NCBI RefSeq assembly: GCF_019175385.1
Contig: NC_083346.1
Coordinates: 54,713,821 to 54,777,820 of the forward strand
Origin: Lycium barbarum
Lineage: Eukaryota > Streptophyta > Magnoliopsida > Solanales > Solanaceae
Direction of reading: 5' to 3'
Length of the DNA stretch: 64,000 bases
A program made the translations under genes and the position numbers. The notes beneath the pieces were generated by a model. The model saw nothing but the letters and a program-made list of their open reading frames with translations. It did no database searches and had not been told where the DNA came from. Position 1 is the first letter of the stretch. Each line of letters opens with the position of its first letter. Positions 1 through 64,000 of the stretch are shown here, one piece after another.

Positions 1-149
1 GTTGGTGTGTGAAAGTTCCTATTCTTAAAGACTCTGTAATGATTAATATCCTTGACTTCCAACAATTGTTTATTTGGCATAGTTCCTATTGACATCCATA
101 CTTACCATGACTATTGTCTTGATATTCGAGTGTTAGTTAGTCCACTTAT
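1..149 (+). repeat. E0 5' LTR, fragment 1 (left edge cut by window)
   Basis: This matches 31984-32168 of the E0 3' LTR apart from a few substitutions and a deletion of about 40 bp after the run CAACAATTGTTT. It ends at the E1 insertion point. The last five bases, CTTAT (145-149), are the E1 target duplication. Confidence 0.9.
145..149. repeat. E1 target-site duplication, left copy (CTTAT)
   Basis: CTTAT directly precedes the E1 LTR start and is repeated at 22558-22562 just after the E1 LTR end. The uninterrupted E0 3' LTR has a single CTTAT at the matching place (near 32165), followed by TCTATTGAGTC as expected. Confidence 0.95.
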
Positions 150-473
150 TGTTATATCCCATATTTTCATACATTGAGACGTATTAAAATAAACGCGACA
201 AGTTAAAGACAAGACTATCTTAAGATACGAAGTAGAGATTTTAAATTCCGGTTTCGTTTCAAGTCACAATTTACCTACAATTTTGTTTGGCATGGAAGTA
301 TTAATGGAAAAATTGGGATTAAACTAACCATAATTGGATTAATAAGTGGGATTGGAAAGACAAAAATCAGTCCACTTTTAAGCCATGTTTGGCCGTGCAC
401 TATAGTGGGATAGTCAAAGAATTATTGACCCAAGTTAGTGTGGTACACTTGTCCAAAGCATGGAGTGAATACA

Positions 474-480
474 TATAAAA
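474..480 (+). promoter_or_regulatory. E1 LTR TATA box
   Basis: TATAAAA lies about 325 bp into the 5' LTR, followed within 40 bp by a CT/AG-rich stretch typical of LTR transcription starts. The 3' LTR copy reads TATACAAAA at this place, so its promoter is damaged. The start site itself is not visible. Confidence 0.5.
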
Positions 481-2729
481 GAAAATCTGATTCACTCCAC
501 CTTAACAAAATCATTTCAACACTTCAAGAGAGAGATATAGTGATAGAGAGGGAGAGTCTCTCGGCTAGAGCTAGCCGAGAGAAAGGGGTCAAAAACTTGC
601 TCCAAATTTCAGTTTTCTCCACCAAATTTTACTCCTCACCTAGTGTACAAGAATGTGTATTGGTTGTTGAAAATAAACAAGAAGGTGTAGCACCTCAATA
701 GAGTGGAAAATTCGGCCAAAGTGTAGAGCAAGATTGTAAGGTAAGAATGCTTAGTGTTCTTGTATTGTATGATGATTTGAATGTGTAGTTCATGCATGTT
801 GTTGTTGGATTGTTGTTGTAGTTGAAGTAGAGAGTGAGCCGTGAGTGAGGTGAAGTCATGATTGAATTCATTTTGCATGTATTGGTGATGAATTGAATAT
901 GTACCAACATGGGTAAATGAACAATGACTGTAGAAGTTTGGTTGTGATGTTGCATGTTGGATATTGGACTGTTTTTGTTGAAATGAAAATGAGCCGTGTG
1001 TTGAAGGTTCTAATGAAGTCATGCTTTATCTTCTTGAACATGTATTGGAAATGGATTGAATGTACTGTAGTTGGATAAACGGATAAAAATCATGAAATTG
1101 TGGGAAGGGTGTTGTAGCCGTGAAAAAGGGACTGTGTTAGGGGAGATTTAGGGACTGTTTTGTGTCACATTTGGATTGTTGTTGTTATGGAAATTGTGGT
1201 GTATTGTATGCATGTTGAATATGTGAATTGAGGTGTTAAAGAAATGAAATATGTTGAAGTGTATAGGCAGTCCAAAATCGTGGACAGTTTTGATGTTAGA
1301 AGTGAATTTGTGGGTGTTGAATGTTGATTCTTGTTGCAAACGTTTAGTGAATGTAAAGTGCCATGATTCAAGTTAAAACTGAAATGATTGCGGGCTGTTG
1401 TAAGAGTGAAAATGATGCTAAAACAGTTCCAAGAATCATGAAAGTAATGTCATCAAACGTGTTGTGTTGTTGCAAGTTAAAACTAGAAATTTGCTAAGTA
1501 AGAATGGAAATGCTATGTGTGTTGATTAGCCGTGTGTATGAAACAATTTTGAATGGTGTATGGACTTCCCAAGTTCCCTAAGTCATGTTTAAACAAGTCT
1601 TGATTAATATATGAAAGAACGATTAGCAATGTTAGCTTGTAACGCTAGTTGGTTTGGAGTGCGAACGAAACGTCGTTTAAATTTTAGAAAGGAATTGTGA
1701 GCGTCAAAATACGTATTGAATTCCCTTGTAGACTAATTGTAGTTCTTCATATCTTGATATAGGATAAGTGTTTTTGGGCAGCAAGTACAAGTTAGAATAC
1801 AACTAAACGCTAAAGGTATGTAAAGCCTATTCCTTCTTTCTTTTGGCATGTCCTAGACGTAAGTATGAAATGATATGAACCTTGGGGTAAATTCTATTCT
1901 CTAGTTCCATGCATGACTTATGATTCTATATTTCCTTAATGCTATTGTCACGAGCCTACCATATGATTGACTAATGAATGATGTATAGAAGTTCCTACTC
2001 TTAAAAGATTGGCATGAATAGAAGCATACTTGACTTCCATAAACTACATCATGGAAATTGATACATGTACATGAAAGCTGAAACGTTCCTTGCTATGGCT
2101 TGTAATGAGAGTTGAAAAGAATTGAATATGATTATTATCCCAATACTTTAGAGCTGGTTAGTTGCTTATCTATTGAGTCTCAAAAGATGAATGGCTTATA
2201 TGTGGTTGCTTATTATTCTGCTCGTGCTTATCACTATATCCTTCACTGAGTCCCGGGCCAGGACACGTTTTCGTGCGCATGTTTATTATATTATTCACCG
2301 AGTCCCTCACTAGAGGGCCGGGACACGTTATATATATATGATGATGATATGATGATATGATGATATGATGATATGATGACATGATGATATGATGATATGA
2401 TGATATGGAGATGGTGGCCAGGAGGACATATATATATTCCTTATTACCGAGTCCCTCATTAAAGGGCCGGGACACGTACATATTTATGTTTTATGATGCT
2501 ATGATTATGAATACCGAGCCCCTCATTAAAGGGCCGGGACACGTTATATATGTTATATACAGAATAATTATGCAGCTTTGATTACGAAACGCTATAATGA
2601 CACTGATATGAGAATGACACAGATGAAATATGTTCAAAGGCAAGTTTTATGATGTTCTGGTTGTTGCATTGAGTCCTACATACCTTGTCTCAACATAAGT
2701 GTATTACTATGTTTCAAGCTTTACATGCT

Positions 2730-2790
2730 CAGTACATATTCCGTACTGACCCCCTTTCTTTGGGGGGCTGCGTTCATGCCCGCAGGTACA
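2730..2790 (+). promoter_or_regulatory. LTR double stem-loop with CAG|GTA donor-like site (E1 5' LTR)
   Basis: CAGTAC (2730-2735) pairs with GTACTG (2743-2748) over a 7-nt loop. A second stem, CCCCC (2750-2754) with GGGGG (within 2762-2767), follows at once, then GCTGCG and CCCGCAGGTA. The same block occurs at 21949-22010 in the 3' LTR and in every other complete Tekay LTR here, with paired base changes in the second stem. It would sit in the 5' leader of the genomic RNA. The role is inferred. Confidence 0.6.
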
Positions 2791-3125
2791 GACGCTCGTT
2801 TCGGAGATCCGCCAGCTTTGGATACCTATTCAGCTATTTTGGACTGCTCCCTTGTTCCGGAGCCTAGCTTGTGGTATAACTCCCTTATGTTGTATTCATA
2901 TGTGTTTGTTTGGGTACGGCGGGGCCCTGTCCCGCCATATGATATGGTCATTACTCTTAGAGGTCTGTGGACATCGGTGTGGGTCTGTTTGTAGTTGTTG
3001 ATGCGTTTTAGGTCTATGACTTATGTTTGGGGCGTACCCATTTGTAATGGCAGCCTTGTCGGCTTGCATATATATGTATGTTTATTATTTTGTATATCGT
3101 GGCAGCCTTGTCGGCTTGCGTAGGA

Positions 3126-3156
<31 letters not shown>

Positions 3157-3348
3157 TAAAAAGTGCAACTCCTCAAAAGACAGGTGTCTAAGCCATACAA
3201 AACTTGACAGCTTTAAAATAATGTCCTACCCGTTTTATGTACAAATGAGATCATGACATGCTAATTGCAAATGACTACAGTTAACAGATAATATGGGTGT
3301 CCAACTCGGGCACTAGTCACGGCCTACGGGGTTGGGCCGTGATAGAAG

Positions 3349-3360
3349 TGGTATCAGAGC
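3349..3360 (+). promoter_or_regulatory. E1 primer-binding site (tRNA-iMet)
   Basis: TGGTATCAGAGC starts 5 bp after the LTR end. It is complementary to the 3' end of initiator tRNA-Met, the usual minus-strand primer of Tekay elements. Confidence 0.92.
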
Positions 3361-3401
3361 GGTCCTTCCTCGGAGTGTCTACAGACCGTGTCTAGTAGAG
3401 T

Positions 3402-3441
3402 CTTGTTTATCGATGTGATGTGCACCACGTTTATAAACAGG
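3402..3441 (+). promoter_or_regulatory. E1 leader stem-loop with GTGCAC palindromic loop
   Basis: The outer stem CTTGTTTAT pairs with ATAAACAGG, the inner stem ATGTG pairs with CACGT, and the 8-nt loop is AT-GTGCAC (palindrome 3420-3425). It lies 40-80 nt 3' of the primer site. Equivalent hairpins occur in E2, E0, F, B and C. It resembles a retroviral dimer-initiation site; function not shown. Confidence 0.6.
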
Positions 3442-3562
3442 AAGCTACAGGACATTTAGGATGTCGTCTTTCTTTCTCATTCTAGATCGTGCGATAGAGC
3501 CTGAACCTAGGAAAGATTGTTTCTGACCTCTTTTCCTGTAGGTAGGTGCAGAATTGCGAGAG

Positions 3563-3973
3563 ATGAAGAGGCCAGCTGCAGATAGTGGGGGTGCTAAGAA
3601 GGCCCCTAGGGTAAATTCGGGACCCCAGCCTCCAGGACTGAGTAGGAGGAGCCTCAGTTATTCTATCGATACTGACCCCTCGGAGGACCCAGCGACAATT
3701 CCTCCAGAGTTTTTGATATCCAGGGAGGCGGTCCCTTAACCCATACCAGTTGTCCCTATGGCAGGGCACCACGTCAGACCGGCTACCCCGGTAAGTGTTA
3801 CAGATTATTCCAGCCCCCTGTCCTGGTCATCGGTAAACCAGGAGTTGCCCGGTTATCTGCATTCGCCGGATTTAGATGAAGAAGATGATGAAGATCAGAC
3901 GAGTAAATGGCGGGCAAACGATGACGAGGAGCACACTTCACCTTCTAGATCACCGGATCAGACTAGAGACTAA
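3563..3973 (+). pseudogene. E1 acidic reading frame in the gag position, one in-frame stop
   Basis: This frame starts at the ATG at 3563, shortly after an acceptor-like TGCAG, exactly where gag starts in the sister elements. It reads about 59 codons (MKRPAADSGGAKKAPRVNS...) to a TAA at 3737-3739, then continues in the same frame for 78 codons to 3973. The second half has an acidic run (LDEEDDEDQT) and an Arg/Ser/Asp-rich tail. There is no capsid signature, no CCHC zinc knuckle and no protease motif, so it is not ordinary Gag. It may be a degenerate Gag N-terminus, an accessory protein, or captured sequence. I do not recognise it. It could be made in two parts, by read-through, or not at all. 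Confidence 0.4.
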
Positions 3974-5187
3974 TCGACTACAGGTATATGAGACCTTATT
4001 GAAATTTCCTATGTATGTGCATTTGTTATAGATTGTTACCTAATCGCGGCAAGCGGAAATCAAAGGAGTCAACAACCAAGTAGTTACGAGTAACAATGAC
4101 CAAGGCGTTCCCACCCGTGGGAATTTCGGAATCTAGGATGGAAAATAGTTGCACGTACAGGTGAAAGTTGGATAGAAAGGGTACGTAATGAGAATTTATA
4201 TATACGGAATGACAAATTGGCCATCATTATGGTGAGTTATGGTAAGTATAGTAAGGAAACGGGTTGAATGGATATATTGCAGATAAGTCCAGTTAGAAAG
4301 TGTGCACAGAAGAAGCTAAAGGAACCAGTAACTGTAAACATAATATATATTAGACATACTACGAATGCTGCAGGTACGTTTGAAACCTGCAGTTAAGTAT
4401 GGAAAAGGAAAATAAACAGGAAAGGGTGACAGATACAGTTTGTGTTGGGTATACGAGGCAATTTCGTCATTTTTATCTTGCGATTGATATAGGAAGCCCT
4501 GTGCGGCTACGATACGATATACAAATGTATGTGTTGGCCCTGTGAGGCATTGTTGGTATTTCCTGTGTGCAGGTTTTGGGATAGTAAGAAATACAGAGGA
4601 AACTCTACCAAAATTTTCTGAGAAATAACAAGGAAATGACGTATAAGTTCATAATATTTTTGGAAAGTCGCGCCAATAGTAACAATAAGGTTTGACTAAG
4701 TCGCAAGTGCGTCTGACTTTGAGAGATAAGGATTAACCGACGAATTGATGGTAATAGTAATTATGAGGTCGGTATCAGCATGTTAAAAAGAAATGCTAGG
4801 ATAATTTGGAAGGGTTTGTGACTAAGGGATGATTTAGAAGGGGCCGAAAAAATCTTAATAGAGTGTTATATTGAGGTATCGACGGAACTGATAAGCAGGG
4901 GTAAATTACGACGAGTTTATAGTTAAAAGAAGAAATAGGATGATTGAGACAAGAGTGCAGGGGAAGAAGAATTATGACAAACACGAATGTATTGATAAGA
5001 CAGCTTGTGTGATATTATGGGTACGATTGACCAAAGGGTAAGTACGCCTACTCCACAGGGTGTAAGTAAACCATAGTAAGAGTCGTGAATAAGGCCAAGC
5101 AGTGTTACACTATAGGATTGATTACGGACAAGATATTACGTGAATATAACAAGTGTTGTGATAAGAATGAATAAAGCGTAGTGAGTA
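3974..5187 (+). other. E1 noncoding interior, 5' part
   Basis: There is no coding frame. Bases 4490-4625 resemble part of the E2 LTR near 8026-8130 (TTGGCCCTGTG..., GGAAACTCT...). Bases 4785-5187 line up with 27950-28350 of E0, so E0 and E1 share this noncoding interior. It stops at the E2 insertion point. Confidence 0.7.
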
Positions 5188-8100
5188 TGTTATATCCCGT
5201 ATTTTCGCGCATTTGGAAAAATTAGAAATAATCTTGACTTGTATGAAATAAAGTCATAATTGGTTACAGTTAACATAAGAGTTGTGCATGAAAGAATATT
5301 AATGTGGAAGTGTCGAGGAAGACTAAGGGCAAATTTGGAATTTTGGAAATTAGTTTCGGGAATTACAAAATTTGATTCACAAGTCATTGGGCTCAAAAAT
5401 TGAATTGAAATCAAAGCCCAAGACTTGAGGGGGTGGCCGGCCAAGTGAGGCCCAAGCCCACCACACTTCACAAATTTTTTCCATGTGCTACAATTAAATA
5501 TATAGTGGGCTTTATCCCTTAGACCCTTCAAGAAACATAGAACAAAGAACAAAGCAAACAAAGAGAGCAAGAAGAGAAGGTCACGGGTTGGCCATAGAAA
5601 ATTTGACCCTCACAAATCTCCCTCCAAAAATTATTATCTTGTGGTTTTTATACTAATTCAAGGTCCCTTAACAATGTGGTGTAGTTGGTTTGGAAGAAGG
5701 AGGACTTGGGTCTTCAAATTGACAAGTTACCCAAGTGAAGAAGATTGGAAGAAAAGGTAAGGATTCATTCTCTTTTATATGTTATAAAGCCTTTGTTTAT
5801 GTTGTATTAAGTAGAGATGAGTAGAAAATATGGTAACATGGAAGTTTAGAAAGTGGGTGTACATGTGTGCATGTGGCCGTGTATATGCATTATGATGTGT
5901 AGTTGGAATGAGTTGAATTTCATGTTTTATTTTAGTTGTGAGTAGGGTGGAATTAATATTGGAAAGAAAAGTCGAATGAATTTGGTGAAAGTTGGAAAAA
6001 CTACATGTTGGCCGTAGGGTTAGGTATGATGAAATGGAAATGGTTTAAATGTGGTTTAATATGTTAATTGTGTTGTTGTGATTCTTGCATTGTAAATGTA
6101 GGAAAAATGATGTAAGCTGCAGTGAAATGGAGTGTGAGAACTTATGCCGTTTGCCTATGATTTTATAACATTATGGAATTAAGTTGTTAGGGTGCAAACT
6201 ATGATGATTGTTGATGAATATAGAAGATGGAATTGAGTTATGAATGTGTATGTTAAAGATTAGAAGAACCGGATAAATTATGGTTGTGGCGGAAAGTGTA
6301 TATACTTTGTATATCTCGTGTATATAGTGTAGAAACGATATGAAATGCTTCTAAACTATGTTGTGGTGATCTAGATTGATAATGAATGTGAAATCGTCGA
6401 GATAAGTTTGAAAGTTAAGGTTAAAGTAAAGGTTATAGCATTATGTCGACAAGTAGAACTAGTTGTGCCATATTGTGTTTCTAGTGTTTGTTGTTGATGT
6501 TGCTGTTGTTGTTTGGGTTGTTGTTGATGATTGTGAGCCGAGTTGAATTCTCGGGGGTGCTATATGTATAGGGGAAGTGCTGCCGAAATTTCGGTAGACA
6601 AATATGAGTTGAATTGAATTCGTAGCATCTATAGCTTATAATTGGTAAATGTGACCATTTGCAGATTTTCGACGAAACGGAGAGTGAGCTTGGATAGGCT
6701 TAAAAAGCTCAAAAGGTATGTAAAGCTACCCCGATCCTTCTTTTGGCATGCCTAAGTGTATTAGGATCGAATTCGGGCCTCGAAAGACTTTCTGCCCCTC
6801 GGAATCCGCAAGTGAGAATATCACTTTTTCTTTCAGTAAGACTAAACTCTTTTGGTATGTTTTCTTGGAAATTATGCAAACCTTCTCTAAACTCCTTGGA
6901 AAGCTACAGAATGTCCGTAGAACCTTTATAGGTGACCCCATAAGCTTAAAGGGCGTAATTTGGACCCATCGCCTTGCTTGTCCCGAGGTGGGCCCACTAT
7001 TCCCGGTTTTGCCCTTAATGTTCTTATGTCTTCTTTTCGAATAGTTCTTAAAAGAAACGTTTAGACTACCATTCTAATTACCTAACAAACGTTGTTTTAA
7101 ATATTCCAGTAAGTCTGATAAATTGTTTTGATACTCGAAACACATTTACTATGATTCCTTCCGACTTCATTGGATCGGTTTGTCTTTGATATGCCTCATC
7201 GAGTCTATGGAAACATTCATGATATTTTAATTGCATTAGTCTCTCCCTACTCCATTCGTGGATGCCCCAATGTTTCCCACACTGAGCCCGGGCCAGGATA
7301 TGTTGTCAAGCGCGATCCTTTGCATTGTTCGCCGTGCCTCGATGTGAGGGGGCAGGTATACGCGTACATGGGTTTGTGGAGTATGTTGTGCCATGTACGT
7401 TTGTTCTGATATGATTTACTATGGCCATCTGATATGACATATTATGTTACGGGGTTATGCCCCTATTCTGATTCTTCTGTGTTGTGGCACCAGCGTCGGG
7501 AGGGTGGCCACGTTCTATCTGCCGAGTCCCTTGGCAGGGGCCGGATTTGATATGACATATGTTTCTGTACACACTCTGCATGTTTTGAAAATATGTGTTT
7601 GATACTTTGGATTTTCTGCTTACTTTCTGTACGTTCTGTACCGGTTATGATCTTGTTTCTGTAATTCAGGCATTGCATATTCAGTACATATTTCGTACTG
7701 ACCCCCTTTCCTCGGGGGCTGCGTTTTCATGCGGCGCAGGTACCGACGACAGGTTTGCTGATCCGTCCGCTTAGGATCTCCTTCTGCTATTTTTGGAGCG
7801 CTCTTTTATTCAGAGCCATCTTTTGGTATAGTATGTCACTTCTATATATGTATATTCTCGTTCATGGGTACGGCGGGGCCTTGTCCCGTCATATGATTCT
7901 GTCAGTCTGGTAGAGGTCTGTGGACATGTTTGTGGATTGGGATCTTTCTGTACAGCTGTGTGTATATGTTGTGTTTGGGCGATCCCATTCGCCGCGGCGG
8001 CCGGTCCGCATATATTTAAATGTTACTCTGTTGGCCCTGTGTGGCCTTTGTTGGTATTTTCTGCGTGCAGGGTATATGGGATAGTCCGTAAAACAAAGGA

Positions 8101-8231
8101 AACTCTGCCGAAATTTTTCTGGAGATTATCTAAATTGGAACTAAAGCCTTGTCGGCTTCTGCTATATACTAGAATGTGATTGAGTGCCCAGATCGGGCAC
8201 TAGTCACGGCCTACGGGGTTGGGTCGTGACA
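5188..8231 (+). repeat. E2 5' LTR (3044 bp)
   Basis: It starts TGTTATATCCC and ends GGGTCGTGACA before the primer-binding site. A TATA-like AAATATATAG is at about 5496-5505. A CCGAG-TTGAATT-CTCGG hairpin lies at 6538-6554, the 12-bp palindrome CCGAAATTTCGG at 6583-6594, CCGAGTCCC-type dyads at about 7280 and 7522, and the double stem-loop block at 7682-7743. Open frames of 60-100 codons in it recur in the 3' LTR only because LTRs are copies. Confidence 0.95.
7682..7743 (+). promoter_or_regulatory. LTR double stem-loop and donor-like site (E2 5' LTR)
   Basis: CAGTAC-ATATTTC-GTACTG (7682-7700) is followed by a CCCCC/GGGGG stem and then GGCGCAGGTACC. The GT at 7740-7741 after CAG is donor-like. 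The 3' LTR copy is at 15924-15985. Confidence 0.6.
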
Positions 8232-8235
8232 AATG

Positions 8236-8247
8236 TGGTATCAGAGC
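8236..8247 (+). promoter_or_regulatory. E2 primer-binding site (tRNA-iMet)
   Basis: TGGTATCAGAGC begins 5 bp after the 5' LTR end. Confidence 0.93.
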
Positions 8248-8288
8248 GGTTCGTCCTAGGAATGTCTACAGACCGTGTCTAGTAGGGT

Positions 8289-8328
8289 CTTGTTTATCGG
8301 TGTGTTGTGCACCACACCTATAAACAGG
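8289..8328 (+). promoter_or_regulatory. E2 leader stem-loop with GTGCAC loop
   Basis: An outer stem of about 9 bp (CTTGTTTAT with ATAAACAGG) holds a perfect 6-bp inner stem GGTGTG (8299-8304) with CACACC (8313-8318) and the loop TT-GTGCAC (8305-8312). It is the cleanest copy of the kissing-loop-like hairpin in the window. Confidence 0.65.
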
Positions 8329-8434
8329 AGGCTACAGGGCATTTAGGATACTACCCTTCTTTCTGTCTTAGATCATGCGATAGAGCTGTGTTATCAAGAT
8401 GATTCCTCCCTAACGAATTGTTACATTTGCAGTT

Positions 8435-10528
8435 ATGCCTCCAAAAAAGGCGACAGCGGCCTAAAAGGCCAAGGCAGCAGCTGTGGGAGAGACTAGTCGG
8501 GCCCAGAGGGTTACCAGGGCCCATGCTCATATTGCTCCTGATATTTTGCCCCCGGCAGAGGGCTCTTCCACACCGCCACACGTAGAGGATATTGGAGCAG
8601 CAGCAGCTACAGGTCGAGGGGCGGCTCCACCGCCAGCTCCCGAGATTCCAGTACCTGAGCCTCCAGCTCCACGGCCAGGGACTGAGGATCAGACTATGAG
8701 AGAGGTAGTTCAGCTATTGACCAGACTTGTGGCGGGACAGGTTCAGAGGCACGGATTGGGAGGTGACCGAGCATATAGGCGCGACAGTTCGAGAGCTCGT
8801 GAGTTCTTGACTTGTGGCCCTCCAGAGTTCTTCGGGACAAAGCCCGAGGAGGATCCCGAGGAGTTCATCAGGAAGATGCGGCGCACCTTACATTTTATTA
8901 ATGCTTCTGCGACAGAGTCAGTCACATTGGCTTCGTACCGGTTGTATGATGTAGCGGCAAATTGGTACGAGTCATGGGAGTTATCCAGAGGCGACGGCGC
9001 TCCCCCAGCAGTTTGGGATGATATTTCTCAGGCTTTTCTTAGTCATTTTCTGCCTCCGGAGTTACGGCGAGCCAAGGCTGACAGATTTTTATTGCTGAGA
9101 CAGAGGGGTCGCAGTGTTCGAGAGTACAGTATGGAGTTCGACTCATTGGCCCGATACGCACCTGCTGTGGTAGCTATTATGGCTGACAGGATGCACAGGT
9201 ACATTATGGGGCTGGACCGTTATTTTATCGACAGTTGTTTGGTATTGGCTGCTCAGCCCGGCATGGATATTTCCCGGATTCAGGCCCACGCCCAGGGCAT
9301 GGAGGACCGGCATAGGGAGCGTCAGCCTGATAGGAGCCAGGATCGGAGACAGCCCAAGAGGGCCAGATCATCTGGGTATTCTGGAGATTTTCGGGGCAGG
9401 CAGCCTCAACAGCCTCAGCAGCCGCAGCAGCCTAGCAGACATCTATCCCAGCCGGCACAGAGTGCACCTCCACAGCCTACAGGTCGCAGATTTGATAGCC
9501 CAGGTTATTCAGGAGCAGGTCAGAGCTCCAGGGCTTCAGGTTCGCGGACAGAAAGGGGTTCTGGTCAGACGAGGCCACCTAGGCCTCAGTGTTCTTACTG
9601 TGGCAGATATCATCCGGGGGAGTGCTACAGAGCCACCGGTGCATGTTTTTCTTGTGGCCGTCAGGGCCATTCTGTGAGAGATTGCCCGTATAAGGGTAGT
9701 GCGGGTGGTGCAGTGCAGCCTACCGGATCAGCCGCCGGGTCTTCATCTTCATCAGTGGCTATGCGCCCTACGGGGCCAGGTACTTCAGCACCAACGGGTC
9801 GCGGCAGAGGCCGTGGTGGAGCTTCTGGTACCAGCGGTCCTTCGAACCGCATTTATGCTCTGTCCAGCCGCCAGGATCAGGAGGCATCGCCTAATGTCGT
9901 TACAGGTACATTATTGGTTTTCTCTCGGTCTGTGTATGCATTGATTGATCCAGGTTCGACTTTGTCATATATTTCGCCTCTGGTTGCTAGTAAAATTGGT
10001 ATAACGTCTGAACCTATAGAGCCGTTTGAGGTAGCCACACCGATTGGGGACTTTATTGTACCAAAACAGGTATATAAAAACTGTTCTGTAATTGTATGTG
10101 GCTGTGACACTAAGGCAGATCTGGTGGAGTTAGATATGGTCGAGTTCGATGTTATTATGGGGATGGACTGGCTAGCCTCCTGTTATGCCAATGTTGACTG
10201 CCAAAATAAGGTAGTTCGTTTCCAGTTTCCCGGGGAGCCAGTTATAGAATGGGCCGGTAATACAGCATCGCCGAAAGGTAAGTTTATTTCATACCTTAAG
10301 GCGAAGAAAATGATCAGAAAGGGTTATTTTTATCATCTGGTTCGGGTACAAGACTTGACAGCAGAAACGCCTACTCTTCAGTCAGTTCCCGTGGTTAATG
10401 AATTTCCAGATGTGTTCCCAGATGAGCTCCCAGGCCTTCCTCTAGAGCGGGAGATAGATTTTACTATTTATTTGCTTCCAGATACTCAGCCGATATCTAT
10501 TCCCCCGTACAGAATGGCACCGGCATAA
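8435..10528 (+). pseudogene. gag: E2 gag and protease, broken (stops at 8462 and 10526)
   Basis: This is the 5' part of the Tekay polyprotein: capsid/nucleocapsid that packages the RNA, then the aspartic protease. The ATG at 8435 (MPPKKATAA) follows an acceptor-like TTTGCAG by two bases. A TAA at 8462 stops translation after nine codons; the same frame is then open to a TAA at 10526-10528, where sister copies have a sense codon (MAPA-x-LKELK). Gag core motifs such as PPEFFG and PEEDPEEFI are present, then a Gln/Pro-rich linker and a CCHC knuckle ([14 protein letters not shown], about 9643-9685). The protease has [14 protein letters not shown] (about 9935) and ends near MGMDWLASC. No intact start remains downstream, so it is a pseudogene. 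Confidence 0.9.
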
Positions 10529-11316
10529 TTGAAAGAACTGAAAGAGCAGTTGAAGGATCTGTTAGAAAAAGGCTTCATCAGACCCAGTACTTCACCTTGG
10601 GGAGCCCGATATTATTTGTGCGTAAGAAAGACGGGTCGCTGCGTATGTGTATTGATTATCGGCAGCTGAATAAGGTAACTATAAAGAATAAATACCCCCT
10701 CCTCAGAATTGATGACTTGTTTGATCAGTTGCTGGGCACCAGATATTTTTCAAAGATAGATCTTCGGTCAGGCTATCATCAGGTACGGGTACGAGAGGCT
10801 GATATTCCTAAGACAGCATTCCGGACCAGATATGGGCATTATGAATTCAGAGTTATGTCTTTTGGGCTGACTAATGCTCCTGCGATATTCATGGATTTAA
10901 TGAACCGGGTATTCAGGCCATTCTTAGACATGTTCGTAATTGTATTTATCGATGATATCCTGGTTTATTCTCAGTCCGAGGCAGAGCACGCAGATCATCT
11001 GAGGGCGGTACTTGGGGTACTTCGGCATCGGAAATTATATGCAAAATTTTCTGAATGTGAATTCTGGCTGGCTTCAGTGGCATTCCTGGGGCATATTATT
11101 GCAGCTGATGGTGTCCGGGTGGATACACAGAAGATTGAGGCCGTGAAAAATTGGCCCAGACCCACGACGCCCACCGAGGTACGTAGTTTCCTGGGGTTAG
11201 CAGGCTATTACAGAAGATTTGTGGAAAAGTTTGCTTCGATTTCAGCGCCTTTGACAAGGCTAACTCAGAAGGGAGCCAAGTTCCAGTGGACTGATGCTTG
11301 TGAACGAAACTTCTAG
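10529..11316 (+). pseudogene. pol: E2 reverse transcriptase, frameshifted, stop at 11314
   Basis: This part copies the RNA to DNA. After the stop at 10526 the frame continues ([19 protein letters not shown]), then a one-base loss near 10608, within the codons before VRKKDGS, shifts it to the next frame, which is open from 10597. Visible RT motifs are [31 protein letters not shown] and the catalytic FIDD box ([10 protein letters not shown], about 10940-10970). The connection region [19 protein letters not shown] follows. A TAG at 11314-11316 (after CERNF) replaces a Gln codon of sister copies, a C-to-T change. The RT core itself is not interrupted between 10610 and 11313. Confidence 0.92.
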
Positions 11317-12398
11317 TTGCTGAAAGAGAAGCTGACTACAGCCCCAGTTCTGACTCTTCCAGAGGGACCCGATGGATATGTTATTTATTGTGACGCTTCT
11401 GGCGTGGGATTGGGCTGTGTATTGATGCAGCACGGCAGAGTTATAGCTTATGCTTCTCGGCAATTGAAAAAGCATGAAAAGAATTATCCTACTCACGATC
11501 TGGAGCTTGCAGCGGTGGTCCATGCCCTGAAGATATGGAGACATTATTTATATGGCGTTCATGTTGATATCTACACAGATCATAAGAGTCTCCAGTATAT
11601 TTTCAAGCAGAAAGAGCTTAATTTGCGGCAGCGGAGGTGGCTGGAGCTCCTGAAAGACTATGATGTGGATATTCTGTATCATCTGGGCAAGGCTAATGTT
11701 GTTGCAGATGCGCTTAGCCGGAAATCTATGGGCAGCTTGGCAGATTTACAGTCAGACAGGAGAGAGATAGTACGTGACATTCATCAGTTGGCTAATCTTG
11801 GGGTTCGTCTGGCCGATTCTGGAGGTACACGGATTTCTGTCCGAGGGGTTTCTGAATCATCTATTAAGGAAGATATCAAGCGGCATCACTATGAAGATCC
11901 TGTTTTGGCACGATACAGAGACACAACCTGTGATAAGGAGAAGACTCCGTTCGAGTTCACTCCGGACGGGACTTTATTATTTAGGGGCAGGTTGTGTGTA
12001 CCTGATATTGCAGGCCTTCGGCAGCAGGTTATGAGCGAGGCACATTATGCTCGCTATTCGGTCCATCCTGGGTCTACGAAGATGTACCATGATCTCCGAT
12101 GCTTATACTGGTGGGATGGCATGAAACGGGACATCGTAGAGTTCGTCGCCCAGTGTCCCAATTGTCAGCAGGTCAAGATTGAACACCAGAAACCGGGTGG
12201 ACTGTTGCAAGAAATGGAAATTCCGACGTGGAAGTGGGAGATCATTAATATGGACTTCATTACAGGGTTGCCTCGCACTCCACGGAAGTATGATTCCATC
12301 TGGGTTATTGTTGATAGGCTGACAAAATCAACCCATTTTCTCCCATCAGAACTACTTACTCCGCTGAGGATTATGCCAGGCTTTATATTAAAGAAATT
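11317..12398 (+). pseudogene. pol: E2 RNase H and integrase N-terminal half
   Basis: RNase H has its acidic residues in [26 protein letters not shown] and [12 protein letters not shown], and ends at ADALSRKS. The linker leads into the integrase zinc-binding region: His pair in [15 protein letters not shown] and Cys pair in CPNCQQVK (about 12040-12175). The first catalytic Asp of integrase is in MDFITGLP (about 12250). A one-base loss near 12347 (after STHFLP) shifts the frame; the old frame runs on as nonsense to 12489 while the true frame resumes by 12399. Confidence 0.9.
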
Positions 12399-13361
12399 GT
12401 GCGATTTCATGGAGTCCCTATATCTATTATCACGGACAGAGGTGCTCAGATCACAGCGAACGTCTGGAGATCTTTTCAGGAAGGATTAGGGACTCAGCTG
12501 AGCCTGAGCACAGCTTTCCATCCTCAGAGTGACGGACAGGCCGAGCGCACTATCCAGACGCTTGAAGATATGTTGCGGGCCTGCGTTATTGATTTCAGAG
12601 GTAGCTGGGAGGATCACTTGCCATTGATTGAATTTTCTTATAATAACAGCTACCATTCCAGTATCCAGATGGCTCCGTACGTGGCTTTATATGGTAGGAA
12701 ATGCAGGTCACCTATCGGCTGGTTTGATATTGGCGAGACAGAGTTAATTGGCCCAGATATGATCCAGCAGGCAGTTGATAAGGTGAAACTTATTCGGGAG
12801 CGGCTATTGGCAGCCCAGAGTCGACAGAAATCATACGCTGATAAACGACGTCGTCCTTTGGAATTCCAGGTTGGTGATTGGGTATTTCTGAAGGTATCGC
12901 CTATGAAAAGCGTGATGCGGTTCGGCAGAAAGGGTAAACTTAGTCCGCGTTATATTGGGCCTTATTTGATTGTGCGAAAAATTGGGAATGTCGCCTATGA
13001 GTTAGATTTGCCATCTGATTTGGAAGCGGTACATCCGGTATTCCATGTCTCTATGCTCCGCAAATGCATTGGTGATCCCTCCAGAATATTTCCGGCAGAT
13101 GATATTCAGGTGACGGAGCAGTTGTCTTACGAGGAGCAGCCCGTAGCCATCTTGGACCGCCAGGTAAGAAAGCTCCGGAACAAAGATGCAGCCTCTGTTA
13201 AGGTGTTATGGCGGAACAACAATAGGGAAGAAATGACCTGGGAGGCCGAAGAGGAGATGAAGGAGAAATATCCTCATTTGTTCCCTACGCCCACAGGTAA
13301 TCTTAAATCCTTGCTAAATTTTATTTCAATAATAAATGTGTGCCGCATGTGCTGTCTATAA
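12399..13361 (+). pseudogene. pol: E2 integrase C-terminal half and chromodomain
   Basis: The true frame carries the second Asp (IITDRGAQ) and the Glu (QAERTIQTLE) of the DDE triad, the GPY/F-type segment (LSPRYIGPYLIV) and a C-terminal chromodomain (VAILDRQVRKL..., VKVLWRNNNREEMTWE) that ends near KYPHLFPTP. This chromodomain without a complete aromatic cage is typical of Tekay and is thought to guide integration into heterochromatin, which fits the nest here. The frame ends at 13361, 46 bp before the pre-PPT hairpin. The GTG at 12399 is not a start; this is the tail of the polyprotein. Confidence 0.92.
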
Positions 13362-13407
13362 ACAGAAACTTCCCCCAAAGTATTTTCAAATCCTATAAGA
13401 TTAATTT

Positions 13408-13442
13408 AACATTCGAGGACGAATGTTCTAAAGGGGGGAGGA
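13408..13442 (+). promoter_or_regulatory. E2 pre-PPT hairpin and polypurine tract
   Basis: A perfect hairpin AACATTCG-AGGA-CGAATGTT (13408-13427) is followed by the plus-strand primer tract AAAGGGGGGAGGA ending at the 3' LTR start. The hairpin-PPT pair recurs in E1, E0, C and F. Confidence 0.85.
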
Positions 13443-16400
13443 TGTTATATCCCGTATTTTCGCGCATTTGGAAAAATTAGAAATAATCTTGACTTGTATG
13501 AAATAAAGTCATAATTGGTTACAGTTAACATAAGAGTTGTGCATGAAAGAATATTAATGTGGAAGTGTCGAGGAAGACTAAGGGCAAATTTGGAATTTTG
13601 GAAATTATTTTCGGGAATTACAAAATTTGATTCACAAGTCATTGGGCTCAAAAATTGAATTGAAATCAAAGCCCAAGACTTGAGGGGGTGGCCGGCCAAG
13701 TGAGGGCCAAGCCCACCACACTTCACAAATTTTTTCCATGTGCTACAATTAAATATATAGTGGCCTTTATCCCTTAGACCCTTCAAGAAACATAGAACAA
13801 AGAACAAAGCAAACAAAGAGAGCAAGAAGAGAAGGTCACGGGTTGGCCATAGAAAATTTGACCCTCACAAATCTCCCTCCAAAAATTTTTATCTTGTGGT
13901 TTTTATACTAATTCAAGGTCCCTTAACAACGTGGTGTAGTTGATTTGGAAGAAGGAGGACTTGGGTCTTCAAATTGACAAGTTACCCAAGTGAAGAAGAT
14001 TGGAAGAAAAGGTAAGGATTCATTCTCTTTTATATGTTATAAAGCCTTTGTTTATGTTATATTAAGTAGAGATGAGTAGAAAATATGGTAACATGGAAGT
14101 TTAGAAAGTGGGTGTACATGTGTGCATGTGGCCGTGTATATGCATTATGATGTGTAGTTGGAATGAGTTGAATTTCATGTTTTATTTTAGTTGTGAGTAG
14201 GGTGGAATTAATATTGGAAAGAAAAGTCGAATGAATTTCGTGAAAGTTGGAAAAACTACATGTTGGCCGTAGGGTTAGGTATGATGAAATGGAAATGGTT
14301 TAAATGTTGTTTAATATGTTAATTGTGTTGTTGTGATTCTTGCATTGTAAATGTAGGAAAAATGATGTAAGCTGCAGTGAAATGGAGTGTGAGAACTTAT
14401 GCCGTTTGCCTATGATTTTATAACATTATGGAATTAAGTTGTTAGGGTGCAAACTATGATGATTGTTGATGAATATAGAAGATGGAATTGAGTTATAAAT
14501 GTGTATGTTAAAGATTAGAAGAACCGGATAAATTATGGTTGTGGCGGAAAGTGTATATACTTTGTATATCTTGTGTATATAGTGTAGAAACGATATGAAA
14601 TGCTTGTAAACTATGTTGTGGTGATCTAGATTGATAATGAATGTGAAATCGTCGAGATTAGTTTGAAAGTTAAGGTTAAAGTAAAGGTTATAGCATTATG
14701 TCGACAAGTAGAACTAGTTGTGCCATATTGTGTTTCTAGTGTTTGTTGTTGATGTTGATGTTGTTGTTGATGATTGTGAGCCGAGTTGAATTCTCGGGGG
14801 TGCTATATGTATAGGGGAAGTGCTGCCGAAATTTCGGTAGACAAATATGAGTTGAATTGAATTCGTAGCATCTCTAGCTTACAATTGGTAAATGTGACCA
14901 TTTGCAGATTTTCGACGAAACGGAAGTGAGCTTGGATAGGCTTAAAAAGCTCAAAAGGTATGTAAAGCTACCCCGATCCTTCTTTTGGCATGCCTAAGTG
15001 TATTAGGATCGAATTCGGGCCTCGAAAGACTTTCTGCCCCTCGGAATCCGCAAGTGAGAATATCACTTTTTCTTTCAGTAAGACTGAACTCTTTTGGTAT
15101 GTTTTCTTGGAAATTATGCAAACCTTCTCTAAACTCCTTGGAAAGCTACAGAATGTCCGTAGAACCTTTATAGGTGACCCCATAAGCTTAAAGGGCGTAA
15201 TTTGGACCCATCGCCTTGCTTGTCCCGAGGTGGGCCCACTATTCCCGGTTTTGCCCTTAATGTACTTAAGTCTTCTTTTCGAATAGTTCTTAAAAGAAAC
15301 GTTTAGACTACCATTCTAATTACCTAACAAACGTTGTTTTAAATATTCCAGTAAGTCTGATAAATTGTTTTGATACTCGAAATTCATTTACTATGATTCC
15401 TTCCGACTTCATTGGATCGGTTTGTCTTTGATATGCCTTATCGAGTCTATGGAAACATTCATGATATTTTAATTGCATTAGTCTCTCACTACTCCATTCG
15501 TGGATGCCCCAATGTTTCCCACACTGAGCCCGGGCCAGGATATGTTGTCAAGCGCGATCCTTTGCATTGTTCGCCTTGCCTCGATGTGAGGGGGCAGGTA
15601 TACGCGTACATGGGTTTGTGGAGTATGCTGTGCCATGTACGTTTGTTCTGATATGATTTACTATGGCCATCTGATATGACATATTATGTTACGGGGTTAT
15701 GCCCCTATTCTGATTCTTCTGTGTTGTGGCACCAGCGTCGGGAGGGTGGCCACATTCTGTCTACCGAGTCCCTTGGCATGGGCCGGATTTGATATGACAT
15801 ATGTTTCTGTACACACTCTGCATTTTTTGAGAATATGTGTTTGATACTTTGGATTTTCTGCTTACTTTCTGTACGTTCTGTACCGGTTATGATCTTGTTT
15901 CTGTAATTCAGGCTTTGCATATTCAGTACATATTTCGTACTGACCCCCTTTCCTCGGGGGCTGCGTTTTCATGCCGCGCAGGTACCGATGACAGGTTTGC
16001 TGATCCGTCCGCTTAGGATCTCCTTCTGCTATTTTTGGAGCGCTCTTTTATTCAGAGCCATCTTTTGGTATAGTCTGTCACTTCTATATATGTATATTCT
16101 CGTTCATGGGTACGGCGGGGCCCTGTCCCGTCATATGATTCTGTCGGTCTGGTAGAGGTCTGTGGACATGTTTGTGGGTTGGGATCTTTCTGTACAGCTG
16201 TGTGTATATGTTGTGTTTGGGCGATCCCATTCGCCGCGGCGGCCGGTCCGCATATATTTAAATGTTACTCTGTTGGCCCTGTGTGGCCTTTGTTGGTATT
16301 TTCTGCGTGCAGGGTATATGGGATAGACCGTAAAACAAAGGAAACTCTGCCGAAATTTTTCTGGAGATTATCTAAATTGGAACTAAAGCCTTGTCGGCTT

Positions 16401-16473
16401 CTGCTATATACTAGAATGTGATTGAGTGCCCAGATCGGGCACTAGTCACGGCCTACGGGGTTGGGTCGTGACA
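13443..16473 (+). repeat. E2 3' LTR (3031 bp)
   Basis: This is a near copy of 5188-8231, with about 40 scattered differences and a 12-bp shorter GTTGTT run near 14755. It ends GGGTCGTGACA at 16473, after which E1 resumes. Confidence 0.95.
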
Positions 16474-16582
16474 GAGGAGACGACTAAAGAATATGGCGTG
16501 ATTTATGTGACTAAGGTATAAAGGCAAATATGATATGGAAAAGCAGAATATAGGATGAATGAGGAAAGCGAGCACATGAAAA
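16474..16582 (+). other. E1 noncoding interior resumes after E2
   Basis: This matches E0 from 28352 onward (ACTAAAGAATA..., GTGTGA) for about 70 bp, then switches abruptly to reverse-transcriptase coding sequence at AAAGATGGGTCGCTGCG. The switch marks where E1 lost, or never had, gag, protease and the RT N-terminus. Confidence 0.7.
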
Positions 16583-16814
16583 GAAAGATGGGTCGCTGCG
16601 AATGTGTATTAATATGGATTATAGGCAGCTGAACAAAGTAACAATAAAGAACAGATATCCCCTCCCCAGGACTGATGATTTATTTGACTAGTTGCAGGGT
16701 GCTAAATGTTTTTCAAAGATAGACTTGCGGTCAGGTTATCACCAGGTGCGAGTAAAGGAAGCAGACATTCCGAAGACTGCATTCAGGACCCGATAAGGGC
16801 ATTACGAGTTTAAA
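16583..16814 (+). pseudogene. pol: E1 RT N-terminal fragment, broken
   Basis: The sequence encodes the DGSLRMCI...YRQLNK region of RT but has a short insertion after the CI codons, a TAG near 16689 in the FDQLQ region and a TAA near 16795 where RYGHYEF should read. No start codon precedes it. It is a truncated remnant. Confidence 0.8.
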
Positions 16815-17279
16815 GTGATGTCTTTTGGGCTGACCAATGCTCCAGCGGTGTTTATGGACTTGATGAACAGGGTGTTTAAGCCATTCCTTGACTTGTTTGT
16901 GATTGTATTCATTGATGATATTCTGGTCTATTCACGATCGGAGGAAGAGCATGCAGATCACTTGAGGACAGTACTCAGGATACTCCAGCACCAGAAATTA
17001 TATGCTAAGTTTTCTAAATGTGAATTCTGGTTGACTTCAGTAGCATTTCTGGGGCATATTGTTGGAGCAGATGGTATTCGGGTAGACTCGCAAAAAATTG
17101 AGGCCGTCAAAACTTGGCCTAGACCGACGACGCCTACTGAGGTACGTAGCTTTCTGGGGCTGGCAGGGTATTACAGGAGATTTCTAGAAAAGTTTGCTTC
17201 TATTTCAGCGCCTTTAACAAGGCTAACACAGAAAGCAGCTAAATTCCAGTGGACCGATGCTTGTGAACGGAGTTTCTAA
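16815..17279 (+). pseudogene. pol: E1 reverse transcriptase, catalytic part
   Basis: The open frame has [17 protein letters not shown], the catalytic [10 protein letters not shown] and the connection [19 protein letters not shown]. It ends at a TAA (17277-17279) after CERSF, where E2 also has a stop (TAG) at the same Gln codon. The two stops differ in sequence, so the codon was probably hit twice. It cannot work alone because the RT N-terminus is missing. Confidence 0.88.
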
Positions 17280-18200
17280 TTATTGAAAGATAACTTGACT
17301 ACAGCTCCAGTCCTAACTCTTCCTGAAGGGCCAGATGGCTATGTTGTTTATTGTGATGCTTCCGTTGTTGGGTTGGGTTGTGTGTTGATGCAGCACGGCA
17401 GAGTTATAGCCTATGCCTCCCGACAGCTCAGGAAGCATGAAAGAAATTATCCTACACATGACCTGGAGTTGGCAGCGGTGATACATGCTTTGAAGATATG
17501 GAGACATTACCTATATGGCGTGCATGTTGATATTTATACAGATCATAAAAGTCTCCAGTATATCTTTAAGCAAAAGGAGCTGAATTTGCGGCAAAGGAGA
17601 TGGCTCGAGTTGCTGAAAGATTATGATGTCGATATTCTATATCACCCAGGGAAGGCTAATGTTGTAGCAGATGCACTCAGCCGTAAATCTATGGCTAGTT
17701 TGGCAGGCGTACAACCAGGAAGGAAAGAGGTAGTCCGTGAGATTCACCAGCTAGCTAGTCTTGGAGTTCGTTTGGCTGATTCTGATAATGGTAGCGTTTT
17801 GGTGCGAGGTGTTGCTGAGTCCTCTATTGTAGAAGAGGTAAAGAAGCGTCAATATGAGGACCCTGTTCTATTACATTATAGAGATACAGCACTTCAAAAG
17901 GAGGAGACCCCATTTAAGATGTCAGCTGATGGAGTACTACGATACAGAGACAGATTATGTGTACCTGAGGTTGCAGGGTTACGGCAGCAGGTAATGGGGG
18001 AAGCACACTGTGCTCGTTATTCTATTCACCCGGGATCGACAAAAATGTATCATGATCTTAGGTGTTTGTACTGGTGGGATGGTATGAAAAAGGACATAGC
18101 AGAATTCGTGGCTCAGTGTCCGAATTGCCAGCAGGTCAAGATAGAGCACCAGAAACCTGGAGGGCTATTGCAGGAGATGGAAATTCCAACCTGGAAATAG
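17280..18200 (+). pseudogene. pol: E1 RNase H and integrase zinc-binding domain
   Basis: RNase H acidic motifs ([32 protein letters not shown]) are followed by the integrase HHCC region ([17 protein letters not shown]... CPNCQQVK). A TAG at 18198-18200 replaces the Trp of the PTWKWE motif seen in E2 (G-to-A). The frame continues in phase beyond it. Confidence 0.88.
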
Positions 18201-18431
18201 GAGGTAATTAATATGGATTTCGTCACAGGTTTCCCTCGCACCCCGCGGAAGTATGACTCTATCTGGGTTATTGTTGATAGATTGACAAAATCAGCCCACT
18301 TTCATCCAGTCAGGACTACGTACTCAGCTGAGGATTATGCCCGATTGTATCTTAAGGATATAGTGAGACTTCATGGAGTTCCCACAACGATTATCTCGGA
18401 TAGAGGGGCCCAGTTTACAGCTAACTTCTAG
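18201..18431 (+). pseudogene. pol: E1 integrase core, first part
   Basis: Carries [30 protein letters not shown] and the second Asp in [17 protein letters not shown] at 18429-18431 replaces the Trp after ANF. A deletion of about 35 bp follows at once (near 18440), removing the stretch that in E2 reads EGLGTQLS and shifting the frame. Confidence 0.87.
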
Positions 18432-19254
18432 AGATCCTTCCAGCACCGCATTTCATCCTCAGACTGACGGGCAGGCCGAGCGTACCATCCAGACGCTACA
18501 GGATATGTTACGGGCCTGTGTCATTGATTTTAGGGGCAGCTGGGGTGATCACTTGCCACTTATCGAGTTTTCTTATAATAATAGTTACCACTCTAGCATT
18601 CAGATGGCACCGTACGAAGCCCTGTATGGCAGGAAATGCAGATCCCCTATATGCTGGTTTGATGTTGGCGAGACTAAGCTGATAGGACCAGATATGGTTT
18701 AGCAGGCTGTGGATAAGGTGAAACCTATTCAGGAAAGATTACTGGCAGCTCAGAGTCGGCAGAAGGCATATGCAGATAATCGACGTCGACACTTGGAATT
18801 TCAGGTTGGCGATTGGGTGTTCTTGAAAGTGTCACCCATGAAGGGTGTTATGAGATTCGGCAAGAAAGGGAAGTTGAGCCCGAGATACATTGGACCTTAC
18901 CAGGTTATCCGTAAGGTAGGCCAAGTTTCCTACGAGTTGGATCTACCAGCAGATTTAGAAGCAGTACATCCGGTCTTCCATGTGTCAATGCTTCGGAAGT
19001 ATATAGGCGATCCTTCCAGGGTGTTCCCAACAGATGATATTCAGGTAACTGAGGAGCTATCATACGAAGAACAACCTATTGCCATACTTGATCGACAAAT
19101 CAGGAGGTTACGAACAAAAGATGTGGCGTCGATTAAAGTGTTGTGGCGGAACAATAATAGGGAGGAGATGACTTGGGAGGCTGAAGAGGAGATGAAAAAG
19201 AAATATCCTCACTTGTTTTCCACGTCTACAGGTAATTTAAACTCTCTTTCTTGA
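18432..19254 (+). pseudogene. pol: E1 integrase C-terminus and chromodomain
   Basis: After the deletion the frame resumes with TAFHPQTDGQAERTIQ (the DDE Glu). A TAG at 18700-18702 replaces a Gln in DMVQQAVDK. From 18703 it is open through LSPRYIGPYQVI and the chromodomain (IAILDRQIRRL..., IKVLWRNNNREEMTWE) to KYPHLFSTS and a stop at 19254. Several of the breaks in E1 pol are C-to-T or G-to-A, as expected from cytosine-methylation decay. Confidence 0.88.
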
Positions 19255-19340
19255 TTGTGTTAATCGTCTGCTCAATTTATATGTTAGCGATAAGGAAAAC
19301 CCTCCCCAAAACTCTTATAGAACCCAACGGGATAAAAATC

Positions 19341-19375
19341 AACATTCGAGGACGAATGTTCTAAAGGGGGGAGGA
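19341..19375 (+). promoter_or_regulatory. E1 pre-PPT hairpin and polypurine tract
   Basis: The AACATTCG-AGGA-CGAATGTT hairpin (19341-19360) is followed by a purine tract with GGGGGGAGGA, ending at the 3' LTR start at 19376. It is identical in layout to E2. Confidence 0.88.
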
Positions 19376-22300
19376 TGTTATATCCCATATTTTCATACAT
19401 TGAGACGTATTAAAATAAACGCGACAAGTTAAAGACAAGACTATCTTAAGATACGAAGTAGAGATTTTAACTTCCGGTTTCGTTTCAAGTCACAATTTAC
19501 CTACAATTTCGTTTGGCATGGAAGTATTAATGGAAAAATTGGGATTAAACTAACCATAATTGGATTAATAAGTGGGATTGGAAAGACAAAAATCAGTCCA
19601 CTTTTAAGCCATGTTTGGCCGTGCACTATAGTGGGATAGTCAATGAAGTATTGACCCAAGTTAGTGTGGTACACTTGTCCAAAGCATGGAGTGAATACAT
19701 ATACAAAAAAAATCTGATTCACTCCACCTTAACAAAATCATTTCAACACTTCAAGAGAGAGATATAGTGATAGAGAGGGAGAGTCTCTCGGCTAGAGCTA
19801 GCCGAGAGAGAGGGGTCAAAAACTTGCTCCAAATTTCAGTTTTCTCCACCAAATTTTACTCCTCATCTAGTGTACAAGAATGTGTATTGGTTGTTGAAAA
19901 GAAACAAGAAGGTGTAGCACCTCAATAGAGTGGAAAATTCGGCCAAAGTGAAGAGCAAGATTGTAAGGTAAGAATGCTTAGTGTTCTTGTATTGTATGAA
20001 GATTTGAATGTGTAGTTCATGCATGTTGTTGTTGGATTGTTGTTGTAGTTGAAGTAGAGAGTGAGCCGTGAGTGAGGTGAAGTCATGATTGAATTCATTT
20101 TGCATGTATTGTTGATGAATTGAATATGTACCAACATGTGTAAATGAACAAAGATTGTAGAAGTTTGGTTGTGATGTTGCATGTTGGATATTGGACTGTT
20201 TTTGTTGAAATGAAAATGAGCCGTGTGTTGAAGGTTCTAATGAAGTCATGCTTTATCTTCTTGAACATGTATTGGAAATGGATTGAATGTATTGTAGTTG
20301 GATAAACGGATAAAAATCATGAAATTGTGGGAAGGGTGTTGTAGCCGTGAAAAAGGGACTGTTTTAGGGGAGATTTAGGGACTGTTTTGTGTCACATTTG
20401 GATTGTTGTTGTTATGGACATTGTGGTGTATTGTATGCATGTTGAATATGTGAATTGAGGTGTTAAAGAAATGAAATATGTTGAAGTGTATAGGCAGTCC
20501 AAAACCGTGGACAGTTTTGATGTTAGAAGTGAATTTGTGGGTGTTGAATGTTGATTCTTGTTGCAAACGTTTAGTGAATGTAAAGTGCCATGATTCAAGT
20601 TAAAACTGAAATGATTGTGGGCTGTTGTAAGAGTGAAAATGATGCTAAAACAGTTCCAAGAATCATGAAAGTAATGTCATCAAACGTGTTGTGTTGTTGC
20701 AAGTTAAAACTGGAAATTTGCTAAGTAAGAATGGAAATGCTATGTGTGTTGATTAGCCGTGTGTATGAAACAATTTTGAATGGTGTATGGACTGCCCAAG
20801 TTCCCTAAGTCATGTTTAAACAAGTCTTGATTAATATATGAAAGAACGATTAGCAATGTTAGCTTGTAACGCTAGTTGGTTTGGAGTGCGAACGAAACGT
20901 CGTTTAATTGTTAGAAAGGAATTGTGAGCGTCAAAATACGTATTGAATTCCCTTGTAGACTAATTGTAGTTCTTCATATCTTGATATAGGATAAGTGTTT
21001 TTGGGCAGCAAGTACAAGTTAGAATACAACTAAACGCTAAAGGTATGTAAAGCCTATTCCTTCTTTCTTTTGACATGTCCTAGACGTAAGTATGAAATGA
21101 TATGAACCTTGGGGTAAATTCTATTCTCTAGTTCCATGCATGACTTATGATTCTATATTTCCTTAATGCTATTGTCACGAGCCTACCATATGATTGACTA
21201 ATGAATGATGTATAGAAGTTCCTACTCTTAAAAGATTGGCATGAATAGAAGCATACTTGACTTCCATAAACTACATCATGGAAATTGATACATGTACATG
21301 AAAGCTGAAACGTTCCTTGCTATGGCTTGTAATGAGAGTTGAAAAGAATTGAATGTGATTATTATCCCAATACTTTAGAGCTGGTTAGTTGCTTATCTAT
21401 TGAGTCTCAAAAGATGAATGGCTTATATGTGGTTGCTTATTATTCTGCTCGTGCTTATCACTATATCCTTCACTGAGTCCCGGGCCAGGACACGTTTTCG
21501 TGCACATGTTTATTATATTATTCACCGAGTCCCTCACTAGAGGGCCGGAACACGTTATATATATATGATGATGATATGATGATATGATGATATGATGATA
21601 TGATGACATGATGATATGATGATATGGAGATGGTGGCCAGGAGGGCATATATATATTCCTTATTACCGAGTCCCTCATTAAAGGGCCGGGACACGTATAT
21701 GTTTATGTTTTATGATGCTATGATTATGAATACCGAGCCCCTCATTAAAGGGCCGGGACACGTTATATATGTTATAGACAGAATAATTATGCAGCTTTGA
21801 TTACGAAACGCTATAATGACACTGATATGAGAATGACACAGATGAAATATGTTCAAAGGCAAGTTTTATGAAATTCTGGTTGTTGCATTGAGTCCTACAT
21901 ACCTTGTCTCAACATAAGTCTATTACTATGTTTCAAGCTTTACATGCTCAGTACATATTCCGTACTGACCCCCTTTCTTCGGGGGGCTGCGTTCATGCCC
22001 GCAGGTACAGACGCTCGTTTCGGAGATCCGCCAGCTTAGGATACCTATTCAGCTATTTTGGACTGCTCCCTTGTTCCGGAGCCTAGCTTGTGGTATAACT
22101 CCCTTATGTTGTATTCATATGTGTTTGTTTGGGTACGGCGGGGCCCTGTCCCGCCATATGATATGGTCATTACTCTTTGAGGTCTGTGGACATCGGTGTG
22201 GGTCTGTTTGTAGTTGTTGATGCGTTTTAGGTCTATGACTTATGTTTGGGGCGTACCCATTCGTAATGGCAGCCTTGTCGGCTTGCATATATATGTATGT

Positions 22301-22557
22301 TTATTATTTTGTATATCGTGGCAGCCTTGTCGGCTTGCGTAGGAATATTTATATATATATGTTGTTGTTTAAAAAGTGCAACTCCTCAGAAGACAGGTGT
22401 CTAAGCCATACAAAACTTGACAGCTTTAAAATAATGTCCTACCCGTTCTATGTACAAATGAGATCATGACATGCTAATTGCAAATGACTACAGTTAACAG
22501 ATAATATGAGTGTCCAACTCGGGCACTAGTCACGGCCTACGGGGTTGGGTCGTGATA
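19376..22557 (+). repeat. E1 3' LTR (3182 bp)
   Basis: A near copy of 150-3344, ending TCGTGATA. The dyad repeat block is at about 21475-21765 and the double stem-loop block at 21949-22010. It is followed by the CTTAT duplication (22558-22562). Confidence 0.94.
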
Positions 22558-23098
22558 CTTATTCTGTTGAGTCTCAGATGATGATGTAGTTGCATATAGT
22601 TGCTCATGATATTCAACTCGTGCTTACTGTTATTGTATCAATCACCGAGTCCCGGGCCGGGTATGTTATCGTGCACAGTGTCGCTGCATTATTCACCGAG
22701 TCCCTTACTAGAGGGTCGGGTACGGTATATGTATATGATGATATGATTATGGCACCGAGTCTCATGATGGGCCGGGTACGGTATACGTGTACACGACTTT
22801 ATTCACCGAGTCCCATAATGGGCCGGGTACGGTAGATGATGATATGATGACATAATGATATGATAATATGATCTTATTCACCGTGTCCCATAATGGGCCG
22901 GGTACGGTATATGATGATATGATCTTATTCACCGAGTCCCATAATGGGCCGGGTATGGTATATGATAATGATAAGTATGATGGTATTTCGTAAGTCACAG
23001 GTACAGTGATTTCTTGAGTATCATATTTGTCCCCTGGAATCTCTACTTCAGTTATGATCCTTTTTACAGTATTTCATGCTTTATATACTCAGTACATA
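22558..23098 (+). repeat. E0 5' LTR, fragment 2 (with E1 target duplication)
   Basis: It resumes E0 after E1 and matches 32164-32722 of the 3' LTR. It holds six tandem-like units of about 45-75 bp, each with CACCGAGTCCC and GGGCCGGGTA around a dyad such as CCCATAATGGG, spaced by GATGATAT microsatellite. It ends in CAGTACATA, the left arm of the conserved hairpin, where the solo LTR was inserted. Confidence 0.9.
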
Positions 23099-26000
23099 TG
23101 TTATATCCCGCATTTTTGTGCAATCGAATAATTCATGATAATCGCGGGAAGATGACAAGCAAGACCTTATTTTTATTTTGTTTGGCATACAAGTTGGTTA
23201 TGAAAATTTTGAAGCGGGGATGTTAAGCAAGGTCAAGGGTATAAAGGGAAATTCGCAATACGACTCATAGAAACATAGAGGAGTGCTAGGGGTAAATTTG
23301 GAATTTGGAGGATAATTTTTCATGAATTGTAGAACTAAAAAAAAAAGAGTGGACTTGGGTTTGGGCCAAGTTGGCCGTCCCATGTTGGTGTGGGCTTAAG
23401 CCCACATAGAAGTCTAGTGACCCATTTAAAAGAAGACCAAGTCTTCCAAATATTCCTAGAGTTCTCTAGAAATTTCAAGAGGTTGAAGAACAAGAAAATC
23501 AAGGAGAAAAACATTAGGACCATTCGGCCACCACAAACCCTTGGAAGATTTTCATCAAAATTTTTCTCTCCTAGCCAAAAAACTAATTAAAGGGTCCTTA
23601 ACAAGTTGGAGGGTTCATTAGAGCAAGAAAAACACAAGTTCATGCAAATTGAGATTTCTAGCCAAGTGAAGGATTGAAGAAAAAGGTGAGGTTTAATCCT
23701 TTCTTACATGTTATGGATGATTTTGTGTGTTGTAGCATGTTAAAAGTGGATGAAACTCATGGAAGAGGAAATCATGTTGTGGTCGTAAGGTGTAGTATAT
23801 GTATGTGTGTGTAGAAATTGTGTTCTAATTATTTCATCTAGTGTTTGGGTGTTATTGTTGTGGAAACTATGTTGATAATGGAAGTTGAATGCATTTGGAG
23901 GGGTTGTAGTGTGTATGCTTGATGTTGATAATGGAAGTTGAATGCATTTGGAGGGGTTGTAGTGTGTATGCTTGATGTTGGCCGTGTAGTTGTAGAGTGG
24001 TGTGGACGAAAATGAGTCAATTTTATTTAATGTTTTGGTTGTTGTTGTGTGGTGGATACTATGTTGTTAATGAATGCATAATAATCTTGTGAAGTTGTAG
24101 TAGGTGGAGACTTGTTTTAGAAGTTATGTAAATTGAATGTAAGGCTCTTGCATGCATGAAAGATAATGTGGTTAGTATGATGTTGTTGAGATATGAATTA
24201 TTAGGTTGTCATTATTGGAGTTGGAAGGTTTTGAAAGAAGTAGTAAATTGATTGAGTTGTTATAATGTAACTTTGATTGAATATGGAAATTGTTAGTATT
24301 GTTGTTGGCATTGTGGTTGATAATTTGGCCGGGTTGAATTCCCGGGATTGTTGTTGATTGAAATTGGCCAAGTTGAACTTGGTGGGATAGAGTATTTACA
24401 GGGGTAATGCTGCCGGAATTTCGGTAGCCAAGTATTATCTTAAGACTCCAATTCTGAATGCTCAAATTGACATTTGGTAAATGTGACCAAATTGTAGATT
24501 TTGGCGGATTTGCGACTTGAATTCGGGATAGCATAAGGAGCGGCAAGAGGTGTGTAAGGCTTCATCCTTCCTTCTATGGCATGTCTTAGACGTAATAAGT
24601 TGGATACGAGCCTCGGGGACAACCCTATTCTTCGGAATCCGCACCTAAAGTTTCCCCTTTTTCATTCAAAAGAACTGAATTAAGAATTGTGTAAAATGTT
24701 GGAAGAACTTCCTAAATCTCTATAACTCTCATAAATAGGACTCGACTATCCTTAAACCCTCACAAGCCATGACATGTAACGTATGTAAATTTGGTACGCC
24801 GCCTCATTTGACCCGAGGTGGGCCCATTGTTCCCGGATTTTCCTTATTGTTCCGCTTGACTTACTTTGAAGCTGAATCCAAAAGAAGCCCTTGATCCTTA
24901 TTCCATTATCAAATGGCAAGTACTATACCTATCCCAACAAGAATACTTCTAGGGCGATAATGATAACGATGATGTTAGAAAAGAGAATATGCCTATGATA
25001 AGTATGACAGAATGATTTCATGATTAAGATTTCTAAGCTAAGAATTCAATGTGATTACGAAGGTGACAAACTAGTTCTTGATCCTTATTTCTATTTCTTA
25101 CTTATGACACTATTTTCTAAGGATTTCGAAGTCTATGGATTGACGTCTATGATGCCCATGATTTCATTCTATGTTTATTTCTAATGCTATTCGCCGTTGG
25201 TAGCCTCGCCTTAAAATACTTGTTCCTTCAAGGTGAGACAAAGCGATCACGATTGTTCCATAATGTAATCGGAGGTCACCGACCTTACGTCACTCCGATG
25301 GATATGTAACTTTCTTTGGGCTCCCATGCATGCTGTTTATATGATACATGTATATGTGTATGGACATGTCTATGTATATGTATATGTATATGGGGAAAGG
25401 GGAAGGGCAACTGTTTTATCACCACCTGATTCAGCTGGATTCCATCCCGGACGCGGGATGCCCGGACGCGGTGTCTGTATATGTGATGCATGATATATAC
25501 GATATGATATGTGGGGACACCGTTGGGGAGGGGGGTGGGACAGCCGATGTATTCGGCGTCTGTAAATGTGAGTAAAAGATACCGTTTTCTGAAATGTACT
25601 GTTTTCTGTGTACGAGAATAAGAAACACCGTGTTCTGAAAAATGGGCTAAGCTTGCATGGTATCCACCTACAAGGCATACATATGTACAGGTTACTTCTA
25701 CTCCAGGATGAGCTCTGTATGTCTATTCTGTTATTATTTATACTCTATATGCAGTTACTATGTTATCATTCATGCCTTACATACTCGGTACACTATTCGT
25801 ACTGACGTCCCTTCTTGTGGACGCTGCGTTTCATGCCGCGCAGGTCAGCAGGTAGACGGACCAGATTCCTAGGAGTTCTATCGGCAGTATTGGTAGCGCT
25901 CCAATTGTCCCGGAGCCTCAGTTCCTTGGTACTATTTTTGTGTATATATTCGGGCACGGCAGTATTCGGCCCTTCCTATGTATATGTGTACTATGTTTAG

Positions 26001-26243
26001 AGGCTTGTGGACAGACATGTACAGTTAGATGTTTCGTACTTTTGAAGGTCCTCGTCGATGTATAATGTGCTAGTAAAGTTTGTTCGCCTATGTTTATAGC
26101 TATGCTACTAATGTTAATGTTAAGTGGCAAAAAAAAATGGTATAGGTCGTACGGCCCACTTAGTAATAAGGATATGATGCGAGATAAGGGGTACTCGGTA
26201 CAAGTATCGGGTACTCATCACGACCCCTAGTTGGGTCGTGACA
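23099..26243 (+). mobile_element. E3: solo LTR (3145 bp) inside E0 5' LTR
   Basis: The sequence starts TGTTATATCCCGC and ends GGGTCGTGACA, with a perfect target duplication ACATA at 23094-23098 and 26244-26248. No interior and no second LTR are present, so the element was reduced to one LTR by recombination. Inside are a 52-bp direct duplication (about 23871-23974), two covarying hairpins (24329-24345 and 24368-24382), the palindromic CCGGAATTTCGG (24413-24424) and the double stem-loop block (25786-25836). It resembles LTR G at 62078. No gene is present. Confidence 0.93.
25786..25836 (+). promoter_or_regulatory. LTR double stem-loop (solo LTR)
   Basis: CGGTAC pairs with GTACTG through one G-U pair. 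The second stem is CGTCC with GGACG instead of CCCCC with GGGGG, so both sides have changed together. GCTGCGTTTCATGCC and GCAGGTC follow as in the other LTRs. Confidence 0.6.
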
Positions 26244-26811
26244 ACATATTCCGTACTGTCCCCCTTTCTCCGGGGGGCTGCGTTTCATGCCCGCAGGTAC
26301 AGATAGCCGGTTGGTGACCCCTCAGGATAGGACTCCTACTCAGCTGTTTTGGGTTAGCTCCGTTGTTCCGGAGCCTAGACTTTTGGCATAAATCTTATGA
26401 TATATGTTTATCCAGGGGTACGGCGGGGCCCTGTCCCATCATATTTCGCTATTCATACGCTTAGAGGTCTGTAGACATATGTGTGGGTTGTGTATGAGTT
26501 CTGTTCAGCTGTGTCTATACGATGTGCTGTGGTATGATGTTCGTCTATAGTGGCAGCCTTGTCGGCTTGCATATGATATTGATATGTGATGGCAGCCTTG
26601 TCGCCTTGCGTATTATTTCATGATATGATTAGTTGTGACTCCTCAAGGGGTAGTTGATCTAGAAATATATATATATGACGATGTTACGAACTTTGGAGTT
26701 CCTTTATAAGTTTCCATATTGTCGTAGTTTCAGTTTGATTATTTTTAACAGGTTCATGTACGGGTGTCCAGTTCGGGCACTAGTCTCGGCCTACGGGGTT
26801 GGGTTGTGACA
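26244..26811 (+). repeat. E0 5' LTR, fragment 3
   Basis: It begins with the second ACATA copy and completes the interrupted hairpin (TTCCGTACTG, then CCCCC/GGGGG and CCCGCAGGTA). Two GCAGCCTTGTCG repeats lie at about 26550-26605. It ends GGGTTGTGACA before the primer-binding site. Confidence 0.9.
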
Positions 26812-26815
26812 AAAG

Positions 26816-26827
26816 TGGTATCAAAGC
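26816..26827 (+). promoter_or_regulatory. E0 primer-binding site with one mutation
   Basis: TGGTATCAAAGC differs from TGGTATCAGAGC by one base (G-to-A). Confidence 0.85.
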
Positions 26828-26868
26828 AGTTCATCCTCGGAGTGTCTACAGATCGTGTCTAGTAGAGT

Positions 26869-26908
26869 CTTATTTATCGGTGTGTTGTGCACCACATCTA
26901 TAAACAGG
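26869..26908 (+). promoter_or_regulatory. E0 leader stem-loop with GTGCAC loop
   Basis: GGTGTG pairs with CACATC (one G-U pair) around the loop TT-GTGCAC (26885-26892), inside the usual outer stem (TTTAT with ATAAA). The hairpin is kept although the element's coding capacity is gone. Confidence 0.6.
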
Positions 26909-27496
26909 AAGCTACAGGACATTTAGGATGTTACCTTTCTTTCATATCTAAGATCGTGCGATAGAGCCCAGCCATAGGAAATGAAATTCCTTATACTAAC
27001 CTTTGATTTCAGCTGAAGAACGACATCGACAGGAGAAAGCGACCGATGATATTGGCAGTTACAAGGTACACAGGTAAGTTACGGTGCGAAGGAGGCATGT
27101 TGGATAAGGTAAGAATATTGAAACATGATTGAAACGTTAAGTTAGTGGATCAAAGAGGAGGTGGATAAGAAAGTATAACAGAACAGATCGTCAAAGGATC
27201 AGGTACGTCTCGAGGTGCGATATGTGAGGTAAGTTCCGACACATTTATACCTTTTACTGGAAATTGAGAGCCCTGTGTGGCTATGACACGATATGATATA
27301 TGTGTATATATGTTGGCCCTGTGAGGCATTGTTGGTATTTCCTGCGTGCATGTTCTGGGATAGTAAGAAGTACAGGGGAAACTCTGCCCAAATTTTCCCA
27401 GAAGTAAGAAAAAGGAAGAGAATGAGATATAAGTTCATAATATGGTTTGAAGGTTGATTCCGATGGGTAAATTTATTATGTTTGACTAAAGCTTTA

Positions 27497-27945
27497 AGAA
27501 ATACCCCCACGTCATCCATAAGAGGCATCATTCTTCTTTGGGAGACCTTTATATGAGCAGCAAATTCGCAATTCATTTGAACGGACCAGAATACGTTCCA
27601 ACCACATTTTTCCTTAGAAAAAGCTCATGTTGTAGGGGAAAAAAACAACGTCTAGCAATTAAGTTTCACTTTATTGGAAGAGTACAAAGCATACAACAAG
27701 TAGTTTGTGAACTAAATGGTTCGCTCACGACCCAAGAACAAATTTGGAGGTAAACTATGTGAATCAAACACTAGAAATCCTGTGGTGTTTGTCGGATTCT
27801 AGTTTTCTTCTGGTAGTGGTTGGAGCATGCTTCATAGTAACATTTTATTAGTTTTTAATCAACTAATTGGGGATGGAATTTTTGGAGGGAAAACTCAAAC
27901 TTGTGGGCTGTCTAAGATCATGTATTTCATATGTTGTTGGCGAAA
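27497..27945. other. About 450-bp segment in E0 absent from E1
   Basis: E0 and E1 interiors can be followed in parallel on both sides (TAAGTTCATAATAT before, GAAATGCTAGGAT after), but this stretch has no counterpart in E1. It has a different texture, with balanced base use, and a 71-codon plus-strand frame (27538-27753) that I do not recognise. It may be a captured fragment or an old small transposon. I saw no clear terminal repeats. Confidence 0.4.
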
Positions 27946-30900
27946 TGCTAGGATGATTTGGAAGGGCTTGTGATACTAAGGGATGATTTAGAAAAAGGTG
28001 GCAACTCGTAACAGAATATTTTACTGAGGTATCGAGTGGACCGATAAGTAGGGATAAATTACAACGAATTTACAATTAAAAGGAGTAATAGTATGAGTGA
28101 GATAAAAATACGGAGAAGGCAAAGTTATGACAAGTCATGAAGGTATTGATAAGACAACTTTTGAGATACTAAGGGTAGGATCGATCAGAAAGGGTGAAGG
28201 GTTAAGTACGCCTAGTCCGCATAATGTAATTAAAACATAGTAAGAATCGCAAATAAGATTAAGAAATGTTACATTATAGGATGGATTACGAACAGGATGT
28301 GATGTGAATACCATAAGGATTGCTCTAGAAATGAGTAAAGCCTAGCAAGGAAGTAACTAAAGAATACGGTGTGATTAGTGTGAAACGGAAAAGGCAAATG
28401 TAGAACGAATAAGAAAGACTTACAAAGTTCTACAGGGAAAGTTCAGAATAGAGATCAAGTGGTAACGAAAGTGGAAGCGAGCACTGGAAGAGAAGGAGTT
28501 AATTGAAAGAAGAAGATAAGAAGAAAGCGAGTGGGATTACAGTATAGCGATGTGTTAAGACGTATAGCTAAGAAAACGAGTAATATAAGCGATAAAATTG
28601 TGAAAGCCCAAACTATAGGAAGATGAGCAACGGGACAGAATGAATGCCAGAAATGACTGGTACGATAAGAACAAATAGGGATGAACAGAATATACTATGA
28701 AAATAAGAAAGGGGTTATGTAGAAGTAGTGTTTTCTGAAGTATACAGGAGTAGTGTAAGAATCCTCGTGTACAGAATAAAAGATGGACATAGACTGGAGA
28801 AATGAAAGGAATACTAAAGGAAGTACTCAAGACGGACGTAATTAATTAAGTATGAGTATAGGACAAAAGGGAAATATATAGCTATGAACTTAAGGTGTAG
28901 TATGACGAGAAGGTGATAAGACAAGACCTCTATTAAGATGAATTTGATATGATTTTGAGTAAGTTAGAAGTTAGCGTTGGGTATACAACAAGGATGAAAA
29001 AGCAGGAGGCATAAAGGAGTACTGCATGTGTATGACTGCACCTCGGAAATGGTGAAATCCTTAAAGGACAAGGATTGCGGATTTGCGAAACAACTGATGT
29101 ATTGTAAATTTATTAGAAGAAACAGACGATATCCGTTGGGATAAAGAGAGTGTTATGAGAAAGCTTGAGACACTTGTCTTCAGAATATAAGTGCTACCGA
29201 ATGGAGAATTTGAAATGACTATAAGGACTAGCTAATTACTGATTGGAATGAATGGAATGTGGCTTTGGATAAATTCCTACATTAATTACAATATTCGAGT
29301 ACCAACCATCAGATTAGATTTTGTACTATATATCGAGAGTTCTCATCGCCTCGTGATTGTGTTAGGGTTTCATACATGGGTAATCTAAGTTATAAATTAT
29401 AAAGAAATACATGAGGATGGTACAGTATACCAAGTGAATTGGAAAAAAAAGGGGATCGGATGAATGTGAGATTAGAAATAGGGACATAGAGCAGAATATA
29501 ATAGATAATGATGTAAGTACACCCAAAGGGGGGGAAGCGGATGAGAGAAATGCAAGTGTAAGATGAAATCAACTGACACTGCAACACGTTTGATGTGAAT
29601 ACTTAAACTTCAAGTGAGATCCCATGCTGAAACAAGTTAGTGAGATCTGAAAGCCAGCGACAAACGGATAGAAGTCAGGATGGTATTTGAGACAGTGCTG
29701 AGAATTATTGGAAAAGATCTTGGATAATATGACATTAGATAGTGGATGCTTATAAAAAGGAATAATACGATAAGAAAAGGGTAACGATTAACTTAAGAGA
29801 TATTATAAAGGGTAACAATGTTATACTGGATTAGAGGTTAAGAGGTTGGCAACGGAGTTATTGGCTAATGATATTCTGACACATAAGTAGCAAAGGAGAA
29901 AGAATAGGAAATCTCTCCTATAGTAGGATAAGAAAAAAAAACAAATGGCAAATAGAGGAAGGGGAAAGAGTATGGAGAAATAGACAGCAAGTGAGTTTTA
30001 GTACAATAAGATATGTAGAGCAGAATAAACCAGGAGAAGGAAAGACTATGACTAAGATTGGATGCACTTTATACGAATTGTACAAGAATAGTTATGCAAC
30101 CTATGAATAGTTGTATACTAAGAATGAGACCAAGTGAGTACCTGATAAGAAGAGTAAGAATTCAGTAACAAGGAAAGGTATAAGGTGGTTTGAGACAAAA
30201 CTACGGAGATATAATTAGTACTGAGGGCAAAAGCCATAGTTGAGCCTTGATATCAGTCGAAAGATATAAGAGAAGAATATAGGGTCTGCATAAAGACTAG
30301 CGAGGCAACGCTAAGGTATTTACTGGGCTGATTTGAGCACCTACACATACTTTTGTAAAGATTGCAATAGGATATATGATAGGAGAACTAAGAGCAAATT
30401 TAAGTAAAGGGGCAATAGAAGAGTTTGAAGTAAAGATAAAGAAACGACCCGAGATAATGTGCCTAAAATATTACAAGTTGAAATAAGGGAAGTTGTGAAA
30501 TGATTTAACCGAGACAATCAGAATAAGCGGGTTACTGGTTACTGGACGACAATAAAGTTATAATATGAGGGAACCCTAGCGCTATTTGATAGCCAATCCT
30601 AAGGATCGAGATCAAGAAGTAAAAACAAATGATAGTTAAAGACCCTTAAAAGAAAGTCAGAAAGTGACACATGATGCTGAGGATTCCAGAATACGGACTA
30701 TAACAACAGATTATAGCAAGGATAATGGAGTGGAAAAATGTTACCCTCTGGGAAATTTCGTTTTATTCGTAGAACCTGCGAAGGGTCTACAGGTTACCAG
30801 AGGCATGCAATACTTCAAGGATATTAAATGCTAATGAACTGACGAGGGACGTCTGCGCGTTATAAAAATCTTATTTAAAGATTAAGAGGTAAGACGAAGG

Positions 30901-30955
30901 AAACGATATCTTAAGAGAATAACTATAGAAAAATAAAGAGTCGAGTCATGACTAC

Positions 30956-31153
30956 ATGCACCATGAGTACAAGTCCGAATCAATCGACGATAGTACAACT
31001 GAACAGAATATAGATAAGAGAGACAATAACACTTCAGCAGAACAGCCTGAAATACAGCTGACAACCAACTGCAAAATAAAGAGAAGAGTAAAGGCATTGA
31101 TGTGGAATAATTACCCCGCAAAGCAACAAAAAGAGGAAGTATTACAAGAATGA
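30956..31153 (+). pseudogene. E0 chromodomain-like remnant
   Basis: A 65-codon frame contains AEQPEIQ...RRVKALMWNN followed by a Lys/Glu-rich tail, in the place and order of the EEQPVAILDRQ...VKVLWRNN chromodomain of E1 and E2. It lies about 120 bp before the pre-PPT hairpin. Similarity is weak, so this is tentative. Confidence 0.4.
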
Positions 31154-31276
31154 CTATGTAAAGACCTGGAATGCGTTATAACGAATTAAACCGAATCGAC
31201 AAACGGAAGAGGTACGTGTAGGGCATAATTAACTAAGAGAACACTTGAGAAAGTATTGGGAATTTAGAATCAGTTC

Positions 31277-31312
31277 AACATTCGAGGACGAATGTTCTAA
31301 AGGGGGGAAGGA
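31277..31312 (+). promoter_or_regulatory. E0 pre-PPT hairpin and polypurine tract
   Basis: AACATTCG-AGGA-CGAATGTT (31277-31296) and a tract containing AAAGGGGGGAAGGA directly before the LTR. Both are intact while the interior is decayed. Confidence 0.87.
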
Positions 31313-32733
31313 TGTTATACCCCGTATATTTATACGTCGAATTATCCGCAAACAAATCGATTCAAGTTAAAGGCGGAATTATTTTCGGACACGAAATAGA
31401 AATCAAATTTTCAATTTTAATTAAAACATAAATTGTTTATAAATTTTATTTAGTGTAAAAATATTATTTAGAAAAGTTGTTGGGTTGCTAGAATTGTTAT
31501 GGGCTGAATTGTGAGAATTTTATATATATATTTTTGTTGTTGGTATTTCTGTGTTAACAGGAGAATAATTGGAAATTCGGGTTAGGCGAATATATTGGGG
31601 AAATGCTGCCCGATTTTCGTTAAATCCTTAATAATGAAAAACCCTAAACGAGAATGTATAGGTTAAAGAACAAGTTCTATAAAGCGATGGACTACGGATT
31701 TACGAGCTAAAAAGTATAGCTACTGATGATAACATTAATTTTATGTTAAATAGGCTAAAAGAGCGACAAAGCGAACGGTTTTGCGATTAGTCGTCAACAG
31801 GTATGTAAAGTTGTCCCTTCTTTCTTTTGGCATGTCTTAGTTTTATGTGATGAATGATATGAACTTTGGGATAACTCTATTCATAAGTTCCGAGTGTGAT
31901 TCATGATTCTTATTCACTTCCTGATGCTAGAACTCTTAAATGATTGAGTTTCCCCTCGAGTCCTCTATACGTTCGATAGTAGTTGGTGTGTGAAAGTTCC
32001 TATTCTTAAAGACTCTGTAATGATTAATGTCCTTGACTTCCAACAATTGTTTTGCATTATCTTGGCATATGACGTATGATTCCTGATGCTTTATTTTGCA
32101 TAGTTCCTATTGACATCCATACTTACAATGACTATTGTCTTGATATTCGAGTGTTAGTTAGTCCACTTATTCTATTGAGTCTCAGATGATGATGTAGTTG
32201 CATATAGTTGCTCATGATATTCTACTCGTGCTTACTGTTATTGTATCAATCACCGAGTCCCGGGCCGGGTATGTTATCGTGCACAGTGTCGCTGCATTAT
32301 TCACCGAGTCCCTTACTAGAGGGTCGGGTACGGTATATGTATATGATGTTAGGATTATGGCATCGAGTCCCATGATGGGCCGGGTACGGTATACGTGTAC
32401 ACGACTTTATTCACCGAGTCCCATAATGGGCCGGGTACGGTATATGATGATATGATGATATGATGAAATGATGATATGATAATATGATCTTATTCACCGA
32501 GTCCCATAATGGGCCGGGTACGGTATATGATGATATGATGATATGATCTTATTCACTGAGTCCCATAATGGGCCGGGTATGGTATATGATAATGATAAGC
32601 ATGATGGTATTTCGTAAGGCACAGGTACAGTGATTTCTTGAGTATCATACTTGTCCCCTGGAATCTCTACTTCAGTTATGATCCTTTTTACTGTATTTCA
32701 TGCTCTATATAGTCAGTACATATTCCGTACTGT
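31313..32733 (+). repeat. E0 3' LTR, 3' end missing
   Basis: It starts TGTTATACCCCG and runs through the six CCGAGTCCC units (about 32250-32585) to the hairpin CAGTAC-ATATTCC-GTACTG (32714-32732). It then changes without warning into minus-strand element C. About 550 bp, present at 26260-26811 in the 5' LTR, are missing. Confidence 0.9.
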
Positions 32734-33230
32734 CACGGACATACGGACCAACATACGGTCCGTATCTTTTATACGGGCCGCATGTCTGGCCGTATGTTTG
32801 GTCCAATGAAGGTTTCCCATCTTGGATAAATATACGGCCTAACATACGGCTAGTATAATTTATACGGCCAGTATGTTGGGCCGTATAATGCCCAGCTGTT
32901 CCGATTTCGTTCTCGTCTACTCGTTTCATCTCCAATCCTTATGGAACCTTCTTAACACTTGTTTTATCACTTCACTAACAATCTAAGGGATGTTATAACT
33001 CTTATCCAAAGCATCATTAAATCATCATTGACTCGTTACTCGTAAATCCTTTCCGATACGTAACGTATGCCTTGCCTTCCTTAACAACTTCCGTCTCCTA
33101 CTTCACATGTCTTTGAAATCTCATTTAGAATCATCAAATGTTATTTCTTACTTATCAAAACATCGCATACGTCGTACTCTTCGTCAGTCTATTCACTGGG
33201 CATGAACGAAAAGTTTTCCGAGGTGTAACA
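32734..33230 (-). repeat. C 3' LTR, truncated (497 bp left)
   Basis: Read on the minus strand it begins TGTTACACCTCGG and matches 61324 down to about 60830. It is cut at the junction with E0. It retains the inverted-repeat cluster of ATACGG motifs (32735-32895). Confidence 0.88.
32735..32895. repeat. Cluster of ATACGG inverted repeats (C 3' LTR)
   Basis: The stretch contains GGACCAACATACGGTCC with a partner GGCCGTATGTTTGGTCC, and ATACGGCCTAACATACGGC with a partner CCAGTATGTTGGGCCGTAT. It forms two long imperfect hairpins. The second copy is at 60832-60986. Confidence 0.75.
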
Positions 33231-33266
33231 TTCTTCCCCCCTTGGGAACATTCGTCCTCGAATGTT
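33231..33266 (-). promoter_or_regulatory. C polypurine tract and pre-PPT hairpin
   Basis: On the minus strand AACATTCG-AGGA-CGAATGTT (33266-33247) precedes a tract with AAGGGGGGAAGAA up to the LTR. Confidence 0.87.
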
Positions 33267-33498
33267 AAGCTATCCGGGAATTCTACAAAAATTTCGCCAG
33301 AGTTTCCCCTGTAATATGGCGTTACCATTCTATTAAAACAGCCTACAATAATATTTCCTCATATGGCCACAACACAATAGCAATATAAATTGGCCACACA
33401 CGACCCATATGCATAGAAAGAAATCATACATACCTCAAAATCTTGATGTTTCGTCTTGAATGTCTTCCGGAGCGGAAATAAGTGCGGACACTTGGATT
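33267..33498. other. C interior between chromodomain remnant and PPT
   Basis: Noncoding. Bases 33285-33315 include the AATTTCGCCAGAGTTTCCC motif also found near 57565-57600, a piece that recurs as an LTR-like fragment in E0 and E1 interiors. Confidence 0.5.
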
Positions 33499-33838
33499 TC
33501 ATATTTTCTTCTGCTTCCCGAGTCCTTCTACTCGGTTGTTATTTTGCCATAAGAACTTAACTGAGGCCACTTCTTTATTTCGAAGTCTCCGTACTTGCCT
33601 ATCTAATATGGCAATGGGTACCTCTTCAAAAATCAACTTTTCCGTCACTTGAACATCATTTACTGGCACGATCCTAGTAGGATTTCCAACATATTTATGA
33701 AGCATCGAGACACGAAAAAATGGGTGAACTGACTCCAAATCAGGAGGTAAATCTAATTCATAAGCCACTTTGCCTATTTTGCGCACAATCTCATAAGGCC
33801 CAATGTATCTGGGACAGAGCTCCCCCTTTATTCAGTGA
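33499..33838 (-). pseudogene. pol: C integrase C-terminus and chromodomain remnant
   Basis: The minus-strand frame reads PRYIGPYEIVRKIGKVAYELDLPPDLESVHPFFRV (split here for reference as PRYIGPYEIV and VAYELDLPPDLE), then IAILDRQVRRLRNKEVASVKFLWQNNN. The WE-rich end of the chromodomain has decayed (VEGLGKQKKI). It is cut upstream by the D insertion at 33867. Confidence 0.85.
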
Positions 33839-33862
33839 TCTTATTGCATTCGTATGTTGTCA

Positions 33863-33867
33863 CACTC
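33863..33867. repeat. D target-site duplication, left copy (CACTC)
   Basis: CACTC is repeated at 48747-48751 right after the D 3' LTR. Confidence 0.93.
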
Positions 33868-34455
33868 TGATGCAAGCCGAGTTGCCTCAAGGACACTTAC
33901 AGGACCGTCTCGTGGAGCCAAAGTTTGGATGATAGCATGGAGAGGACAAATGGGAGATGGAAGAGCATTAAAGTGGTCAACGAGCAAGGAAGGCTATGTT
34001 TGCAAGAGGCCACATTCGCAAATTAAAGATTTCCATCTCCACAAGACTAGCCAAACAAGGCCCTTGCCTCATTAATGGCATTTATGTAATAATAGGGTCT
34101 TCTATTATTTAGTTAGTATAAATAGCTAGTCTTTTATTTCATTTAGGACTTTTGATGAATTGATTAATTGATGAGTGATTTTGAGAGTTGTCTCTAGAGA
34201 GAGAAACTTGTGAAAGAGGCCATGGATGGCTCTTGTTTAATCTTTGATTGTTGAGAGGTTGGTTGCTTGGGAATTTAATTCCCTTGAGGTCAACTTAAGA
34301 GTTAGGTGCTAATTAGTTGTGTAATTAGGAGGTCACGACCTTAATATAGTTTTGGTTGCTTAATTCTGTCTAATCTTGTGTCTATCTTTCTATCTTTTCT
34401 TTCCCTTTTGTTTATCTTCTTAATTTCTCGCTTCCGCGTATCCGTTATTGTATCA
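33868..34455 (+). repeat. D 5' LTR (588 bp)
   Basis: It begins TGATGCAAGCCG and ends ATTGTATCA. A good TATA box, TATAAATA, lies at 34117-34124. It is followed two bases later by the primer-binding site. Confidence 0.94.
34117..34124 (+). promoter_or_regulatory. D LTR TATA box
   Basis: TATAAATA, kept in the 3' LTR at 48408-48415. Transcription is expected about 30 bp downstream. Confidence 0.65.
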
Positions 34456-34457
34456 AT

Positions 34458-34469
34458 TGGTATCAGAGC
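34458..34469 (+). promoter_or_regulatory. D primer-binding site (tRNA-iMet)
   Basis: TGGTATCAGAGC follows the LTR end by two bases. Confidence 0.92.
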
Positions 34470-36055
34470 TTAGTTTAGGTTTGTTCCACCAAATCTAATC
34501 TTGGGTTTTGATTCAACAAAAAGAAATCGAAATTCAAAAAAAAAATCGAATTTTCTTGTTCATTTTGTTGAATCTAGTGTTATATTAGAGTTTCTAGAGT
34601 CTAAATCTTCAATTTCGAGTCAATTTGGAGTTAGGGTTTGTGTTCCACCGTTGTTGAGCTTCAAAGCTTCAAGAACAAGGTTGGTGGGTTTGAAGAAGGT
34701 GAAAAATTGAGGGTTCAAGTTGATTGGGGTTTGTTCTCTAGTTGATAAGGACTCTAAATCCGAAATTTGGAGGTATTTGGCTAAGGATTGAAGGATCTAC
34801 CATTTTTGAAATTTGAAGCTTTGAAAACTTCAAGAACTTGTAATTGGGTCTTGTTGAAGAAGGTGAAATTGAGGGTTGAAACCTATTGGGCTTTGTTCTC
34901 TACATTAAAGAGAACTTAAATCCGAAATTTGAGCTAATTTGGAGTTGATTTGAGGGTAGTTGAATTTTTGAATTGTTCTTGTGTTCTTGAAGACCTTCAA
35001 ATCTTCATAAGGAAGAAGACTCTCCAAAGGGCCATTTGATCCGGAAGTTGTCAAACAAAGTTGTGAAAAAGTGTTATAAGACCCAAAAGAGGAAGATACC
35101 AGGTTTTGTGGGCCCAAGTACAAGGAAAATTCCGAGGAAAAACAAAGGCATCGAATTGGCCCATATGCGACACTACATGCGACACATGCGAGTCGCATGT
35201 TGAACCTGGGAGTCGCAGGTAGCGTCGCACCTTGTGACAGAGACTTGAACGTTTTTGGGGTGCATCATCCGCGAGACGCAGATCACCATCGCAGGTAGAA
35301 CCTGCGAGTCGCAGGTGGTGTCGCACCTTGTGACAGAGAGTTGAGAATTTTGGGGTGCATCATCTGCGAGACGCAGATCACCATCGCGTGTTGAACCTGC
35401 GAGTCTCATGTGCTGCACAGGTGTCGCAGGTTGCGCATTTCAGGTTTTTCAACTTTAATTCTCTTTGATTCCATTTCTCAAAAAAAATTCTTGATCTTTA
35501 GTTGATTGTCTTGTGTCCCTAATCCTTTGGTAGGGAACAAAAAAAAATTAAAAATTTCGGTTATTTCAAATTGATACCTTGGATCAATTGGGGCTTCCCG
35601 GTCGTGTTTTCAAGTTATCACCTACCCGGGCCCGAAATTTTAGTTATTTTCCTGATTTTTGCATTCCATTTTCGTGTGTCTCTCAACTAGTAGCCATTTA
35701 GTAGTTGTTCCTACTTGTGTTTGCTAGTTCTTGTGTCAGCATTTCTTTCGTGCTTTTCTTCGTTTTTGCTTCGTCGTTAATTTCTTGGTTCAAGGCCGTT
35801 AGATTGAATTGAGTCGTCCTTCTTTCTTCGAGTCCAACAAGAATCCATTCCGATCTCGAGTAGCAATTGTGCACCTTGCAAGCAACCGAATCCAATCGAG
35901 AATCAACATCGGCCAATCCATTTGATTGGTAAAAGGCAAGAGTGTGTGAGTTCACTTGAGTGGTGCTAGCCAAGCACAAACGAGTGTAAACACGAGTGTG
36001 GTGAGGTTTCTTTACTACTAACGTGTTTGCTAAGTGTTCTTGCAGGTACTTCTCC
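34470..36055 (+). other. D leader, 1.6 kb, noncoding
   Basis: A long untranslated leader with no credible gene. Bases 35165-35410 are a tandem repeat of about 96 bp. Near its end TGTTCTTGCAG (about 36034-36044) looks like a 3' splice site, 11 bases before the ATG at 36056, so the leader may be spliced. Confidence 0.6.
35165..35410 (+). repeat. CG-rich 96-bp tandem repeat with GCGAGTCGC motif
   Basis: AGTCGCAGGT recurs at 35211 and 35307 and, mutated, at 35402, giving a period of 95-96 bp. Each unit holds TGCGAGTCGCAGGT, GTGTCGCACCTTGTGACAGAG-like sequence and GCGAGACGCAGATCACC. Many CpGs are kept although the rest of D is AT-rich. A related module lies in the LTR of B (54918-55086). Confidence 0.75.
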
Positions 36056-37096
36056 ATGGATTCCGATTCATGTGGTAGCGATTACGATTTTTATGATAAT
36101 GATGGTTGTAGTTATGAAGGGGAGGACTATGGGAGCTATCAAGGGTGTGACGATGGGGAATATGAGGGCTATATGGGAATTGGTGATCATGAGGAAGTTC
36201 GAGGAGAGAATTACTATTTTGACGGAGAATATGATGAGAGTGGTTCTCATGTGTCTCATGAGGAAGATGGGGATGAAGAAGAACCTTGTTATGCTTTGTA
36301 TGATGAAGATAATGATGAAGGTGAAGAGTCTTGTGCTATACCCCGTGATGATGAAGACGACTCGAAATATGACTCTCGTTCGCATGTGTCTTATGGGTCT
36401 TATGGGGAAAATCTTTATACAAATAGGACTCACAGAGGGTATGTCTATGGAGGTAGTGGAAGTGATAATGTTGATTATGGAGGGACTTCTAGTGGGCATA
36501 CATATGCTTCTTCTTGTAGTACTTCCTGCCAGAAGCAAAGAGGCATGAGTAGGAATTTGAGTACTAGTTGGAGTCGTCCTATGCAAAAGAAGGTGGTTCC
36601 AAAGAGGCGATTCATGGAGACCAAGGTAAACCTTTGTGATAGAGAGGGAACCCTTGTGCTTGATGACGATTGTTACACCAATTTCATCACCCCTCGTGCG
36701 GTTGAAGAGTTAAGGCTACCTTGTGTGAATAGGCAAAGTCCTTATTATGACGAGGGAGGGTATTGGGTTGATAAGAGAGTGATGGTATTCATTTCACTTG
36801 GTGCGTACCAAGAGGAGGTTTGGTGTGATGTTATTCCAATGGGCAATTGTCATGTATGTTTAGGAGTCCCTTGGTTCCAAAAGCATGGAATCCCATATGA
36901 ACAAGATTGGCATCGATCTGTAATGGTCAAGAATGGAAAATTTCTCTTTCCATGCGTACTTCCTAGGAAGAGTCCAAGTGCAAAAGTGCAAGATACCCAT
37001 GTGAAATGGCCTACCTTGGCTAAGGAAGCTAGTGGAGAAGAATATGAGAAATGGAAATCCATAATAGATGAAATCTTCGCTAGCTACAACTATTAA
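36056..37096 (+). CDS. D acidic protein with protease-like domain
   Basis: The ATG at 36056 (MDSDSCGSDYDFYDNDG, context TCCATGG) is chosen because no ATG precedes it in frame. The product is 346 residues. About residues 1-135 are strongly acidic and Tyr/Gly/Asp/Glu-rich, followed by a Ser/Gly linker and a basic patch (QKKVVPKRRF). From about residue 190 it resembles a gypsy aspartic protease: GTLVLDDDCYTNFITPRAVEEL, then RVMVFISLGAYQEEVWCDVIPMGNCHVCLGVPWFQ. Family members have D-S/G-G at the active site; here it is D-D-D, so proteolysis is unlikely. It stops at TAA 37094-37096 but the frame goes on beyond. A Gag-like or accessory role is a guess. Confidence 0.55.
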   Translation: MDSDSCGSDYDFYDNDGCSYEGEDYGSYQGCDDGEYEGYMGIGDHEEVRGENYYFDGEYDESGSHVSHEEDGDEEEPCYALYDEDNDEGEESCAIPRDDEDDSKYDSRSHVSYGSYGENLYTNRTHRGYVYGGSGSDNVDYGGTSSGHTYASSCSTSCQKQRGMSRNLSTSWSRPMQKKVVPKRRFMETKVNLCDREGTLVLDDDCYTNFITPRAVEELRLPCVNRQSPYYDEGGYWVDKRVMVFISLGAYQEEVWCDVIPMGNCHVCLGVPWFQKHGIPYEQDWHRSVMVKNGKFLFPCVLPRKSPSAKVQDTHVKWPTLAKEASGEEYEKWKSIIDEIFASYNY

Positions 37097-38676
37097 CAAG
37101 AAATGAAGATGGACTTAGCCGTTCAAACTTTTGACTCAAAGCTTGTCAAATATTGGGAGTATGTGAAATGTTGTGGGAGACAAGTGAGGAGTCCCATCAA
37201 GACTTGGGAGGACATGAAAAGGATATTAAGAAGCCAATATCCCAAGCCACATATGAGAAGAAATGAATCTTTGAGGGGTACCTCTTTTGAGAGAACCCCA
37301 TGCTTGAAGGCAAGGACGGCGGCCACAACCATTCCTTCCATTGGTCAAAGGAGCTTGCATGAGCACCAAGGTAAGATCACTTATCCTCATACTCCTACAT
37401 CTTTGTGTGATTTTAATGTCAAGTCAAGCATGAAAGTTAGTTTACCTTGCGTTAAGCCTAAGGATTCTTTGCAGTGTATTGCTAATGCCATTGTTGAAAG
37501 TGTCCCCACACTAGTTGATCCTATTGATGACCGAATTGATCCTTCTTGTAAGGTCGATTTGTGACCACCTAGTGTTGACACTTGTGCTTTGAATGATAGT
37601 GCATTATCGAATGAAGGTGCTCAAACACTAGTTGATCCTTTAGATGACAAAATTGATTCTTCTTGCAAGATAGATTTGTGTCCACCTAGTGTTGACACTT
37701 GTGAATTGATTGGTAGTACAATGTCATGTGGTCATCATGTTAGTAATCATTACGAGTTTGACATACTACCAACTAGTGTTGATCAACTTGCTTGTAATTA
37801 TAATTCACTACTTGAGGATCCTTGTGATGTGTTTAATGTACCTCTAGTTAGTGATAATGTTGATATAGTTGGTTAATTGAAAGAATGTGACATCTCACCC
37901 TTGTTTGTTTCATGTCAAAATGGGTCTCTTGATCGTACTTTAGTGTCATGTGATAAGACTCCAATTTGTAGTGGTGATGTGTGTCATGTAGATAGTCATG
38001 TGAGCAAAAATACATTGAAAGATGACATTGGTTCTTTTGAGAGTGAAATGACATGCTTTGACTCCTCATTGTTCATGGATCACTCTCTTGTAAAGGATAA
38101 TGTTTTATTTGAGGATGACATGACTATTGAGAGTGATGAACCTAGTGGGGTGTTTGGTAATGTTGAAAGTTTAGTTTTATATGGAGGCTATAATGTGATA
38201 TGTAACCCACTATGGGATGAAGACACTCTTTCGCATGATGGAGATCTTCCTTTGAGGAATTGTGATCCATTTGTGGGGAAGGAAAGTGTTACAAAGGAAG
38301 GTAATTCTTGTCTAGAAATTGCAAATTCTTTCTTTCATGTTCAACTTCATAGTAACTCCTTGGATAATCTTGTCATTGAACCGTATGGTGAGGTTACATT
38401 GGGGAGTGATATTGATGAGGAAGTTATTTTACATGATACCTTTCTTTAATACTTGTTTGCATATGATGACATTCTTGAGCATATAGGGAGTGCATCTTAT
38501 GTGGGAGAAGGCTCTTATGATCTAGCCGATTGTGTTCTTGACCATACTAGATGGATGTTCGTCCCCTTTGATCCGGGTGACACCTTGTGTGATTTGAGAG
38601 CACTATCTTAGGGGAATCCTTGTTTGAAAAATGAGAGTGTTCTTGTTTGGACATTATGCTACATGTCAAATAGAAC
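37097..38676 (+). pseudogene. D reading frame, continuation with in-frame stops
   Basis: The same frame continues with stops at 37094, 37562, 37874, 38447 and about 38609 but no frameshift, so it was one long frame that decayed by point changes. It is rich in Asp, Ser, Cys and Val, with short repeats: TLVDPIDDRIDPSCKVDL and TLVDPLDDKIDSSCKIDL are 39 codons apart. No RT, RNase H or integrase motifs are visible. It is cut at 38676 by F and resumes at 47871 in the same frame. Confidence 0.65.
38672..38676. repeat. F target-site duplication, left copy (AGAAC)
   Basis: AGAAC is repeated at 47866-47870. The D reading frame is restored exactly when F and one copy are removed. Confidence 0.95.
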
Positions 38677-41600
38677 TGTCACGACCCAGCCCCGTGGGCC
38701 GCGACTGGTGCCCTACTTAGGCACCTCAAACAAACTCACAACCCGATCATCGTATTCAAACCCAATCAAACTCAGCATATGTTGTTCGAGCTGAAGATTT
38801 ATAACAGACGTCACGCAAACACTTACCGAACCCTTATCTTAAGCGGTCGCCCGTTCAGATTAGTCAAATCAAAATCAGAAAGGTGGCGGAATATACGTCG
38901 CCCAAATGCACACACACATATACAAACTCAGAGGCCGACTTGGCCATAGTAGCGTACGGGCCGCTTAAGAACGCAAAACAGACTCACATACAAACACACC
39001 GGACCCACGACCCACAAATCTGACTACAGGCCTCTGAACAAAACAGAACATAGGAACATATGACGGGACAGGGCCCCGCCGTACCCACACATCCACAAAT
39101 GTACCGAACACACACATACAACAGAAGGTATGTACCAAAAGTAGGCTCCGGATCAAGAGGAGCTCTCCAACACAGCAGAATGAGTAGCCTAAACTGGAGG
39201 ACCACCCAAACGAGCTTCTGTACCTGCGGGCATGAAACACAGCCCCCGAAGAAACGGGGGTCAGTACGGGAGAAGTACTGAGTATGTAAAGCAGAAGGTA
39301 CAGAAATCACAAACACAACTGGAGTCAGAAGAAACAAACACGAACGTCAACGTAACAAAGCAAACCTGTGCGGAAGGCAAACGTACAAATGCAAATCAAA
39401 TCATGTATAGGGTTTAGGAACGTGGTCACCCCCGACGCTGGTGCCACAACACATCATAACTCCAGAAGTTTTCAAATCTCCTTACAGTCTCCAGACACAT
39501 CATATCACACACACATCACATCATCAGAACATATCAAATGCCATATCACATCATAACTCCATAAACGGTAACCGGCCCTATGGCGAGGCCTCGGAAACCG
39601 TAACACATCATAACTCCCGAATATGTTATAGCGCGCACGATCACAAAGTCGGCCCGGGTACCGACGAACGAAAGGATAGCAAATAGCACGAACGGAGTAG
39701 TGCAGAAACCATATGTATATCAAAAGTAAATTAACGGACTCAACATATAGTTACAGATGAGCACATACCGACGCCAGAGGGCTCGGAGTAGGAATCAGAT
39801 TGATCAAAATTTGTGTATAAAAGTTACGAAGTTCCAGACTGCCAGATTTTTAGAAAGCCGTAGATAGGTCATTTTCCAAAAATTTCACATTACTCGAAGT
39901 GCAAAACGTTCACTAACGGCATAGGAAGTTTCAAACGCACCATTGAGTCATAAACAAACGATCGCTGATCATAGCGGACACAAGCGAACCAAACAAACCG
40001 AATAAGGGAAGCCTCAGGGCTTGCGGGCCCACCTCGGGTCGAATTGAGGCGGCGAACACAAATCACAGACCTTAGGCTCCCTAGAGCCATCTACGAAAGT
40101 TTCGGAGAGTTTCGGACACAACAGCAAAAGTTATGACGATTCGAACATTCTTTTGACCAAATGCCACAAAAGGGTTCAATTGCGCTGGATGAATAGTACC
40201 CAAACTTGAACCTAAATTTCCAAGAGCAGAGTTACCCGCGAGATTCCGATCTTAACCTAGTATGACTAGGACATGCCAAAAGAAGGATAGGTAGGCTTTA
40301 CATACCTGGTTGGCGCCTTACGCTCGCCACATCGCGATTTCCGTTTCGTCCGAAAACTGCAAATGGTCACTTTTACCAGTTACTATTCATAAGAGTTAAC
40401 ATTTTCATCTTTCGGGCTATACTTGGCTACCGAAATTTCGGCAGCACTTCCCCTATAAATCTAACACCCCCGAGACTTGGCTCGGCTCAAAATACAATAA
40501 CAACAACAATCCCAAACATCATTACACAATAGAAACCACAATCAAACCGTACTAGCTTCAAAATTTCACCCTATTACATAAGTTGGTAATCCTATATTCA
40601 AACTTCACAATTCCAACTCATGTCCACATTATTGTATTCATTCATTCAAGATTATTCCACCACATAACATACAAGTTCCAAACCATATACAAAGTTTCTC
40701 AAAATCCATTACTTTCCCTATTTCATTCAAAACACCAAAAGTTACGACGAACATTCTAACTTGCGTCGTTTCATTCCGAATTCATTATCATCAACCCTTA
40801 ATCATATTTAAAGTCTTTAGTATCATAAATATACTATGATATACACAAATATACCAAAGGTATACACTTTCCGATAACGTCCGAAATCATTTTCTAACGC
40901 CAACTCAATTCTTTAATCAATCCTTTACGACATAAAGATCACAACAACACATTATTCAAACTAAACAAGATAAAATTCCTATGCCTTGCACCTCATGAAC
41001 TCACGGCCAAACACACCCTTCTTACACACACCCGCCATGCACAAACGCAACACCATTCCGAAATCTTCATGCTAATCCAATCACTAACACATATATATCC
41101 ATTTCATAACATAAAGACATAGAAATCTTACCTTGATCTTAAGATTCCGATTCGCCGCAAACGTCGCCCTTTCGTCAAACTAATTGTACCCCGTTGAAGA
41201 GGAGCTCGAGTACTTCATAATATGTGAAGAACAAGAATTTTTGGATCAATAAACAAGCTTGGAAATTTTCTTTTTCTCTCTTTCTCTCCTACGGCCGAAT
41301 GCCCCTATTCTTGGTGTTCTTGACTTTTCATCTAAGTTCTTGATAATTACAAGTAAAAGATGATATTTATCCTTTTTAAGAGTCATGTGCTATGCACATG
41401 ACATCAAAATAATGGGTTGGGCCTTGCAAAGGCCGGCCACCCTAATCCCTTGGGCCTAAATTTTTGTGTTGCATTTTTCTTGGCCCAATTCATTAAACGT
41501 CCCGTTTTGTAATTCCCGAAACTAATTTCCCAAATTCCAAATTTACCCTCGGCCTTCCCCGAGGTCTTGACATTAATGATTCCATAACCAACATAATCAT

Positions 41601-41687
41601 AACAACTCGAATCAAAATATTTCCTCAACTCACACAAGTCTTCTTTATTTCTCAATTTCCCGTTATACGAAAACACGGGACATAACA
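38677..41687 (-). repeat. F 3' LTR (3011 bp)
   Basis: Minus strand: begins TGTTATGTCCCGTG at 41687 and ends GGGTCGTGACA at 38677. The hairpin CCGAG-CCAAGT-CTCGG is at 40485-40470, the palindrome CCGAAATTTCGG at 40430-40441 and the double stem-loop block at 39220-39280. It contains no gene. Confidence 0.94.
39220..39280 (-). promoter_or_regulatory. LTR double stem-loop and donor-like site (F 3' LTR)
   Basis: On the minus strand CAGTAC-TTCTCCC-GTACTG, then CCCCC paired with GGGGG, then CCCGCAGGTAC. The 5' LTR copy is at 45398-45460 and has a 3-bp insertion between the two stems. Confidence 0.6.
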
Positions 41688-41723
41688 TTCTCCCCCCCTT
41701 AAGAACATTCGTCCCCGAATGTT
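41688..41723 (-). promoter_or_regulatory. F polypurine tract and pre-PPT hairpin
   Basis: On the minus strand AACATTCG-GGGA-CGAATGTT (41723-41704) precedes AAGGGGGGAGAA at the LTR. Only the loop differs from the other elements. Confidence 0.87.
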
Positions 41724-42009
41724 AAATTGAACTCATGGGGCGTCACACTACTCTGGGAGGGTTCTCTTTATAGTTGTCCTTTACTGATTTTTCTGACACG
41801 GCTTCTTTACCAACATTAGAGGGCAAATTTTTCACATCACTGACTCAAATACCTTCATAATACATTTTTCTCATACCCTACGTAATCCCCGAACCCTACA
41901 CTATATTCTTGTAATGGACGAACGCTTTCCAGACATCATAGCCAATATCATTTTTCGTTACACTTCTGAATTTCTTACCACATCGTCGTACTCTCCCTGA
42001 ATTTCTAAA

Positions 42010-42330
42010 CAGATTCAGAGCTAAAGCCGGACGCGCATAAGCATATCGGACGGATTCATAGTCAACATCAAAGGTACGGAAGTATATCAGACAGACTGAA
42101 ATGTATCAAACACACGCGCGGTCAAAATCAAACGCACAGAAGCATATCAAACGGATTTATATCCAGAGTCAGACATACAGAGGTGTGCCAGACAGAAACT
42201 TATTCAGGATCAAACACACAAAGATTCATCAGACGGGAACATAATCGAGCTCAGAAATACAGAGGCGTACTAGGCAGAGTCCCATCGGAATCGGAAGTAC
42301 AGAAGCACCACAGATAGAATGTCAATTTAG
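42010..42330 (-). repeat. Degenerate tandem repeat, roughly 55-60 bp units
   Basis: Motifs such as ACAGAAGCATATCAGACGGA and CAAAATCAAACGCACAGAAG recur five or six times with much divergence on the plus strand. The period varies. Confidence 0.5.
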
Positions 42331-42537
42331 AATCGAATCGTTCATATTAAGGCTCCAATGCTTCATGGGAATTTCCTTTTATTGGTAAACTTATTCGCCA
42401 AGTTGTCACACAAATTACCTTGCGTCTCGCGTATCGATTCTTTCAAAGATTCTATTTATTCATACTGCTTACCTTCCATCTGTCACAACATTAGTTGCCG
42501 GGGCTCGGCTCTTAACCCACATGGCACCGAATGAAAA

Positions 42538-42580
42538 TCATACACACACATACACATACACGTACACATACACACACTTA
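42538..42580. repeat. CA/TACA microsatellite
   Basis: Alternating ACAC and ATACAC units over about 43 bp. Confidence 0.8.
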
Positions 42581-42805
42581 TTCAGACCTTACTGGCGAAC
42601 ATCTCTGGCTATTATTCAAGTTCGTTCAATTTCCCAAGCGGTGTTATACCCTTTTTCTTTTTTTTTTTTGCCCGTATAGTCCGCCTCGTTCCGCGCGACT
42701 CCCAAAAGGGCACTAATTACTCCACACACATTCTATTTACCTCTTGGTTACCCCAAATTTCCATTTATTTTTATCATATTCTCACTTATGAAGAACTTTG
42801 CATTA

Positions 42806-42876
42806 CTTCCCAGGGGGGTCACCCATCCCAGAATTGCTGTGGCTTGAGCACGCTTAACCCCGAAACTTTCATGCAT
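42806..42876 (-). other. 5S-rRNA-like segment keeping the internal promoter boxes
   Basis: On the minus strand GTTAAGCGTGCT, an 18-bp unlike middle, then GGATGGGTGACC and CCTGGGAAG follow in the order and spacing of plant 5S rRNA (about nt 50-105), covering the A box and C box of its RNA polymerase III promoter. The upstream TTTCGGG also resembles the 5S ACTCCGAA region. The rest of the 5S gene is absent, so it is not an rRNA gene. It lies in the sense orientation of F. Confidence 0.65.
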
Positions 42877-43196
42877 TTTGACGCGTTAGGACTGATATAA
42901 TTTCATCGATTGCCCCACACGACCTTGTCACGTAAATTTAGGGCCAAACGGTGTCTTAGCAAATTTTTCGGAAGTTTTCGTAGCGGGTCCCACTCTGACC
43001 CAAAGAGGTCGTTTGCTTTTCTGGCTGTGTGGTTTATCGTTCTAGCCTTCCAAATTCCATATATTCGCCTCCCACATATACAAATAACTGCCTCAGATAT
43101 TTTCATTAATTCGGATTCTTACCCTACTTTTACTGACACACAAAAAGAAAATATCGCATAATACTGAGATACAGACCTATTATTGCACATATTCAT

Positions 43197-44648
43197 TCAG
43201 AAAAAGGTTAGTAATATACCTGGGTCTGTGTCTGGGGATGCCTCTGGGTCCCGCCGACCTGTCAAAGCATAGATGCGGTTCGAGAGACCGCTAGAATCTG
43301 AACCGCCACCACGGCCTCTACCGCGGCCCGCCGGTGCTGGCATACCTCGCCCCGTGGAGCGCGTGGCCGAAGCGGTAGATGACGAACCAGTAACGGACCT
43401 CATCGGCGGTGCTGCGCTACCGGAACCGCCTGCCCACGGAAAATCCCGCATGATATGGCCCTGGCGGCCGCAAGCAAAACAGGCCCCTGTGGCCCTGAAG
43501 CACTCACCTGGGTGCGATCTTCCACAATACGAACACGGGTGCATAGGTGGCCTAGTCTGACTGGGACCCCTGCTCGCCTGAGGACCTGGGGCTCTGGAAC
43601 TCTGGTCTGCCCTGGACGGTCCTGCGCCATCAAATCTCTTACTAGCCGACTGTGTGTCCCGAGCTAACGAAGGAAAGTACCCACTGGACTGATACTGAGG
43701 CTGCCCGCCCCGTGAATCTCCAGAATACCCCGCTGATCTGGCCCTCTTGGGCCATCTCCCATCATACTCTCTGCTGGGCCGATCTGCTCGGTGCCGGTTC
43801 TCCATCCCCTGGGCGTAGGCCTGTAGACGGGCAATGTCCATATCTATCTGCAATGACACCGCCATACAGCCGTCAATCAGGTAACGATCCAACCCCATAA
43901 CATATCTATGCATCCGATCTGTCATATCTGCCACCACGGCAGGGGCATACCGGGCCAGGGAATCAAACTCCAAATTATATTCACGAACGCTTCGACCCCT
44001 CTGCTGCAGATGTAAAAACCGATCAGCTCACTCCCGTCGTAACTCTGGGGGTAGAAAGTGGCGGGTGAAAGCAGTCACAAACTGATCCCACGTAGCTGGA
44101 GGAGCACCCTCACTCCTGGATAACTCCCAAGTCTCATACCAATGCGCGGCAACATCCCGAAATCTATGCGAAGCCAGCTCAACCGACTCGGTCTCTGAAG
44201 CCCTGACCAAGTCTAATGCACGCCGCATCCCCCGAATGAAGTCATGGGGGTCCTTGTCGGGCTTAGACCCGAAAAACTCTGGAGGGCCACATAATAAGAA
44301 CTCCCGAACTCTCAGGCTGTCCCGCCTGTCCTCATCATCATCGTCCCTCCGCCCGCGTCTGCGAGCCTGTCCCGCTACCATCGTGGTCAACAACTGTACA
44401 GCCTCCCTCAGGGTCCTATCCTCCGCCCCTGGCTGAGGAGCTGGAGCCTCAGGAGCGGGTACACGGACCTCTGGAGCTGCTGAAGGTCCTGCTCCAGGCT
44501 GTACTAATGGGGGTGTAGCAGACCCCTCAGAATGAGGTGCAACCTCAGGCAAATCATAGACACGAGCCCGGGTAGCTCGCTGTGCCTGACTGGTCACTCC
44601 CACCTTCGCCTTGCCCTTCTGGGCCGCCGTTGCCTTCTTCGGAGGCAT
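43197..44648 (-). pseudogene. gag: F gag, one in-frame stop at 44028-44030
   Basis: The ATG at 44648 (MPPKKATAAQKGKAKVG) follows an acceptor-like TTTGCAG by two bases. The capsid region has GPPEFFGSKPDKDPHDFI and HWYETWELSR. A TGA at 44030-44028, where sisters have an Arg or Ala codon before ADRFL, breaks it; a CGA-to-TGA change is likely. The frame then continues to a CCHC knuckle (CFACGRQGHIMRDF, last Cys lost) and IYALTGRRDPEASPD, and stops at 43197 just before the protease. So gag is nearly full length (about 484 codons) and pol is missing. Confidence 0.9.
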
Positions 44649-44754
44649 CTCTGCAAACACAACAACGGGTCAGATCAGAATGACCCTAATAGCACAGCTC
44701 TATCGCACGATCTAAGATTCCAAAGACAGCAACATCCTAAATGCCCTGTAGCCT

Positions 44755-44794
44755 CCTGTTTATAGATGTGGTGCACAACACATCGATAAACAAG
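44755..44794 (-). promoter_or_regulatory. F leader stem-loop with GTGCAC loop
   Basis: On the minus strand GATGTG pairs perfectly with CACATC around TT-GTGCAC (palindrome 44771-44776), inside the outer stem CTTGTTTAT/ATAAACAGG. Compared with E2 (GGTGTG/CACACC) one base pair has changed on both sides. Confidence 0.65.
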
Positions 44795-44837
44795 ACTCTA
44801 CTAGACATTGCCTGTAGACATTCCGAGGACAAACCGC

Positions 44838-44849
44838 GCTCTGATACCA
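44838..44849 (-). promoter_or_regulatory. F primer-binding site (tRNA-iMet)
   Basis: TGGTATCAGAGC on the minus strand, 4 bp from the LTR. Confidence 0.92.
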
Positions 44850-44853
44850 CTTT

Positions 44854-47800
44854 TGTCACGACCCAGCCCCGTGGGCCGCGACTGGTGCCCTACTTAGGCA
44901 CCTCAAACAAACTCACAACCCGATCATCGTATTCAAACCCAATCAAACTCAGCATATGTTGTTCGAGCTGAAGATTTATAACAGACGTCACGCAAACACT
45001 TACCGAACCCTTATCTTAAGCGGTCGTCCGTTCAGATTAGTCAAATCAAAATCAGAAAGGTGGCGGAATATACGTCGCCCAAATGCACACACACATATAC
45101 AAACTCAGAGGCCGACTTGGCCATAGTAGCGTACGGGCCGCTTAAGAACGCAAAACAGACTCACATACAAACACACCGGACCCACGACCCACAAATCTGA
45201 CTACATGCCTCTAAACAAAACAGAACATAGGAACATATGACGGGACAGGGCCCCGCCGTACCCACACATCCACAAATGTACCGAACACACACATACAAAA
45301 GAAGGTATGTACCAAAAGTAGGCTCCGGATCAAGGGGAGCTCTCCAACACAGCAGAATGAGTAGCCTAAACTGGAGGACCACCCAAACGAGCTTCTGTAC
45401 CTGCGGGCATGAAACACAGCCCCCGAAGAAACGGGGGTGGTCAGTACGGGAGAAGTACTGAGTATGTAAAGCAGAAGGTACAGAAATCACAAACACAACT
45501 GGAGTCCGAAGAAACAAACACGAACGTCAACGTAACAAAGCAAACCTGTGCGGAAGGCAAACGTACAAATGCAAATCAAATCATGTATAGGGTTTAGGAA
45601 CGTGGTCACCCCCGACGCTGGTGCCACAACACATCATAACTCCAGAAGTTTTCAAATCTCCGTACAGTCTCCAGACACATCATATCACACACACATCACA
45701 TCATCAGAACATATCAAATGCCATATCACATCATAACTCCATAAACGGTAACCGGCCCTATGGCGAGGCCTCGGAAACCGTAACACATCATAACTCCCGA
45801 ATATGTTATAGCGCGCACGATCACAAAGTCGGCCCGGGTACCGACGAACGAAAGGATAGCAAATAGCACGAACGGAGTAGTGCAGAAACCATATGCATAT
45901 CAAAAGTAAATTAACGGACTCAACATATAGTTACAGATGAGCACATACCGACGCCAGAGGGCTCGGAGTAGGAATCAGATTGATCAAAATTTGTGTATAA
46001 AAGTTACGAAGTTCCAGACTGCCAGATTTTTAGAAAGCCGTTCATAGGTCATTTTCCGAAAATTTCACATTACTCGAAGTGCAAAACGTTCACTAACGGC
46101 ATAGGAAGTTTCAAACGCACCATTGAGTCATAAACAAACGATCGCTGATCATAGCGGACACAAGCGAACCAAACAAACCGAATAAGGGAAGCCTCAGGGC
46201 TTGCGGGCCCACCTCGGGTCGAATTGAGGCGGCGAACACAAATCACAGACCTTAGGCTCCCTAGAGCCATCTACGAAAGTTTCGGAGAGTTTCGGACACA
46301 ACAGCAAAAGTTATGACGATTCGAACATTCTTTTGACCAAATGCCACAAGGGTTCAATTGCGCTGGATGAATAGTACCCAAACTTGAACCTAAATTTCCA
46401 AGAGCAGAGTTACCCCCGAGATTCCGATCTTAACCTAGTATGACTAGGACATGCCAAAAGAAGGATAGGTAGGCTTTACATACCTGGTTGGCGCCTTACG
46501 CTCGCCAAATCGCGATTTCCGTTTCGTCCGAAAACTGCAAATGGTCACTTTTACCAGTTACTATTCATGAGAGTTAACATTTTCATCTTTGGGGCTATAC
46601 TTGGCTACCGAAATTTCGGCAGCACTTCCCCTATAAATCTAACACCCCCAAGACTTGGCTCGGCTCAAAATACAATAACAACAACAATCCCAAACATCAT
46701 TACACAATACAAACCACAATCAAACCGTACTAGCTTCAAAATTTCACCCTATTACATAAGTTGGTAATTCTATATTCAAACTTCACAATTCCAACTCATG
46801 TCCACATTATTGTATTCATTCATTCAAGATTATTCCACCACATAACATACAAGTTCCAAACCATATACAAAGTTTCTCAAAATCCATTACTTTCCCTATT
46901 TCATTCAAAACACCAAAAGTTACGACGAACATTCTAACTTGCGTCGTTTCTTTCCGAATTCATTATCATCAACCCTAAATCATATTTAAAGTCTTTAGTA
47001 TCATAAATATACTATGATATACACAAATATACCAAAGGTATACACTTTCCGATAACGTCCGAAATCATTTTCTAACGCCAACTCAATTCTTTAATCAATC
47101 CTTTACGACATAAAGATCACAACAACACATTATTCAAACTAAACAAGATAAAATTCCTATGCCTTGCACCTCATGAACTCACGGCCAAACACACCCTTCT
47201 TACACACACCCGCCATGCACAAACGCAACACCATTCCGAAATCTTCATGCTAATCCAATCACTAACACATATATATCCATTTCATAACATAAAGACATAG
47301 AAATCTTACCTTGATCTTAAGATTCCGATTCGCCGCAAACGTCGCCCTTTCGTCAAACTAATTGTACCCCGTTGAAGAGGGGCTCGAGTACTTCATAATA
47401 TGTGAAGAACAAGAATTTTTGGATCAATAAACAAGCTTGGAAATTTTCTTTTTCTCTCTTTCTCTCCTACGGCCGAATGCCCCTATTCTTGGTGTTCTTG
47501 ACTTTTCATCTAAGTTCTTGATAATTACAAGTAAAAGATGATATTTATCCTTTTTAAGAGTCATGTGCTATGCACATGACATCAAAATAATGGGTTGGGC
47601 CTTGCAAAGGCCGGCCACCCTAATCCCTTGGGACTAAATTTTTGTGTTGCATTTTTCTTGGCCCAATTCATTAAACGTCCCGTTTTGTAATTCCCGAAAC
47701 TAATTTCCAAAATTCCAAATTTACCCTCGGCCTTCCCCGAGGTCTTGACATTAATGATTCCATAACCAACATAATCATAACAACTCGAATCAAAATATTT

Positions 47801-47865
47801 CCTCAACTCACACAAGTCTTCTTTATTTCTCAATTTCCCGTTATACGAAAACACGGGACATAACA
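44854..47865 (-). repeat. F 5' LTR (3012 bp)
   Basis: Near-identical to 38677-41687. On the minus strand a TATA-like GATAAATATC lies near 47544-47553. The palindrome CCGAAATTTCGG is at 46608-46619. It is followed by AGAAC and the resumed D frame. Confidence 0.94.
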
Positions 47866-48158
47866 AGAACCAATGTCGAGTTGCATACTTCGTATTTTGA
47901 ATCCATTGGTTTTATTATTCTATCCTTATGTCATGACCCTTGGAGGAATCAACTTCTTGAAACCTCATGTGTGCAAATGTTAGTCATGATTGTCATAGAT
48001 GTGTGGTTGTACCACAAGTTTGTTTATCCTTGGCATGAATATGTGATTATTGCGTTGTATGCTAACCCTCAATCCTTGAGGAGTATTTTTTTGTTTGTCT
48101 CCCTTATGGTTTTGCAAGGTTTAGATTCGAGGATGAAGCCTTTTCAAGAAAGGGAGAA
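47866..48158 (+). pseudogene. D reading frame, last part, running into the purine tract
   Basis: After removing F the D frame continues (NVELHTSYFESIGF...) through a hydrophobic stretch to LDSRMKPFQERENDA, which is encoded by the polypurine tract (48146-48158, AAGAAAGGGAGAA) and the first LTR bases. The ending resembles plant gypsy polyproteins that finish in FQEGEND, which supports D's descent from such an element. The frame does not stop until 48366, inside the LTR. Confidence 0.65.
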
Positions 48159-48746
48159 TGATGCAAGCCGAGTTGCCTCAAGGACACTTATAGGACCGTC
48201 TCGTGGAGCCAAAGTTTGGATGATAGCATGGAGAGGACGGATGGGAGATGGAAGAGCATTAAAGTGGCCAACGAGCAAGGAAGGCTATGTTTGCAAGAGG
48301 CCACATTCGCAAATTCAAGATTTCCATCTCCACAAGACTAGCCAAACAAGGCCCTTGCCTCATTAATGGCATTTATGTAATAATAGGGTCTTTTATTATT
48401 TAGTTAGTATAAATAGCTAGTCTTTTATTTCATTTAGGACTTTTGATGAATTGATTAATTGATGAGTGATTTTGAGAGTTATCTCTAGAGAGAGAAACTT
48501 GTGAGAGAGGCCATGGATGGCTCTTGTTTAATCTTTGATTGTTGAGAGGTTGGTTGCTTGGGAATTTAATTCCCTTGAGGTCAACTTAAGAGTTAGGTGC
48601 TAATTAGTTGTGTAATTAGGAGGTCAAGACTTTAATATAGTTTTGGTTGCTTAATTCTCTCTAATCTTGTGTCTATCTTTCTATCTTTTCTTTCCCTTTT
48701 GTTTATCTTCTTAATTTCTCGCTTCCGCGTATCCGTTATTGTATCA
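48159..48746 (+). repeat. D 3' LTR (588 bp)
   Basis: Same length as the 5' LTR with about 11 substitutions. It is followed by CACTC (48747-48751). Confidence 0.94.
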
Positions 48747-48751
48747 CACTC

Positions 48752-49294
48752 AGGGCTACCGTAGGAAGCGTATAGCATATACTTATGTCATATTCCAAGT
48801 AATTGTCCTATTTATCCCTAACGATAATCCCAACTTAACTTTTCAACTCAACTTGCCATATGTTTTCCTTCAGCTGATCCGGAGTATCATGACTACATTA
48901 TCCTCATTTTACCTCTTACTACTCTTTTTAAGTGCCCATTTGGTTTCGTTGGCGACGTATAAATACTTGCAAGTTACATAATCGTTTTTGCATGATTCGT
49001 GTACATACACATCTATAGATATACATGTATCCATATCCGTATCCGTATTCATAACCGTACTCGTTTACATATCGCATCCATAGTCATATTCATATACATA
49101 TCATTTACATAGCACACCCGACCACGAAGGTTCGGTGTTTCGCGTACCCGACCATGGCTAGGCTTAGTGATTATATATATACCTAAACTTTTTGTCTATC
49201 TGTAGTAATTCATCTCGTCATGCTCTCTTCCTTTAATTATTTGTTTCCCTTGATTATCATATCTTATGTTCTACTATAGAAAACCTTAGGTTCC
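48752..49294 (-). other. C interior between D and B, noncoding
   Basis: This continues C after D. It should hold integrase sequence but I could not recognise any. Bases 49010-49110 are a degenerate ATATCC/CATA simple repeat. GTTCC (49290-49294) is the B target duplication. Confidence 0.55.
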
Positions 49295-49335
49295 TGTCAC
49301 GACCCGGCTAGGGGCCGCGACGGGTACCCGTGCTA
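49295..49335 (-). repeat. B 3' LTR remnant, 41 bp
   Basis: It matches the 3' end of the 5' LTR (53014-53054) and ends at the target duplication. All other 3' LTR bases, the PPT, integrase and chromodomain are gone. Confidence 0.9.
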
Positions 49336-49383
49336 GAAACTTCAAACGGTATCTGAGAACCCCATCACTAGAAACTTCAAACG
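49333..49383. repeat. 16-bp filler duplication at the B deletion junction
   Basis: CTAGAAACTTCAAACG is present at 49333-49348 and 49368-49383, 35 bp apart. The inner copy belongs to the coding region; the outer copy sits exactly at the joint with the LTR remnant. Confidence 0.8.
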
Positions 49384-50212
49384 AAGAGTTTTCTTTTCCA
49401 TGAGATACGTCTCTATAATGACATACTTGAGGATCTTCGCGTTGTCGTTCTTTCACTTCCATAACTAAGGACGAAACTGCAGAATCTTTGATACTAGTAC
49501 CTGCCTCACCCGCATCAAGCACACATACTCCAAGATTAGCCAACCGATAGATTTCTTGAACCATCTCTCTCCTTTCCGGAGGGACTTCACATAAACTGCC
49601 CATTGATCGGTGGCTAAGTGCATCGGCTACTACATTGGATTTCCCGGGGTGGTATAAAATGTCAACATCATAATCTTTTAATAGTTCTAACCACCGCCTC
49701 TGTCACAGATTCAATTCCTTCTGCTTGAAAATGTACTGGAGGTTCTTGTGATCTGTATAGATATCCACGTGCACACCGTACAAGTAATGTCTCCACATCT
49801 TTAAGGCATGAATGACTGCAGCCAATTCGAGATCATGCGTTGGGTAATTCTTTTCATGCTTCCGCAATCGTCTCGAAGCGTATGCAATAACCTTACCATG
49901 CTGCATCAATACACACCCTAATCCGACACCCGAAGCATCGCAATACACCACGTAACCATCTGGTCCTTCTGGAAGTGTTAAAACTGGAGCTGAGGTTAAC
50001 CTGTCTTTCAACTCTTGGAAACTACGCTCACAAGCGTCGTTCCATTGGAATTTAGCCGCCTTCTGGGTTAGTTTCGTCAATGGGGCCGAGATAGATGAAA
50101 ATCCCTCTACAAACCTCCTATAATAGCCTGCCAAACCCAGGAAACTACGAACTTCTGTGGGCGTCGTAGGCCTTGGCCAAGTTTTCACCGCTTCAATTTT
50201 CTGAGTATCAAC
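49349..50212 (-). pseudogene. pol: B RT end, RNase H and linker, stop at 49703
   Basis: Follows the TGA at 50213-50215. The RT connection [19 protein letters not shown] and RNase H motifs [24 protein letters not shown] and [12 protein letters not shown] are present. A TGA at 49703-49705 replaces the Arg after KELNL (CGA-to-TGA likely); the frame continues through [11 protein letters not shown] and ends in SSDGVLRYR at the deletion. Integrase is missing. Confidence 0.9.
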
Positions 50213-51196
50213 TCAAATACCATCATCGGAAATAACATGGCCTAGAAATGTTACCGAATCCAGCCAGAACTCGCACTTTGAAAATTTCGCATATAATTCC
50301 CGGGCTCGAAGAATGCCAAGAACGATTCTCAAATGATCTGCATGTTCCGATTCCGTGCGAGAATACACCATAATATCATCGATAAATACGATCACAAATA
50401 GATCCAAGAGAGGCCTGAATATGTTGTTCATCAAATTTATAAATACAGCCGGAGCATTAGTCAACCCGAATGACATCACTCGAAATTCATAGTGGCCATA
50501 TCTCATTCTGAAAGTCGTTTTAGGAATATCCGCCTCTCTAACTCTCACCTGATGGTAGCCCGACCTCAAATCTATCTTGGAAAACCACTTGGCACCTTGC
50601 AATTGATCGAATAAATCATCAATCCTTGGGAGAGGATATCTGTTCTTTATCGTCACCTTGTTCAATTGCCTATAGTCAATACACATTCGTAGCGAGCCGT
50701 CTTTCTTTCTCACAAACAAGACCGGTGCTCCCCACGGTGATGAACTGAGTCTAATGAATCTCTTCTCGAGAAAGTCCTTCAACTGTGTCTTTAGTTCTTT
50801 CAATTCTGCCGGAGCCATCCGATAAGGAGGAATAGAAATAGGCTTTGTGTCCGGCAACACATCAATAGCGAACTCAATTTCTCTTTCTGGTGGAAGACCT
50901 GGAAGTTCATCCGGGAATACGTCTGGAAATTCGTTCACCACCAGAACTGACTGAAAAGTTGGCGGCTCTGCCGCGGTGTCGTGAACCCGAACTAAATGAT
51001 AAATATAGCCCTTCGCTATCATCTTCCTCGCCTTGGGGTAGGAAATAAACCTACCCTTTGGCGATGCTGCATTACCGTTCCATTCAAGCACGGGCTCTCC
51101 CGGAAATTGGAATCGAACCACTTTTGTCCGGCAATCAACATTTGCATAACACGATGCCAACCAATCCATACCCATGATTATATCAAAGTCAACCAT
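50213..51196 (-). pseudogene. pol: B protease end and reverse transcriptase
   Basis: Opens right after the stop at 51197-51199. It has [10 protein letters not shown] (end of protease), then [20 protein letters not shown] and the RT motifs [31 protein letters not shown] and [10 protein letters not shown]. It closes with a TGA (50213-50215) after SDDGI, where sisters have Arg; again CGA-to-TGA. RT is otherwise uninterrupted and in one frame with gag. Confidence 0.92.
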
Positions 51197-52807
51197 TTAT
51201 AGCTCAATCAAATCGGCTTGGGTCTGACGGTCACATATCACAATAATACAATTTCTGTATACCCGTCTTGCTATCACGGGTTCACCAACCGGAGTAAGTA
51301 CCTCAAAGGGTTTAATGAGCTCGGGTTTCACCCCATCACAACCGGAAACATATGGAGTAATATAAGAAAATGTAGAACCAGGATCTATCAACGCATACAC
51401 ATCACGGGAGAATATAGACAATATACCTGTGACAACATCTGGGGAAGACTCCAGATCTTGTCGTCCAGCTAGAGCATATACACGAGGCTGAACAACACCT
51501 GAAGTGGATGCTCCCCCTCTACCTCTGCCTCTACCTGCTGTCATCTGGGGAGTCTGTGTTGTCTGGCGCGCTGACGAAGAACCCGCTGCTGAACCTGTGG
51601 GCTGAGTCCCAGCCCTATCTCTCACTGAGAGGCAGTCCCTCATCATGTGACCGACTTGCCCGCAGGTATAGCAAGCATCCGAACCTAGGCGACACTGTCC
51701 CGAATGCAGCCTACCGCACTGATTACACCGCGGTATTGGGGGCCTCCTCTGACCCTGATCTCTCCTGGACTGGAAATCTGAGGCTCTCGAACTCTGTCCC
51801 TCACCTGGCTGAAAAGAACGATCGGACCTCCTGTCTGAGAATCTGGGAGGTGCACTGGTCGCTGACTGACCTGAGTGCCTAGAATGCGGCTGCCTTGGTC
51901 CCCCTCTATACTCACTGCTCTCTCCCATAGACCTAGCTCTTTTGCTTGGCCTCCTATCACTGTCGCGATCACCCCTCTGTTGTGGTTGTCGCCCTTCCAA
52001 ATTCTGAGCATGAGCCTGTATCCGGGAAATGTCCATCCCGTCTTGCAAAGAGGCTATCAAACATTCTCTAAATAAATGTGGTCCCAAACCACTGACAAAT
52101 CTATGTACCCGATCTCCCATGTCGGCCACCATGGCCGGAGCATATCTAGCCAAGGAGTTGAACTGCATGCTATACTCTCGGGCACTCATATTCCCTTGCC
52201 TCAAGTTCAGAAATCGATCCGCTCTAGCTCGGCGGACCTCGGGTGGCAAATAATGACGAGTAAAAGCATCTACAAACTCTTGCCAAACCAGAGGAGGCGC
52301 ATTCTCCCCTCTTGATAATACCCAATTGTTGTACCATAATACCGCCAAATCCCGGAGTTTATAGGATGCCAACTCCACGGATTCAGTTTCGGAGGCATGG
52401 ACAACCCTCAGTGGCCTCAATATATCATCGATAAAACCTTGTGGGTCTTCCTCCGGCTTTGACCCGAAGAACTTTGGAGGATTTAGACTCATAAAATCAT
52501 GGGCCTTTGTACTTGCTGCCCGGTCACTTGAACCCACATTCTGTCGTTGTGCTTGTGCAGCCACCAACTGGGTCAATAACTGAATAGCCTCGGTCATTTG
52601 TTGGCCCGAAGCAACCGGCGGAGGAATTGGAGCTGGGGCTCCTGCTTGCTCTTCCATATTGGGCAAGGTAGAAGAAGAAGTGGGAGTGGCATGCGAGGAA
52701 GTGGCACCCTGAGCCTCGCTATGTCCCAACTCAACTGGAGGTTCTCGATTGGTGCCTTCACCGGCGGTATTTAATATCGCGCGGATTTGCTTCTTCTTTG
52801 GCGGCAT
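51197..52807 (-). pseudogene. gag: B gag and protease start, stop at 51197
   Basis: The ATG at 52807 (MPPKKKQIRAIL) follows an acceptor-like GGTTTCAG by two bases. The frame is 536 codons and open to a TAA at 51197-51199. It has the gag core PPKFFGSKPEEDPQGFI and LWYNNWVLSR, an Arg/Ser-rich linker, the CCHC knuckle CYTCGQVGHMMRDC and the protease [14 protein letters not shown]. The stop falls inside the protease, before MVDFDIIMG. Gag itself appears intact and could still be made; it is the best preserved gag here. Confidence 0.9.
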
Positions 52808-52915
52808 CGCTGAAACCATAATACACAATTAGAATAAAAGAAATCTTACATTATAGTCCTATCGCACGATCTCGTAGAAGAATGATGGTCGTTTTTCCTA
52901 AATGCCCTGTAGCCT

Positions 52916-52954
52916 CTTGTTTATTGATGTGGCGCGCAACACACCATAAACAAG
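52916..52954 (-). promoter_or_regulatory. B leader stem-loop with GCGCGC loop
   Basis: On the minus strand GGTGTG pairs with CACATC (one G-U) around TT-GCGCGC (52932-52937), inside an outer stem CTTGTTTAT/ATAAACAAG. The palindrome differs from E1, E2, E0 and F but remains a palindrome. Confidence 0.65.
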
Positions 52955-52997
52955 ACTCTACTAGACACGGCTCGTAGACACCTCCTAAGACCGAACT

Positions 52998-53009
52998 GCT
53001 CTGATACCA
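52998..53009 (-). promoter_or_regulatory. B primer-binding site (tRNA-iMet)
   Basis: TGGTATCAGAGC on the minus strand, 4 bp from the LTR. Confidence 0.92.
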
Positions 53010-53384
53010 CTTTTGTCACGTCCCGGCTAGGGGCCGCGACGGGTACCCGTGCTAACCACCGAGCACCACTCGTGTGACTACTCCTTAGCCTCTTTATCAA
53101 TCGATTATCCACTTCATACTTAATTTATAAGAAAACCATTTTCATTTGGAAACAAAAGCATTGTATATACTTGAGCCCTACAGGCTAGCAAAAGAATACA
53201 TATATGTACATACATACAAAATGACCCTTCCATGAGACCATACAACCCACATCGAGTATCTACGAGCCTCTATGAAACGACATATACAATTATACACAAA
53301 ATATCATCACAGGCACCTCCGGAGCAATGGAGGGCTTTCAATCAACTGGCAACTCTAAGAATCTGGAGCAATGTCTCCTCCCTG

Positions 53385-53446
53385 TCTACCTGTGGGCATG
53401 AACACAGCGTCCAAAGAGAAAGGACGTCAGTACGAACATTGTACTG
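53385..53446 (-). promoter_or_regulatory. LTR double stem-loop and donor-like site (B)
   Basis: CAGTAC-AATGTTC-GTACTG, then the second stem CGTCC/GGACG (paired change from CCCCC/GGGGG), then CCCACAGGTAGAC. Confidence 0.6.
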
Positions 53447-54917
53447 AGTATGAGAGGCATAAACAGTGAAGAATACATCAATAATATAGAGAAGCATCAA
53501 CATAACATCTGGATCTGACTACTGATCATAAAAGAAGTAATGCATGCTGTCTTACTCATACTCATCATCATGGCATATATGCATCATACACAAGCTGCCC
53601 GTTCATATCGGAACGGTGTGATAATCAATAATAGTAGCCCGCGTCCAGGCCTCCCGCGTCCGGGGTACCATCTCATGCCGCCCACTAGTGGTGTCTGCCC
53701 ATGCCCGAAGGTCATGGTGTCTCCGTATAGCTGCCCGCCTTGGCGGTGACTGCCCGGCCAACTAGGCACGGTGTAAAGTGCTCATGACATGCTCAATGGA
53801 AAATACACATAATAATATGGTCATCATAAAATACTCATCTTATCATGATATGTATATAAGGCTCAAGATCAATTTTATTCTATCGGGGTGACGTAAGGTC
53901 GTAATCCCCCGGTTACATTATGGAACCATTATGGACATTCTGCCTCACCTTGAAAGGACTAGTACATAAGGTGAGTGTAGACAAGGAATAACATCCTCAT
54001 ATCGTATAGCTTATCTCATATAGACATTCATAGGCATAAGCTTTTAACTTCTTAGAAGGTGAGAGCTCATGAAAGGAAAAGGGATTTAAGCTAAGAGATT
54101 CATGCCATTAGAAGGAAGGACTAGCCTCACATACCTTTGTCGTTTAGCTAAGCCATCGGTCACTCGTTCACCTCCGATGTCACGTCGTCACCTTCATTAA
54201 AGAATGTGAGGTACATTAGCTAAATAACTATGAGAACGCGTCGTTAGTTTCTAGGAAAAATTGGGCAGCACTTCCTTTGTTTATACTATTTCTCCCATGT
54301 TCTACATCAACTCCCAACATTCGCAATATTACTCACAATATCACAATCAACACTCGTCATTCATATGCACTTAGCAAAATCCACCATTTTCTTCCAATTA
54401 ACTCACATTTAGGGTTATAGCTCATTATCGTATTTTCCGCATTCATAAAACTCATTTCATAGCCTAAGCATCATTCCCAACATGTTCATAATCACCACAT
54501 CCCAACATCCTTGATTTAATCCCACTATCATCCAATTGTGTCACTATTCACTCAAAATTACCCCATTATTTTTTGTTCTTCTACATTTCAAGCATCTAAG
54601 CTTTCTAATACCTTAAACATCATGGGATGATCATAAAACTCACCTTGGATGATGGTTGAACAAGCCTTGAAAGAGAATACCTCTTTAGCACCAAAACCCT
54701 ACTTCACTCTTTCTTGAATTTCCTTGAAGAAGATAAGCTTTACTTGAATCTACACATTTGATTTCATGTAATTGATGTTGTTGATCTTGGTTTTCTTTTG
54801 ATATCTCTTATAGATGGATTTTGGAGAGAGTTCTAGAGATTTCCTTAGACAACAGGATGGAAAAAATGATTTTTGGACGAGTTGGGTACATTTAAAAGGG
54901 GTCCAGAATTTTCTGGA

Positions 54918-55086
54918 CTGGCACGACATGCGACACACTTCGCGAGTCGCGGACATGCTCCGCGAGTCGCAGGTTGTGTCGCGGAGCTCGCCAGACGACC
55001 GACCCTCACTGGCACAACCCGCGAGGAAGCGGCGTGGTCGCAGGTCGTGTCTGCGAGCCACAGGTGGTGTCGCGGAGTGTGCCAGA
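54918..55086. repeat. CG-rich GCGAGTCGC module in B LTR
   Basis: The module contains CGCGAGTCGCGG, CGCGAGTCGCAGGTTGTGTC and GTCGCAGGTCGTGTC and is bounded by CTGGCAC (54918-54924) and GTGCCAG (55080-55086). It resembles the tandem repeat in the D leader (35165-35410). Unusually CpG-rich for this LTR. Confidence 0.7.
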
Positions 55087-55488
55087 AAGGTGATATTATT
55101 TTGCCCCAAAACGGTCTGTCGTAGAGTGGCCATAACTTTTGATCCCGATATGCTGTGAGGGCCCACGACATATGGTTAGAAATATCTTTCATTTATCTAC
55201 AACTTCCAGCCTCTGGTGGTTTTCCCAAATTCCAACTTTACAATGGCGTTTTGGCCCCTCCAAACCAGATCCTCCGAAAATGTTTCCTTAACTCGCCCTT
55301 TTGGATGGCTTATGCCCATATTTGGCTTATGGGTCCTTCTTGAAACTTACTTGGCCCTTAATTACCAACATAAGGGGCATTATAATTCTTCTCCTAAATA
55401 TCATTAAGACATCACTAGTTCGATACTCGAAATTGTCCTTCGCCAGTCGATTCACTGTGCACGAACGAAAATTTTCCGAGGTGTAACA

Positions 55489-57906
55489 GTTCCTTTCTTA
55501 ATTGTCACTTATAAAGAGCAATATCATTAAAAACGACTTTACTGTTAGTGCCTTTGCTTTTATTCTAATATAGCATCACTATATTTTACCATATCCCTTA
55601 AGTTATCTACTCTTCATGTCACGTGGTTCAAGGTCATCACGAATGATTTCCAGTATAGTCTCAGATGCCTACTCATCTCGTGTTCGTTTATTTACCAGTT
55701 ATTAAACTCGTTTCTGTGTAACTCTCACTCTTTGTTTCAGAGTCTATATCTGTCACATCTTAGGGTCTATCGTTTCAATCTCTGTACTTGTATTCTTTTT
55801 ACTCGCTTCCCCCCTTTAAGGGTTTTACTTGTACCCTTCCCAAATCCGTTGCCTTACCTTCAAATCTTGAATTCACATATCCCTTACTGTACTACATCTT
55901 ATTCATGCCGTTTCCCATAATTTATAGCTACGATAATTCATGTGTAAAATCTTAGCATACTCATCTTGCAGGTTTGTAACCAAGTAACACAACCGACACA
56001 GCAATCCGAACAAGGGAGTATTTTACTTAGCTCATCTGGTAATTATGAGTCAATGTCTGAATTCACTCCCATTAACAACTTTTGTCCCATAGGGACGCTC
56101 ACCATAGTAGAATGCCTAGTTATCCATACCATCTATGCAATGTCATTTGCTCTCTTCTTCGGTGCTCAAAGCTCACTTGTAACGTCATCTTCATTTTCCA
56201 GGGCCTAAGTCTCATGCGCCACTAATACCCCTTATGCCTAAAACTCTTTTACTCTCGCGTTACACTTAACATTGATTTCAAAATCAATCAAAATGATGTC
56301 GTATTTGTCGTTGATGATAGCCTTACTTTATTGCTTTATCACCGTACGGTAAGCTCATAATTCATGGCCACATTTTTCTATCCAACTTACTCCTTTATAT
56401 ACTTTACTCGTTCTGTCTTAGTGTAGGATATTCGTAGGAGATGCATCTTTCTTTTAATCGCAACACGACTACCTCTTAAGCGCGCTTACTTTGCGGCGCA
56501 TTTTCCTTCTCTTTTTATTCCCATTCTTATTCCTTTACATTCCTTCCTCCTCTATTTATCTTATTTCCTCCCGTTTTATAATCAATCTTTTATTCTTCGC
56601 ACGAGGAACCCTATTCTTAACTTAGCACCGCTTGTCCTCTAGAATATACTACCTTTATACAATCCATTCTTTGATTCCAAACTTACTCTGTTCATCTCCT
56701 CTCATCCTTATTGTGTTGATCCTTTCGTTATTTATCTTTCTGTAGTCTTGGTCCTTTACATCCAGCTAAAAATATCACCCATACTTTCGATTATACAAAT
56801 CACGAACTACTACTTTTCCATATCGCTTTTCTCTGATTTCTTTTTCGAGTTGACTTCCCCCTTTTTGCTTGCTATCATTTCTGTCATTAAGGAACCCATA
56901 TGCTGGACTTTCCCTTAACAAAGTCTTATAAGCTTTCTCATCTATAGCCCCATGGCTCGCTTGTTGGTTTCATACTTGCGTTCACTCTTTATTCACATAG
57001 AACATGTCACATGTTTAGTCGTTTCCTCGCTATACTTTGTATTAAAATTCTTGTTACGTTCTCATTATACGATCATAATCAACTCTATAGAGTGACACTT
57101 CTTGGTCTCATTCGCAACCCTGCTTATAAAATAGGATAAACCTCGTGAAGTAAGCATACTCAACCTGTTACTCTTTCTAATCAGCCCTATTACACTTATC
57201 ATATAAATTGTTTTACCAATGGATTCACATTCGTCATAGCCCTGCCTCAGTCATGTTGTTACTCTATTTTGCTAATAGACTTGTCATATTTTACTTGTAC
57301 TTATCCATCCAACCAATACTTCAGTATCGCACTGTATTGGGGTTACCCTTTCTCTTCTATATCATGTTTTAGTACTACCAAGAATTTCTCTTTACCGTAT
57401 CAATGTCGATCTTATAACTACTGTTACTATCAACTCAATAGTATTTAACTTATCTCCTGTAGTCGTCAACGATGCTCCTAACTTAATATCGTCCTGCCGT
57501 TACTTTTTGCACAACATCCTTTTCCGTTAGGACATATTTCAAGCTTATATGTTATGTCCTTTAGATTCTAGGAAAATTTTGGCAGAGTTTCTCTTGTAAG
57601 CTTAACAATACCAAACCTGCACATAGCCCAGAAAACACGTCCGATGTCTCAATAGGATATATACCGGGACACACATAATACGCAACTCAGCAACACAAGA
57701 CCACTTACATTAAAGGATATAAATAATAGAGCTTGTCTCATAAGTTGTGCCTGCACACTCGGTCTAGAATTCCAATATCTATATACATACACATATTATT
57801 TATATTCACTCACTGTCAATCAACTTACTCGTAAATCATGATTCTGGCTATCACTAGGTTACTAACAAATATTGTCATCTCAAATTGTCAGATTGGCTCA
57901 GATTTT
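55489..57906 (-). other. C interior 3' of gag, noncoding
   Basis: This 2.4 kb AT- and CT-rich stretch should be pol but I could not recognise protease, RT or integrase. Bases 57565-57600 carry the AATTTTGGCAGAGTTTCTC motif also seen at 33285. GTTCC at 55489-55493 is the B duplication. Confidence 0.6.
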
Positions 57907-58823
57907 TCACCTCAACACTATCATCATAACAGGAGTGATACATGACAACATAGGATCCGAATCAATCGATGCACACATATCATAAGAGGATACTAGCAAT
58001 ATACCTGGGACAATATCGGGGCAAGACTCAAGATCTTGTCGCTCAGCTAACGCATGAATATGATGCTGGGATCCACTTGGACCGGGCATTCCTCTTCGGT
58101 CTCTATCACTGCCTACTAACATCTATGGCCTTGGCCTTGGAGGGCATACCGATTACGAAGAGCCAGCTACCACTCCCGTAGTCCGAACCTTACTTTTACC
58201 ACGTAGCGATGGGCAGTCGCTCTTAAAATGGCCTGGCCGAGTACAAGCATAACAAATATCTGAGCCCAAGCAGCACGGTCCCCAATGTAACCTAGAACAC
58301 TGAGTCCATTGTGGTACCGAGGATCTCATCTGACTAGAACCACTACAAATACGAGAACTGGAAACTCTGAGACTCTGGGGTGACCTAGAATAAGTAGATC
58401 CATCAAACCTGTGTCTAAGAAACTGTGGAGGAGCACCACTTGTTGAACGAATTGAGTACCTAAGGAATTGTTGCCTCGGAACAGCCCTAAACTCATGATC
58501 AAACCCTGGAGAACTAACTCTCTTTCTCCAATTCCTGTTATCGTTGCACATATCCTGCCGCTGAGCTTGAGCAGCTACCAATTGAGTCAGTAGAAGAATG
58601 GCCTATCTCATCTCTTTGCCCGAGGCATCTGGTGGAGGAACGGGGGTGCTAGAGCTAAGGTTAAGGCTCCCCTTTGATCCTCAAAAGTGGGCGAAGTATG
58701 GGAAAACCGAGATAGGGCCTTATTCTGGGGTTCGCTCTTCTCTATATCAACAGATAACTCCCGTTCAAGCCCTTCTTCAACCACTATCTTGCTCTTCTGG
58801 GCTGCCGTAGCTTTTCCTTTCAT
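57907..58823 (-). pseudogene. gag: C gag remnant with capsid deletion
   Basis: Minus strand, ATG at 58823 (MKGKATAAQKSK). The N-terminal region reaches SHTSPTFEDQRGAL, breaks, then resumes as VAAQAQRQDM, directly followed by NRNWRKRVSS, which in B lies after the capsid. About 200 capsid codons are thus missing. A zinc knuckle CYACTRPGHFKSDC remains (near 58210-58255), then ALAERQDLESCPDIVPGILL and a damaged protease start (SIDSDPMLSCIT). At least two frame changes or stops lie between these parts. Confidence 0.82.
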
Positions 58824-58938
58824 CAACTTTGCTGAAATTATAATGCATAATTAGGGAGGGGACAATCTTATAATACAGCTGTATCGCACGATCTCTTAAG
58901 ATGAAAGATCGTCATTTTTCCTAAATGCCCTGTAGCCT

Positions 58939-58977
58939 CCTGTTTATTAGTGCGGCGCGCAACACATCATAAACAAG
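58939..58977 (-). promoter_or_regulatory. C leader stem-loop with GCGCGC loop
   Basis: Outer stem CTTGTTTAT/ATAAACAGG and loop TT-GCGCGC (58955-58960); the inner stem GATGTG/CGCACT is weakened by a mismatch and G-U pairs, as expected in this old copy. Confidence 0.55.
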
Positions 58978-59020
58978 ACTCTACTAGACACGGCTCGTAG
59001 ACACTTCCTAGGACTGAACT

Positions 59021-59032
59021 GCTCTGATACCA
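59021..59032 (-). promoter_or_regulatory. C primer-binding site (tRNA-iMet)
   Basis: TGGTATCAGAGC on the minus strand, 4 bp from the LTR. Confidence 0.92.
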
Positions 59033-59447
59033 CTTTTGTCACGACCCGACTAGGGGCCGTGACGGGTACCCGGGGCTAACCACCGAGCACTACTCATTCT
59101 ATTGCTCATCATACTCATAATACACTTCTTAATATTCATATGGTCATAATCATAGGAAAAAACATTTATAATTTGGAAACGTAATTACCTTATATACATA
59201 AGCCTTCCGGCTACCAAAATAATATATACATACGTGGAGAACCCGTGAGACCATTCTACCCACACATACGTATCTACGAGCCTCTACTAGAGTACTAGAC
59301 ATATGGACTGGACAAGACCCCGTCGTGCCCAAAATACATATACATATATATATATATATATAAGGATGAACCAAATAGCACCTCCGGAACAATGGAGTGC
59401 TCTTAAGTCAGCCAACAGCTCCTACGAGTCTGGATCACCTCCCTGTC

Positions 59448-59515
59448 TACCTGTGGGCATGAACACAGCATCCAAAGAAAACCGACGTCAGTATGAACAT
59501 TGTACTGAGTATGAG
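59448..59515 (-). promoter_or_regulatory. LTR double stem-loop and donor-like site (C)
   Basis: CAGTAC-AATGTTC-ATACTG (one mismatch next to the loop), second stem CGTC/GATG with a G-U pair, then CCCACAGGTAGAC. A decayed but recognisable copy. Confidence 0.5.
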
Positions 59516-60831
59516 AGGCATAAGTAATAATAATATGTCAACGAGATAAAGGAAGCATCAAATAAGGAGCAATTGTATCTCACTGTCACTTATAAAAGAA
59601 ATAATGCATGCTGGCTTACTTCATAATCGTCATCATATCATGTATGCATAATTGTATAAGCTGCCCGTCCATATAGGTACAGTGTGATAATCATTATCCG
59701 GCGTCCAGGCGTCCCGCGTCGGGGGTACCATCTCACGCCGCCCACTAGTGGTGCTGCCCGTGCCATATAGACAAGATGTAATCATCTGTAAGCCGCCCGC
59801 CTTAGCGGTGCTGCCCGGCCATATAGGCGCGGTGTAATATAATCAACATATACTCATCATAATGCATGCATAGAACTCAAAGATGGCTATACTTTATCGA
59901 GGTGACATAAGGTCATGAACCCCCGATTCCATTATGGAACATTTATAAGTATTCTGCCTCACTTTGAAGGAAATAGTATATAAGGTGAGTGTATACAATG
60001 AACAACATCATTAACTTTGTAGGAACATCATATCATGAACTCTAGAATCTTTGTACTTAACTCATCATCATCATTATTGAACTCATAATATATCTCTTAT
60101 CCCATATTGTTATTCATGAACATAGACTCTTAGTTTTTCGGGATGTAGGAGATTCATGGAGAAGAAGGAAAAATCATGCCATAGAAACAAAGGACTATCC
60201 TCACATTCCTTTTTCGTTTAACTAATCTATCGCTTGCTTGTTCTCCTTCAATGCCCACGTTTCTACCTTCAACAGAATTCGCATTAACATTAGCTAATCG
60301 ATTACTTAAGCGTGCTTACAAAAGCTAAAGAAAATTGGGCAGCATTTCCTTTGTTTATACATCTTTCCTCATTTTACATATCAACTCCCAACATCCATCA
60401 CAAAATTCACAATATTATACCCAAAAATCATCATTCATCTACATTATCCGCAGTTCACAATTTCACTTCAATTCCTCCATAATTGTGGTTATACTTCACT
60501 ATCGCATTTTATAATATATAATACTTACCTCATGTTCTAAATGTCATTTATAGCACAACCATGTCACAACACATCAAGAATCATGACTTAATTCAAGCTA
60601 TTACTCTAGCAAAACCCTAGTTTCACCTTCACTTGGATTCCTTGGCTTGGATGAACTTTAATGTGCTTCTTACACTTGATTCACTTAGATTGATGTAGTT
60701 GATTACTAATATTTCTTGAATTCTTATGAGAGAAATTTTCAAGAGAGTTCTAGAGAGAAGGGGAGTTAAAAGGGAAAATGAAATAAAATGAACTTGGTCC
60801 TTTATTAAATACATATATTCTAACCCGTCAC

Positions 60832-60986
60832 GGACGTACGGACCAACATACGGTCCGTATCTTTTATACGGGTCATATGTCTGGCCGCATTTTTGATCCA
60901 GTGAAGGTTGCCCATCTTGGCTAAATATACGGCCTAACATATGGCCAGTATAATTTATACGGCCAGTATGTTGGGCCGTATAATGC
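60832..60986. repeat. Cluster of ATACGG inverted repeats (C 5' LTR)
   Basis: Two imperfect hairpins built from ACATACGG/CCGTATGT words, just upstream of the LTR TATA region in the transcribed direction. The second copy is at 32735-32895. Confidence 0.75.
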
Positions 60987-61324
60987 CCAACTGTTTCGAT
61001 TTTGTTCTCGTCGACTAGTTTGATCTCCAATCCTTATGGAACCTTCTTAACACTTGTTTATCACTTCACTAACAATCTAAGGGACGTTATAACTCTTCTC
61101 CAATGCATCATTAAATCATCATTGACTCGTTACTCTTAAATCCTTTCCGATACATAACGTATGCCTTGCCTTCCTTAACAACTTCCGTCTCCTACTTCAC
61201 ATGTGTTTGAAATCTCATTTATAATCATCAAATGTTCTTTATTACTTATCAAAACATCGCATACGTCGTACTCTTCGTCAGTCTATTCACTGTGCATGAA
61301 CAGAAAGTTTTCCGAGGTGTAACA

Positions 61325-62077
61325 ATGAGTCATACGAGATGGTAATATCAAGCTTTTTTTTTACTCCTAGGTAATTTTCCCTTAGGCTCTTTTCTATCTA
61401 AAGTTATAGTCATCAATTCTATGCCTGCTATGGCCAAATTCTTAACCTGTTGCACCTTTGAGTTTGACATCTACGCTATCTTCATCATACGTACACCTCC
61501 ATTTTCAAAAATCAAAATAAAATTATTGTGTGAGTTAATGAACATACATATATGCTAACATGCACAAACTCGTCCTTCACAAACTTGTCCTTCAGAGTAT
61601 ACTAAATAACTCCTTGCACCATCTGGCGAGTCATGGGTCTCAATCTTGACTTAGAACATATTAAGATTTTGCTATAGTCATTGTTACTTACACTTTATTT
61701 TAGCACCCATAGGTATCACTGTATACTCACAAGTCACAAGAATCCGGATACACTGAAAATTGGAAATCTGGTTACTAAGTAGTGAGTAATGACGAACCGA
61801 ATAACCATAACTCTGCTAACTGAAGGGTTGCGTAACTGGTAACTGAGATAAACTGATGGCCGAATAATATAATAATTGCTTTGAATTCTGATAAGGGTTA
61901 TCCTCTAGTCTGCAGTACCTATGCTGTTACACCCCAGAAGATTTCGTGTTACTAAGGCTACAGACGGCTTAATGTGAGCTCGAGGAGGATCAAATATCAC
62001 AAGTATAAAGAATGAAATTCTACTGTAGTAGCATGAGTATGATATTTGAAATTCGTACAATATGATTGGAATAATAC
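61325..62077. other. Unassigned 753-bp stretch between C and G
   Basis: No gene, hairpin or match to another part of the window was seen. Near 61931 a TGTTACACCCC word could be the start of another LTR, but nothing else supports it. It may be host DNA or an older element. Confidence 0.4.
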
Positions 62078-62364
62078 TGTTATATCCAGTATTTCATACA
62101 TTCGGATATTTCAAGGTGGTCGTGGTAGGTTAAGGGCAAGACTATGTTCCAAAATTATTTTAATATAAAAGTTGTTTATTAATATGGAAATATTGAGAAA
62201 GGTTAAGGGTAAAGAGGGAAATTCACAAAATGACTCATGGTAATATTGTGGAAGGCTAGGGGCAAAATGGGAATTTCACAAAAAGTCTTGAAAATTCTTG
62301 AAGAAGCCAAGTTGTCCGTGTGGCATATAAGTATATGTCCACATTTTTATTTAATAAGGCTAAT

Positions 62365-62370
<6 letters not shown>

Positions 62371-62406
<36 letters not shown>
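62371..62406. repeat. TA microsatellite
   Basis: About 18 TA units inside LTR G. Confidence 0.9.
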
Positions 62407-62409
<3 letters not shown>

Positions 62410-62509
62410 ACCAAGCTTGTTACATAAGACAAGTGGTCATATTTGCTATTTTAAGAAAGTTCAAGAAAAATGGAGAAAGGGACATGTGTCCACCTTGTAT
62501 TGGTAGAAG

Positions 62510-62510
<1 letters not shown>

Positions 62511-62566
<56 letters not shown>
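62511..62566. repeat. TA microsatellite
   Basis: About 28 TA units inside LTR G, the longest simple repeat in the window. Confidence 0.9.
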
Positions 62567-62573
<7 letters not shown>

Positions 62574-64000
62574 TTGATGACAAAATAAAGGGCAACTCAT
62601 CATTTTGACTCTATAATCTTGGAGAAAAAAAGAAAAGAAGAAGGAGAAAGGAAATATAGTAGGTTCGGCCATGGAAATTGATCAAGAAAAATTATTTCTT
62701 CTAGATTTCCTACTAATTTGAAGGTCCTCTTTAACATGAGAAAATTGTTGGAGCAAGAAAACCATTCATTCTTGAATGTTCATGACCCTAGCCAAGTAAG
62801 AAGACAAGTGGAAAAAGGTATGTATTCAATCTTCCTTTCATATGTTATGGATGCTTTGTATATGTTGTAGAGTGAGGAATGAATGAAATTCATGAAATAT
62901 GTAAGTATAGGGTTGTGGCCGAATGGAGGTGGTGGTGTAGAAGTGATGAATTAATTTTATTTAGTAGTTTGATTGTTGTGTTATGGATTCCATGATGTAA
63001 AATGAAGGTTTGGTGGCTTGAAATAAATTTGAAATTGTTTGTGCATTATTGAAGAAGTTAGTGTGACATTAGTGTGGTTTCTTATATTTGTAAGAATAAA
63101 TTTGTTATTGTATGGGTTGTTGACATAATTCATGAATTTGGAAGTGAGACATGTGTTGGAAGATTGTAAGTTGGGTTGTTGTGGTTGAATTTGAAAGAAG
63201 GAAATAGGTTGTTATTGTTCTTGTTGATTTTGGAAGGCTTCGGGTGAAGTAGTGTGTTGATTGAGTCATTTTGAATGCTATGTGAATTGAATTGAATATA
63301 AATGAAATGTCGTTGAATTGTACGACAAAGGTTGTTAATGATAGAATGCGTCTTGAATTGATTGTTGATGTTGTTGGCACGATTGTTGGTATTGTTGTTG
63401 ATAGTTTGGCCGAGTTGAATTCTCGGATTGTTAATTGATGATTTGGGCCTAGTTCGATTCTCGAGGATGGTGTATTTACAGGGGAGATGCTGCCGAAATT
63501 TCGGCAAATCATAAGTGAATTTATTTGAAACACTAAGACAAGTATATGTCGATGAATCTAACGATTGTGTCAATCTTCTTGAACGTAGGCTAGCGATAGC
63601 GAGCTTGGACAATTAAGCGTAGCTAATAGGACGTGGAGCAGGTATGTTAAGGCTCGTCCCTTTCTTTCAAGGCATGATTCCGATGTTATGATTTCATAAT
63701 TGCTTCCATATTTTCCTTGTTTTCAAAAGTTAGATGTTTATGATTCTAAGGCATGATTCTCTTCCCGATAACTCGTAAATGTTTTTCCAAAGTGTCTGTA
63801 TTCTACCAAAACAGAGGTTTATGATTTTGTAAGCTCTTATGACAATAACGATGGATATGTTTCACAATGACAATGATGATATCAAGGACGAGCATATTTC
63901 TATGATGACTATGATAAGAATGATTTTCCAAAAATGGCTTCTGAAACGTTCGTAGAAGGTTCTGTACTTTAAACGCTCATAACGTTTTTTATACTAAGTC

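Follow-up and report, generated by a model that had tools for sequence, protein, structure and literature searches.

Plant LTR retrotransposons can form most of a genome, and how their genomic RNAs are chosen and paired has been little studied. A hairpin whose tip occupies positions 8289-8328 of the 64-kb stretch of Lycium barbarum DNA analysed here (called the window throughout) brings this question down to a single locus: does a stem-loop with a self-complementary loop, placed between the primer-binding site and gag of a Ty3/gypsy element, join two genomic RNAs in the way of a retroviral dimer-initiation site (DIS)? A concrete element of 68 nt that is present in thousands of copies makes the pairing of genomic RNA a testable matter. 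There is good support for a conserved hairpin of the sense-strand RNA, with a loop that can pair with itself, between primer site and gag; this holds for copies across the genome, too, and for an element in which no gag was detected. Its role is probably that of a cis-acting dimerisation or packaging signal of chromovirus-type Ty3/gypsy elements, working like a retroviral DIS.

Six leaders of chromovirus-type Ty3/gypsy elements occur in the window, each with the hairpin. Three are on the forward strand (E1, E2 and E0) and three on the reverse strand (F, B and C). A scan of the window for the primer site TGGTATCAGAGC with at most one mismatch returned seven sites, which we take to be matches to the initiator tRNA-Met. 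The hairpin follows six of them; the seventh (34458) is without it and is part of another element. An LTR-like direct repeat (33868-34455 and 48159-48746, 98.1% identical) encloses F between its two copies, and the first copy is followed by this seventh site. According to PMC6317226, a tRNA-Met primer is used in most chromoviruses.

Paired LTRs were delimited for E1 (150-3344 and 19376-22557, 98.2% identical), for E2 (5183-8231 and 13438-16473, 98.3% identical), which is nested in E1, and for F (38677-41687 and 44854-47865, 99.1% identical). The pooled open frames of E2 and B contain the Pfam domains of Gag, zinc knuckle, protease, reverse transcriptase and RNase H, and also an integrase zinc-binding domain, a Tf2-1-like SH3 domain and a chromodomain; this chromovirus set belongs to the two elements combined, as no single frame has all domains. 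The CCHC zinc knuckle of Gag passes the Pfam curated cut-off in B and narrowly misses it in E2. The clade name Tekay is a label of the earlier note on this DNA, and the domain evidence obtained here is for the chromovirus type.

In E2, the primer-binding site (8236-8247, forward strand) is followed by a 68-nt stem-loop at 8275-8342 (minimum-energy and centroid fold, z -4.3), composed of a lower stem, a 2x2 purine internal loop, a middle stem, an inner stem and an 8-nt loop with the palindrome GTGCAC at 8307-8312. On the same strand, the 68-nt stem-loop of E1 spans 3388-3455 (z -4.8; tip 3402-3441, GTGCAC 3420-3425, primer site 3349-3360) and that of E0 spans 26855-26922 (z -4.0; tip 26869-26908, GTGCAC 26887-26892, primer site 26816-26827 with one mismatch). 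On the reverse strand, F carries a 68-nt stem-loop at 44741-44808 (z -5.0; tip 44755-44794, GTGCAC 44771-44776, primer site 44838-44849), B a 67-nt one at 52902-52968 (z -4.3; tip 52916-52954, GCGCGC 52932-52937, primer site 52998-53009) and C a 67-nt one at 58925-58991 (z -2.4; tip 58939-58977, GCGCGC 58955-58960, primer site 59021-59032).

All six hairpins reported in the earlier note were thus recovered at the same positions. Their tips start 41-43 nt past the 12-nt primer site, within the distance of 40-90 nt given there, and the loop has the described form of eight nucleotides, two bases plus a palindrome that reads GTGCAC in four of the six and GCGCGC in two. The two bases 5′ of the palindrome are UU (AU in E1), and there is no loop base on its 3′ side. 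The two-part stem of the earlier description is present as the tip, but the whole structure is larger: it measures 67-68 nt, begins 27-29 nt after the primer site and comprises two further helices. With the six leaders as input, RNAalifold adds two helices below the tip, one of four and one of six pairs, and this extension contains one A-A mismatch in addition to the 2x2 purine internal loop.

For E1, E2, E0, F and C, the minimum-energy fold and the centroid both give the complete unit; in B, the two folds differ only near the bulge. The inner stem of C has just four pairs in the minimum-energy fold, and in the register of the earlier note its pair probability is only 0.08-0.09. When the leader is folded in four contexts (230 to 700 nt), mean pair probability is at least 0.87 for the middle stem and the loop is unpaired with a mean probability of 0.80-1.00, while the lower stem is less certain (0.31-0.96). 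The sense RNA folds more stably than the antisense RNA in all six cases, with energies of -24.5 to -31.6 kcal/mol vs -15.5 to -25.1 kcal/mol. The loop self-duplex has a computed energy of -7.9 kcal/mol for GTGCAC and of -10.9 kcal/mol for GCGCGC, and in a simple cofold the passage from two stem-loops to an extended duplex gains 10.4-19.3 kcal/mol; energies of this kind are favourable for any hairpin with a palindromic loop and are no proof of function.

Hairpins of this shape are infrequent by chance. A local-fold scan of both strands of the window for simple hairpins of -20 kcal/mol or lower, with a palindrome within a loop of 6-10 nt, returned nine loci, namely these six plus three more with their starts at 11002, 16770 and 22746. 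In ten shuffles of the window, each of 64 kb and scanned on one strand, the matches numbered 0-9 per shuffle and 38 in total, and at this rate such a hairpin in one 200-nt leader is roughly a 1% event. Since the six copies are homologous, the evidence lies in conservation and not in six independent draws. A first, looser scan was too permissive to use (230 forward-strand matches, 90 of them palindromic; 365 and 35 in four shuffles, with AT runs among the palindromic matches listed). When the window was searched by covariance model without filters, the only clear matches were the six copies and their antisense images, the next best match having an E-value of 0.04. No Rfam family reached its gathering score in the window; a match to RyhB near E2 was far below the cut-off and was discarded.

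Among the six leaders, conservation between primer site and gag is highest in the stem-loop, where mean pairwise identity is 0.89. Upstream, identity is 0.78 in the adjacent 13 columns and 0.61 in the 16 columns before these; downstream, it is 0.58 in the next 27 columns, 0.79 in a 12-column box and 0.37 in the last 33 columns. Stop codons in all three frames of the 200 nt past the primer site indicate that the region is not coding. In the 200 nt that begin at the primer site, the six leaders have a single hexamer palindrome in common by position, namely that of the loop. A hand count on an assumed tree found 13 transitions, of which 2 break a pair and 5.5 would be expected to do so at random (binomial p 0.04), the reference structure being derived from the same sequences. 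Covariation, which the earlier note had put forward for the inner stem, is weaker than implied there: in the six copies it is not significant, as 84 of 500 shuffles scored as high, and 72 of 500 did so in a second run. A second conserved leader box, ATCGTGCGAT, occurs in five of the six copies (columns 144-153 of the six-leader alignment) and is self-complementary if G-U is allowed; its E2 version is ATCATGCGAT at 8372-8381. It is possibly a second dimer contact.

Beyond the window, which lies on the 125-Mb contig C10, the genome (1.67 Gb, 164 contigs) was searched with patterns that fix stem letters and leave the loop hexamer free. The pattern of the first frame matched 7293 + 7428 = 14,721 places and that of the B/C frame 2449 + 2483 = 4,932 places; the reversed-pattern controls both gave 0. 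A primer site with at most two mismatches lies no more than 90 nt upstream in 28 of the first 30 places, and all 26 pairs are intact in 22 of these 30, some pairs being fixed by the pattern. The 21 distinct genome places closest to E2 have identical tips, as nearest copies should. Viral contigs, other genome contigs and a protein-guided viral scan contained no related locus, so all further copies come from the window's own genome. At C1:63206177-63221323, four hairpin copies in the same direction follow each other at a spacing of ~5.04 kb, probably as a tandem array.

The free hexamer makes it possible to read which loops the genome carries. Among the first 100 places in contig order, all of them copies with the pattern-fixed letters intact, 87 of the first frame have strict palindromes (84 GTGCAC, 3 GCGCGC), and the corresponding list of the B/C frame contains 75, all GCGCGC. 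When G-U pairs are included, self-pairing loops amount to 92 and 84 of the 100 places listed. The statement in the earlier note that the loop is never a non-palindrome holds for the six copies, but not for the genome, where 13 and 25 of the 100 listed copies lack a strict palindrome. Thirty of the 38 other loops in the two lists are one letter off GTGCAC or GCGCGC. Loop decay after insertion looks neutral, as expected, and it is the multiplying lineages which hold the information; these carry GTGCAC, GCGCGC and, in fewer cases, GTGCGC.

Exact loop counts in the first frame are 480 for GCGCGC, 112 for GTGCGC and 55 for GCGCAC. The last two are mirror single steps for which equal frequency is expected without selection: GTGCGC retains self-pairing through G-U, whereas GCGCAC breaks the pairing. 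The difference of 112 vs 55 corresponds to p 1e-5 if copies are assumed to be independent, which they are not. Judged by eye, tips of the type GGG...ACT account for 49 of the 100 places listed for GTGCGC and for 19 of the 55 with GCGCAC; for tips of the type CGG...ATC, the numbers are 24 of 100 and 16 of 55. The excess of GTGCGC may therefore reflect descent, as it sits mainly in one sublineage (GGG...ACT). Single steps in the B/C list show no excess of pair-keeping forms (7 keep a wobble pair vs 10 that break the pair).

A larger alignment (A4) of 65 rows unites 59 distinct leaders out of 70 fetched with the window's six. Five leaders (L074-L078) were taken from the places listed for GTGCGC, and another 15 (L059-L073) were chosen among the 100 listed places because their tips were of the GGG type or odd; sampling for A4 was therefore not random. 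In A4, 95.5% of cells are paired vs 95.2 +- 0.1% after shuffling (8 of 500 shuffles as high) and the covariation score is equalled by 5 of 500 shuffles; for both measures, relatedness alone can yield low counts. The two more robust measures, pairs in which both partners changed (377 of 500 shuffles) and further pair types (365 of 500), do not rise above the shuffles. Over the 65 leaders, too, covariation is weak. Outside the pattern-fixed positions, 130 deviations keep the pair and 76 break it; 31 of these 76 fall in three lower-stem columns in which some copies, having a one-base deletion, are out of register.

A quick tree of 96 leaders, computed with the loop hexamer removed, requires at least three changes between GTGCAC and GCGCGC; 11 of its 91 inner branches are well supported, and its 20 leaders of the B/C frame were hand-picked for diversity. 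An independent-pairs test of the loop switch on this tree had too few pairs. GCGCGC and GTGCAC are separated by two transitions, each of which is a CpG decay. Once both CpGs have decayed, 2 of the 4 outcomes are palindromic, and the 15 two-transition neighbours include 3 palindromes. Because two CpG decays produce it and half of the outcomes are palindromic, the double loop change is weaker evidence than it appears, and the switch alone is modest evidence. The wobble form GTGCGC provides a path between the two words along which self-pairing is kept throughout. One leader (L083) groups with the B/C clade and yet has an E-type tip; it possibly arose by recombination between co-packaged RNAs.

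The stretch between hairpin and gag contains a second type of signal. In E2, F and B, the gag ATG lies 2 nt after a YAG, which is preceded at 20 nt by a CTRAY motif. In E2, this branch-point-like CTAAC and 3′ splice-site-like CAG, whose function we infer, extend over 8410-8432 on the forward strand; the gag ATG is at 8435 and the gag frame has an early stop. On the reverse strand, F has CTGAC to CAG at 44651-44673 (gag ATG 44648), B has CTAAT to CAG at 52810-52832 (gag ATG 52807) and C, with the same spacing, has CTAAT to CAG at 58832-58854. The spacing is 14 nt in E0 (CTAAC to CAG, 26996-27012, forward strand) and 16 nt in E1 (CTGAC to TAG, 3523-3541, forward strand). Dinucleotide shuffles of the six stretches contain such a pair at a frequency of 0.06-0.11 each. 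Downstream of the hairpin, 51 of the 70 fetched leaders have a CTRAY after which the first AG is a YAG, vs 103 of 1400 mononucleotide shuffles. The branch point and 3′ splice site are conserved though the neighbouring sequence is not. With these two signals directly before gag, primer site and hairpin may be intronic. A donor search with an approximate matrix found no strong GT site at a conserved position; among the candidates, a weak CAG/GTA in the LTR is the best conserved.

Elements without gag carry the hairpin as well. The interior of E1 gave no gag match at 1e-4 with the E2 and B gag queries, and parts of reverse transcriptase, RNase H and integrase were detected in it. Ten selected open frames (seven of E1, three of E0) had no Pfam match better than E 0.19. 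CTTAT on both flanks of E1, along with an unoccupied-like sequence at 32141-32200, indicates that E1 inserted as an element, and we infer that it was already gag-less when moving. E0 has parts in common with the E1 interior at 75-81% identity; E1 (150-22557) and E0 perhaps represent a gag-less sublineage. Both retain primer site and hairpin. The BARE elements of barley belong to the Ty1/copia superfamily, unlike the Ty3/gypsy leaders described here. BARE1 and BARE2 are similar to our elements in that a plant LTR element has dimerisation and packaging signals, and BARE2, which is unable to make Gag, retains these signals and is packaged in trans (PMC3735527). Separate RNA pools, with splicing for Gag, are a further parallel to the arrangement proposed here. 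By analogy, retention of the hairpin in E1 and E0 would fit a cis signal used in trans.

The HIV-1 DIS hexamer is GCGCGC or GUGCAC, with GUGCGC also prevalent (PMC5874298, PMC516451), and HIV-1 is reported to prefer these three words (PMC5874298); the two sources confirm that the loop words are those of HIV-1, as the earlier note had it. Like SL1 of HIV-1, which harbors the DIS, the plant hairpin lies between primer site and gag, all three hexamer forms occur here too, and beneath the tip the stem is interrupted by an internal loop (known as loop B in SL1, PMC516450). Several features differ. The flanking purines of SL1 are absent in the 8-nt plant loop with its 5′ UU or AU and no 3′ base, the internal loop is of the 2x2 type, and the plant hairpin is probably upstream of a splice acceptor whereas SL1 is upstream of the major donor. 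No sequence homology is claimed between the two.

Dimer sites based on palindromes or loops have been proposed for the yeast elements Ty1 and Ty3, and BARE signals are mentioned as well (PMC5454406, PMC11381356, PMC4974528, PMC3735527). Ty3 is likewise of the Ty3/gypsy type; close to the 5′ end of its RNA, a hairpin carries a palindrome towards its apex, and deletion of this DS/PAL6 site abolished dimerisation in vitro (PMC11381356). The Ty3 palindrome CUGCAG is located in gag on a short hairpin, whereas that of the plant elements has other letters and is presented by a long stem in the untranslated leader. For Ty1, likewise an LTR retrotransposon RNA with proposed loop-loop dimerisation near the 5′ end, two different complementary hairpins are proposed (PMC5454406), in contrast to the one self-complementary loop found here. 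The fungal copia element GalEa has a conserved hairpin directly after the 5′ LTR, but there the palindromic letters contribute to the stem, and GalEa elements are without a classical primer site (PMC5445492). A literature search, in which titles and starts of abstracts were listed and few subscription journals were covered, found no such hairpin described in plant Ty3/gypsy elements; six leader words had no occurrence in a text search of papers, and the main text of a 2025 review of the plant LTR retrotransposon life cycle (PMC12786077) contains the word 'dimer' 0 times. Retroviral DIS hairpins are known.

Other explanations have to be weighed against a dimerisation signal. The hairpin could be a structured leader element with another job, such as binding Gag without kissing, controlling translation or shunting ribosomes around the leader, placing the primer or exporting the RNA, in which the palindrome is ancestral and the second word arose by CpG decay. 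This would account for a lower stem whose two sides (identity 0.95 and 0.92) are more conserved than the tip hairpin (0.86), and it is compatible with a loop switch through CpG decay and with single-step decay in B/C copies that shows no bias to self-pairing forms. Two to four ATGs within 200 nt past the primer site, upstream of the gag start, also agree with it. However, self-complementary loops prevail in two divergent frames, the tree contains at least three palindrome switches, and no other palindrome is common to the six leaders; we therefore regard a different job as rather unlikely.

The acceptor directly before gag leads to another reading, in which the hairpin mainly regulates splicing of the leader intron, for instance by keeping some RNA unspliced. 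The enrichment of branch point and YAG over the shuffles speaks for it, but no convincing donor was found and splicing control gives no reason for a self-complementary loop, so that we consider it improbable. Finally, the near-palindrome is present in DNA as well and antisense folds are also stable in several copies, as would be the case for an inverted repeat which acts at the DNA level as a protein-binding or replication feature. To this we attach very little weight, because the tip stems contain 11 pairs of the G-U type and 2 of the A-C type, the sense strand gives the better fold in six of six, and the location between primer site and gag places the stretch necessarily in genomic RNA.

Under the probable role as a dimerisation or packaging signal, a sequence of events can be proposed. 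The long multi-part stem, the computed part of the scheme, presents the six-base self-complementary sequence in the 8-nt loop. Two such loops on unspliced genomic RNAs would kiss, and Gag with its CCHC zinc knuckle would convert the kissing complex to an extended duplex; the dimer would then be packaged and subsequently reverse transcribed. In the spliced gag mRNA, as branch point and 3′ splice site suggest, primer site and hairpin would have been removed with the intron, so that only unspliced RNA would carry the signal. The splice acceptor would in this manner offer a simple way to restrict packaging to unspliced RNA. If the loops do kiss, a virus and a plant element would have converged in their use of palindromes, and loop chemistry, not ancestry, would select these words. 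We advance only tentatively, and with some doubt, the fuller scenario in which the HIV-1 kissing words evolved independently, primer site and dimer signal are intronic, splicing sorts out the gag mRNA and the gag-less E1 rides along.

The LTRs of these elements contain a further structured module. It consists of three adjacent hairpins ending in CAGGTA, a sequence that in the 5′ LTRs precedes the primer site by 380-563 nt, and was recognised at 2727-2794, 7680-7747, 15922-15989, 21946-22013 and 26238-26305 on the forward strand and at 39215-39282, 45392-45459, 53381-53448 and 59442-59509 on the reverse strand. CAG/GTA closes the module in all nine recognised LTR copies, the search pattern itself demanding GGTA. 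A MAFFT alignment of the LTR block (A3) had the stems out of register and was excluded from the counts. The nine copies show no folding preference for the sense strand. The three-hairpin fold is the minimum in seven of nine copies (the exceptions are E0 and the 5′ LTR of F) and is weak in C. Between lineages, the stems shift in step, from CCCCC/GGGGG to CGTCC/GGACG and from CTGCG/CGCAG to CTGTG/CACAG. The module also occurs upstream, in a strict form, at 19 of 30 genome loci.
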